Translations under genes and position numbers: made by a program
Part shown: piece after piece, positions 1 through 38,646 of the stretch
Position numbering within the stretch: position 1 is the first letter of the stretch
How the letters are laid out: every line of letters starts with the position of its first letter
Notes under the pieces: generated by a model
What the model was told of the DNA's origin: nothing
What the model saw: only the letters and a program-made list of their open reading frames with translations
The model's database searches: none
Source of the DNA: a virus
IMG/VR virus record: IMGVR_UViG_3300044729_001715
Location: 1-38,646 of that record
DNA length: 38,646 nucleotides
Direction: 5' to 3' (one strand)

Positions 1-161
1 CTCACAAACAAAAACTTGCATCACCCTTAGTCCCAACCGCTACTTCTCACATTATGGGACCCAATCAACGCCCTCTCAGGCTTCTTTTCACGAATAATGT
101 GCTTTTCCCACCAACCCAACGTATTCACCTTCGGCGTATCCGTCCCACGATACTCAGGAAG
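1..161. repeat. Left copy of 161-bp terminal direct repeat
   Basis: Bases 1..161 are repeated at 38486..38646 with one difference: A at 127 against G at 38612. The repeat lies in the 3' part of the large terminase gene and in the junction to the next gene, so it most likely reflects circular closure of the assembly, with a unit of about 38,485 bp, rather than a functional terminal repeat. The mismatch changes codon 500 of the terminase from Val (GTG) to Ala (GCG), which looks like population variation or a sequencing difference. Confidence 0.95.
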
Positions 162-1625
162 CCACACATACTTCAACATCTGATTCGCAATCGCCAACGA
201 CATCACCCTGTCATCATGCGGAGAACCATGCATCTTTCCATTCTCCTCACGCACAAACGTACGCAACTCAGCAACCGTAGACTTACACCACAACCCCAAC
301 ACACTGTCACGCAAACCAGCATTCAACTCGTCCACAGCCAACGGTTTAGACACACTCGTCGTACGCCAACCCAACGTCTCCGACACAGTCGGATTACGTT
401 GACCCAACCGACGCTGCCGAAACAAATTCTTATACCCCACACGCTGCAACCCCTTCAACGTTGTCAAACCATGATTGTTTGACTCCACACCAATCAACGC
501 CTTGTTATACCAATGCCCAATCGCATACAACGTTTCCTCACCAAACAAGTCAGCATCAATATGACCATGCCAATGCGCCACTATCTCCCCTGTGGACGCA
601 TTCAACACATGAGCCGAAGAATAGTCACCATGCCCCAAACCCTCAGCAACGTCAGCCCCCACCACATACACCTCACCCAACTCAGGAAAATTCCATACAG
701 CAAACTCGCCACCATCCTCACGAAACTCATACACCCCACGACCCGGCAACTTCGCCAAATAGCCACGATACGGCTCAACCAACTCCAACTCCCTCAACAC
801 ATCCAAATCAAACACAGGACGACCAGAACGAATAAACGCCTCATCAGGGTCAGACGGATACTCCTGCGCCAACTGCCAATCAGGCAAATCACGCTTCTTA
901 GCCTCATACCACTCATCGTCACGTTCACCAGCCGACCACGGAAAAAAGATGCCAACGAACCTATTGGTGCGGGTCTGCGACCCGACCCACAAATCATGAA
1001 AAATGTTTCCCTCGCCATTTGCCGTAGACAAACAAATAACACGACCACCAACGTCAGCAATCGGCTCAATAGAAGCCCACGCCTCATCAGGATTCGGCAA
1101 GAACGCCATCTCGTCAATCACCACCCTGTACACCGCTTCACCACGAGCAGGGTCATTACCCGAAGGAAGCGACTCAATAGATGCTTCGTTATCAAACACC
1201 ATTTTCAACTGGTTATCGGACACAACTTGAGGTCCACGCACCTTCATCCACTGAGGCAACATCTTGTAACCATACTTCGTTTTCTGCAACAACTTAGATG
1301 CCTCACGCTCAGTACGAGACAACATGACCACAAACCTGTCAGACCAAAAAAACGTTTCCCAAAACACAAACGCAGCAGCAAGAGTAGAAAACCCAATCTG
1401 ACGAGCCTTCAACACAATCGTATAACGATGCTCCATCCAATTCCGGGCAGTTTCCAACTGCGCTTCACGCAACACAAACTTGATACGTCCACGCTCAGGA
1501 TGACGAATATGCCAATACGTTGAGCAAAAATACTCAAACGCTGCGAGCGCATCATCCACTGATGCGTCGTCAGCAACTCTGCATTTACGCCACTCCTTCT
1601 CGTTGAGAAGGTCCCCCAAATCCAT
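27..1625 (-). CDS. terL: Terminase large subunit (packaging ATPase/nuclease)
   Basis: This 532-residue protein is the motor that packages phage DNA into procapsids through the portal and cuts the concatemer. The N-terminal ATPase has a Walker A-like ARQIGFST at residues 74-81, in which the usual lysine is missing as in many terminases of this type, and a Walker B strand VVIDE ending in D171-E172. The C-terminal RNase H-like nuclease shows GADVAEG near residue 325, an IGVESNNHG strand near 380 and a DDRVMSLA segment near 473, matching the usual acidic triad. The ATG at 1625 directly follows the stop of the small membrane gene upstream. The stop (27..29) is followed after five bases by the zinc-ribbon gene across the circle junction. 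The small subunit is about 3.4 kb away, separated by the adhesin genes. Identification is firm. Confidence 0.96.
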   Translation of the reverse strand: MDLGDLLNEKEWRKCRVADDASVDDALAAFEYFCSTYWHIRHPERGRIKFVLREAQLETARNWMEHRYTIVLKARQIGFSTLAAAFVFWETFFWSDRFVVMLSRTEREASKLLQKTKYGYKMLPQWMKVRGPQVVSDNQLKMVFDNEASIESLPSGNDPARGEAVYRVVIDEMAFLPNPDEAWASIEPIADVGGRVICLSTANGEGNIFHDLWVGSQTRTNRFVGIFFPWSAGERDDEWYEAKKRDLPDWQLAQEYPSDPDEAFIRSGRPVFDLDVLRELELVEPYRGYLAKLPGRGVYEFREDGGEFAVWNFPELGEVYVVGADVAEGLGHGDYSSAHVLNASTGEIVAHWHGHIDADLFGEETLYAIGHWYNKALIGVESNNHGLTTLKGLQRVGYKNLFRQRRLGQRNPTVSETLGWRTTSVSKPLAVDELNAGLRDSVLGLWCKSTVAELRTFVREENGKMHGSPHDDRVMSLAIANQMLKYVWLPEYRGTDTPKVNTLGWWEKHIIREKKPERALIGSHNVRSSGWD

Positions 1626-1829
1626 TTAATGCCTCTTTACTTTGCTCCTACCAAACGCTTTATCGTTCGGGTTCACCCAACGCAACACAGGAGGCAACAC
1701 CGCAATCACAGCAGCCTTAAAGATGTCCTCGGGATTCCAGTTACCTGTAGCGATGACAGCAGCAACCGCAGAGAGTGCGCTGCGTGCGTACGATTGTAGA
1801 GCGGCTTGTTGTTTCTTATTCAGTTTCAT
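1626..1829 (-). CDS. Small hydrophobic protein, possible holin
   Basis: This 67-residue protein has a basic N-terminus (MKLNKK), two hydrophobic stretches (about residues 15-27 and 38-50, the second containing a double proline) and a basic C-terminus. That is a possible two-segment membrane layout seen in small phage holins. The ATG at 1829 lies 14 bases inside the end of the upstream MAHFA gene and its stop abuts the large terminase start, so it is translationally tied into the late transcript. The two lysis-type enzymes are far away (18.1-18.6 kb and 11.8-12.4 kb), so context does not prove holin function. It could equally be a small virion component. Confidence 0.5.
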   Translation of the reverse strand: MKLNKKQQAALQSYARSALSAVAAVIATGNWNPEDIFKAAVIAVLPPVLRWVNPNDKAFGRSKVKRH

Positions 1830-2070
1830 CTTCTGTCTCTCTTTCGGGTGTTACGAATGCATCAAGTTCGGCATTATAAATATCGCCGATGGCGGCATAT
1901 TTAGAACGGAAGGAACCTGAATAACTTGTTTGCTTCCAAGTGCCATCAAGTTTTAGCGTATTGGCAATAAACATTTGACCCAATTCTTCGGTTGATGCCT
2001 CAGCATTATTTACAACAATAACTTGGGTGACTGTATTTGTTTTGTCAAGGTGAGCAAAATGAGCCATCAT
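1816..2070 (-). CDS. MAHFA-type small adhesin-associated protein, copy 2
   Basis: This protein of about 84 residues begins MMAHFAHLDKTNTVTQVIVV. It is clearly related to the gene at 2978..3241: both share MAHFA-LD at the N-terminus, a V-V-DN/NN strand, a WKQTSY segment and a following K-YA-IGD segment. Proteins of this kind are common beside tail-fibre genes of aquatic phages, and I know of no experimentally defined activity. The start is the ATG at 2070 or 2067, in a TAATGATG junction with the stop of the glycine-rich gene upstream, so it is translationally coupled. An upstream GTG at 2076 is possible but lies inside the preceding gene. A fibre accessory or assembly role is inferred from the cassette arrangement only. 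Confidence 0.75.
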   Translation of the reverse strand: MMAHFAHLDKTNTVTQVIVVNNAEASTEELGQMFIANTLKLDGTWKQTSYSGSFRSKYAAIGDIYNAELDAFVTPERETEDETE

Positions 2071-2975
2071 TACCACCTTATCGTTCCGCTGCCAGTAAAC
2101 TGATAAATAATTGAATCACCAGAAACAGTTCTGGTTGGCGAACCAGTTACGGTGGCATCCCGTTTGTTGGATGGGAAACGGAAAATAATTACACCGCTGT
2201 CGCCGCTTGTTCTTCCAGCGCCAGCACCGCCACCCAAGTTTGCGGCATTGTTGCCCAAACCATTCGCTCCCAAAACGCTCGTGTACGAACCGCTTTCGTC
2301 GCTTGCTTTTCCTCGTCCACCACCACCACGATAAGTTGCGGTTCCAGTAATTGACGACTGCACACCATTGCCACCAGCACCAGTTGTATAAACAGTTCCA
2401 GATAGGGAAGGTCTGCCACCTGCTGCTGCTGCTCCACCACCACCAGCACCGATACGAGCATTGTTGCCAGTGCTAATTGCTTGCGCACCCGCATAACCCT
2501 GTCCAGTAGTTCCAGCGCCGCCGTTGAAATCGGAACCGTTCGCATTACCACCGCCAGAACCAGAACCGCCAGCCACACCCGTTCCGTTGTTCCCGAATCC
2601 ACCACCTGACGAAGTAACTGTTGTTATGCCAGTACCCGACAAAGACGAGTTTGAGCCATTTGCTTCCCCAGCGCCACCACCACCAACCGTAACCGTGTAG
2701 GTTACCCCTTCTGTTGGAACGAATCGTGCTTCTGCGGAAGCGCCACCGCCAGAGTTTTCGCCACTAATTGAAGAACGGTATCCACCAGCGCCACCACCAC
2801 CGCAACGGTCATTGCTGTTACCGCCACCACCAGCAAGAACCAGCCATTCAACTTCCGATGGCACAGGCAAAGGTATTCCCTTTGCTTGTGAAGAAACATA
2901 ACCAAAATAGGAACGGTTTATTGTTTCGCCTTCGTTCGCTGTCGCAGAAACATAACCGTAATAGGAACGGCTCAT
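2070..2975 (-). CDS. Glycine-rich adhesin-like tail tip protein, copy 2
   Basis: This 301-residue protein is dominated by runs of Gly with Ser, Ala and Asn (GGGG motifs from about residue 50 to 260), framed by a beta-rich entry segment (VEWLVLAGGGG, TYTVTVGGGG) and an exit segment (GVIIFRFPS). Polyglycine-sandwich folds of this type form receptor-binding tips in some tail-fibre adhesins. The N-terminus carries an internal repeat, RSYYGYVS and RSYFGYVS, that is also echoed as LGYVSS in the other cassette. The C-terminus ends in a small beta domain (IIYQFTGSGTIRW). The ATG at 2975 has a GAGGAG Shine-Dalgarno sequence that overlaps the upstream stop. Host recognition is inferred from composition and position; cargo and receptor are unknown. 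Confidence 0.72.
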   Translation of the reverse strand: MSRSYYGYVSATANEGETINRSYFGYVSSQAKGIPLPVPSEVEWLVLAGGGGNSNDRCGGGGAGGYRSSISGENSGGGASAEARFVPTEGVTYTVTVGGGGAGEANGSNSSLSGTGITTVTSSGGGFGNNGTGVAGGSGSGGGNANGSDFNGGAGTTGQGYAGAQAISTGNNARIGAGGGGAAAAGGRPSLSGTVYTTGAGGNGVQSSITGTATYRGGGGRGKASDESGSYTSVLGANGLGNNAANLGGGAGAGRTSGDSGVIIFRFPSNKRDATVTGSPTRTVSGDSIIYQFTGSGTIRW

Positions 2976-2977
2976 CG

Positions 2978-3241
2978 TTACTCCTCGCTTATCGGAGCAA
3001 CAAACTTAGAACCATCCCACACATCACCAATGCCTGCATACTTCCCACGGTCTTGACCTTCAATCAGATTCGCATTGTACGAAGTCTGTTTCCACACTTT
3101 GCCTTCACCGTGAACCGAAGTCAGATAGGCGATACCTACTGCTTCTGATTCGTTACCGTTTGCGTCAAGCAGGTTCACATTGTCCACAACTGATACTGCG
3201 GTCACCATGTTGTTTGCGTCAAGCCATGCGAAGTGAGCCAT
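2978..3241 (-). CDS. MAHFA-type small adhesin-associated protein, copy 1
   Basis: This 87-residue protein begins MAHFAWLDANNMVTAVSVVD and is a paralogue of the 1816..2070 product. This copy has an extra segment (residues about 25-50, NLLDANGNESEAVGIAYL) before the shared VWKQTSYNANL region and ends in a G-YAGIGDVWDG-FV motif. Its ATG lies two bases after the TAA of the glycine-rich gene upstream, and its own stop overlaps the Shine-Dalgarno sequence of the second glycine-rich gene. The alternating order (glycine-rich, MAHFA, glycine-rich, MAHFA) indicates duplication of a two-gene unit. The role is unknown; fibre assembly or tip capping is a guess from context. Confidence 0.75.
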   Translation of the reverse strand: MAHFAWLDANNMVTAVSVVDNVNLLDANGNESEAVGIAYLTSVHGEGKVWKQTSYNANLIEGQDRGKYAGIGDVWDGSKFVAPISEE

Positions 3242-3243
3242 GA

Positions 3244-4092
3244 TTACACCTTGAACCTTACATACACAATACCCGAACCACCAGCAGCACCAGCACCACC
3301 CAAAGTCGTGCTTCCGCCTCCACCACCACCAGTGTTAGCAGTTCCTGCACTACCACGGTTACCGCCACCCCCAGTACCACCATTACCACCAGCAGCACCT
3401 CCGCCACCTCCACCACCCGAACGAAGCGTCGTATTTGCGGATTGTCCTAGGAATGAGGAAGCATCATATCCAGCACCGCCGTTACCAGCAGTAGTTCCAG
3501 AACCAGCAGAACCTGCTGCTCCTCCTCCGCCACCACTTCCACTTGCTTGGTTATCGTTTTCAATACCTGCACCACCATTAAAACCTTGATGACCAATACC
3601 AGCAGCGGTGAAGTTTGAGTTACCAGTTCCAAAACCTCCGCCACCACAACCACCTGAGCCAGCACGGAAACGGTCACCACCAGATGCACCTGTTCCGCCA
3701 CCAAAAGCAGTAAGCGCATTACGAGAATTGTTTATTCGTGACGGACTACCACCACCAATTGCTCCAATGCTACCACCAGCACCAACAACAATACTTGTAT
3801 TTGCCGACAAATAAACAGTTTCAGTTACAATACCGCCACCACCGCCAGCACCAGAATATCCACCTCTGTCCGCTCCACCACCAGCACCACCACCAACCAA
3901 CAACACATCAAACAAGCCAGCCTTGGAAACAGTCAAAGTACCGTCACCTGTAAAAGTCAGCAAAGTGTATGCGACACCGTCAGCAGTAATACTTGACGAA
4001 GTTCCACCCGTTGCTGTACCATAGGTCCCCGCAAAGGATGTTTGTTGCGTCAACGACGACACATACCCAAGTTGGCGGCGAGCCGTACCCAT
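3244..4092 (-). CDS. Glycine-rich adhesin-like tail tip protein, copy 1
   Basis: This 282-residue protein has the same plan as the 2070..2975 product: a short N-terminal stem (MGTARRQLGYVSS), a beta-rich entry (VAYTLLTFTGDGTLTV, LFDVLLVGGGAGGG), a long Gly/Ser/Asn-rich centre with many GGGG runs, and a terminal strand GIVYVRFKV. The stem shares GYVSS with the second copy, but the rest has diverged strongly, as expected for receptor-binding tips under selection. The ATG at 4092 follows a GAGG Shine-Dalgarno sequence at the end of the preceding gene. The repetitive GC-rich centre could also be a site of length change or assembly error. Assignment as an adhesin is inferred from composition and synteny. 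Confidence 0.72.
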   Translation of the reverse strand: MGTARRQLGYVSSLTQQTSFAGTYGTATGGTSSSITADGVAYTLLTFTGDGTLTVSKAGLFDVLLVGGGAGGGADRGGYSGAGGGGGIVTETVYLSANTSIVVGAGGSIGAIGGGSPSRINNSRNALTAFGGGTGASGGDRFRAGSGGCGGGGFGTGNSNFTAAGIGHQGFNGGAGIENDNQASGSGGGGGAAGSAGSGTTAGNGGAGYDASSFLGQSANTTLRSGGGGGGGAAGGNGGTGGGGNRGSAGTANTGGGGGGSTTLGGAGAAGGSGIVYVRFKV

Positions 4093-4102
4093 CGGCTAAA
4101 CC

Positions 4103-4474
4103 TCAGACCGCAATACGATTGACGAATCCGTACACCACAACAACATCAGCAGTCGCAGCAAACGCACGCACAACACGAGCAGTCGCATTACCCTGCAACG
4201 GAAGTCCCGGAATCACCGTCACCAAACCAGCCTCGGGTAGAACCGTCAACTCAATGTCATTGTCAACAGCAGTCGTTCCACCGAACTGAAGCGTCAACTT
4301 CACCGATGATGTGCTGGTGTTTACCGCATACAACCATACTTCATCAATGGTTGTGGTCGTGGTTGAAGCAGTGTGGATTGCGGTACCAGTTCCACTGGTC
4401 GCCGCAACCTTAACACCCAACCCAGTACCCGTAGTACCAGCAGGCTGAAGGGCGAGTTTTGTAAAAGTTGCCAT
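4103..4474 (-). CDS. Putative virion structural protein
   Basis: This 123-residue protein is rich in Thr, Ala, Gly and Val, with a run of Thr around residues 38-43 and alternating beta-strand-like segments (IDEVWLYAVNTS, SVKLTLQFGG, DVVVVYGFVNRIAV). The overall look is that of small beta-sandwich head or fibre proteins. The ATG at 4474 has a strong AAGGAG Shine-Dalgarno sequence. It lies immediately upstream of the adhesin cassettes in the leftward operon, so a base, linker or decoration role in the fibre is plausible. No specific function can be assigned from sequence alone. Confidence 0.65.
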   Translation of the reverse strand: MATFTKLALQPAGTTGTGLGVKVAATSGTGTAIHTASTTTTTIDEVWLYAVNTSTSSVKLTLQFGGTTAVDNDIELTVLPEAGLVTVIPGLPLQGNATARVVRAFAATADVVVVYGFVNRIAV

Positions 4475-4502
4475 ATCTACTCCTTGTACCTAACGCTACC
4501 TA

Positions 4503-4736
4503 TTAACTAAACACCGCATTACACAAAACATTTTCCGCATCATCAAACGTCACCGCAGGCGACAACGACGACACAGCACCCGCAAACACACCAGACCCCA
4601 CAATGTACTCCACCAACTCCGACAACGTCATCTTCTTCGTTGTGGTCGCACTTACGTCAACAACAGGAACAACATCGGTATCATCCGCACCAGCACCCAA
4701 AAGTGCTGTCAGTTGTGAAATCTTTAGGTCAGCCAT
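4503..4736 (-). CDS. Small tail-fibre-type protein
   Basis: This 77-residue protein begins MADLKISQLTALLGAGADDTDVVPVVD followed by ATTTKKMTLSEL. This K-ISQL-AL ... D-VPVVD ... TKK-TLSEL signature is widespread in phage fibre and appendage proteins, usually as an N-terminal module. Here it stands almost alone. The ATG at 4736 overlaps the end of the preceding gene by 8 bases. It sits between the small terminase gene and the glycine-rich adhesins, which supports a role in the same appendage, possibly as the anchoring piece. It could be a remnant of a longer fibre gene, but there is no visible frameshifted continuation. Confidence 0.65.
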   Translation of the reverse strand: MADLKISQLTALLGAGADDTDVVPVVDVSATTTKKMTLSELVEYIVGSGVFAGAVSSLSPAVTFDDAENVLCNAVFS

Positions 4737-5022
4737 TGCCAGCCTCCGTTAAAACGAACCCTCCATCTTCTAGGAGCAAATCGCTACCTGTCTCCAACTC
4801 CAAGTTGGAAACCACATAGTCGGGGTCATCCCAATACGAGTTTGCAAGGTCGCCACGAGTTGTACCAACAGCCCCAGCATCCACATAAAACTGGAAGGCA
4901 CGAGTATCACGAAACTCGTATCCGTTATCTTGCGCAAAGGCATACATCATGTCACCCAACGTTGACAATGTAGGGTATTGGGCTTTCAACGCCACAAACA
5001 TCGCATCGTTCGTCGTAGTCAT
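4729..5022 (-). CDS. Hypothetical structural-operon protein
   Basis: This 97-residue acidic protein starts at the ATG in a TGATG junction with the small terminase stop; a GTG three bases upstream is possible. It contains a helical-looking N-terminal half (DAMFVALKAQYPTLSTLGDMM) and an acidic C-terminal segment (LELETGSDLLLEDGGFVL). The second half resembles the short beta-hairpin appendage tails often found in fibre-associated proteins of phages. I do not recognise a family. Its position, second in the leftward transcript and directly before fibre-type genes, suggests a structural role. Confidence 0.6.
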   Translation of the reverse strand: MTTTNDAMFVALKAQYPTLSTLGDMMYAFAQDNGYEFRDTRAFQFYVDAGAVGTTRGDLANSYWDDPDYVVSNLELETGSDLLLEDGGFVLTEAGNG

Positions 5023-5441
5023 CACACAACTCTCAATCTGGTGTCACGTTCACGGACAGCCATCGCAGCAATCAACTCATCCAAATCCCGGTCAGACAAC
5101 TCAGCCACCCGCTTCTCCGTCTTCACCTCAACCGTAGGCGGAGCCATACGGTTCGTAGCCTGCAAATACAACTGAGCCGACTTCACATCACCATCAACCG
5201 CTTTGGCATACAACGTATCCAACAACCTTTGTGTACGCTCAGGAGAACCCTGCACCTCATCCACCTGCTTAGACCACACATCCTTAAACGCAGGGCGCTT
5301 CTCCCAGCGACGCAGAGTGGTGATGTCCACACCCAACTCGGAAGCCATCTGCGTCTTGGTCGCTGGGACACGCTCCGAAGGAGCGGTGCACAACCAATCC
5401 ACATACCGCTGTTGTGGTGCAGTAAGCGTTACTTCTTCCAT
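5022..5441 (-). CDS. terS: Terminase small subunit (DNA recognition)
   Basis: This 139-residue protein has an N-terminal helix-turn-helix of the type found in small terminase subunits (residues about 30-55: TKTQMASELGVDITTLRRWEK), followed by a helical oligomerisation region (LLDTLYAKAVDGDVKSAQLYL, residues about 70-95). The subunit binds the packaging site and loads the large subunit. It is the first gene of the leftward arm, with its ATG at 5441 facing the divergent regulatory region. The Shine-Dalgarno sequence is weak. The separation of small and large subunit genes by some 3.4 kb of appendage genes is unusual. The helix-turn-helix could also regulate the adjacent promoter region, which is speculation. 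Confidence 0.85.
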   Translation of the reverse strand: MEEVTLTAPQQRYVDWLCTAPSERVPATKTQMASELGVDITTLRRWEKRPAFKDVWSKQVDEVQGSPERTQRLLDTLYAKAVDGDVKSAQLYLQATNRMAPPTVEVKTEKRVAELSDRDLDELIAAMAVRERDTRLRVV

Positions 5442-5478
5442 CTACTGTTTGTTCTTGTTGCTACCTTTGGTCACTTAG

Positions 5479-5496
5479 AGTGGTCATATGACTACT
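5479..5496. promoter_or_regulatory. Candidate operator palindrome in divergent region
   Basis: AGTGGTCATATGACTACT is an 18-base palindrome with a single mismatched pair and a perfect 10-base core GTCATATGAC. It lies in the only divergent intergenic region of the genome, upstream of both arms, where a repressor or activator would control both. The binder is unknown; the small terminase, WhiB and host regulators are candidates. I found this by eye, so a chance occurrence is possible. Confidence 0.45.
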
Positions 5497-5508
5497 TATG
5501 TAGCGTTT

Positions 5509-5578
5509 GGGGGGGACTATAGGGGGGGCGTTAGCAAGAGCAGGACGCCACCGCAACCGTAAGGTTGACGGTGGCTAA
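5509..5578 (+). ncRNA. G-tract/hairpin element, copy A
   Basis: Order: G7 (5509..5515), ACTATA, G7 (5522..5528), TTAGC (5531..5535), then a hairpin. The stem is GCCACCG plus CAACC (5547..5558), the loop GTAA (5559..5562, GNRA type) and the other arm GGTTG-A-CGGTGGC (5563..5575) with A5568 bulged. The trailing GCTAA (5574..5578) could alternatively pair with TTAGC. A second copy at 12369..12439 keeps the layout and apical helix while changing the lower helix compensatorily. It ends 25 bases before the first rightward gene, so it would form the leader of that transcript, or act as a DNA site. Type is inferred; no known family is recognised. Confidence 0.55.
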
Positions 5579-5603
5579 GGCGTACACAGAGCAAGGGAAT
5601 ACC

Positions 5604-5759
5604 ATGAGTAAAGCATTCTGGAATAAGCCAAATCCAAAGAAAAAGAGCACACCCCTTTCGGCTGCCCAAAAACAGGCAGCCAAGAAGCGTGCACAGAAAG
5701 CGGGACGTCCGTACCCTAACCTTGTAGACAATGCTGCTGTGAGTCGTCGTGGCCGCTAA
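5604..5759 (+). CDS. Small basic protein, first gene of rightward arm
   Basis: This 51-residue, very basic protein (MSKAFWNKPNPKKKSTPLSA...) contains a Lys/Ala-rich helix around residues 19-33 and ends VSRRGR. The ATG at 5604 follows an AAGGGA Shine-Dalgarno sequence six bases away; longer in-frame starts would run into the upstream hairpin element. It overlaps the next gene by 11 bases. Charge suggests nucleic-acid binding, but no family is recognised. Being the first product of the early arm would fit a host-takeover or DNA-binding role, which is inference. Confidence 0.6.
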   Translation: MSKAFWNKPNPKKKSTPLSAAQKQAAKKRAQKAGRPYPNLVDNAAVSRRGR

Positions 5760-6060
5760 AGACCCCCGACTTGCACGTGCAGGTGTATCAGGCTACAACA
5801 AACCTAAGCGCACGCCCGGACACCCAACCAAATCCCACATTGTTGTAGCCCGCTCAGGCGGACAAGTCAAAACCATTCGTTTTGGGCAGCAAGGTGTACG
5901 AACCAATCAAACCGCAGGGCAACGAGAAGCGTTTAAATCGCGTCACAGCAAGAACATTTCCAGAGGACCCATGTCAGCAGCGTACTGGGCAGACAAAGTT
6001 AAATGGTCCCCATCTAAAACTGCCCAACCCAAAAACCGTAAGTGGGTAAAAGGCTCCTAA
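5749..6060 (+). CDS. Conserved basic phage protein of unknown function
   Basis: This 103-residue, strongly basic protein starts at a GTG that overlaps the previous stop. It contains SHIVVARSGGQVKTIRFGQQG (residues about 29-49) and, after a linker, FKSRHSKNISRGPMSAAYWADKVKW (residues about 62-87). This pair of motifs recurs in proteins of many aquatic phages and some large DNA viruses, always small and basic, with no established activity. It could bind nucleic acid. Its stop is followed at once by a palindromic segment (6061..6080), so the first small transcript unit may end here. Confidence 0.72.
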   Translation: MAAKDPRLARAGVSGYNKPKRTPGHPTKSHIVVARSGGQVKTIRFGQQGVRTNQTAGQREAFKSRHSKNISRGPMSAAYWADKVKWSPSKTAQPKNRKWVKGS

Positions 6061-6080
6061 ACGCTGTGACCAGCGTCACA
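6061..6080 (+). terminator. Overlapping palindromes after the first two early genes
   Basis: Two alternative hairpins share the same bases: ACGCTG-TGAC-CAGCGT (6061..6076) and TGTGAC-CAGC-GTCACA (6065..6080). The segment begins with the base after the stop codon of the 5749..6060 gene. The absence of a T tract argues against a simple intrinsic terminator. A mutually exclusive pair of hairpins, an operator or a processing site are alternatives. Confidence 0.35.
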
Positions 6081-6247
6081 TGCACCTATCCAATGCAACG
6101 CTCTCGCCACGCACAGGAGCCATCCATTCAATTTGGGGCGCCGTACCCCACCGTATGCCCCTGTGCCAGCACCAAACCGACGCACAACACACACCAATAC
6201 GCACAAATACCCCACAACAGATAAACACCCAAACCTATTACGAAAGG

Positions 6248-6284
6248 CAACAGGGCAGAACAGAGCCGACGGCTCAACCTGTTG
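6248..6284 (+). promoter_or_regulatory. Two-tier hairpin before a 48-codon gene
   Basis: CAACAG (6248..6253) pairs with CTGTTG (6279..6284), and inside it GAGCC (6263..6267) pairs with GGCTC (6271..6275) over a GAC loop. It ends ten bases before the ATG at 6294 and would overlap the ribosome-binding region, so it could restrict translation of that small gene. Evidence is pairing alone. Confidence 0.4.
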
Positions 6285-6293
6285 TGGTGGTGA

Positions 6294-6440
6294 ATGGCTA
6301 TGGATACGTTGGTGCTAGTTCGTCGTGCTAGTGGCATGACGGAATGGGTTGCGTTAGATGTTGTGATGCTTGCGCCTGAGCGTTGGGCTGTGAGTGGTGA
6401 TGAGTTTGGTGTTCAGTATTGCGAACTGTATTCAGAGTGA
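6294..6440 (+). CDS. Small hypothetical protein (48 aa)
   Basis: An open frame of 48 codons starting MAMDTLVLVRRASGMTEWVA and ending ELYSE, with an alternative ATG at 6300. Codon use (GTT, GCG, CGT-rich) resembles its rightward neighbours, which is the main support. The ribosome site is only a weak GGTGGTGA. It fills most of an otherwise empty stretch before the first ACTGATAC palindrome. No family is recognised; it may be a small host-interaction protein, or not translated at all. Confidence 0.45.
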   Translation: MAMDTLVLVRRASGMTEWVALDVVMLAPERWAVSGDEFGVQYCELYSE

Positions 6441-6454
6441 ATGGTGCTCGGTGG

Positions 6455-6476
6455 AACTGATACTTGCGTATCAGTT
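6455..6476 (+). promoter_or_regulatory. ACTGATAC-N4-GTATCAGT palindrome, copy 1
   Basis: Perfect arms at 6456..6463 and 6468..6475 around a TTGC centre, extended by one more A/T pair. It lies 15 bases after the stop of the 48-codon gene and 66 bases before the ATG at 6542. One of six identical-arm copies in the early arm. Confidence 0.75.
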
Positions 6477-6541
6477 TCACTAGGGACTATTCGGTCCACG
6501 CTGTCTGTGGCGTTCACAGAAACAAACAAGGAGAAAGAAAC

Positions 6542-7003
6542 ATGAAAGCGAATAACAAGATGACGAAGACCAATTTCGTCAAGCACGACCAACAAATCAA
6601 GGCTGGTGAGGCAACTGCGTTTGACGGTTGGCTCAATGCTGGCGTTGAGTGCTACGAACGGTTCGGTGGCAACGCCTCGGCGTATGCGAAATCGGCTGTG
6701 TCGTTGCGTTGGACAGGCAAGAACACGCTGTCGCAAACCGAGAACACGATTCGTCAGTACGTGTCGTCGGTTGTGCGTCTGATGCGCAAGCACAAGACGA
6801 AGGCTGGTGTTCTGTCAGCGTATGACGCTGTGTATGAGACACGCGAAATCAAGGCGCTACAAACGTTGGCTCAGGGTTCGGGTCAGCGTAAGGAAGGCAA
6901 GAAACGCTCCACGAGTGCTGTTGCGCTCACGAAGCGTTCGGCGCACAATGCGTGGAATAAAGCGAAGTCGTTTGATGAGTTCTGGGAACTTGTCAGCGAG
7001 TAA
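6542..7003 (+). CDS. Basic hypothetical protein (153 aa)
   Basis: This 153-residue protein (MKANNKMTKTNFVKHDQQIK...) is mostly helical in appearance, with a central segment TENTIRQYVSSVVRLMRKHKTK (residues about 64-85) and a basic linker GQRKEGKKRS (about 113-122). It could be a DNA-binding protein, but I see no standard helix-turn-helix with confidence. The ATG at 6542 has an AAGGAGA Shine-Dalgarno sequence at ideal distance; longer frames begin inside the upstream palindrome and are rejected. Its TAA stop is embedded in palindrome copy 2, so gene end and regulatory site are coupled. Confidence 0.72.
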   Translation: MKANNKMTKTNFVKHDQQIKAGEATAFDGWLNAGVECYERFGGNASAYAKSAVSLRWTGKNTLSQTENTIRQYVSSVVRLMRKHKTKAGVLSAYDAVYETREIKALQTLAQGSGQRKEGKKRSTSAVALTKRSAHNAWNKAKSFDEFWELVSE

Positions 7004-7023
7004 CTGATACTCGGGTATCAGTT
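7002..7023 (+). promoter_or_regulatory. ACTGATAC-N4-GTATCAGT palindrome, copy 2
   Basis: Perfect arms at 7003..7010 and 7015..7022 around TCGG. The first arm overlaps the TAA stop of the 6542 gene. It is followed within a few bases by two leader hairpins, ahead of the ATG at 7147. Confidence 0.75.
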
Positions 7024-7025
7024 TG

Positions 7026-7076
7026 GCAACTCCGTAGTTGCTGAGAGCACATCAGTATTCCCCTGCTGGTGTGCTC
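7026..7076 (+). promoter_or_regulatory. Two consecutive leader hairpins
   Basis: Hairpin one: GCAACT (7026..7031), loop CCGT, AGTTGC (7036..7041). Hairpin two: GAGCACATCAG (7045..7055) with CTGGTGTGCTC (7066..7076), eleven pairs including one G-U, around a ten-base loop. They fill the space between palindrome copy 2 and the gene at 7147. They could act as terminator plus leader, or protect mRNA ends. Pairing is visible directly; the function is inferred. Confidence 0.5.
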
Positions 7077-7146
7077 AATTGTTTCTACGGAAACACGGTT
7101 AGCCGACCGTTTCGGCATACACAATACACACAAAGGAAACACAAAC

Positions 7147-7362
7147 ATGAATAAGTCACATCAGGAAATGCTCAATACCGTGTTCGGTGATGAGATGCTC
7201 AGCGCTCAGTTGCTGGCGACTGTTTACCGTCAGGAAATTGGGACTGGCAGACCGAATGAGTTGCGTGACCTTGCGATTCACTTCACGGAAGTGTTTGGCA
7301 TGGACAACATCAATCCTCAGCGCATGATGCGTGCGTTGCGTAATGTGAAGGCGGTTGCGTAA
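7147..7362 (+). CDS. Small hypothetical protein (71 aa)
   Basis: This 71-residue protein (MNKSHQEMLNTVFGDEMLSA...) is predicted helical throughout, with charged ends. The ATG follows an AAAGGAAAC ribosome site after the two leader hairpins. It opens a chain of six small genes whose junctions mostly read TAATG, indicating one translationally coupled unit. No family is recognised. Confidence 0.7.
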   Translation: MNKSHQEMLNTVFGDEMLSAQLLATVYRQEIGTGRPNELRDLAIHFTEVFGMDNINPQRMMRALRNVKAVA

Positions 7363-7526
7363 TGACGTATCAAACAGCGTGGACATTGCTCGTTGTCGGT
7401 TCGTTCGTTGCGTGGTGCGTTTACGCATACACGGACAGGAACACGGAGCGAGCGTTTCGTCGGTACAACGGTAAGGCGTTGGGCGACGTGCTTCATGAGA
7501 TAACAACAAACAAGGGAGACAAATAA
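7362..7526 (+). CDS. Small single-pass membrane protein (54 aa)
   Basis: A 54-residue product starting MTYQTAWTLLVVGSFVAWCV, with one hydrophobic segment (residues 7-23) followed by a charged, basic cytosolic-type tail (TDRNTERAFRRYNGK). Start and stop form TAATG junctions with both neighbours (7362 and 7526), and AAGGGAGA precedes the next ATG, which strongly supports it as a real gene despite its size. It may modify the host membrane, for example in exclusion of other phages or in lysis control; there is no direct evidence for any role. Confidence 0.65.
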   Translation: MTYQTAWTLLVVGSFVAWCVYAYTDRNTERAFRRYNGKALGDVLHEITTNKGDK

Positions 7527-7756
7527 TGAGTAATCCGTTTGCGACCATCTTTGATGGTGACGAAACTGATTGGGACACTTTCGTGTCCATGATTGCGACA
7601 ACGCAGGACATTCGTGTTCTGTTGTGGAAACTGAACGAGCAAGCGTCGTTCGGTCCGGACAACGAGTGGGCGTTGCGTATGTACGCATGGGTTATGGCTA
7701 TGACTAATCACGAACTGATACCTGAGTATCAGTCCTCAACACGAGGAGACAAGTAA
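7526..7756 (+). CDS. Small acidic hypothetical protein (76 aa)
   Basis: This 76-residue protein (MSNPFATIFDGDETDWDTFV...) is acidic in its first third and Trp/Met-rich in the middle (NEWALRMYAWVMAMTNHELI). The start is in a TAATG junction behind an AAGGGAGA ribosome site. The last codons (ELIPEYQSS) are encoded by palindrome copy 3, so the regulatory sequence is read through as protein. No family is recognised. Confidence 0.68.
   Translation: MSNPFATIFDGDETDWDTFVSMIATTQDIRVLLWKLNEQASFGPDNEWALRMYAWVMAMTNHELIPEYQSSTRGDK
7713..7733 (+). promoter_or_regulatory. ACTGATAC-N4-GTATCAGT palindrome, copy 3
   Basis: Perfect arms at 7714..7721 and 7726..7733 around CTGA. This copy lies inside the 3' end of the 7526..7756 coding sequence and 22 bases before the next ATG, closer than any other copy. 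It shows that the element tolerates translation. Confidence 0.72.
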
Positions 7757-7899
7757 TGGTTACGAAGCAAGACATAGAAGCACTCGCACAGTATGTGCGT
7801 TCTCGTGATGGTGATGCGTCACCGAATGAGAAACACAGGGAGTTCTTTGCGAGAATGTCCGAATGGCTGTTATCGCTCTCAAACGAAGGAGACAAGTAA
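7756..7899 (+). CDS. Small hypothetical protein (47 aa)
   Basis: A 47-residue frame (MVTKQDIEALAQYVRSRDGD...) with an amphipathic helical look. It starts in a TAATG junction behind ACGAGGAGAC and ends in a TAATG junction with the next gene; its terminal codons EGDK are also seen at the ends of two neighbours because the ribosome site GGAGACAAGTAATG is shared by those junctions. The identical junction design supports it. No function is recognisable. Confidence 0.62.
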   Translation: MVTKQDIEALAQYVRSRDGDASPNEKHREFFARMSEWLLSLSNEGDK

Positions 7900-8174
7900 T
7901 GAGAACATACACGACGGAAGAGTTGCGCGAATCTTTGCTTGCCATGTCTATTTACATGGCTGACGAAGTTTCGCCATCAACGCTGAGAGATGATTACGAC
8001 GACAGCGTTGGTGCGTGGTGGCTAGTGAGTTCGGAGTTCATGGAATGGTGCGTCAAACACAAAGGTGGCGTGCTGTTGTTTGAGTTCTTGTGCGATGTCA
8101 ATCGTGCCGACACAAAGGAGTTGGACAAGTTGCTTCGCGCGCTGTTCACAGATGAAACGAATGGAGGTGAATGA
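7899..8174 (+). CDS. Acidic hypothetical protein (91 aa)
   Basis: This 91-residue protein (MRTYTTEELRESLLAMSIYM...) is mainly helical, acidic and contains a WWLVSSEFMEWCVKHKGG core. The ATG in a TAATG junction behind GAAGGAGAC is preferred over upstream in-frame starts, which fall inside the previous gene. The stop overlaps the ATG of the next small membrane gene. No family is recognised. Confidence 0.7.
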   Translation: MRTYTTEELRESLLAMSIYMADEVSPSTLRDDYDDSVGAWWLVSSEFMEWCVKHKGGVLLFEFLCDVNRADTKELDKLLRALFTDETNGGE

Positions 8175-8302
8175 TGTTGGCTATTCTCGCTGGCACAACG
8201 GTTGCGTTGTATGTGACTACCTGTTGGTATTCTCTGCGACGTAATGACCAGAAGTTGCGTGCTCGCAAGGCGCATCCGTGCCGTAAGACACGCAAGAAAT
8301 AA
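8171..8302 (+). CDS. Small basic membrane protein (43 aa)
   Basis: A 43-residue product (MMLAILAGTTVALYVTTCWY...) with one N-terminal hydrophobic segment of about 17 residues and a strongly basic tail (RKAHPCRKTRKK). The ATG at 8171 follows ATGGAGGTGA and overlaps the preceding stop (ATGA); a second ATG follows directly. Its TAA stop abuts palindrome copy 4. The layout resembles small phage membrane peptides, including toxin-like or lysis-control peptides; the role is not known. Confidence 0.6.
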   Translation: MMLAILAGTTVALYVTTCWYSLRRNDQKLRARKAHPCRKTRKK

Positions 8303-8324
8303 ACTGATACTCGTGTATCAGTTT
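8301..8324 (+). promoter_or_regulatory. ACTGATAC-N4-GTATCAGT palindrome, copy 4
   Basis: The longest copy: AAACTGATAC and GTATCAGTTT (8301..8310, 8315..8324) around TCGT, overlapping the TAA stop of the 43-residue gene. It lies 61 bases ahead of the amidoligase gene. Confidence 0.78.
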
Positions 8325-8335
8325 CTCATACGGTG

Positions 8336-8354
8336 GCGACGACCGACTCGTCGC
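8336..8354 (+). promoter_or_regulatory. Leader hairpin before the amidoligase gene
   Basis: GCGACGA (8336..8342), loop CCGAC, TCGTCGC (8348..8354): a perfect 7-bp GC-rich stem between palindrome copy 4 and the ribosome site TTAGGAGGT of the amidoligase gene. It could be a leader structure or part of a terminator; there is no T tract. Confidence 0.45.
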
Positions 8355-8385
8355 ACAACAGGCACAACCTTAGGAGGTAAACACA

Positions 8386-9735
8386 ATGCCTGACAATACA
8401 GACAACGAAATACCACCACAGCGTCCCGAGTGGACACGGTGGGACAGTGACCAAATCAATGAGTTCCTTGACGAAAACGCAAGTCTCTGCGAATCATGCG
8501 AGTCAACTCGCCTGCTTCGTCGTGTGGATGCGCCAGCGTACGCTCATGACACTGAGTACTACTGGTATTCCACCGTGTTGCGTCGTCGCTACGAGGGAGA
8601 CAATGATGTGGTGTTCAGCAGGGAGATACTCAACGGCATACACAACTGGACTAGCAGTGTTCACATGGATGTGGAGTTTGAGGCGCTTGGTTCCTCATAC
8701 GACTTTCTGTGCGACGATTGTTATGACGACCGTTGTAGAGATGAGAATGAGGCGCAAGAGAGTACGAGTAGCGATTACGTTCATTCGTATGGCTACCGTC
8801 CTTCACCAATCTTCTTTGACGTTGATGCGAGCACCGGTGTTATTACGAACCGTCGCATCTTTACGCCAGAGGGACGTGAGGGCAAGTTCTCGCCTGCGTC
8901 GTACGAAAACTCGACACGCGTACAGTTCCCTGTGTGTGGGTTTGAGTTGGAGACATCCGATGAGAACGGCGAGTTGAGTTACAACGACTGTGCTCGTTAC
9001 ATCAACGACATGTGTGGCAGTTACTTGTACATGAAAGAGGACGGTTCGGTGAGTGACGGGTTTGAGATTGTCACCCACCCTCATACTCTTTCTGCGTACA
9101 ACAAACGTCAAGAGTTGTGGGATGCGCTCAACTACATTCGTGGTCGTGGTTGGCGTTCGTGGAAATCATCATCATCGTGTGGTCTTCACATTCACATCAA
9201 CAATGCGTCGTTCGGAACGGTTGGTCACGCAATGATGTTTCTCAAATTCATCTTTGCGAACCGTGACCCGTTGGTGCGTTTCGCTGGTCGTGATTCGTCC
9301 TACGCACGCTTTGACTACGACTCGTTCGTACAACGTCAGATTCATGTCGGTTGGCATGACAACGGTTCACCACGGTACAAGGATGGTTCCGTTGCTGATG
9401 TCGTCAAGAAACGTGCGCTCAACGACAACCGTTACCTTGCTGTGAACGCACAGAACGCAAACACTTACGAACTGCGATTCTTCAAGGGTTCTCTGAACCC
9501 GAAGACTGTTCGTGCGTGCTTGGAGTTCACGTTCGCCCTACACGAGTACACGAAAGGCTTGACATCTCACGATGTGTTGGTCAATCGTGCGCTTACGTGG
9601 CGTCCGTTCCTTGCGTTCATTCGTAGCAAGTCCAAGGAGGGTGATGAGTTCGCATACCGTCACCTGTATGACCGACTGTTGTTGTCCAGCCGTAATCCGG
9701 ACAGCGAGTTCATTTCATCACATCAAGACGACTGA
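8386..9735 (+). CDS. Amidoligase-family enzyme with N-terminal Cys cluster
   Basis: This 449-residue protein matches the amidoligase (COOH-NH2 ligase, Amidoligase_2-type) fold related to glutamine synthetase and GCS enzymes, which join a carboxylate and an amine using ATP. Visible signature segments in order: GFELE (185-189), EDGS...GFEIVTHP (218-232), SSCGLHIHI (263-271), YLAVNAQN (350-357) and YELRFFKGSL (361-370). An N-terminal extension carries C35-x2-C38 and C109-x2-C112, a likely zinc-binding pair. The ATG follows a strong TTAGGAGGT site. The next gene is a class II glutamine amidotransferase, the partner expected from published genome-context work on this family. The substrate is unknown: a peptide, cell-wall unit or nucleotide are possible. 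No large insertions or broken motifs are seen. Confidence 0.85.
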   Translation: MPDNTDNEIPPQRPEWTRWDSDQINEFLDENASLCESCESTRLLRRVDAPAYAHDTEYYWYSTVLRRRYEGDNDVVFSREILNGIHNWTSSVHMDVEFEALGSSYDFLCDDCYDDRCRDENEAQESTSSDYVHSYGYRPSPIFFDVDASTGVITNRRIFTPEGREGKFSPASYENSTRVQFPVCGFELETSDENGELSYNDCARYINDMCGSYLYMKEDGSVSDGFEIVTHPHTLSAYNKRQELWDALNYIRGRGWRSWKSSSSCGLHIHINNASFGTVGHAMMFLKFIFANRDPLVRFAGRDSSYARFDYDSFVQRQIHVGWHDNGSPRYKDGSVADVVKKRALNDNRYLAVNAQNANTYELRFFKGSLNPKTVRACLEFTFALHEYTKGLTSHDVLVNRALTWRPFLAFIRSKSKEGDEFAYRHLYDRLLLSSRNPDSEFISSHQDD

Positions 9736-9751
9736 TACTCGCGTATCAGTT
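9730..9751 (+). promoter_or_regulatory. ACTGATAC-N4-GTATCAGT palindrome, copy 5
   Basis: Perfect arms at 9731..9738 and 9743..9750 around TCGC. The first arm contains the TGA stop of the amidoligase gene, and the element ends 39 bases before the ATG of the amidotransferase gene, so it separates the two genes of the pair. Confidence 0.76.
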
Positions 9752-9789
9752 TCACATACAACAAACAAACAAACAGAAGGAGAAATCAA

Positions 9790-10911
9790 ATGTGTTTATT
9801 GGTATTCATGCCCGAGGGCAAGATTGCGTCAAAGCAATCGTTGGAGCAAGCATCATGGTTCAATGATGACGGTTTCGGTTGGGCTATTCGTACGCCTGAC
9901 AAGATTCTCGTCGGCAAGAACATGGACTTCTACAAAGCGTACGAAGAATTCAAAGATGCTCGCTCGTGTTACAACGGCGACGCTTTGTTCCATCTTCGTA
10001 TCACCACGCAGGGTTCTACGAATCTGGACAACTGTCATCCGTTCTATGTCGGCAAGGACGAACTCACTGTTGTGGCTCACAACGGTATGTTGCCTGTCGT
10101 CACAGACAAAGGTGACAATCGTTCGGACACTCGTGTGTTCGCAGAAACGTTGCTACCCAAGCGTGGTGGCATCTCGTTCCTGAACGGCGACTTGGGGGTC
10201 AATCATCTGTCCAAGTGGGCAGCGGGTTCCAAGTTGGTGTTCTTGTCTGCGAACCCTGCATCCAAGTGGCGTTATGTCATCATCAACTCAGAGGACGGCC
10301 ATTGGGGTAAGGATGAGGATGAAGGCGTGTGGTTCTCCAACTCGTCGTACAAATACTCCATGCCTTCCTCTTCGTTCAGGAGCAGTTGGGGTGGTTGGGA
10401 TTACGGTTACTCCACAACGTACAAGAATCCGTACAAGGTTCACAAAGCAACCGACGATACGGTTGCGATGACCGTTGTCCCTGCGACCACACAGAGTGCT
10501 CGCAAGGAGGAACTGTATTACGAGTTGCAACATCACGCATACGAAATCGCAGAGTCGCTGATTGAGATGCACTACAAGACCAACGATGACCCACAGAAAG
10601 TTGAGGTTGACTACTACAACTTGGCTGAGGAACTGTTGGAAAGGTTCAGCAAGATTTATTCACCGAACGGTGATGACTCTTATCAAGCAACCTGTTCTCG
10701 TTGTGGTGCCACGACTGTTCTACATCACATGGATTTGCCTGCCACTCACTGCCCTGAGTGCTCATGCTGTCTGTACTGTGGTTCAGAAGTGATTGACGAC
10801 AACGAAGCAACGTGCTGTGATTGGCCGATGGGATTCACGATGAGTTACCATCCTGATGTAGTTGATGTGACGAGGGGAGGTGAAGATGTCCCAGCAACCT
10901 CGTCGTTCTAA
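9790..10911 (+). CDS. Class II glutamine amidotransferase with C-terminal zinc ribbon
   Basis: This 373-residue protein begins MC; after methionine removal Cys2 would be the N-terminal nucleophile of an Ntn-type glutaminase that frees ammonia from glutamine. Supporting segments: NDDGFGWA (25-32), HLRITTQGSTNLDNCHPF (68-85, with R70), HNG (97-99) and a SDTRVFAE helix (about 111-118). The C-terminal region carries C302-x2-C305 and C321-x2-C324, a four-Cys ribbon, then further cysteines at 326, 327, 330, 342 and 343. No synthase domain is fused, so ammonia would go to another protein, most simply the amidoligase encoded just upstream. The ATG follows GAAGGAGAAATC. The cysteine-rich tail is unusual for this family and mirrors the Cys pairs of the amidoligase. 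Confidence 0.86.
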   Translation: MCLLVFMPEGKIASKQSLEQASWFNDDGFGWAIRTPDKILVGKNMDFYKAYEEFKDARSCYNGDALFHLRITTQGSTNLDNCHPFYVGKDELTVVAHNGMLPVVTDKGDNRSDTRVFAETLLPKRGGISFLNGDLGVNHLSKWAAGSKLVFLSANPASKWRYVIINSEDGHWGKDEDEGVWFSNSSYKYSMPSSSFRSSWGGWDYGYSTTYKNPYKVHKATDDTVAMTVVPATTQSARKEELYYELQHHAYEIAESLIEMHYKTNDDPQKVEVDYYNLAEELLERFSKIYSPNGDDSYQATCSRCGATTVLHHMDLPATHCPECSCCLYCGSEVIDDNEATCCDWPMGFTMSYHPDVVDVTRGGEDVPATSSF

Positions 10912-11044
10912 ACGCCGAGGCAAACTATGGCAGTGTCCACTATGCAAACGTGGTGTGATGCTGTACATAGACGTAGAAATACCACCAACCTGTCGCAACA
11001 GTTTGGTGCACTCAACAAAAACAGTAACAATGAAGGAGAAATAA
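10886..11044 (+). CDS. Small zinc-ribbon-like protein (52 aa)
   Basis: A 52-residue basic protein (MSQQPRRSKRRGKLWQCPLC...) with C17-x2-C20 and a third cysteine at 36 (PPTC), a half or incomplete zinc ribbon. The ATG has a very good GGGGAGGTGA ribosome site located inside the 3' end of the amidotransferase gene, with a 26-base overlap in another frame. Its stop is one base before the ATG of the next gene. It might add zinc-binding or nucleic-acid-binding capacity to the neighbouring enzyme system, which is speculative. Confidence 0.62.
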   Translation: MSQQPRRSKRRGKLWQCPLCKRGVMLYIDVEIPPTCRNSLVHSTKTVTMKEK

Positions 11045-11045
11045 A

Positions 11046-11294
11046 ATGAAAACAGAAACCAAATGGGGTGACCGACACAAGGTTCATCGCTACGACCACA
11101 CACCGTTCGGTGATGTGGAGTTGTGTGACTTTGAGAAAACCGGCGTGGACACATTCACTTTGTGGCTGCGTATCTATTCGGACATGGCAGAAAGACCACA
11201 GATGGATGTGCTGTGGCGTAATTGCGATGCAATTGACGCCCTCGCATACTTCGGTATTCACGGTTCCGAGCAACGAATGGAGCGCACACAATGA
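11046..11294 (+). CDS. Hypothetical protein (82 aa)
   Basis: This 82-residue protein (MKTETKWGDRHKVHRYDHTP...) has a mixed alpha/beta appearance, with strand-like segments VELCDF and TFTLWLRIY and a helical end AIDALAYFGIHG. It has a GAAGGAGAAATAAA ribosome site. Its stop overlaps the ATG of the WhiB gene (ATGA), so the two are coupled. No family is recognised. Confidence 0.68.
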   Translation: MKTETKWGDRHKVHRYDHTPFGDVELCDFEKTGVDTFTLWLRIYSDMAERPQMDVLWRNCDAIDALAYFGIHGSEQRMERTQ

Positions 11295-11602
11295 AACATC
11301 AGTTCCGTTTCGTAGTTGATAAAGCACCGAACTTCGCTAGGGCTGCCTGCAAAGGTGTCCCTACCGAAGTGTTCTTTCCCAACTACCTGCATTTCAGGGG
11401 GCGTATCACACCCAAGCAGATTGCCAAGGCACGTCAGTATTGTTCTGTGTGTCCGATTCAGTCTGAGTGTTTGGAGTACGCTTGTCGCACTGATTCCATC
11501 GGCATTTGGGGTGGACAGTATGTATCAGAACATCTAGCAAGAAAGTTGAGGGAAGAACATGGCTGGTCGTTACACCGTGAAGTTGTCACTGACATTGGAT
11601 GA
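11291..11602 (+). CDS. whiB: WhiB-family iron-sulfur transcription regulator
   Basis: This 103-residue protein has the four invariant WhiB cysteines, C20, C51, C54 and C60 (C-Xn-C-x2-C-x5-C), which hold a 4Fe-4S cluster, followed by the GIWGG turn (71-75) and a basic C-terminal segment (ARKLREEHGW) as the DNA-contacting part. WhiB proteins bind the sigma A region 4 of host RNA polymerase and redirect transcription; several actinophages encode one and it can interfere with host septation genes or promote superinfection exclusion. The gene identifies the host as an actinobacterium. It starts in an ATGA overlap with the upstream gene. It is a candidate controller of the genome's own palindrome-flanked units. 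Confidence 0.93.
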   Translation: MKHQFRFVVDKAPNFARAACKGVPTEVFFPNYLHFRGRITPKQIAKARQYCSVCPIQSECLEYACRTDSIGIWGGQYVSEHLARKLREEHGWSLHREVVTDIG

Positions 11603-11807
11603 GATACGCACGATTGTCAAATCGTTGAGTATTGGCGCTGACCAAGTGGGCAAGAAACTTGACCGTGTGCGTGGCACTTATCGTGCCAGCGATGTGTTGA
11701 CCGAGTATCAACTGTTGACGCATACGAAGTTGCACTTTGAGCGTGCGTTGACTGACATCGTGGACATGGAGGTGAATGATGCCAACTCGCATGACTTACA
11801 TTCGTAG
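11559..11807 (+). CDS. Hypothetical helical protein (82 aa)
   Basis: This 82-residue protein (MAGRYTVKLSLTLDEIRTIV...) begins with a short strand, then helices typical of small regulatory or structural proteins (DEIRTIVKSLSIGADQVGKKLDRV and LTEYQLLTHTKLHFERALTDIV). The ATG lies 44 bases inside the WhiB gene in another frame and follows GAGGGAAGAAC. The 3' end overlaps the lysozyme-like gene by 32 bases. No family is recognised. Confidence 0.65.
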   Translation: MAGRYTVKLSLTLDEIRTIVKSLSIGADQVGKKLDRVRGTYRASDVLTEYQLLTHTKLHFERALTDIVDMEVNDANSHDLHS

Positions 11808-12378
11808 GCGTGTGGCTGTGGCATCTGTGTTGGTGTTGTTTGCATGGGTGGGGGCACGAGTTGCCCCCGCTCTTGCACCACCAATCGTTGTGCCGTTCAC
11901 ACCTTGGCAAGACCCAAAAGTGGCCGAAATACCCAGTGTATCAACTGTTATTCCAATTACAACTGATACTCAGGTATCAGTTTCTCTGTGCGCCGATGTA
12001 GTGAATTTGGCTCATTCGCTGGGTTGGAAAACGGAGGATTTGGATGAGTTGTCCTACGTGATTTGGCGTGAGTCCAGATGTCTGCCTGATGTGCATTACG
12101 ACAAAGACCCCAACGGTGGGTCGTACGGTTTGATGCAAATCAACGGATACTGGTGTGAGCCATCTCGCTATCATCCGAAAGGCTATTTGCAGGCACAAGG
12201 ACTTCTGTCATCTTGCGATGACCTGTACATTCCTGCGATAAATCTGCTTGCTGGGTTGAACATCTACCTGTATTCCAGCGAACACAATCTGAACGGATGG
12301 CAGCCGTGGGCGATGCAGAAAGATTTCTGTGCGTCAGTCCACAACCTGTGTGACCCGTCTGCTATCGTGGGGGGGTAA
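11776..12378 (+). CDS. Membrane-anchored lysozyme/transglycosylase-like protein
   Basis: This 200-residue protein has a basic start and a hydrophobic segment at about residues 12-34 (signal anchor or signal peptide), a Pro/Val/Thr-rich linker, and an SLT/lysozyme-like domain from about residue 85. Signature parts are IWRESRC with the likely catalytic E99 and GSYGLMQIN (115-123). Several cysteines (72, 102 and later ones) suggest disulfides outside the cell. It would cut glycan strands of peptidoglycan. It sits in the early arm, away from the M15 endolysin, so entry, superinfection defence or an unusual second lysis enzyme are all possible. Start ATG at 11776 (or 11779) after ATGGAGGTGA. Palindrome copy 6 lies within the linker codons, and the stop falls between two G7 tracts of element B. 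Confidence 0.8.
   Translation: MMPTRMTYIRRRVAVASVLVLFAWVGARVAPALAPPIVVPFTPWQDPKVAEIPSVSTVIPITTDTQVSVSLCADVVNLAHSLGWKTEDLDELSYVIWRESRCLPDVHYDKDPNGGSYGLMQINGYWCEPSRYHPKGYLQAQGLLSSCDDLYIPAINLLAGLNIYLYSSEHNLNGWQPWAMQKDFCASVHNLCDPSAIVGG
11850..11868 (+). other. GC-rich hairpin inside the lysozyme-like gene
   Basis: GGGGGCA (11850..11856), loop CGAGT, TGCCCCC (11862..11868): a perfect 7-bp stem within codons of the hydrophobic segment (residues about 25-31). It could slow translation or be incidental to the Gly/Ala/Pro codons. Noted because strong GC stems are otherwise rare in the coding parts of this arm. Confidence 0.4.
11961..11982 (+). promoter_or_regulatory. ACTGATAC-N4-GTATCAGT palindrome, copy 6
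   Basis: Perfect arms at 11962..11969 and 11974..11981 around TCAG, preceded 24 bases upstream by a single GTATCA half-site. Unlike the others it lies in the middle of a gene, encoding TDTQVSV in the linker of the lysozyme-like protein. Confidence 0.72.
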
Positions 12379-12439
12379 GGGGGGGCAGTAGCCAAAGCCT
12401 CAGCATTACGCATCGCAACCTGAAAGGTTGGCGATGCTA
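12369..12439 (+). ncRNA. G-tract/hairpin element, copy B
   Basis: Order: G7 (12369..12375), TAA (the stop codon of the lysozyme-like gene), G7 (12379..12385), TAGC (12389..12392), then a hairpin with arms GCATCG plus CAACC (12410..12420) and GGTTG-G-CGATGC (12426..12437), loop TGAAA and G12431 bulged. GCTA (12436..12439) could pair with TAGC. Compared with copy A, the apical CAACC/GGTTG, bulge position, G tracts and TAGC/GCTA boxes are kept, while the lower stem is different but still fully paired. It ends 34 bases before the nuclease gene that opens the replication block. Confidence 0.55.
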
Positions 12440-12473
12440 GAACGAACACAAACAAACAACGAAGGAGAGATAG

Positions 12474-13322
12474 ATGAGAATTGACGAAGAGAACAAGCGT
12501 GTGTACGTGAGACAGTCGTGGCTCGGTGATTCAATGCTGTGTCAGGAACGTGGACGTCGCATGATGGTGTCACCAGAGTTTCGCACTACGAACGACTCTG
12601 CTGTGATGGGTACTGCTGTGCATGCCGGTATTGAAGCGGTGTTGCGTGGCACGATTGACGCACGAGACGCACATCATGTGTCCGTGTCCAAATTGAATCT
12701 CATCAAAGACACAGAGAAGGTGAAGGTGACGAACACGGACCCTTCCACTTGGGAAGATTTGGTTCGCTCAATGACGAACGCTTGGGTGGCAGGTGTGTTG
12801 CCCGAAGTTCCGTTGGGTGGTCAACCCGAGTTCAAGTTTGAGTACTTCTCAAACATTATGGTTGACGGTTACGCAATCTGGTTTGAAGGCACGATGGACT
12901 ACTTCCATCCGACAGGTGTGTGGGATTGGAAGACAGCAGCGAGAAAGTATTCGCTGTTGGAGAAACAAACGCAGTCCATTCAGGCAAGTATTTATTCTGG
13001 ATACGCTTTGCAGTCAGGCGAAGTAGAAGTTGATGCCAACGGCGACGTTGGTTTCAACTTCGGTGTTATGATTCGTAACCTGAAAGGCGATTCACAAATA
13101 GTTCGCATCAAGCGCAACAGCGCCCACTCGATGTGGGTGACAGAACAAGCGTCAACTATGGTCAGGTTGGCGCTCGCAATGCGAAATGCCGAAGGCGAGT
13201 TCAATCGCCCTTGGTTGAAGAACGACCAGCACTTCTTGTGCTCCGAACGCTGGTGTCCTTGGTGGTCGGTGTGCAAAGGAGTGTTCATTCAAAATACCCA
13301 CAACACGTCAGGAGACGAATAA
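12474..13322 (+). CDS. Cas4/RecB-like PD-(D/E)XK exonuclease
   Basis: This 282-residue protein has the RecB/Cas4 nuclease layout: GTAVHAGIEAVL (from about residue 46, active-site histidine helix), a FEGTMDYF strand with the acidic residue (about 136-143), the GVWDWKTAA motif (about 147-155) with the D-x-K pair, and a QSIQASIY helix. Cys23 plus a C-terminal C-x4-C-x5-C group (about 256-268) would hold a 4Fe-4S cluster as in Cas4 and AddB. It likely processes DNA ends for recombination-dependent replication. The ATG follows GAAGGAGAGATAG. It begins the replication/recombination block behind element B, and its stop overlaps the next start (TAATG). No CRISPR or other cas gene is nearby, so a Cas role is not implied. 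Confidence 0.83.
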   Translation: MRIDEENKRVYVRQSWLGDSMLCQERGRRMMVSPEFRTTNDSAVMGTAVHAGIEAVLRGTIDARDAHHVSVSKLNLIKDTEKVKVTNTDPSTWEDLVRSMTNAWVAGVLPEVPLGGQPEFKFEYFSNIMVDGYAIWFEGTMDYFHPTGVWDWKTAARKYSLLEKQTQSIQASIYSGYALQSGEVEVDANGDVGFNFGVMIRNLKGDSQIVRIKRNSAHSMWVTEQASTMVRLALAMRNAEGEFNRPWLKNDQHFLCSERWCPWWSVCKGVFIQNTHNTSGDE

Positions 13323-13756
13323 TGGATAACAAAGAAATTCAAATCATTTCACAGGTCTGCGCAAAGATTGCTGCCGACCTGACTACGAAGGATGAAGATA
13401 CACAAGTTACGGCTGACCGTTTCGGTATCTTGCTGAGCCTCGTAACCGAAATGGTGTTTGACTCAATCAACTCTCGTGTCACCACGGGCAAGACAGCAGA
13501 TGTGATTCAGATGGTCCAAAAGACTTTCCCGAACTCAACCGAAGTTCAGTCTGACTCGCAGGGTTTCACAGTCACCGTTCAAGGAGAACAGCACGGTGAA
13601 CTTCCTGCATGGCTTGTGTCCGCTTGCAAGCGTGACAACGTGACCCGAGTGTTTGACAACCGTAACCAGTTGGCTGACAACCCGAAGCGTCCTTGGTTCA
13701 AGGCTGTCGGCGTTGACAAGGCGTACTGGGAACCGAAGGGTCGTGCACGTAAGTGA
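13322..13756 (+). CDS. Hypothetical DNA-metabolism protein (144 aa)
   Basis: This 144-residue protein (MDNKEIQIISQVCAKIAADL...) has a helical N-terminal half and a C-terminal half with AWLVSACKRDNVTRVFDNR and NPKRPWFKAV segments. The second half resembles a small domain seen at the end of phage DNA-binding and recombination proteins, but I cannot name it. It lies between the Cas4-like nuclease and the helicase-like ATPase, starting in a TAATG junction and ending in a GTGA overlap. Single-strand binding or nuclease partner is an inference from synteny; no OB-fold signature is certain. Confidence 0.65.
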   Translation: MDNKEIQIISQVCAKIAADLTTKDEDTQVTADRFGILLSLVTEMVFDSINSRVTTGKTADVIQMVQKTFPNSTEVQSDSQGFTVTVQGEQHGELPAWLVSACKRDNVTRVFDNRNQLADNPKRPWFKAVGVDKAYWEPKGRARK

Positions 13757-14802
13757 GAATCAGTGCTGGCGATTTAGCAGCACGTTGGAATACCGCCACA
13801 CAGGAGAACCCTCCCACTCCTGTGCTGGCGGTTGACCAGCCTCCTGCTTACAGAATGTACGAGCCTTTGAGTGAAGCGGCAGATTCGTTTGTCCGTTGGG
13901 CGCAAGCAACACATGAACGCATCCACTTGGGTGTCCCCCAAATAGATGAAGAAATGCGTGGCATAGCACCCGGCGAAATGACAGTGATGCTCGGTTTCGC
14001 TCACGGCGGTAAGACCCTTGCGTTGTTGCACATGTTGCGTCACAACCGCGAAAAGCACATCGCACTATTCATCCCCGACGAACCACGACAGTTGGTTCTC
14101 ACCAAACTCACCTGCATCCAACACGGCATCCCTGCACGGGAACTGGAAGCACGAGTCGCTGCCGATGACCAAGAAGCAATCAGCCTTCTACGTTCAACCG
14201 CAGTAGACCACTATCCGAACCTTGCTGTGTTTGACCAACCCCTGTCTGCATCCGACATGGAACGCGCATACCACGAACTGTGCGATGTGTGGGGTCAAGC
14301 ACCAGAACTTGTGGTCGTTGACTACCTTGACCTTGTGGAAGCAGGCGAAACAGTTCCCGACAAAGCGACGTTCCTGAAATCGTTTGGTCGTCGCCACGAT
14401 GTGCCATTGCTTGTGTTGCATCAAACGTCACGCACCGCAGGTGCGGACGGAGCCAAACTCACCATGTCATCAGGTTCATACGGTGGTGAACAGCAAGCAA
14501 CCAGCATCATCGGTGTGCGTCGCAAGAAGTTCCAAATCATGTCAGAGATGAACGAGATAGTTGAGAAACTTGACCGCTCACACTCGGAACGTGCACAAGA
14601 ACGTTTAGATGAACTGCGCTACCTGTTGACCATCCACGAGTTCACCGTCACCTTGTCATTGTTGAAGAACAAACGTCCGGGCGGTTCGCTCGTAGATGAC
14701 ATTGACTACGAACTTGATTTGCACACAGGAAGGTTGCGTGCGTTGCGTAACGCAGAGTTACCGTCGCAACATTTGGAGCGTGTCAATCATGGCGCTTTCT
14801 AA
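13753..14802 (+). CDS. DnaB/RecA-like replicative helicase ATPase
   Basis: This 349-residue protein has a RecA-fold ATPase core: Walker A GFAHGGKT (81-88), a FIPDEP segment after it, and Walker B LVVVDYLDLV (186-195, D190). A VLHQTSR segment and a downstream KFQIM/LLKNKRPGG region match the usual motif 3/4 arrangement of DnaB-type and KaiC-like phage helicases. The N-terminal domain is short (about 55 residues), so it lacks a full DnaB collar. The start is a GTG overlapping the preceding stop (GTGA); no better ATG exists before the core. The primase gene follows directly. It would unwind the fork, or alternatively act as a RecA-type recombinase. Confidence 0.82.
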   Translation: MRISAGDLAARWNTATQENPPTPVLAVDQPPAYRMYEPLSEAADSFVRWAQATHERIHLGVPQIDEEMRGIAPGEMTVMLGFAHGGKTLALLHMLRHNREKHIALFIPDEPRQLVLTKLTCIQHGIPARELEARVAADDQEAISLLRSTAVDHYPNLAVFDQPLSASDMERAYHELCDVWGQAPELVVVDYLDLVEAGETVPDKATFLKSFGRRHDVPLLVLHQTSRTAGADGAKLTMSSGSYGGEQQATSIIGVRRKKFQIMSEMNEIVEKLDRSHSERAQERLDELRYLLTIHEFTVTLSLLKNKRPGGSLVDDIDYELDLHTGRLRALRNAELPSQHLERVNHGAF

Positions 14803-15661
14803 ATTCATAGAACTATTCTCTGGGCGCACAGACGCATACGGTTCATGGGAAGGTGGCTGCGTCAAAAAACCAGTCACCCAAGACCTGTTCATGTCCCACC
14901 TGCTAGGTGACATCGGCATGGGCATCTACCCTGTGAACGAACACAACATGACTCGTTGGGGATGCTCAGACATTGACGTCCCCGATTTGGATGCTGTACA
15001 CAACCTGCGCACCGCACTGTCGGTCAAGAACATTCACTCTTGGATTGAACGTACTCGTCGTGGCTACCACCTGTGGGTGTTCGCCACTGAACCTGTACCA
15101 GCAGCAACGATGCGTCGTTGCCTACTAGCAGCACACAAAGTGTGCGAATACCCAGCCAAAGAAGTGAACCCCAAACAGGAATCTGTGTCCAACGGCTACG
15201 GCAACTATGTTCGCCTCCCGTACTTCGGTGGCTGGGAAAACCAGCCAACCGAACGCATCATGCTCAACCAACATGACACCACGATGTCACTCCAAGATTT
15301 CGTTGAGCAAGCGTATTCAGGGCGTGTTGAACCCGATTTGATTGCCCATGTAGCAGAACTATGGGTTCCGCCCACCCCCAAAAACACGGTGATGCGTTCA
15401 GGCAAACCGATGTCGCTCGGTGAACTGCGCTACATGATTAGCCCATACTCGTACACAATCATGTCGCAAGGACCGCTCGAAGGTTCTGACCGTTCCACCA
15501 CACTGATTCGTCTCGCATACCGTCTGCGTTCAGACGGTCTGCTACCAGCAGAAACTTTGACGATGCTGATTGAAGCAGACAAGAAGTGGGGCAAGTTCCA
15601 CGACCGTGAAGATGGCATCATGCACCTTGAAGCAATGGTGATGAAAGTGTACGACTCGTGA
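14789..15661 (+). CDS. Archaeo-eukaryotic-type primase (PrimPol-like)
   Basis: This 290-residue protein has AEP primase marks: FSGRTDAYGSW (10-20), the catalytic CSDID pair (D61, D63), RRGYHLWVF with H93 (the sxH-type motif), and VNPKQESVSNGYGNYVRLP, which matches the KQ...GN...LP stretch of PrimPol-type enzymes. It would synthesise primers, and some relatives also extend DNA. The ATG at 14789 has a TTTGGAGCG site inside the end of the helicase gene; longer in-frame starts fall well within that gene. With no recognisable DNA polymerase gene in the genome, this enzyme plus the host polymerase must replicate the DNA. Confidence 0.85.
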   Translation: MALSKFIELFSGRTDAYGSWEGGCVKKPVTQDLFMSHLLGDIGMGIYPVNEHNMTRWGCSDIDVPDLDAVHNLRTALSVKNIHSWIERTRRGYHLWVFATEPVPAATMRRCLLAAHKVCEYPAKEVNPKQESVSNGYGNYVRLPYFGGWENQPTERIMLNQHDTTMSLQDFVEQAYSGRVEPDLIAHVAELWVPPTPKNTVMRSGKPMSLGELRYMISPYSYTIMSQGPLEGSDRSTTLIRLAYRLRSDGLLPAETLTMLIEADKKWGKFHDREDGIMHLEAMVMKVYDS

Positions 15662-16005
15662 AGAAACACAAACAGTTCATTCCACTGCGACCCTTAGCCA
15701 AGGAACGTCCACGAGCCACACGCACAGGTCACGTCTACACACCGAAACGAACAGCCGACTACGAGAAGGCTGTCGCCAAGGCGTATACCGGCCCGATGTT
15801 TGATGCATCCCACACCATAGAAGTGTCACTCGTGTTCACACTCAAAGGCACCACCATCACTGTGACCGCCACCAAAAACCCCGACCACAAATCTTCGTTG
15901 AAAGGCGACGTAGATAATTACGTGAAGTCCATCCTTGATGGGCTGAACGGTGTAGCGTGGGAAGATGACAAGCAAATCATTGAATTGACGGTGAAAAAAC
16001 TATGA
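15658..16005 (+). CDS. rusA: RusA-type Holliday junction resolvase
   Basis: This 115-residue protein carries the RusA signature LKGDVDNYVKSILDGLNGV followed by WEDDKQI (residues 81-107), with the catalytic acids at D84, D86 and D103/D104. It also has the RPRATRTGHVYTP segment near the N-terminus. It resolves branched DNA during recombination or before packaging. Length is typical (about 120). The start is a GTG overlapping the primase stop (GTGA), and the stop overlaps the next ATG. Confidence 0.92.
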   Translation: MKKHKQFIPLRPLAKERPRATRTGHVYTPKRTADYEKAVAKAYTGPMFDASHTIEVSLVFTLKGTTITVTATKNPDHKSSLKGDVDNYVKSILDGLNGVAWEDDKQIIELTVKKL

Positions 16006-16172
16006 CCAAAGTAAGATGCAACAACTGCCAACAAATAATCGTTCACGATAAACGCAATGTCACAGGATGCAACTGTGACCCTGATGCCCCGCAATGGGTG
16101 TACATACAACCAGACGGAAAAGTGCGAGGCTTCTCGCAGGCATCATGGGAGATTCTTAGTGAAGAACAGTAA
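16002..16172 (+). CDS. Small Cys-rich protein (56 aa)
   Basis: A 56-residue product (MTKVRCNNCQQIIVHDKRNV...) with C6-x2-C9 and C23-x-C25, a compact zinc-binding pattern, followed by a WVYIQPDGKVRGFS strand pair. It starts in an ATGA junction with the RusA gene and overlaps the next gene by 14 bases. It is one of several small Cys-cluster proteins in this genome. The role is unknown. Confidence 0.65.
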   Translation: MTKVRCNNCQQIIVHDKRNVTGCNCDPDAPQWVYIQPDGKVRGFSQASWEILSEEQ

Positions 16173-16590
16173 ATGGGATATTGAAAAGAACACATTCAAC
16201 TTTGCAGAAGACCTGAAGTACGGTCAACTGGGCGAAAAGCGGATACGCAAAATGTTGGAAGCCCTCGTTGAAGGCTCCTTTGAAGTGAAGTCAGACCGCT
16301 ACCGAAACGGCAACATGGCAGTGGAGATGCGTCAGAACCCACGCAAATGCGGCAAGTGGATACCGTCAGGGTTGCAAGTCACCAAAGCACAATGGTGGGT
16401 GTACATCTTCTCAATGGACGGTGGCTTCGTCATTGTGTCCGTAGACCGCTTGAAGCGTTACATTGACTCCAACCGTGAAACATTAGAAACACGAGACTTC
16501 GCTCGTCGCTCAGACAACCCAGCATGGGGTTACCTACTAAAACCTGAGAACGTCGCAGAACTTCTTTACGACTCGGCTTACGATGGCTAG
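16159..16590 (+). CDS. PD-(D/E)XK-like endonuclease
   Basis: This 143-residue protein (VKNSKWDIEKNTFNFAEDLK...) has an early GQLGEKRIRKMLE helix (about 23-35), the strand motif FEVKSDRYRNGNMAVEM (about 40-56) giving E-x-K and a later acidic residue, and SGLQVTKAQWWVYIF (about 67-81). This order is that of restriction-endonuclease-fold phage nucleases. The GTG at 16159 follows GGGAG; upstream in-frame codons lie in the preceding Cys-rich gene and are not preferred. It could trim DNA ends or degrade host DNA. Assignment rests on motif spacing. Confidence 0.7.
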   Translation: MKNSKWDIEKNTFNFAEDLKYGQLGEKRIRKMLEALVEGSFEVKSDRYRNGNMAVEMRQNPRKCGKWIPSGLQVTKAQWWVYIFSMDGGFVIVSVDRLKRYIDSNRETLETRDFARRSDNPAWGYLLKPENVAELLYDSAYDG

Positions 16591-17458
16591 AAAACACGTC
16601 CTGTTCGCTGGGGAGGTGTTTGAGAAGTTGCAGTCACGCCGACGACCATCGTCGGAAATGGAAGCACTCATGATTACGGCACCGGGTCAAGACCCGATGC
16701 CTTCTGCCGATGAACTACTAGAACTGCGTGAGGCGGTAGCCGAAGCAGTTCAATCGTTGCCAAACAAATATCGCAAAACAATCCAACTACTAATGTATGA
16801 AGGTTTGTCTTTGCGAGAAGCAGGAGAGTTACTTGGCTACTCCGATGTCCACACCATGCGCCTTCGTAACACGGCGTATGATAAACTCAAAGAAGCGTTG
16901 ACGATGAGCGTCACACTCAGAAGGAGATACGAAATGGCTACAACATGGGACCAGTCAGCAACACAGTGGTGTACACACCTCGGTTCATTGGCGAAACCAA
17001 ACAACAAAATAGATTTCGCGGCGTTGCACGACAGGATAGATGCGCTTATCGGCATCACATTCCACAACAACCTTGAGCCGAACCCTGAAGCATTCAGTGC
17101 CATTGCTTTGCCTGTGGTGTCTTATTTGCGTGCACATGACTGGTGGGATTCAGCAGAGATGGCTCGTCTGCTTGCACGCAAGCAACACGATTACGGTCAC
17201 AAGAACATCACCCGTTTCGGTTTGAAGGGCATCGTTGTTCGCCTTACCGACAAGTATGAGCGTCTAACGAACTTGCAGTTTACGAAAGATTTCCTTGAGG
17301 ACGGTGGCGCTGTTGCGCCACTCGTCAACGAAACAATTGCTGATACGCTGCACGACATCATCGGCTACTGTGTAGTCGCGTTGATGGTTCTTGATGACAC
17401 GTTCAAACTTTCGTTGGGAGAAGAGTATGGCATATCGGCAAATAACAATCGGGTTTGA
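16583..17458 (+). CDS. Sigma region 4-like domain joined to DUF1599 domain
   Basis: This 291-residue frame contains two unlike halves. Residues about 46-106 read LREAVAEAVQSLPNKYRKTI...LSLREAGELLGYSDVHTMRLR, a sigma-70 region 4-type helix-turn-helix. Residues about 120-280 carry KQHDYGHKNI (200-209), VVRLTDKYERLTNL and NETIADTLHDIIGY, matching the DUF1599 (nucleotide modification-associated) family related in style to MazG-like proteins. The usual stop between two such genes is missing. At the boundary an AAGGAGAT ribosome site stands seven bases before an in-frame ATG (16934), so both a 291-residue fusion and a 174-residue DUF1599 product may be made. Start ATG at 16583 overlaps the nuclease stop. 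The two-domain reading is visible; the joint function is unknown. Confidence 0.78.
   Translation: MARKHVLFAGEVFEKLQSRRRPSSEMEALMITAPGQDPMPSADELLELREAVAEAVQSLPNKYRKTIQLLMYEGLSLREAGELLGYSDVHTMRLRNTAYDKLKEALTMSVTLRRRYEMATTWDQSATQWCTHLGSLAKPNNKIDFAALHDRIDALIGITFHNNLEPNPEAFSAIALPVVSYLRAHDWWDSAEMARLLARKQHDYGHKNITRFGLKGIVVRLTDKYERLTNLQFTKDFLEDGGAVAPLVNETIADTLHDIIGYCVVALMVLDDTFKLSLGEEYGISANNNRV
16921..16936 (+). promoter_or_regulatory. Strong internal ribosome-binding site and in-frame ATG
   Basis: AAGGAGATACGAAATG: a near-ideal Shine-Dalgarno sequence with a start codon at 16934, codon 118 of the frame opened at 16583. It is better than the ribosome site of the upstream start, which suggests that the DUF1599 half is, or recently was, a gene of its own. 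Confidence 0.75.
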
Positions 17459-17606
17459 TAAAGCAGTCCATGTGGAAACGATTGTCCAAATACTTACTGC
17501 GCATTTTGATGACGTTGAGATGGGCAAAGGAATCACAGTCAATGGACTACCAGAAAACAGCGTCTACATTCATAACGAAAGAAGGAAGACTCGTGTCCAC
17601 AGATAA
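17427..17606 (+). CDS. Small hypothetical protein (59 aa)
   Basis: This 59-residue protein (MAYRQITIGFDKAVHVETIV...) has strand-helix-strand segments (ITIGFD, VETIVQILTAHF, GITVNGLP, SVYIHN), as in a small ferredoxin-like fold. The ATG follows TTGGGAGAAG within the end of the preceding gene. It overlaps the next gene by 14 bases. No family is recognised. Confidence 0.62.
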   Translation: MAYRQITIGFDKAVHVETIVQILTAHFDDVEMGKGITVNGLPENSVYIHNERRKTRVHR

Positions 17607-17859
17607 CGGAGATTGGATTTACGAGTTCATGCCCAAAAAAGAAGCAGACAACATGGATGCCAAACTTGAAAGCATTGAACAAAACTCCAACACAATCATC
17701 ACACTCATGATGAGCGCAACCAAAGAAGATGTAATTGACATCTGTAAAACTTGGGACAGAGCAACCGATGGCGACGTATACGCATGGCTGCGTATCTCGT
17801 CGTTCGTGGACCACCTCATCTCCAACATGAAAAACCACTTAGAAGGAGAAGACGAATGA
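17593..17859 (+). CDS. Acidic hypothetical protein (88 aa)
   Basis: An 88-residue protein read from a GTG (VSTDNGDWIYEFMPKKEADN...) behind AAGAAGGAAGAC. Longer in-frame starts lie inside the previous gene. The centre (ADNMDAKLESIEQNSNTIITLM) looks like a coiled coil, followed by a helical WDRATDGDVYAWLRISSFVDHLI segment. The end overlaps the next ATG (ATGA) behind TTAGAAGGAGAAGAC. No family is recognised. Confidence 0.62.
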   Translation: MSTDNGDWIYEFMPKKEADNMDAKLESIEQNSNTIITLMMSATKEDVIDICKTWDRATDGDVYAWLRISSFVDHLISNMKNHLEGEDE

Positions 17860-18272
17860 AAATCCCACCCAAACTTGCTGTCGTACATTGGACCGACGCA
17901 TTTGATTCAAGCAACGGTTGGATAACCGTCAAGGACTACAAACCAACACCACAGTACGTCATCACTGTCGGCTACGTGTGGGAAGATTGCCTACCCGGCC
18001 ACCTGTCGCTCACAACCTCGTGGTGTCCATCTGCGGACAACTCAGACGAAGCAGGAGATGTCGGCATGGTCACACACATCCCGAAAGGGATGGTGAACCA
18101 AATCAGTTACCTGACTTCCCCCGATTTTTCTTCGCTTGACCTTTCGGCATATGGAGAAACAAATCAGAGTCAGCCACATCCGACCACGCTTCTCTCACCA
18201 GCGTTGGACTATCCGCCATACGAGGTGAAAGTTCCACGTGCAACCAATCACCTGAAGGCGCACCGCCGATAG
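17856..18272 (+). CDS. Last gene of rightward arm, hypothetical protein
   Basis: This 138-residue protein (MKIPPKLAVVHWTDAFDSSN...) has a beta-rich core with VITVGYVWEDCLPGHLSLTTSW and VGMVTHIPKGMVNQISYL (ending about residue 87). Similar small proteins with a GHL/THIP pattern occur in other phages without known activity. The last 50 residues (from about 18120) are of different, low-complexity character and are encoded opposite the 3' end of the endolysin gene, a convergent overlap of 170 bases. The family-like part ends where the overlap begins, so the tail may be a later read-through extension after loss of the original stop. Confidence 0.65.
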   Translation: MKIPPKLAVVHWTDAFDSSNGWITVKDYKPTPQYVITVGYVWEDCLPGHLSLTTSWCPSADNSDEAGDVGMVTHIPKGMVNQISYLTSPDFSSLDLSAYGETNQSQPHPTTLLSPALDYPPYEVKVPRATNHLKAHRR

Positions 18273-18648
18273 TCGGCGTCTTGTACGCCACCCAACTATC
18301 ACGGTCCCACCTGTAGCCACGCCCGTGAGGTTCAGGGAAATAATCCAAAATACATTCCACACCCAACACCTCAGAGTGGTCTGCTAACACATCACAAACC
18401 CATTCAGCCATACGCCGCCCATTGCGGCGACCCTTGGTACCCAACTTGCGATACGACAAATCAACCGCACGACCAGTGCTGTGTACGCTCATCGTTCCCG
18501 GTTTGCCACGCATGTCACGCTTCACATAGGTGCCGTTGTTCCACAACGCACCATCCGTAATCTGCTCAATCGTCTTCACGAACTCCAACAAGCCTGCACG
18601 AGCCTTGCCGTAATCCCCATCACGATTCCCTGTGTACGTCTTACTCAT
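18103..18648 (-). CDS. M15-type peptidase endolysin
   Basis: This 181-residue protein has the zinc-peptidase pattern of the M15 (VanY/L-Ala-D-Glu or D,D-peptidase) group: SVHSTGRAVDLSYR with ligands H56 and D63, and DWLHVELSP with H136 and the base E138. It would cut peptide bridges of host peptidoglycan at lysis. No signal peptide or separate wall-binding domain is visible, so a holin is needed. The ATG at 18648 overlaps the giant-protein stop by 8 bases; a longer in-frame reading from 18816 lies inside that gene and is rejected. It is the last gene of the leftward arm, and its 3' end overlaps the convergent gene. Confidence 0.87.
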   Translation of the reverse strand: MSKTYTGNRDGDYGKARAGLLEFVKTIEQITDGALWNNGTYVKRDMRGKPGTMSVHSTGRAVDLSYRKLGTKGRRNGRRMAEWVCDVLADHSEVLGVECILDYFPEPHGRGYRWDRDSWVAYKTPTIGGAPSGDWLHVELSPRMADSPTLVREAWSDVADSDLFLHMPKGQAKKNRGKSGN

Positions 18649-21600
18649 TAGGTTCCACCTTCGGTTGAGCAGCAACAAGTTTCTGTAACTCCGCAAGGAT
18701 ACGACGCTGCTCACTTGTGCGCATCTGCGGAGTAACTTCACGAACAGGCGCACCCAAGTAACCCAACAGCGGGTTCGTAGAACCACGCTGCTGATAATAC
18801 TCTTGCGAAGGAACAAACCGTTCCACCTGATTCAACGTAGGAACCAAGTTCCCCAACGCATACAACAACTTCTCATCAACAAATCGTTGACCGCCCACAG
18901 AACTACCAGCACCAATCGGCTGACCCAACAGCGAAGCCAACGTACCAACAGGACCCTCAACAGCAATCGGTTCCCTATTGAACTCCCTGTTACGGAAGAA
19001 CGATTTGTTTGCCAGCATCGTTTCAGCAGGCACACGCAACAACGGGTTGATGTTCGCAGCAAACCGTGTCGGGTCAGTCAACATGCTCACATCAGCCTGC
19101 AACCTGTTGAAACCCAAGTCAGGTGTCGCAGCCAGATTGGTGCCAGCCAACGCAAACCCGCCAGCCTCACGCATGTACAACGGCAACCCTTCAGTCTTCT
19201 CTTGGTCCTCAATGTTGCGACGAACACTCTGATACCACTGGTACGGGCGAGGATTCATGTAAATGTTCTGAATCGTCAACGGCAAGTTACGGCTCGTCCA
19301 CATCCAGAACGGAATAATGCTGCGCATCACCGAATCCAAAGTAGAAATGTCTTCGTAGTCAAACAAGAACTTGCGTGTACGAGCAGTAGCACCGTTCACA
19401 TCCAAACCTTGACGAATACCATCGTACGCCAACATGAAACGTGAATGCTGCTCAACCCACGCACCCACACGCCTGTTGGCACGAGTAATCGGATTGTTCG
19501 TCAACACGCCAGCCGTATCAAACGCAATTTCCTCAGACTGACCAACACCAGAACCAAGCATTGACTCATACGCTCGAGAAACAGTCAAACGGCGGCTCTC
19601 GGGCAAATCAGCCAAATACTTGTCAATGGACTTCCCATTCTTCAACGCCTTATACAAGGCGTTGTACTCACGCATACCATCCGACAAGAACTGTGGACGT
19701 GCACCAGCAGCAACCAACATGAAAGCGTTAGTCACACTGTTGCGCACATGGTAACCGGGTGTGGACAACGCCCAAGCCTTGAAGAACCTTGTGTACGGAC
19801 CGAACCATACACGCATACTCTTGACGAACGCTGGGTCACGCAAGCGACCCATGTTCGTAAGAATTTCAGTAACCTCTGGACGCATCTGCAAATTCTCAAA
19901 CGAAGCCAACGCACCAGAACCAGTCAACTTCATCCAGCCTTCATCCATCACCTGCTTGAACACAATGTGGTCGCCCTCAGCAAACACAAGATTAGGTGCA
20001 ATCATGCGCTCCATCCGCGCGGTAAACAACTCGGCAGTACCACGCAACAGATTCGCCCGTGCTTCCAAATAGCCAGTCAACACCGACGCCAAGCGTCGGG
20101 TGTCAGGACCGTCCTGCATCGTGTTCAAACGATTCATCACATCAGAAACCTCGGCGGCGAACTCATCAAAGTCCGCCATCCAACCATCCTTCTTGCCTAC
20201 ACGTGCACGAGTACGAATGCCCTTAATGTCTTCCAGCGAAGCATTCAACAAATCAAGACGCTTACGAGCGTCGTTCAGATTCAACTCAAGATAGAAACCA
20301 ACATCGGCAGCAGAACGCTCCTGAACAAGTTGAGCCTCAACAGTCCTACGCTGCTTCTGCAACACGTTGATACGTTCCAACGCCTCGCTAATCTGCTGAT
20401 TCAAACCCTTCTCGCCAGCACGCTTCGGTGTTCTTGGAACACCATGAAGTTGTAGATTCAACGAACGCAACTCATCAGTCAAAAGTTGACGCTGATTAGC
20501 AGGAACCTTGTCACCAGCAATCATCTTGGTGATAACAGAGATGCGGTCCTTGACCTCAATCTCTCGTGCCTTCAACGTCTCCACAATGCTTCTGCGTGCA
20601 GAAATGTCAGCATTGATACCGTCCATGATTTGCGGAATGTTTCTTCCAGCAGAATCAAACCATGTTGCCGTTGCATACTCTGGAGCGGCAGAAGCAAAAG
20701 CATCCGCACGTGCCTGAGCAGCCACAGGACCATCAAGTGCTTCACCGAACCTCTGCAACGGTTTGGCAGCCAACCTAGTTTCTTCTTCTCTTGCGACACG
20801 CAACGCAGTGTCGGCAAGACTTTCACCCGGCAACGGCTCAACCTTCGGCTTCTGCTCACGCAAAGCCTTAGAAACATTCTTTTCATTCAACTTCAAACTA
20901 CGCTCAGCCCTAGCCAATTCTTCCTCAGTTGAACGCTTAGCAGCAAGCAACTCTGCACCCTCACCACCGTTGCGAACAGTTATCAACTCTTTCTGATTAG
21001 CAGCCAAACGAGCGTTCTTGCCACGAACATCAGCCAACAACTTGCCTTGCGGAGAAGCATCAAAAACCTTATTCAACGTCCTACGACGACGCTTAACCTC
21101 AGCAACCGAAATAGACGCAACAGGTGCAGAATCATTCTGCTTCGGTACCTTCTTTGTTGGGTTTAGTCTCATAAACTCCAACGCCTCAACATACTTATCA
21201 ATACCACGCAATACGTCAGCATCGCTCACAACATCGCCATCAATACGCACACCTAAACGACGCAACAAATTAGGATTGTTCCTAAAATACTCTGCAACAC
21301 GAATAACACTCTCAACAGTAATCATCTGAGTAACAGGACTCGAGTTCGCAATCCGATTCTCCAAAACATCCAACTCTGCATCAAACGCATTAATCCTGTC
21401 ACTAAGGTTCGCTGCACGAGACTGAGCAGAACGACGAGCCTTCTCGGTCGTAGCAGAACGCATGGCATCCAACTGTTTAGCGTGCTCAACAGCAACCTTG
21501 TCACGCTCAGCCTGCTTAGCCCCCACCTGTGCACGCAACTCGCGGCCACGCTGACTGGTCGGAGAAGCAGGTTCTTCAAACAAAGAACCAAAATTGCGAA

Positions 21601-24600
21601 CAATGCCACGACCCTGAGACTCGTCAAACACAACCGCAGGGTCAAGCGGGTTCGCTCCACGAGCGTACCCAGACGTACCAACCACCTCATCCATGCGATG
21701 CACACGTTCACCAGTTGGCGAACCGAACAGCGCATAAGCGCTGGTCGGTTTATAAAAAGATTCACCGCTCTTACCAGCAGTTATCTGTCTACTCTTTTTG
21801 AACGTTGTCAGGTTCCCTTCCAACGCCGAATAGTATTCGGTTTGCGCTCTAGCCAAAGCATCTTTTTCAACAGAAGTCAAATTGTCCGACACAGGTCGGG
21901 CAATATAAATCGGTTCGTCCAACACGATTTCTCTTGGTTCAAACTTCTCTGGCGCAGCCTCACGGAAAGTATGTACAGAACCATTTCCCTTATCCCTGTA
22001 CACGAAAGTCTTATTCCCAGACCCGTCATCAAAACTTTCAACCACATAACGGAACTTGGAATTGTTCTTCTTCACAAGAACATCACGAACAACAGAAGGT
22101 CCAATTCTGCGATTGCCAACAACAAACACATACTTGGATGCTTGACCCTTCAGAACATCATTGGCGACATCCTCCAAAGAAACTTCCGCCATGTCAAATA
22201 CTTGGACAGCCCTACCATCAAGTTGCTCTGCTACACCCGGACCACGAGAAGCAAACCTGCTCAACGCACCAAGAGTTTGCTCTGTGAACGTTTCATCAGG
22301 GAAACGAATGTTCGGGTCGGACAAATCCAACCGAGCCAAACCCATCAAAACCTTATGACGGAACTCACGCTCAACAGCAGTCGTATACTCGGGAGTTTTC
22401 TCAATCGCCAAAATCTGACGCTTAATCTGCTCCTGCTCATTCACAATCTTCGCCACACGTGGAGGCAAAGGTGCTTCCTTTGCAGTCCACTGCTTAGAAC
22501 GCAACAACTGGCTAGTCGCCTTATTGCGAACCTGCTCATCATCGGACACAACATTGATTGCCGCATCCAAACGCTGCTGCATCTTCGGACTTGCAGCAAT
22601 CTGCTCAGCCTCATCAACACCCTGCTTGCGAACAGTAGAAGCCCGACCAATCCTGTCCTCAACCTTCTTCAACTCCGCAGCACTTCTCTGCGTCGCATCA
22701 TAAGCAGCCTGCAACTCATTCGCACGACCACGCAAAAACTCCACGTAACCAAACGTCCCAGTCAACACCTCATTGCGCTCAACACCAGTAGCCAAACTAA
22801 ACGCCTCACCAGCCTCGGGGTCACGAGCCAACGTACGCAAAGCCTCTATACGTGCACGTGTACGAGCACCAGCCTTACCCAAAACAGATTCCCCAATAGA
22901 AATATATTTGTATGTTGCTGCTGGGCTGCTAGTCCCACGCTGCACCAACTGTGTAGCCTCACGCTCAAGAGCGTCCAACTGTCCACGCAACGACTTCAGT
23001 TTTGCCTCAGCACGAGCAGCAGCAGAAGCAGAACTTTGACGCTTGAAAGTCCCAATAGGCGCATTCCTTGCGTCCGCTTTCAAGAAACGAATCTCCGTTT
23101 CAGTTTTCGTAATGTCGGCAACAATTCTTGAACTGATTCGGAAATCAATTCCTACTTCTTCATCCAACTTGGCCCAATAGTCAAGGTCCTTAATACCATT
23201 CCGGGTTTCCCGATAACCGATAATACGTTTTGACGCCTTGCCTGATTCAAAATCTTTTTTGTTTCCAAAAATGATTTCTTTTGACCTTCTGGCAAACTCT
23301 ATTTCATCACCACCAACAACATTTGATGGACGTTTAAAACCACCGCTATTAGAAACACGAATCTCACCATCACCAAACACCATCGTAAAGAAATCAACCA
23401 CACGTTGATTACTCAACGTGGAACCATCAGCATTGGTTCTTGTCGCAATCCAAAACGCACGACTCATACCAAACGTCTCATCACCAGAACGCAACACACC
23501 ACGAGCACGCTGACGAGCAGCACGCTCACCCTTACCAGTAGCCCCAGCACGCTCACGAGCAACCTTCTGTGTACGCTTTGCAGCCTCCTCGCCCTGCTGT
23601 ACAGCGAGACGCAAATCCTCAGCCTCGCTAGAAGTTAGTTTGCCAACCCCAACAAGACGGTCAATTTCTTTATTCAACGCTTGAGGCGTTGCATTCTCCA
23701 TTCGGTTAATACGATTCTGCGCATCCTTAACCAGCAATTTAGCCGAATCAGAAGCACCCGCACCTTCAACTTTGCCATATTCAAAACGCTCAAAATCTCC
23801 CTGTTCGTTATATATTCTACGCTGATAAGAAGGCTCATCAGCCATCTCAAACCTTGCCGCATCATCCGCATACTGATAAGTACGAGCACGAGAAGGAGTA
23901 CGAACATAACTTGGAATATCCAACTCAATCTGACCACGCCAATCCGGATTACCAGCCTCAACAGCCCACACACGGTCACGAGCCTGCGCATACTCTGGGG
24001 TGGTCCTACGGGCCACCTCCATCTTCGTTCCAATAGAAATCTGCTTCTCCACATAACTCAAATCACCAACAACCGCATACAGCGCTTCACGTTCATCATC
24101 AGAAAGATTCTGTACAGCCTGACGCAACACAAGCGCACGGTCAGCAACGCTCGTAGAACGAATCCTGTCACCAGCAACTTTCACATCACCGGCAACCTCA
24201 ACACCACCAAACACCTGTGTACGAATCTTCTCCATCACCTCGCCAGCAGTAAACACCGTATGCTGAAAATCCGTCAAATGCTTCAACTGTTGACGTGCAG
24301 CACCAGAACGAGCAAACGCAAACAGCGCCTCACTAGGCGCAGTACCACTAGGAGTCAACGCAGCAATAGCATCCACAGCAAGACGAGTCGCATGAAGAAT
24401 GTGATAGTTAGCCAACTTTATGCCAGCATCCTTGGTTGATTCAAGAACGTCAGTAGAAACTTCCGTAAACCGTTTATCAACCTTCAACGCAGCATCAGCG
24501 TTCTTTTCCAACTCTGCTTTCACAGCAGTCAAACGACGAAGTTCATCTTCGTTCGTAAACTGCTTGCGAACAAACTCGTCAATCTGGTCAAACAACTGTT

Positions 24601-27600
24601 TGACACCATCAACCTGTGGAATCAAACCGCCTTCAATTCTTTGTCTTGTCTGCTGAATAACATCTTGAAAACCAGCGATGCCGCTCTGCAACTCTGGACG
24701 AGCAATAGCCAAATTGTTGACAAGCACATTCAAACGCTCAAACATGTCAGCAGAATACTTCGGTGTTGCAACAAGACCCGGAGCACCCTTAAACGTATCA
24801 ACCGACTCCTTGGCACGATAGTACGCAGTAAGCGCCAAATCTGGTATCGCAAATTCCAAGTTGTCTATCTTGTCTTGAATTTCCGCGATACGAGCAATCG
24901 TTTCAGAACTGTCAGCAAACCTGCCACCACGTTGGTTTCGCATTGAACCAATCTCACGAATAATGTCCATCTGCTCTTTTACATATTGAACAGCAATACG
25001 AGCCTCACGCCAAACCTTTGCACGCTCAGAAGTACCCTCCAGCAACTCTTTGGCTAGCGCATCCTGCGCAGCCAACCCAGCAGCCCCACCACCGTAAGCA
25101 TCATTGACTGCACGCAATTCGCGTGCGGTCATAAAGAAGAAAGCATCAGCCATCTCAGCATGGTTATCGCCCACAGTTGCACCACGACCAATAATGTCGT
25201 TAACTTGCGCACCAGTCAACTTTCGTTTATTGCTTTTACCAGCACGAGCCATGTTCGCACGAGTCGCACGATTACCTTTCGGCGCACCCATGTCGGGGAT
25301 GCTGTTCAACAACTTGCCGGTATCACCAATAGAGTTCAACGCATCACTCAACCACCCTTGACCCAAATCGGTGCTACTGGCAAACGGAGTGTTGTCAAAC
25401 GGACGCATCAAAATGTTGAGAACCCTGTTTACACGCTCATCACCAGAAAAAAGACCTTCCTCAATGTCAGATTCCAACATCCGATACACAGCAGGTTCAT
25501 CCAACACACCATCGCTCGTTGAATCAGCCAAACGGATACGCTCATAAATACTCTGCAAAGCAGGACCCAACTCGTCACCATACAAACGGTAATAGTTCAA
25601 CGTTTCCTCAGAACGCCTCAACGCTTCGTCAGCGTCCTTGGCTTTCTGTTTGAAAGCCTCAAACGCCGCCTCAGCCTGCTCAGCGGTCACAACACGAGCA
25701 GCAATCATCTCATTCATCTGGTCTGCTTGGCGAGCCAAATCAACCGCCTCGTCATGTGAACGAGTCAAAGCATCGTTCATAAACATCATCACAGCGTTCT
25801 TTTCTTCAAACATCGCAGCCAACGCAACAGCCTCAGCCTGTTGCTTGGCAGACAAATCAGTCAACTGTTTAGACAACGCAGTCGCACGAGAACCAGCCTC
25901 AGCAGCATCAGCCACAGCACGCTCACCCGCACGAACCTCAGCACGAACATCCAAAATCTCGCCCCTCACAGAAGAAGCAATAGAACGACGATAGTTCGTA
26001 TCAAAAGTTTGCTGAACAACCTTCACCAACTCATCGGCAGCATAACGAGCAGAAGAAGTCAAATCAGCAACATTCTTCGCCTTACTTGTCGCCAAATTTT
26101 CCAACGCCTTCAAATAATCTGGGTCAATCTCCCCCTGTGTGCGCAACATGCGAACAAAGTCAGCGTCCTTCAATTCGTCAAGCAATGTAAACGCTTCAAA
26201 CGCACCACGAACAGTTTGCTCATAACCAGCCAAAATACGTGACGTGCTTGTTTCAAACAAATCAAAATCAAGTTTTGTGTGCTTACGCCACAAAGCGTTA
26301 ATCTCATCAATCGAACCAGTCTTGATGACATCTTCCGTATCCAAAAACTTGTCACCTTGCTTAAAGTATCGTGCAGCAAGGTTGTTGTTCATGTCCAACA
26401 CATCAACGCTTGTTGCTCTATCCAACAACTGTGACCACGGATTCGTAGCGTTCCGTTGACGCCAACGGTACGCCTCAGCAGTCTGAATGTGCGGCATGTA
26501 TCGTGGACGACCCGTAATCGGGTCAGTCGCACCAACATTCAACCTGAAACTAGGGTCAATTCTCTGCCCCTCAGTTTCCAACAAAATACGAACCTTCTCC
26601 CAATGGTCCTGCACAGCCTGCGTCGCTTCACGCTGCGCTGGCGACAACAAACCCGGGTCAGCAGATTCAATAAAACGATGAATCTGGTCATCAAACTGCG
26701 ACACAGAATCAAGAATCGCAACAGCACGAGCATCACGCAAATACTGTTGACCATACGAAGCACCACGACGACGACCATTCTCCGAACCACCAAGAGCAGC
26801 CATATACATGCCGACTTTTTCTTTTGGCACACGACCCGAAGCAAAATCTGCACGCATCTTACTTACGTCACCCTGAGTACCCGAAGCACCCTTCGGCGTA
26901 TACAAATACTGCAACTTCTTACCCACGTTTGTGTTCGTAATACCCAAACGTGTCTTAATCAAACCAGACTCAAGCGCACCACCAATAGCACCAGAACCCG
27001 GCAAACGTACACGAGAACCAAACATGTACAAACCGTTACGCTGCAAACCCATAACCTTCGCAATGTCATCAGGCACAGCAGACTTGCCACGAGAAGCAAC
27101 AGCAGCAATTTCGTCAGCATTACCACCATACTGTTTCACAAGGTTCGCCAAAGCGAACCGACCCTCACGACCAGAAATATTCTTCGTACCCAACGCAGCA
27201 CGCAACGCAACATCCTGCGCACCAACCTTGGCTGTTGCACGCAACCCAGCAGCACCAGCACCACGAGCAATCGCCTTCACAGGCACAGCAGCACCCAACG
27301 TCAAATACGTTGTCGGGTCAAGAACAACATCACCAATGAAACCAACAATACGACCCTTCCAACCATCCATCGGCATAACACGACCAAAACCAAAAGTTGG
27401 GTCATTAAACTGTGTACGCAAATCCCCAAACGAAGCCTTCGTATTTGGGTCCTTGTCAAGCAAATCAACAGTTTCTTTCAAACCAGAAATAATCGCACGC
27501 CGAGGCATGTCAATAATGTTCAAACCACCCAACGCCACTTTCCCAAGTGGCGAACCCAACACACGAGCCAACGTACCCTTCGCACCAGTCTGAGCAACAC

Positions 27601-27787
27601 CACCCTGCTGAATACCCTTAATCGCATCACCCAAACGAGGCGTAGCCGCAAACGCACGACCAGCAGCATCACGAGCCTGAGAACCAGCAGCAGCCTCAGC
27701 AGTACGGAACGGTTGCGAAGGCGCAGGCAAACTCTTTACGTTTGCCAGCCTCGCCAACAGTTCATCAAGGTTCGGGTCAACAGCCAC
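18641..27787 (-). CDS. Giant virion protein (3,048 aa), likely internal/ejection protein
   Basis: At 9.1 kb this gene takes about a quarter of the genome. The product is rich in Ala, Arg, Glu and Lys with many long helical and coiled-coil segments (for example about residues 620-740 and 2000-2450). Near the C-terminus are GYHVRNSVTNAFMLVAAG (about 2680-2700) and IIPFWMWTSRNLPLTIQNIY (about 2825-2845), a pair recurrent at the ends of very large phage proteins with polyvalent domains. It follows two internal-type proteins in the operon, the place of ejection proteins in podoviruses, and so probably enters the cell or forms a channel. The start is a GTG in a TAGTG junction. A stretch at about residues 1470-1560 is locally AT-richer in DNA. 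I see no certain enzyme domain; catalytic parts may be hidden. Confidence 0.82.
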   Translation of the reverse strand: MAVDPNLDELLARLANVKSLPAPSQPFRTAEAAAGSQARDAAGRAFAATPRLGDAIKGIQQGGVAQTGAKGTLARVLGSPLGKVALGGLNIIDMPRRAIISGLKETVDLLDKDPNTKASFGDLRTQFNDPTFGFGRVMPMDGWKGRIVGFIGDVVLDPTTYLTLGAAVPVKAIARGAGAAGLRATAKVGAQDVALRAALGTKNISGREGRFALANLVKQYGGNADEIAAVASRGKSAVPDDIAKVMGLQRNGLYMFGSRVRLPGSGAIGGALESGLIKTRLGITNTNVGKKLQYLYTPKGASGTQGDVSKMRADFASGRVPKEKVGMYMAALGGSENGRRRGASYGQQYLRDARAVAILDSVSQFDDQIHRFIESADPGLLSPAQREATQAVQDHWEKVRILLETEGQRIDPSFRLNVGATDPITGRPRYMPHIQTAEAYRWRQRNATNPWSQLLDRATSVDVLDMNNNLAARYFKQGDKFLDTEDVIKTGSIDEINALWRKHTKLDFDLFETSTSRILAGYEQTVRGAFEAFTLLDELKDADFVRMLRTQGEIDPDYLKALENLATSKAKNVADLTSSARYAADELVKVVQQTFDTNYRRSIASSVRGEILDVRAEVRAGERAVADAAEAGSRATALSKQLTDLSAKQQAEAVALAAMFEEKNAVMMFMNDALTRSHDEAVDLARQADQMNEMIAARVVTAEQAEAAFEAFKQKAKDADEALRRSEETLNYYRLYGDELGPALQSIYERIRLADSTSDGVLDEPAVYRMLESDIEEGLFSGDERVNRVLNILMRPFDNTPFASSTDLGQGWLSDALNSIGDTGKLLNSIPDMGAPKGNRATRANMARAGKSNKRKLTGAQVNDIIGRGATVGDNHAEMADAFFFMTARELRAVNDAYGGGAAGLAAQDALAKELLEGTSERAKVWREARIAVQYVKEQMDIIREIGSMRNQRGGRFADSSETIARIAEIQDKIDNLEFAIPDLALTAYYRAKESVDTFKGAPGLVATPKYSADMFERLNVLVNNLAIARPELQSGIAGFQDVIQQTRQRIEGGLIPQVDGVKQLFDQIDEFVRKQFTNEDELRRLTAVKAELEKNADAALKVDKRFTEVSTDVLESTKDAGIKLANYHILHATRLAVDAIAALTPSGTAPSEALFAFARSGAARQQLKHLTDFQHTVFTAGEVMEKIRTQVFGGVEVAGDVKVAGDRIRSTSVADRALVLRQAVQNLSDDEREALYAVVGDLSYVEKQISIGTKMEVARRTTPEYAQARDRVWAVEAGNPDWRGQIELDIPSYVRTPSRARTYQYADDAARFEMADEPSYQRRIYNEQGDFERFEYGKVEGAGASDSAKLLVKDAQNRINRMENATPQALNKEIDRLVGVGKLTSSEAEDLRLAVQQGEEAAKRTQKVARERAGATGKGERAARQRARGVLRSGDETFGMSRAFWIATRTNADGSTLSNQRVVDFFTMVFGDGEIRVSNSGGFKRPSNVVGGDEIEFARRSKEIIFGNKKDFESGKASKRIIGYRETRNGIKDLDYWAKLDEEVGIDFRISSRIVADITKTETEIRFLKADARNAPIGTFKRQSSASAAARAEAKLKSLRGQLDALEREATQLVQRGTSSPAATYKYISIGESVLGKAGARTRARIEALRTLARDPEAGEAFSLATGVERNEVLTGTFGYVEFLRGRANELQAAYDATQRSAAELKKVEDRIGRASTVRKQGVDEAEQIAASPKMQQRLDAAINVVSDDEQVRNKATSQLLRSKQWTAKEAPLPPRVAKIVNEQEQIKRQILAIEKTPEYTTAVEREFRHKVLMGLARLDLSDPNIRFPDETFTEQTLGALSRFASRGPGVAEQLDGRAVQVFDMAEVSLEDVANDVLKGQASKYVFVVGNRRIGPSVVRDVLVKKNNSKFRYVVESFDDGSGNKTFVYRDKGNGSVHTFREAAPEKFEPREIVLDEPIYIARPVSDNLTSVEKDALARAQTEYYSALEGNLTTFKKSRQITAGKSGESFYKPTSAYALFGSPTGERVHRMDEVVGTSGYARGANPLDPAVVFDESQGRGIVRNFGSLFEEPASPTSQRGRELRAQVGAKQAERDKVAVEHAKQLDAMRSATTEKARRSAQSRAANLSDRINAFDAELDVLENRIANSSPVTQMITVESVIRVAEYFRNNPNLLRRLGVRIDGDVVSDADVLRGIDKYVEALEFMRLNPTKKVPKQNDSAPVASISVAEVKRRRRTLNKVFDASPQGKLLADVRGKNARLAANQKELITVRNGGEGAELLAAKRSTEEELARAERSLKLNEKNVSKALREQKPKVEPLPGESLADTALRVAREEETRLAAKPLQRFGEALDGPVAAQARADAFASAAPEYATATWFDSAGRNIPQIMDGINADISARRSIVETLKAREIEVKDRISVITKMIAGDKVPANQRQLLTDELRSLNLQLHGVPRTPKRAGEKGLNQQISEALERINVLQKQRRTVEAQLVQERSAADVGFYLELNLNDARKRLDLLNASLEDIKGIRTRARVGKKDGWMADFDEFAAEVSDVMNRLNTMQDGPDTRRLASVLTGYLEARANLLRGTAELFTARMERMIAPNLVFAEGDHIVFKQVMDEGWMKLTGSGALASFENLQMRPEVTEILTNMGRLRDPAFVKSMRVWFGPYTRFFKAWALSTPGYHVRNSVTNAFMLVAAGARPQFLSDGMREYNALYKALKNGKSIDKYLADLPESRRLTVSRAYESMLGSGVGQSEEIAFDTAGVLTNNPITRANRRVGAWVEQHSRFMLAYDGIRQGLDVNGATARTRKFLFDYEDISTLDSVMRSIIPFWMWTSRNLPLTIQNIYMNPRPYQWYQSVRRNIEDQEKTEGLPLYMREAGGFALAGTNLAATPDLGFNRLQADVSMLTDPTRFAANINPLLRVPAETMLANKSFFRNREFNREPIAVEGPVGTLASLLGQPIGAGSSVGGQRFVDEKLLYALGNLVPTLNQVERFVPSQEYYQQRGSTNPLLGYLGAPVREVTPQMRTSEQRRILAELQKLVAAQPKVEPNE

Positions 27788-28992
27788 TACATCCCACCAG
27801 CCCGCAAGAAATTAGAACGTGCAGTCAACGTCTCTTGGTACGGCGTATAACCAGCACCACGAGCCTTCGCTTGCACAAGCATCCCCAATGCAGAATTAAA
27901 ATCCTGCAACCACTTTTCTTTTCGGGCTGACTCAACAATATCCTTACCAACGTTCTCACTACGGTCAACAACCTGCTGAGCCGTACGCCCAAAACGAATG
28001 TCCTCTGCACGCTGAAACGAATTATCCTTCTGACTCGGATTAACAATCTTTTCAGGCGTATACATACCCAACTTGGTTTTCGCTGCCTCAAACGCAGTAT
28101 CAAACTGCTTCTTGTAAACGTCAACACCCCTCTGTGCTGCTGCAAGAGCCTCCTGCTCAGAACGAAGTTCCGGAAACAACCTCTTCCACCCACCCCTCTT
28201 AACCCGATTCAGTATGTCCACACGCTTCATGTATTCCTTCTGATACCCCTCAACCTGCTTAGCGAAATTCGCCTGCTCATCCTGAAGACCAGTCCCACCA
28301 GAAGCCCAATCAAAATAATTCGCATCCTCATACGTTGGAAGTTTTTCGGTAGCAGGATTAAAACTCTTGCCCCTGCTCAAAAACTCCAACGCAGCAGAAC
28401 GACTCTTACCACGCTGCTGAAACTTCTTTGACTCAGCACCACGAGCCGCAGACTCCTTAGCCAAATTTTCAAACAACTCAGGAGCCAACTGCTCAGGAGC
28501 AAAATCCATCTCAGGAGAAGGAATACCGCCAGCAACAAACGGGTCCTTACCCGCAGCAGTACGGTCAGCCTTCTTCTTGGCAACCTGATAGTTGTTGTAC
28601 TCACTGAACACTGTGTTCGCAAAAGATTGCAAATCTTTTGTCTCACCCTCCTGATTAATCAACCCGGGCGACAAATCAGCCTGACCAGCCGTATACTCCT
28701 CAATCTGACGCTTCACATCCCAAGGAGCAGCACCACGATAAATCTCGGCAGCAATAATCTTGCGAATGTCCGTATCAGGAAGAGTCAACGCCTTACGAAA
28801 ATTAGGCGCATAATCCATCCACAACAACTCGTCATCCTGCGCAGCCTGCTCAGCATCCTGCCCACCATAAAACGTCCCAGTCAGATAACCCAACTCAGGC
28901 GAAAGCAACGTGCTGATATCGCCACTGCTTACGTTGCCCTTGCCTGACAAGGCACGGGCAAGTAGCAGGAGTTGGTCCTGCGGAATAGACAT
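27787..28992 (-). CDS. Putative internal virion protein (401 aa)
   Basis: This 401-residue protein is hydrophilic and largely helical. It has acidic and Gln-rich parts in the first half and coiled-coil-like stretches (FAKQVEGYQKEYMKRVDILNRV; EQEALAAAQRGVDVYKKQFD) in the second. It lies between another Ala/Gln-rich protein and the giant protein, the usual location of core or ejection proteins in short-tailed phages. The ATG at 28992 has only an AAGGGC-like site. The stop overlaps the GTG of the giant gene. No conserved enzyme motif is visible. Confidence 0.68.
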   Translation of the reverse strand: MSIPQDQLLLLARALSGKGNVSSGDISTLLSPELGYLTGTFYGGQDAEQAAQDDELLWMDYAPNFRKALTLPDTDIRKIIAAEIYRGAAPWDVKRQIEEYTAGQADLSPGLINQEGETKDLQSFANTVFSEYNNYQVAKKKADRTAAGKDPFVAGGIPSPEMDFAPEQLAPELFENLAKESAARGAESKKFQQRGKSRSAALEFLSRGKSFNPATEKLPTYEDANYFDWASGGTGLQDEQANFAKQVEGYQKEYMKRVDILNRVKRGGWKRLFPELRSEQEALAAAQRGVDVYKKQFDTAFEAAKTKLGMYTPEKIVNPSQKDNSFQRAEDIRFGRTAQQVVDRSENVGKDIVESARKEKWLQDFNSALGMLVQAKARGAGYTPYQETLTARSNFLRAGGM

Positions 28993-29011
28993 TCTACTTA
29001 TAGCCCTTTTG

Positions 29012-30106
29012 CTACTTCAGGTTCTTGGCTAGTGAAGGAAATTCCTTACTAATCTTTGGAATACCCGCATTCGGATTGGCTTTCACAAACGCCTCAATAC
29101 GGGCAGCCAACTTCTTATCCTTGACCGTTGAAGCCTTCGCAGCCAACTGGTCTATAGGACGAGAAGCCGATTCCCCTTCGCCCTTGGCGACGGGAATACG
29201 GCCACCAGCAGCAGCAATCAAATCCTCAATGTCCTGACGACGACCCTCAGCAGCAGTCTCCTGCTCCAAACGACCCTGAGCCAACTGAGCCTGAATCTGA
29301 GCCAACGCATCCGCCTGTGCACGAGCAGCCTGAGACTGCAACCCAGCCCTCTGCGAACCCAACGAAGTCTGAGCCACATTACGAGCCATCATCATCTCCG
29401 CCAAACGAGAAGCATCAGACTGCTGAGCCGAAGCCCCCAACGTGTTCAACAAATTCTGAAACCCAGCAGCACCCTGCTGAGCAGCAGCCTGTTCCGCAGC
29501 CACCTGTGCACGCACAGGGTCAGCAGACACACCATACGCAGACAACAACTGCTCCATCGCATCAGGAGCCTGACCAGCAGAAACCTGAACACCCGCATAC
29601 GGGTTGTTCGGGTTCTGACGCAAGAATTGTTCCAAAGCAGAATAGCCTTCGCCAGTCAAACGTTCCGCATCACCAAAACCGGCAGAAATGTTTGCTAACG
29701 CATCACGATACGACTGCTCAGTAGCAGCCCTAGAAACGTCACCTTGCTGATTAATCAAACCCAACAAACGGTCAGCACCAGCACGATAACCGCCACCAGA
29801 CAACATATTCTGGTAAGCCTCAATCGTTCTACGTTCCTTCGCTAATTCATCGGCATACTTTCGTGAAGCCAAAGAATCACCAGAACCAGCACCATACGAC
29901 GCAGTAGGAGTAAAATTCAAATTCCCAATTGCAGCCACAGCGGCAGCAATCGGGTCCTGACTATAATCAAATCCAGAACCGTCACTAGCAGGTGCGGTAG
30001 TACCACCCATTGAAGCCGAAGTCTCATTCTTCGGTGGGACTGGCACATTTCCAGTTGTCCTGCGGTCAACAGGAACACCATAAGTAGTAACTCCACGCTG
30101 TGACAT
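29012..30106 (-). CDS. Ala/Gln-rich internal virion protein (364 aa)
   Basis: This 364-residue protein has a disordered, Pro/Thr/Ser/Gly-rich N-terminus (to about residue 75) followed by helical Ala/Gln-rich repeats (AAEQAAAQQGAAGFQNLL; AARAQADALAQIQAQLAQG), a composition typical of internal core proteins. A basic C-terminal segment (VKDKKLAARIEAFVKANPNAG) may bind DNA or a partner. The ATG overlaps the preceding stop (TAATG). Function is inferred from composition and position. Confidence 0.68.
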   Translation of the reverse strand: MSQRGVTTYGVPVDRRTTGNVPVPPKNETSASMGGTTAPASDGSGFDYSQDPIAAAVAAIGNLNFTPTASYGAGSGDSLASRKYADELAKERRTIEAYQNMLSGGGYRAGADRLLGLINQQGDVSRAATEQSYRDALANISAGFGDAERLTGEGYSALEQFLRQNPNNPYAGVQVSAGQAPDAMEQLLSAYGVSADPVRAQVAAEQAAAQQGAAGFQNLLNTLGASAQQSDASRLAEMMMARNVAQTSLGSQRAGLQSQAARAQADALAQIQAQLAQGRLEQETAAEGRRQDIEDLIAAAGGRIPVAKGEGESASRPIDQLAAKASTVKDKKLAARIEAFVKANPNAGIPKISKEFPSLAKNLK

Positions 30107-30540
30107 TACATTGCTCCTGCTCTAAACGCAAACAACTGCCGAGCAGCATCTGCGATTTCTCTTGCCTTATCCGCTTCCAAATCTCCCAACGCCTGACGGT
30201 ACTGCTGCAACAAGCGAGCATCCTCCAAATCAAACCCCCGCATCTGCTCAGCCTGACCCAAATCAAACTCAGACAAATTACGTGCACGCTCACCAGCGAA
30301 CTCCTGCATCGCACGATTAAAAATACCTGAACGAACGTTCGGAGTAACTAGATTACGTTGCGAATAGCCACGCACCAACTGCGGTTGCGCTCGCTCATAC
30401 TCACGCAACGCATTCTGACGGGCACGAGAACCCCGCTGCTGAGCCAACGTACGAGAATACTGATTCGCAGCAGCAGTTGCAGCATAATTCTCCGTATAGC
30501 CACGCCGACGAGCCTCATACAAACTAGGGTCGTACGCCAT
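30106..30540 (-). CDS. Putative small internal virion protein (144 aa)
   Basis: This 144-residue protein (MAYDPSLYEARRRGYTENYA...) is rich in Arg, Gln and Ala and almost entirely helical in appearance. The ATG at 30540 follows ATAGAGGTAATT and is preferred to an upstream start at 30564. It ends in a TAATG junction with the next internal-type gene. It is probably the smallest of the set of internal proteins. Confidence 0.65.
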   Translation of the reverse strand: MAYDPSLYEARRRGYTENYAATAAANQYSRTLAQQRGSRARQNALREYERAQPQLVRGYSQRNLVTPNVRSGIFNRAMQEFAGERARNLSEFDLGQAEQMRGFDLEDARLLQQYRQALGDLEADKAREIADAARQLFAFRAGAM

Positions 30541-30700
30541 AATTACCTCTATCCATTCGTGCAACCATCCTCTTCAAATCATCCATCTCTTCACGCACCT
30601 CAGTCAACTCGCGAGACAACGACATAAAAATCTGTTGCAAACGACCAGCATCATCAGTCGTCAACGTGTTGATAATGGGCGAAGACCAAGGGCTTCTCAT
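30524..30700 (-). CDS. Small coiled-coil protein (58 aa)
   Basis: A 58-residue frame (MRSPWSSPIINTLTTDDAGR...) with a clear heptad-like segment (LQQIFMSLSRELTEVREEMDDLKRMVARMD, given here as residues 21-50). Its ATG at 30700 overlaps the stop of the preceding gene (ATGA) and its stop lies 17 bases inside the next gene. It would otherwise leave the only sizeable gap in the leftward arm. It may be a trimeric fibre or needle component; that is inference. Confidence 0.62.
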   Translation of the reverse strand: MRSPWSSPIINTLTTDDAGRLQQIFMSLSRELTEVREEMDDLKRMVARMDRGNYGVRP

Positions 30701-30951
30701 CCGAACACCTGCGTACCCAACACCACTTGGTCAGAATCACCAGAAGCCAAAGAGTTTGCAACACTGGGGTCCAACTTCGCAGAAGTAATCGCACCAGCAG
30801 CAATCTTGGCTGTCGTCACAGCACCATCTTCAAGGTTCACACCCGAAGCCAAACCGTCAGCAAAGTTCTTCACCGCAGTGAAGTTGCTGTTCATCTCAGC
30901 GGCTTCAATAACCGTGTTAGATGTAAAAGAATAAGGAACAGAAAGAGGCAT
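30697..30951 (-). CDS. Small tail-appendage protein (84 aa)
   Basis: This 84-residue protein begins MPLSVPYSFTSNTVIEAAEMNSNF-AVKNFADGL, then NLEDGAVTTAKIAAGAITSAKLDPSV. This start (N-NF-A--N-A-GL) and the repeated TAKIA-GAITSAKL segment are typical for N-terminal parts of phage tail-fibre proteins, where they form the triple-stranded neck. Here the protein ends soon after, so it is either a short adaptor or the remnant of a longer fibre. The ATG overlaps the upstream stop (TGATG). Confidence 0.68.
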   Translation of the reverse strand: MPLSVPYSFTSNTVIEAAEMNSNFTAVKNFADGLASGVNLEDGAVTTAKIAAGAITSAKLDPSVANSLASGDSDQVVLGTQVFG

Positions 30952-32564
30952 CAGCCACTCACCTTTCGGTTGTTGTACTTATAAGTAATTGAATCAATCC
31001 CCCAACCACCATTGGAAGGACCAGTGAACAACAATTGCACACTGCGAGCCAAACCAAGATTCCGACCATTCTTCACAACCACACCTTCAGACGAAGAACC
31101 CCACAAGCCTGAACCCCACAACGCAACACCCCAATACGCACCAGTACCAGCACCAGACAACGACACATCAAACTGTTTACGCTCGTTACCAGCAGCCTCC
31201 TCATAATTCTGAAACACCTTCACGTTCACAATCCGCTGCGTATCAACCTGCTTAAACACAATGTCAGGACGACGAAACATCTTCTTCTGCGCATACGTAT
31301 TCCCATCCACCCAACCAGTGCGATAATACGACGAGAACGCTGTCAACGTACCAGTGATGTTGTCACGCTCCTCCTGATACAAATCAACCTTCAACACATA
31401 CGGCTGCGTCGGATGACACGCAACACGAAAGTTCGTGTTTGCGTCGTCAGTCCAGTCAGTACCACCAATCAACCCATAACCATCATGCGTAGCGAACTGT
31501 GTGTACGCACCACGAGCACCAATAGAAGGGTCCAACACATAGTTACGTGTCGGCTTGGTTGCAATATTGTCTGGGTCGTACGGCAACGCAATCCATGCAC
31601 GACGACCAATCCACGACACCGAATACGGTTCAGTGGAAGCCGTAGACAACAAACGTTCGTCCACCAGTGGACGCAACGGTTCAAACACATCCATGATTTT
31701 GGTGCCGTTATAAAAGAACACACCTTCTGGGTTGGAGTAGAAATACACTCCATCTTCAGCCTGAGCGATACTGTGATGGTTGTTTGCACCAAGGTTCGTT
31801 GACAACTCAACAACTTGGAAGTTGTCAGACGAGTTACCGACAAGTAGATAAATACCGTTCGGCTTAAAGATAACAAGTTGACCAGCAACAATCGCCAAAC
31901 CACGGATGCCCAAACCGCCACCGTTGAAATCAATGAAGTCATCTGCCATCCAGTCACCCGGCAAACCTTCATGTGACCAACGCAAACGATTCGGATGCAG
32001 CACACCCGCTTCGTATGTCCCCGCAACAAACAGTTTGTTTGTGTGCGTAATCACATGGTCAGCACGTGGCATGAATCCACCAATCGGATTGTTGTACGGC
32101 TGCCAAGTCGGACCATTCGCAGACAACGCAGTCGCATACGTATCAGTGGTCTTCCAACTGTAGCCAACAAAACCAGAAGCAGCACCAGTAGCCATGTACA
32201 ACGTGTCACCCCACGCATACATGCACACACCATGAGTAGCAGTAGCAGCAGTCACAGGATTACCCGACGAATACTCCAAACGAGTAAAGTTCGTACCAGA
32301 CGACCAGAACACGTGAGTGTTGCTGGTCAACATCAGACGAGACGAATTACCATAAAACGCATACAAACGTTCCGGGGACCACGTACCAGACACAGCAGTC
32401 GTGTTCAACCTGTGCATACCACCACGACTAAACACACCACCACGAGGGTCAATCTCCACATTCAACATGTCAGGCGACTCATTTTTCGCCAACTGAAACT
32501 GGTCAGCGCGAAGGTTCAACCCACCCGTAAAATCGTCATAGCGGTCCGTCAATAGTCTGCTCAT
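30951..32564 (-). CDS. Tail tube/stabilisation-type structural protein (537 aa)
   Basis: This 537-residue protein begins MSRLLTDRYDDFTGGLNLRA and continues with FQLAKNESPDMLNVEIDPRGGVFSRGG, a signature seen in a common class of podovirus tail proteins. The rest is beta-rich with repeated strands suggesting a beta-propeller (TLYMATGAASGFVGYSW; NKLFVAGTYEAG; GQLVIFKPNGIYLLVG), like tail-hub or gp10-type plug proteins. The ATG at 32564 overlaps the preceding stop (ATGA). The longer reading from 32597 starts within the previous gene. Short-tail morphology is inferred mainly from this gene and its neighbours. Confidence 0.8.
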   Translation of the reverse strand: MSRLLTDRYDDFTGGLNLRADQFQLAKNESPDMLNVEIDPRGGVFSRGGMHRLNTTAVSGTWSPERLYAFYGNSSRLMLTSNTHVFWSSGTNFTRLEYSSGNPVTAATATHGVCMYAWGDTLYMATGAASGFVGYSWKTTDTYATALSANGPTWQPYNNPIGGFMPRADHVITHTNKLFVAGTYEAGVLHPNRLRWSHEGLPGDWMADDFIDFNGGGLGIRGLAIVAGQLVIFKPNGIYLLVGNSSDNFQVVELSTNLGANNHHSIAQAEDGVYFYSNPEGVFFYNGTKIMDVFEPLRPLVDERLLSTASTEPYSVSWIGRRAWIALPYDPDNIATKPTRNYVLDPSIGARGAYTQFATHDGYGLIGGTDWTDDANTNFRVACHPTQPYVLKVDLYQEERDNITGTLTAFSSYYRTGWVDGNTYAQKKMFRRPDIVFKQVDTQRIVNVKVFQNYEEAAGNERKQFDVSLSGAGTGAYWGVALWGSGLWGSSSEGVVVKNGRNLGLARSVQLLFTGPSNGGWGIDSITYKYNNRKVSG

Positions 32565-33250
32565 GACCCAAGCGTCGCCCCCAGAGTCTGCAACCATCTA
32601 CGCATCGTCGGATACTTCTTGCCACCCGACAACAACAACGGACGATGAGAACGAGCCTTCATAAGGTCGCGGCGAGCCATCGCCACACCCTCCTCAAACG
32701 AACGCTGATACATCATCGCCATCTCATTATCCTCTTGACGCTGATACACCCGAGCCAACGCATAATACGCCAACAAAATATGAAACCAGTTATCCATATC
32801 AATCTCAGTAGCCGTGTTCGTCAACCACGTGTACGAAGGATTACGATACGCACGAACCGTCAACGGATACACATTGTCAGGCTTCGGATACAAATGAATC
32901 TGCCCATCCCACACAGCCCAAAAGTACGGTCGGCTGGCAACATCCGTGTTGCCCAGCCACACCTCTTCAGCATCATCATACGCAATCTCCGTAAAACGAT
33001 TACCGGAAGCGGTAGTCTCCACAATAGAAATAATTTCGCGAATGTCCCCAATAGTAGAAATTGTGTACGGACGCTGATTCACCACCGTATTCAATGTGTA
33101 CGTCTCTTGGAAAAACGGCCAGCGACGCTCCAACGCAACAATACGCTGAAACGCCTCTTTGACAAACGTGTCCAACAAACTGTTCGGCAAGTCAACGGTG
33201 TCTAGGTCAGAGATGTCTCGCACCATCGTGCGAACGTCAGCAAGATTCAT
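32561..33250 (-). CDS. Head-tail connector/adaptor protein (229 aa)
   Basis: This 229-residue protein (MNLADVRTMVRDISDLDTVD...) is of the type found directly before the large tail protein in podoviruses: a helical N-terminal domain with FVKEAFQRIVALERRWPFF, a beta section (QRPYTISTIGDIREIISIV, IHLYPKPDNVYPLTVRAYR) and a C-terminal helix set (FHILLAYYALARVYQRQEDN). It resembles tail-tube A or gp4-like adaptors, which join the portal to the tail. The ATG overlaps the zinc-site protein stop (ATGA). Confidence 0.78.
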   Translation of the reverse strand: MNLADVRTMVRDISDLDTVDLPNSLLDTFVKEAFQRIVALERRWPFFQETYTLNTVVNQRPYTISTIGDIREIISIVETTASGNRFTEIAYDDAEEVWLGNTDVASRPYFWAVWDGQIHLYPKPDNVYPLTVRAYRNPSYTWLTNTATEIDMDNWFHILLAYYALARVYQRQEDNEMAMMYQRSFEEGVAMARRDLMKARSHRPLLLSGGKKYPTMRRWLQTLGATLGS

Positions 33251-33471
33251 TGAACATCACCACCCTTGGCAGCCTTACGCAAATGACCGATGCAATACTG
33301 CGTACCCTTCGCCTTGGGACCTTCACAGGTGTCGTTATCCGCTACACAGCGGTTACGACCCGTATATTCACCCCCACCAGCCTGCAATTTGGCTCCAGCC
33401 AAACTTACGGCTGCTTGACGGTAAGCGTTTACGGGTTCGCCGTACATTGCATGTGCGGGTTTAGCGTTCAT
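33247..33471 (-). CDS. Small Cys/His zinc-site protein (74 aa)
   Basis: This 74-residue protein (MNAKPAHAMYGEPVNAYRQA...) has a C-terminal NRC-ADNDTCEGPKAKGTQYCIGHLR motif, that is Cys, Cys, Cys, His spacing for one zinc ion. Similar small proteins sit near the capsid genes of other aquatic phages. The ATG at 33471 with AAAGGGG upstream is preferred to a GTG one codon earlier. It may be a connector accessory; the role is unknown. Confidence 0.68.
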   Translation of the reverse strand: MNAKPAHAMYGEPVNAYRQAAVSLAGAKLQAGGGEYTGRNRCVADNDTCEGPKAKGTQYCIGHLRKAAKGGDVQ

Positions 33472-33505
33472 CACTATTAACCCCTTTTATTACTTAAAGT
33501 TAAGC

Positions 33506-33542
33506 CCCCACCCCACGGAAGGGAGGTGGGCATGAGGTGGGG
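33506..33542 (-). terminator. Nested GC-rich hairpin between late genes
   Basis: CCCCACC (33506..33512) pairs with GGTGGGG (33536..33542), and inside it CCCAC (33512..33516) pairs with GTGGG (33526..33530), sharing one base at the junction. In transcription direction it lies after the basic repeat gene and before the zinc-site gene and is followed by a modestly T-rich run. A partial terminator or RNA processing site is likely. Confidence 0.5.
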
Positions 33543-33553
33543 ACCCAACTCAA

Positions 33554-33940
33554 TTAGCGGTACAGACCCTTACGGTAGTTCTTGCTTGGGGCTTTGCGTG
33601 CATTGCGCACATCTTCTGCACGCATTGAACCACCACGACCACCACGACTATCGGCAGTACGACCAGAAGTTTTCGCCTTGGGCTTCTTGCCAGCAAGACG
33701 TGAATCTTCAGCCTTGTTGTTCTTGCCGCGACCCTTCCCTGCAAAACGAGCATCCTCGGCTTTGCTATACGATGCCTGCTTTTTTCCCGCTGTTACGTCA
33801 CCGTAATAGTTGGAACCTTCGCGCATGCGATAGTTTACCTTTTTGCCGCCCTGACGATTCTTATTCTGATTCTTGCGTGGCATCCCTGCCCCCTTTGGTT
33901 TAGATTGACCGTTATCAAGTATTGCGTAATACTGTGGCAT
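33554..33940 (-). CDS. Basic repeat protein (128 aa)
   Basis: This 128-residue protein is very basic and low in hydrophobic residues. It contains a degenerate repeat: KAEDARFAGK (60-69), KAEDSRLAGK (76-85), RTADSRGGR (94-102) and RAEDVRNARK (107-116). Such a chain is likely disordered and suited to binding DNA or an acidic capsid surface. The ATG at 33940 has a TAAAGGAGAAAGC site; an internal ATG (MPRKNQNKN, residue 20) has a weaker site. It is bracketed by the two strongest hairpins of the late arm, so its expression may be uncoupled from the capsid gene. No family is recognised. Confidence 0.68.
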   Translation of the reverse strand: MPQYYAILDNGQSKPKGAGMPRKNQNKNRQGGKKVNYRMREGSNYYGDVTAGKKQASYSKAEDARFAGKGRGKNNKAEDSRLAGKKPKAKTSGRTADSRGGRGGSMRAEDVRNARKAPSKNYRKGLYR

Positions 33941-33961
33941 TGCTTTCTCCTTTATTGATGT

Positions 33962-34000
33962 GATGTGGGACGGAGGGCTTCATCCCCCCGTCCCAACATC
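33962..34000 (-). terminator. Long hairpin downstream of capsid-decoration gene
   Basis: GATGTGGGACGG (33962..33973) pairs with CCGTCCCAACATC (33988..34000) with one bulged base, and an inner GGG/CCC pairing is possible. It begins seven bases after the stop of the 34008 gene in transcription direction. Position after the capsid module and stem strength fit a terminator or mRNA-stabilising structure; a T tract is lacking. Confidence 0.6.
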
Positions 34001-34007
34001 AACTCCC

Positions 34008-34412
34008 TTACTTGCGGTACACCTTCACGGTGCTGTCCGACTGGACAACCCCGACGAAAGTGCCTGACGTCGCAGCCGAAACCGCAGCCGCACCGACGAT
34101 GGTCACGTTAGTGCCACCAACAAGTGTGATTGCGTGAGTGTCTGCTGCCTTGTTCACAATCGTGAACTCAAATGACGTACCAGTTGCTTCATCCGTGAGC
34201 GCTGCCACAATCTGCGCAGCCGTAGCGGTCGTAAAGTTACGAGCCGCAGTTGGCGTGCAGGTGAACAGTTTGCTCTCCAGCAATTCGCTGGCGCTCAACG
34301 TTTGTGCTGCATCAGTCTCAGCGACCTCAGCAACCTTTTCAAACGCTGTTACCCAGTCCTCAAGACGCTTGCGCGTAAGAGCACCAGATGTGCTGTTTGG
34401 CTTCAATGGCAT
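34008..34412 (-). CDS. Putative capsid decoration protein (134 aa)
   Basis: This 134-residue protein has a helical N-terminal half (RKRLEDWVTAFEKVAEVAETDA) and a Thr/Val/Ala-rich beta C-terminal half (FEFTIVNKAADTHAITLVGGTNVTIVG ... STVKVYRK, residues about 85-134). The second half resembles a small beta domain frequent in capsid decoration and fibre proteins of aquatic phages. It follows the major capsid gene and has its own strong AAGGAGAAA site, so high expression is likely. Confidence 0.7.
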   Translation of the reverse strand: MPLKPNSTSGALTRKRLEDWVTAFEKVAEVAETDAAQTLSASELLESKLFTCTPTAARNFTTATAAQIVAALTDEATGTSFEFTIVNKAADTHAITLVGGTNVTIVGAAAVSAATSGTFVGVVQSDSTVKVYRK

Positions 34413-34441
34413 GATATTTCTCCTTGTTTCCTAGTTACCGA

Positions 34442-35383
34442 TTAGGCTGTCTTGGCGGTCAGTTTGCCCTGCTTGGCGCAGTTGCGGACCGTAAAGTTGC
34501 CGTAGCACATGATGAGCGCATAGCGAGCATCAACGTCTTCTGGCTTGACAAACTCAGTTTGTGCAAACCACTTGCCGCTGTGACCCACCAACGTGAGGTA
34601 CTTGCTGTTGAGGAAGTACATGACACCCGAAGTGCAGTGAACATCGTACACAATTGGGGCAGCCTTGAACAGCAGGTTCTGGAATCCAGCATCTGCGGTC
34701 TTGGTGTCCGTGTAACGAAGTTGTGGCTGCAACAGAGCCTCATACTTCTCAAACAGGGTTTGAGTCGTAAGAATCATGTCTGGGTGGTCATTACCAACCG
34801 ACACGGTGTTGTAGGCAGTCGCCATCTGAGCGAGAGTCAACGCAGTTGCGGTGTTCTCCTCGTATGAACGCCAGAACTCGTTGCCAGAAGTTGCACGGTT
34901 GATACCACCAACAGTGCCGCTTGCCTCAACGAGGTTGCCCAAGCCGTTCCAATCTTTGCCACTGTTGCCAGTGCCATCAGCGAAGAACATCTGGTTGAAC
35001 GACTCACGCATGGACTCTTCAGCCTGCATGATTTTCGCTTCCAACAGGTTAATGATTTCCTGTTCACCGTTGTTCTTGGCTTCTTCAATACCGGAGATTG
35101 AAATGGATGCAGCGTACTGCTTCCACTCGAACTCCGCAGCCGAGATTCCCTCTTGCGGGGTCAGGCTGAGCGAGTCGTACCCTGAGTACGAACCCACAGT
35201 GCTGTTCTTTCCGTAGATGAGCGGCTCAATAATCTTGGTGCCACCGTTGAGCATACGGATGCGACCCTTATCCATGAGGAAATAGGTCAGCGGACGTGCA
35301 GTGAACACGTTATCCGTGAGTTGCGAACGGTAGTTAGCAAGCGTTGTTGAAAGCAGCGCATCAAAATTTGCATTTGCAGTCAT
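34442..35383 (-). CDS. Major capsid protein
   Basis: This 313-residue protein has the organisation of an HK97-fold capsid subunit: N-arm (MTANANFDALLSTTLANYRS), E-loop-like region (KIIEPLIYGKNSTVGSYSGYD), spine helix (IEEAKNNGEQEIINLLEAKIMQAEESM, about residues 99-125) and P and A domain strands ending VDARYALIMCYGNFTVRN. It forms the icosahedral shell. It lies between scaffold and decoration genes with an AAGGAG site, as in most phages. No N-terminal delta domain is present, consistent with the separate scaffold. Confidence 0.9.
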   Translation of the reverse strand: MTANANFDALLSTTLANYRSQLTDNVFTARPLTYFLMDKGRIRMLNGGTKIIEPLIYGKNSTVGSYSGYDSLSLTPQEGISAAEFEWKQYAASISISGIEEAKNNGEQEIINLLEAKIMQAEESMRESFNQMFFADGTGNSGKDWNGLGNLVEASGTVGGINRATSGNEFWRSYEENTATALTLAQMATAYNTVSVGNDHPDMILTTQTLFEKYEALLQPQLRYTDTKTADAGFQNLLFKAAPIVYDVHCTSGVMYFLNSKYLTLVGHSGKWFAQTEFVKPEDVDARYALIMCYGNFTVRNCAKQGKLTAKTA

Positions 35384-35416
35384 GATGAATTACTCCTTGG
35401 TTTGGTTGAAATTGTG

Positions 35417-36202
35417 CTAGCCCTCTAACTGCCGTTTGGCAGATTCAAAGGCATCGCGAACACTACGAATAGGTTTAGAAGACACATCGGCACTCTTCGC
35501 AGAAGCACCTTTAGACACCACTGCGGCATCCCGTTTCGCATCAACAATTTTCTTCGTTTCCTCAGATTTCACTTTAGTTGCTACTTCCTTGGTACGAGAC
35601 TGTTCAAACAAACGGTCAAACGCAATCTGCTTATAAGTTGCTTCAAGATTCGTGCTTCCTGTCGCCAATGCTTTCGCTACGACCTCATTGGCATCAAAAA
35701 GTTCCCCGTATCTCCGTGACAAAGACTCAATCTGATTCTCTAACTCACGCATCGCTTTCTCCTGTTCAAATGCCTGAATCCGAGTTTCAAGTTGGCGGTA
35801 CTGCTTCTCCACTGGGTCAAGAAACTCATCCTCTTCGGATGTTGGTTGCTTGTTCACCCCATAATGTTGCGAAAGCAATTCCACAGTGCTTGCTGGGTCA
35901 TTCTGCAAAGCCTCTTGCAAAGCGGCCGCAAACTGCACCTGTCTTCGTTGCTCAGCAAGTTCCTGCGTCTTACGGGTATAGTCCGATTGACGCTGGTAAC
36001 CGTTGAGCGCCTCAGCGAGCGGAACCTCAATTTCTTCGCCATCAACAATTAACTTGACGGGCTTGTCAGCATATTCGTCCCAGACGAAATACTCTTTCGG
36101 TTCAGCCTCTAAGGCTTCACCAGTTTCGGAGTTCGCATCAACTTGCCCATCAACGATGGGTGTGTCAGTAACTTCTTCAACGGTGTTTTCAATATTACTC
36201 AT
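35417..36202 (-). CDS. Scaffolding protein
   Basis: This 261-residue protein is acidic at the N-terminus (ENTVEEVTDTPIVDGQVD...), has a YADKPVKLIVDGEEIEVPLAEALNGYQRQSDYTRK segment (about 44-78) typical of podovirus scaffolds, a long coiled coil (about 118-165) and a basic C-terminus (KPIRSVRDAFESAKRQLEG) that would contact the coat. It directs procapsid assembly and is then removed. The ATG follows GAAGGAGGAC, the best ribosome site of the late arm. Place between portal and coat confirms the call. Confidence 0.88.
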   Translation of the reverse strand: MSNIENTVEEVTDTPIVDGQVDANSETGEALEAEPKEYFVWDEYADKPVKLIVDGEEIEVPLAEALNGYQRQSDYTRKTQELAEQRRQVQFAAALQEALQNDPASTVELLSQHYGVNKQPTSEEDEFLDPVEKQYRQLETRIQAFEQEKAMRELENQIESLSRRYGELFDANEVVAKALATGSTNLEATYKQIAFDRLFEQSRTKEVATKVKSEETKKIVDAKRDAAVVSKGASAKSADVSSKPIRSVRDAFESAKRQLEG

Positions 36203-36244
36203 AGAGTCCTCCTTCGGCGGTTGCTCTACCCCTAGTACCAGACG

Positions 36245-38080
36245 CTACATAATTTGTTCATTCGGCAACTGCGTATTCGGCAAAGGAGCACCAGCAGCCA
36301 GCAATTGCGACAGAATTTCAGGCGGAATATTGCTCGGCAAAGGCATACCACCAGTCGGCTCACCCTCCGCAGCACCCATACCGGGCACCATCCCCTCTGG
36401 TGGCATCATCCCAGCAGGAGCACCGCCAGCCGCCTCGGGCGGCATGGCTCCCATCGGTGGCTGAGCCATAATGAACCCCTGAGCCTGCTTGATACCAAAC
36501 CCGTACTGCAACACGTAGGTAGCCATCTTGCCCATGTCCAAAATCCCAGCCCCAGCAAACGGAGCCATAGCGTCCACAATCTGCAAAGCACGCTGGCGAC
36601 GGAACGACTCATTCATCGGAGCAGTAGACCCACCCTCAACCTCATAGTCAAACTCGCCCTGAATGTAGTCACGGTCAAACGTCAACCACAACGGTTGCGC
36701 CTCAGAACCAATAACACGAATCGCCTGCTCACCAGTCATAAACTGCTGTGCCAACATCACCAAACGGCGAGCACACTCACCGATAGCACGCTCAATAATC
36801 GCCAACTTGTCACTAGAACGAGCATTAGACGCATCCTGCACAATCGCAGCCTCAGTAGCCGTACGACGAATCTCAGGCATGGAACCCTGCTGATACTCAG
36901 ACACACCAGAAACACGGTTCATGTCCGAAGAAATCAAATCCGACTGGTTATACAACTCTGGTGGGTTAATCACCGCAGGCATCGGAGACAACACGTTACC
37001 CAAATTGTCATCCGTAATCACAGGCACCATCACATTGTCCTCATCGGACTCCAACGCTTGACGACCATCAGTATCAAACGCAGATTCCTTATACAGCCAC
37101 TTACGTGAGAACCGTTTACGATGATTCATCATCTGTGTACGAGTCTGATTCAATTCGTGTTGCAACGGCTCAATCGCCTCAAGTTCACCCATCGGATAAA
37201 ACGTCTCAGGAACGTCATAGTTACGAATCATCACAAACGGCTGACCGAAAGCAAACGGAATCTCCTTCGGGGCGACAAGGAACTTGTCCGACCCGTCACA
37301 GAACACCGACACCGTATTGCGGTCAATGTCATACCATTCCCACACCTCAACATAAGCATCCTGCGGGTCTTGCGAACGACGAGGACGATACGCATCCTGA
37401 CCCCACTTCGTGTAATGCGACGGAGAAGCCTCACTACGAGCCGTAGAGTTATAACGCTTATCTTTCTTCACATCCTCCAACGGGCGACGAATACGTTGCG
37501 CAATCCAACGAGCATCTTCCATGCTGGTTGCATCTGGGTCAACAAACACATCAAACGGGGACACCCGTTCCACGAACGGGCGGTCCTCTTTGACAATCAG
37601 ATTAGATTCAGCAACGTTCTCTTCACGGTTCTCAGCCAACTCGTCATACGAATCAAACTGACCCTCAACAGCCTTCTCTTCTTCCACATAACGGTAACCG
37701 GTCTTCACCCAACCATGACCAAGAATCAACGCATCTTTCACTGAACGGCGGAACTCTTTCTGGCAGTCATAGTGACGCCACCAATAGTTCACAATCGCCT
37801 CAGTCACTACCGCTTTGTCGCCATCTTCGGGGCGACGAGCGTTCACCGTAATCTTCGGATGATTCACCGCAACAGCAGGAGCAACAATGTTGATAGTTGA
37901 GAACGCCATGTTGACAAGCAACTGGTCCTCTTTGATGTCGGTACGGTGATGCTTACCTCGATACAAGTCAATCATCCGCTGCCACAAGTCATCGTATTTC
38001 TCTTCCTTGCGCCAACGACGAGAATGCTCCAACTTGTTGCGATACCGCTTCAACAACTCGTAATTAGAAATGCGTGCCAT
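36245..38080 (-). CDS. Portal protein
   Basis: This 611-residue protein fits a P22-like podovirus portal: helical N-terminus with KYDDLWQRMIDLYRGKH, wing and stem domains through about residue 470 (SPFDVFVDPDATSMEDARWI; SDMNRVSGVSEYQQG), and a Pro/Gly/Met-rich C-terminal tail (about 540-590, PPMGAMPPEAAGGAPAGMMPP) ending in a short acidic helix. It forms the dodecameric ring for DNA passage. The ATG overlaps the membrane-protein stop (TAATG). Length is normal for the class. Confidence 0.9.
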   Translation of the reverse strand: MARISNYELLKRYRNKLEHSRRWRKEEKYDDLWQRMIDLYRGKHHRTDIKEDQLLVNMAFSTINIVAPAVAVNHPKITVNARRPEDGDKAVVTEAIVNYWWRHYDCQKEFRRSVKDALILGHGWVKTGYRYVEEEKAVEGQFDSYDELAENREENVAESNLIVKEDRPFVERVSPFDVFVDPDATSMEDARWIAQRIRRPLEDVKKDKRYNSTARSEASPSHYTKWGQDAYRPRRSQDPQDAYVEVWEWYDIDRNTVSVFCDGSDKFLVAPKEIPFAFGQPFVMIRNYDVPETFYPMGELEAIEPLQHELNQTRTQMMNHRKRFSRKWLYKESAFDTDGRQALESDEDNVMVPVITDDNLGNVLSPMPAVINPPELYNQSDLISSDMNRVSGVSEYQQGSMPEIRRTATEAAIVQDASNARSSDKLAIIERAIGECARRLVMLAQQFMTGEQAIRVIGSEAQPLWLTFDRDYIQGEFDYEVEGGSTAPMNESFRRQRALQIVDAMAPFAGAGILDMGKMATYVLQYGFGIKQAQGFIMAQPPMGAMPPEAAGGAPAGMMPPEGMVPGMGAAEGEPTGGMPLPSNIPPEILSQLLAAGAPLPNTQLPNEQIM

Positions 38081-38277
38081 TATTCCTCTTTCCCTTTATG
38101 CCAGCCGATGTGCTCGTCCAACTTTGTACCTATCTTGTCAACCTTATGAGCCACATTCCGAAGCAGAACCCTGCCTTCGGCATGCTGCTCAGAGTTCTCC
38201 TTACGCAACTTCTGTAAAACAACTACTATTGGCCCCGTAATAATCGCAACCGCAATCGGAACCAGAACAGTCTCCAT
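38080..38277 (-). CDS. Small membrane protein, DUF2746-like, possible holin
   Basis: This 65-residue protein has one N-terminal membrane segment (METVLVPIAVAIITGPIVVVLQ, about residues 3-21) and a charged C-terminal domain (KLRKENSEQHAEGRVLLRNV ... IGTKLDEHIGWHKGKEE) that may form a coiled coil. This resembles small DUF2746-type proteins of actinophages, sometimes considered holin-like. The stop overlaps the portal ATG. It is a second candidate beside the 1626..1829 product; either may work with the endolysin. Confidence 0.65.
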   Translation of the reverse strand: METVLVPIAVAIITGPIVVVLQKLRKENSEQHAEGRVLLRNVAHKVDKIGTKLDEHIGWHKGKEE

Positions 38278-38278
38278 G

Positions 38279-38506
38279 TCACACCCAGCGACTCCCCACA
38301 GGTTCAGCGTTATAGCCGTTCACCTTGGCATCAGCAACCGTTTTGGCTTGACGCTCACGAATCGTAGGACCATGAAAATCTTCCTGCCCGTATGTGAAAC
38401 CCAACCGAATTGTCTTCACATGGCATCCGAAACACACCGCACCACGGCGGGGCAATTCCTCAGCCTCAAAAGACTTACCACACGGCTCACAAACAAAAAC
38501 TTGCAT
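38279..38506 (-). CDS. Small zinc-ribbon protein after large terminase
   Basis: This 75-residue protein (MQVFVCEPCGKSFEAEELPR...) has C6-x2-C9 and C25-x2-C28, a complete four-Cys zinc ribbon, and a basic middle (TIRERQAKT). The ATG at 38506 lies five bases after the large terminase stop on the closed circle; a TTG further upstream would overlap the terminase. Its stop is one base before the membrane-protein ATG. A packaging accessory or an HNH-like remnant is possible, but no nuclease motif is seen. Confidence 0.68.
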   Translation of the reverse strand: MQVFVCEPCGKSFEAEELPRRGAVCFGCHVKTIRLGFTYGQEDFHGPTIRERQAKTVADAKVNGYNAEPVGSRWV

Positions 38507-38646
38507 CACCCTTAGTCCCAACCGCTACTTCTCACATTATGGGACCCAATCAACGCCCTCTCAGGCTTCTTTTCACGAATAATGTGCTTTTCCCACCAAC
38601 CCAACGTATTCGCCTTCGGCGTATCCGTCCCACGATACTCAGGAAG
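38486..38646. repeat. Right copy of 161-bp terminal direct repeat
   Basis: Same sequence as 1..161 except G at 38612 for A at 127. The segment holds the start of the zinc-ribbon gene and the end of the large terminase gene, which continue without interruption across the junction. Confidence 0.95.

Follow-up and report, generated by a model that had tools for sequence, protein, structure and literature searches.

Pairs of an amidoligase gene and an amidotransferase gene have been described in phages and were predicted to modify peptides or cell-wall material; the earlier note on this DNA referred to that prediction, and it is found in the literature (PMC10580990, PMC5498523). As cited in an OM43-phage paper (PMC10580990), the pair-type genes of phiEco32 were proposed to alter the cell wall as a protection from superinfection (Iyer 2009), and the pair of Mycobacterium phage Marvin was suggested to take part in secondary metabolite synthesis (Mageeney 2012). 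The passages of that paper on such genes call their specific functions unexplored. The larger gene set of phiEco32, LUZ24 and RIO-1 has been named a 'peptidoglycan modification cassette' (Hardies 2013, as cited in PMC5498523). Amidation of peptidoglycan by MurT/GatD is established chemistry, according to PMC3267633. The literature found contains no experiment on any PF12224 member, and the proposed cell-wall and metabolite roles are predictions.

The DNA analyzed here is a 38.6-kb viral contig, and the whole stretch of 38,646 nucleotides is referred to as the window. Its amidoligase–glutaminase pair is not new in kind, as Marvin (gp105/gp106) and MEP401/MEP402 carry it. The present analysis adds co-occurrence counts taken in both directions, the conservation of the putative zinc motifs, the independence of the pair from the genome backbone and its separation from the LUZ24 cassette.

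Comparison with described phage pairs

The closest named relatives of the pair are found in Marvinvirus, in which Marvin and its close relatives account for 19 records. Marvin gp105 and gp106 are adjacent, in the same order and on the same strand as in the window, with identities of 37% for the ligase (residues 182–431; E about 1e-25) and 38% for the glutaminase (residues 1–181; E about 1e-28). The Marvin proteins also have a CxxC motif at the ligase N-terminus and a cysteine-rich glutaminase C-terminus. However, the Marvin pair lies close to the end of the genome and has neither WhiB nor replication genes as neighbours, and its ligase is extended at the C-terminus by a stretch that contains further cysteines. 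In the Methylophilales phages MEP401 and MEP402 (gp06/gp07 in MEP402), a PF12224 amidoligase and a GATase are likewise adjacent and precede primase, helicase and polymerase genes (PMC10580990). Their identities to the window proteins are 27% and 32%, the ligase N-terminus is longer, and the glutaminase lacks the C-terminal cysteine domain of the window protein. A podovirus from Manatee Spring also carries the pair.

LUZ24 encodes an adjacent amidoligase (gp18, PF12224) and class II glutaminase (gp19) as well, but adds COOH-NH2 ligase, RimK-like and GGCT genes, and its ligase lacks the N-terminal zinc knuckle. The LUZ24 ligase matches the window family (9-protein set) at an E value of 0.037, and the similarity of the LUZ24 glutaminase is confined to the R..G/HPF/HNG stretch. 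LUZ24 gp16, gp21 and gp22, used as queries, found no relative in the window or the searched loci. PF14395, which matches LUZ24 gp16, gave no match in the record (possibly incomplete), where the controls were silent too. Membership in the phiEco32/LUZ24 cassette was rejected because the two LUZ24 proteins are remote and the COOH-NH2 ligase, RimK-like and GGCT partners were not found; the window pair is thus of the Marvin type.

Organization of the locus

The pair belongs to a plus-strand early operon that continues with a small zinc-knuckle-like protein, a WhiB-like regulator and an SLT-type transglycosylase, in this order, and that also includes a PD-(D/E)XK exonuclease, a DnaB helicase and a primase. 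The features of the locus are as follows.

8304..8321, no strand: palindrome CTGATACTCGTGTATCAG, 64 nt upstream of the amidoligase ATG
8386..9735, plus strand: amidoligase ORF, 449 aa (Amidoligase_2, PF12224; glutamine-synthetase-like fold)
9732..9749, no strand: palindrome CTGATACTCGCGTATCAG, 40 nt upstream of the glutaminase ATG and overlapping the amidoligase stop codon
9790..10911, plus strand: class II (Ntn) glutamine amidotransferase ORF, 373 aa
10886..11044, plus strand: ORF of a 52-aa zinc-knuckle-like protein (C17xxC20 ... C36)
11291..11602, plus strand: WhiB-like regulator, a context neighbour outside the enzyme pair

The amidoligase gene is followed on the same strand by the glutaminase gene after a gap of 54 nt, and each is preceded by a copy of the palindrome, as the earlier note had described. 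The palindrome CTGATACnnnnGTATCAG occurs six times in the window, with 12 two-strand matches against 0.56 expected. All three ORFs have good Shine–Dalgarno sequences (AGGAGG for the ligase, AAGGAG for the glutaminase and GGGGAGG for the 52-aa ORF). The 52-residue cysteine protein that had been noticed across the end of the glutaminase gene does overlap it, by 26 nt, and starts behind a strong Shine–Dalgarno sequence. It is a real gene, because homologues with 66% (L168), 55% (L007/L169) and 49% (L008/L170) identity occupy the same position directly behind the glutaminase in three relatives. A wider family of small CxxC..C proteins is encoded further downstream of the pair in other relatives. 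The 52-aa protein was rejected as a general substrate peptide, since it lies directly behind the glutaminase in the closest relatives only.

Elsewhere in the record, a P22/SU10-type portal, a weak SU10-type capsid match and a minus-strand terminase are found. WhiB is an actinobacterial family, and a WhiB gene lies just downstream of the pair in the window and in 62 of 80 viral relatives, which suggests that the host is most likely an actinobacterium. The SLT-type transglycosylase gene is part of the early operon in the window and 15 relatives. The window also encodes a DUF1599 (nucleotide-modification-associated) domain beside sigma-70 region 4. A nucleotide search of phage records found no relatives, and the PADLOC library of 2023 holds no model for the ligase or the glutaminase.

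Amidoligase

The ligase is an Amidoligase_2 protein in Pfam (34.6 bits against a cut-off of 22; E 2.3e-8), as are 85 of its 87 relatives (PF12224), and matches PHROG 22302 (E 3.5e-30). Its motifs are G185xE187xE189, D219GS..G225xE227, C265GxH268xH270, R302 and N354..N357..T360xE362xR364xF366. Eighteen alignment columns are invariant among 87 ligases, and all of them are present in the window protein; they include E187, E189, D219, S221, E227, H268, H270, R302, N354, T360, E362, R364 and F366. The loci were retrieved partly with GxExV and CGxHxH as search patterns, and part of the conservation of these two stretches therefore reflects selection. No search pattern was based on the ExE, R302 or N-terminal cysteine columns, and NxxTxExRxF was a pattern in the genome scan only.

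The AlphaFold model of the ligase has a mean pLDDT of 78, with a core mostly above 90 and a low-confidence stretch at residues 47–101. A sequence-profile search of solved structures (PDB) found no related ligase. By Foldseek, the best solved matches of the model are GmaS, glutamine synthetase (GS), PafA/Dop and YbdK (E 7e-5 to 4e-4), with low TM values of ∼0.3–0.4 that suffice for the superfamily but not for the reaction. Fold matches were also obtained in giant viruses (Catovirus, Hyperionvirus). GS, GmaS, YbdK (GCS2) and PafA/Dop resemble the window ligase in fold and in ExE, HxH and ExR type motifs but have no detectable sequence relation to it (PDB chains). To our knowledge, these families have no dedicated glutaminase partner.

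Glutaminase

The glutaminase contains an M1-C2 nucleophile, R70/T73/G75, N81-C82-H83-P84-F85, H97-N98-G99 and D113, followed by an α-helical region (residues 235–289) and a C-terminal cysteine-rich domain (C302–C343). M1-C2, R70, T73, G75, HPF, HNG and D113 are invariant among 63 glutaminases. The window protein scores 20 bits with Pfam GATase_4, below the cut-off of 23; GATase_4 is matched by all 63 family members (E≤0.01; best 4.8e-9). The protein also matches PHROG 25883 (phrog_25883; E 2.6e-33). A five-sequence profile matches the GlmS glutaminase domain (1xff) at an E value of 1.6e-9, and the best sequence matches are the ammonia-delivering GlmS and PurF. The AlphaFold model (mean pLDDT 81; low-confidence stretch 191–231) matches the class II Ntn fold of GlmS, EgtC and PurF, with E values of 4e-5 to 1e-4 for the EgtC structures 4zfl and 4zfk. 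EgtC shares the class II fold and cleaves γ-glutamyl amides without feeding ammonia.

The invariant residues of the two proteins presumably form sites equivalent to those that bind metal, ATP and glutamine in GS and the class II GATases. A loss of ATP-binding or catalytic residues, which had been named as the finding that would speak against the assignment, was not observed: the motif residues of both proteins are all kept and are invariant in the relatives.

Cysteine clusters

The N-terminal region of the ligase contains the C35xxC38/C109xxC112 knuckle exactly as first noticed, with C35 kept in 87 of 87 relatives and C38, C109 and C112 each in 86. The glutaminase has, besides C2, the four-cysteine ribbon C302/305/321/324 and the five terminal cysteines C326/327/330/342/343, again exactly as first read. 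Seven of these nine are kept, namely C302 and C305 (62/63), C321, C324, C327 and C330 (61/63) and C342 (58/63), whereas C326 and C343 are not conserved. In residue shuffles, the two CxxC motifs of the ligase were reached in 78 of 5000 cases and the four of the glutaminase in 1 of 5000. Conservation across species is much stronger evidence than this excess, and it indicates that the cysteine clusters are conserved parts of both proteins rather than products of chance.

Most ligase relatives carry extra CxxC knuckles that are absent from the window protein, and Pfam LIM, DZR and zinc ribbon models match some of them. The paired CxxC motifs are of the zinc ribbon or treble clef type and putatively bind metal. 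At least two C-terminal CxxC motifs are present in the glutaminase of 75 of 80 viral loci versus 2 of 72 genome loci, by which the putative zinc region of the glutaminase appears as a feature of this phage group. Pairing cannot generally depend on this region, since most of the paired Clostridia relatives lack it. The ligase N-terminal cysteine motifs are near-universal and may be a general requirement. Of the earlier proposal, the view of amidoligase and class II glutaminase as one unit with intact catalytic motifs and conserved cysteine clusters is supported; ammonia transfer between the two, a peptidoglycan, protein or nucleotide substrate and assembly through the zinc parts are putative.

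Pairing across phages and mobile elements

Ligase relatives are encoded in at least 544 viral stretches and at least 480 genome stretches. When the ligase is taken as the starting point, a same-strand glutaminase gene follows immediately in all 80 viral loci analyzed. These loci are the 80 nearest ones and are mutually related, and shared descent accounts for part of the count. The glutaminase also follows directly in all four phage records and, on the same strand, in 66 of 75 genome loci that extend far enough. Of the remaining genome loci, one encodes both proteins in a single ORF, five have the glutaminase a little further downstream, in most cases after a second or disrupted ligase, and three lack it. 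In the opposite direction, loci found by a scan with a 63-row glutaminase alignment have the ligase directly upstream in 79 of 79 cases with room. The neighbourhood survey proposed in the earlier note thus finds adjacency almost without exception, and the counts contradict the possibility, raised there, that the two genes never co-occur elsewhere. A second, shorter ligase was observed upstream of the pair in five relatives (L007, L018, L019, L023 and L035).

In Clostridia elements, the neighbours of the pair are integrase, recombinase, relaxase, TraG-like and DUF960 genes, and the pair is almost the sole family shared with the phage loci. One locus on a MAG contig (L087) shares more families than the other Clostridia loci and looks like a phage contig. 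Among the neighbours scanned, no third enzyme family accompanies the pair in both phages and Clostridia elements, which favours direct coupling of ligase and glutaminase. The pair is a functional unit that is independent of the genome backbone.

Ligase and glutaminase protein distances correlate at 0.90 (permutations ≤0.12), with partial correlations of 0.58 given WhiB and 0.70 given the terminase. As proof of coupling, the correlation is weak: amidoligase and WhiB distances correlate equally, and the value of 0.90 thus reflects mostly common descent. The single ORF (L143) was counted as a Rosetta-stone fusion but is a weak case, since its glutaminase Met-Cys is internal to the ORF and a stop codon lost in assembly would look identical.

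Proposed function

The pairing, the intact motifs, the folds and the conserved cysteine motifs are directly supported. From them we infer glutamine hydrolysis, ammonia transfer, acyl-phosphate chemistry, zinc binding and the kind of substrate. The pair is rather probably a two-subunit glutamine-dependent carboxamide synthetase with putative zinc-bearing docking regions. In such an enzyme, the Ntn subunit, with its mature N-terminal cysteine, would convert glutamine to glutamate and ammonia, and the GS-fold subunit would use ATP/Mg to activate a carboxylate as an acyl phosphate, which the ammonia would attack to give a primary amide. The N-terminal zinc knuckle of the ligase would most likely dock the substrate or a partner, and the C-terminal zinc ribbons of the glutaminase in this phage group would most likely do likewise. 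The place of the pair in the early operon suggests action on the host or an early intermediate. Among possible targets, we tentatively rank first, by analogy, a free carboxylate belonging to material of the host envelope or cell wall.

A different use of the same two folds is seen in ergothioneine synthesis, where EgtA is a GS-superfamily ligase and EgtC a class II Ntn hydrolase. By an analogous γ-glutamyl carrier route, the ligase would attach an amine to the γ-carboxylate of glutamate, and the glutamate would later be cleaved off by the Ntn hydrolase, so that the pair protects or carries an amine without ammonia delivery. In favour of this route, the structural matches include EgtC for the glutaminase and GmaS and YbdK for the ligase, and class II active-site residues recognize a γ-glutamyl group either way. 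However, EgtC is a γ-glutamyl hydrolase, and near pairs of the window type no further conserved pathway enzyme was seen. The route calls for an enzyme between its two steps, and the lack of a third family kept with the pair in phages and Clostridia elements speaks against it; the GlmS/PurF sequence matches of the glutaminase also point to ammonia delivery. We regard the carrier route as quite unlikely. A reading in which the cysteine clusters arose by chance and the glutaminase has no connection with the adjacent ligase would accord with the many unrelated neighbours in early phage operons and with the kinship of the viral loci, but it is refuted by the two-way pairing in backbones with almost no other common gene and by cysteines kept in 86–87 of 87 and 58–62 of 63 relatives, and it retains practically no probability.

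For the carboxamide synthetase, the substrate is the point on which readings diverge. The pair may amidate D-iso-glutamate or meso-diaminopimelate of host peptidoglycan, altering cross-linking or lysin sensitivity or excluding other phages. Such a role was proposed for phiEco32-type cassettes and is repeated in the sources on OM43 and Pseudoalteromonas phages (PMC10580990, PMC5498523), MurT/GatD provides a precedent for the amidation (PMC3267633), and the SLT-type transglycosylase shares the early operon in the window and 15 relatives. The analogy nevertheless draws on a multi-gene cassette, the remaining genes of which were not found in this work, the wider family reaches giant viruses (Catovirus, Hyperionvirus) whose hosts have no peptidoglycan, and the transglycosylase may simply be a lysis enzyme. 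Peptidoglycan amidation is thus possible but doubtful. Alternatively, the pair would modify a nucleotide, a DNA base, tRNA or a host or defence protein for counter-defence or mobile-element establishment, with the zinc knuckles binding nucleic acid or the target protein. This reading draws on genomic position, since the pair lies in early operons of phages and in elements that carry integrase, recombinase and relaxase genes, where establishment and anti-restriction genes are typically found. The near-universal zinc knuckles of the ligase and the DUF1599 domain in the window point the same way. The neighbour families scanned nevertheless included no conserved base-modification partner, and PADLOC (2023 library) models neither protein. 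We consider this unlikely. A broader form, in which the pair is a self-contained mobile amidation module that has spread independently among phages and Clostridia conjugative/integrative elements and modifies a non-peptidoglycan target (nucleic acid, nucleotide or host defence protein) with the ligase zinc knuckle as target reader, is rather unlikely.

Biological significance

The nearest ligase relatives are almost always paired with a glutaminase. With this analysis, a vague annotation becomes a compact system of two proteins for which the residues to mutate can be named, in a minimal context free of the cassette. Phage Marvin in Mycobacterium smegmatis mc2 155 provides a culturable model for the long-standing cell-wall proposal.

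Variants of the ligase–glutaminase arrangement

In five of the related viral loci, an additional, shorter amidoligase gene with the same orientation as the main pair lies upstream of it.

Second amidoligase genes (locus, coordinates)
L007, 3662–4432
L018, 3145–3957
L019, 4872–5684
L023, 3757–4407
L035, 4761–5576

In L143, one of the genome loci, a single 723-residue ORF (1674–3845) contains both the ligase and the glutaminase, with the glutaminase Met-Cys located internally at approximately residue 397. This ORF represents either a fusion or the loss of a stop codon.

Neighboring and other genes of the window

The 52-residue window protein belongs to a family of tiny proteins with the pattern W-x-C-x2-C ... 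P-x-C-x-N, scattered across phages related to the window (L168, 5112–5252; also L204–L206, L216, L221, L224 and L226). The early operon of the window also encodes an SLT-type transglycosylase (11776–12378), possibly a lysis enzyme, whose position just 3′ of the WhiB gene is conserved in 15 relatives. Elsewhere in the 38.6-kb contig, one protein (ORF 16583–17458) unusually combines sigma-70 region 4 with a DUF1599 (nucleotide-modification-associated) domain, and a minus-strand ORF (18641–27787) encodes 3048 residues without a PHROG match.

Repeated palindromes in the window and its relatives

The window palindrome occurs at positions 6457, 7004, 7715, 8304, 9732 and 11963. Two copies fall inside genes, which indicates that the site is retained even within coding sequence.

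Palindrome copies inside genes
7715–7732, in a 76-residue ORF
11963–11980, in the SLT transglycosylase ORF, with the hydrophobic N-terminus on one side and the catalytic domain on the other

The window palindrome is part of a system found across related phages. A repeated perfect palindrome with 7-base arms (3–9 copies) occurs in the same early region of 38 of the 80 related viral loci (L007–L086), and at least three copies were observed in none of 240 shuffles and none of 80 genome loci. Among the viral loci, the arm sequence is common to the copies within one phage and differs from phage to phage (for example, ACTGATAC, AGTTGGT, GTACGAT, GTTTGGA, GGTCGGA and GTAGGAT). The palindrome is frequently positioned immediately 3′ of a stop codon. 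The set resembles a co-evolving operator/stoperator set or, alternatively, RNA hairpins.
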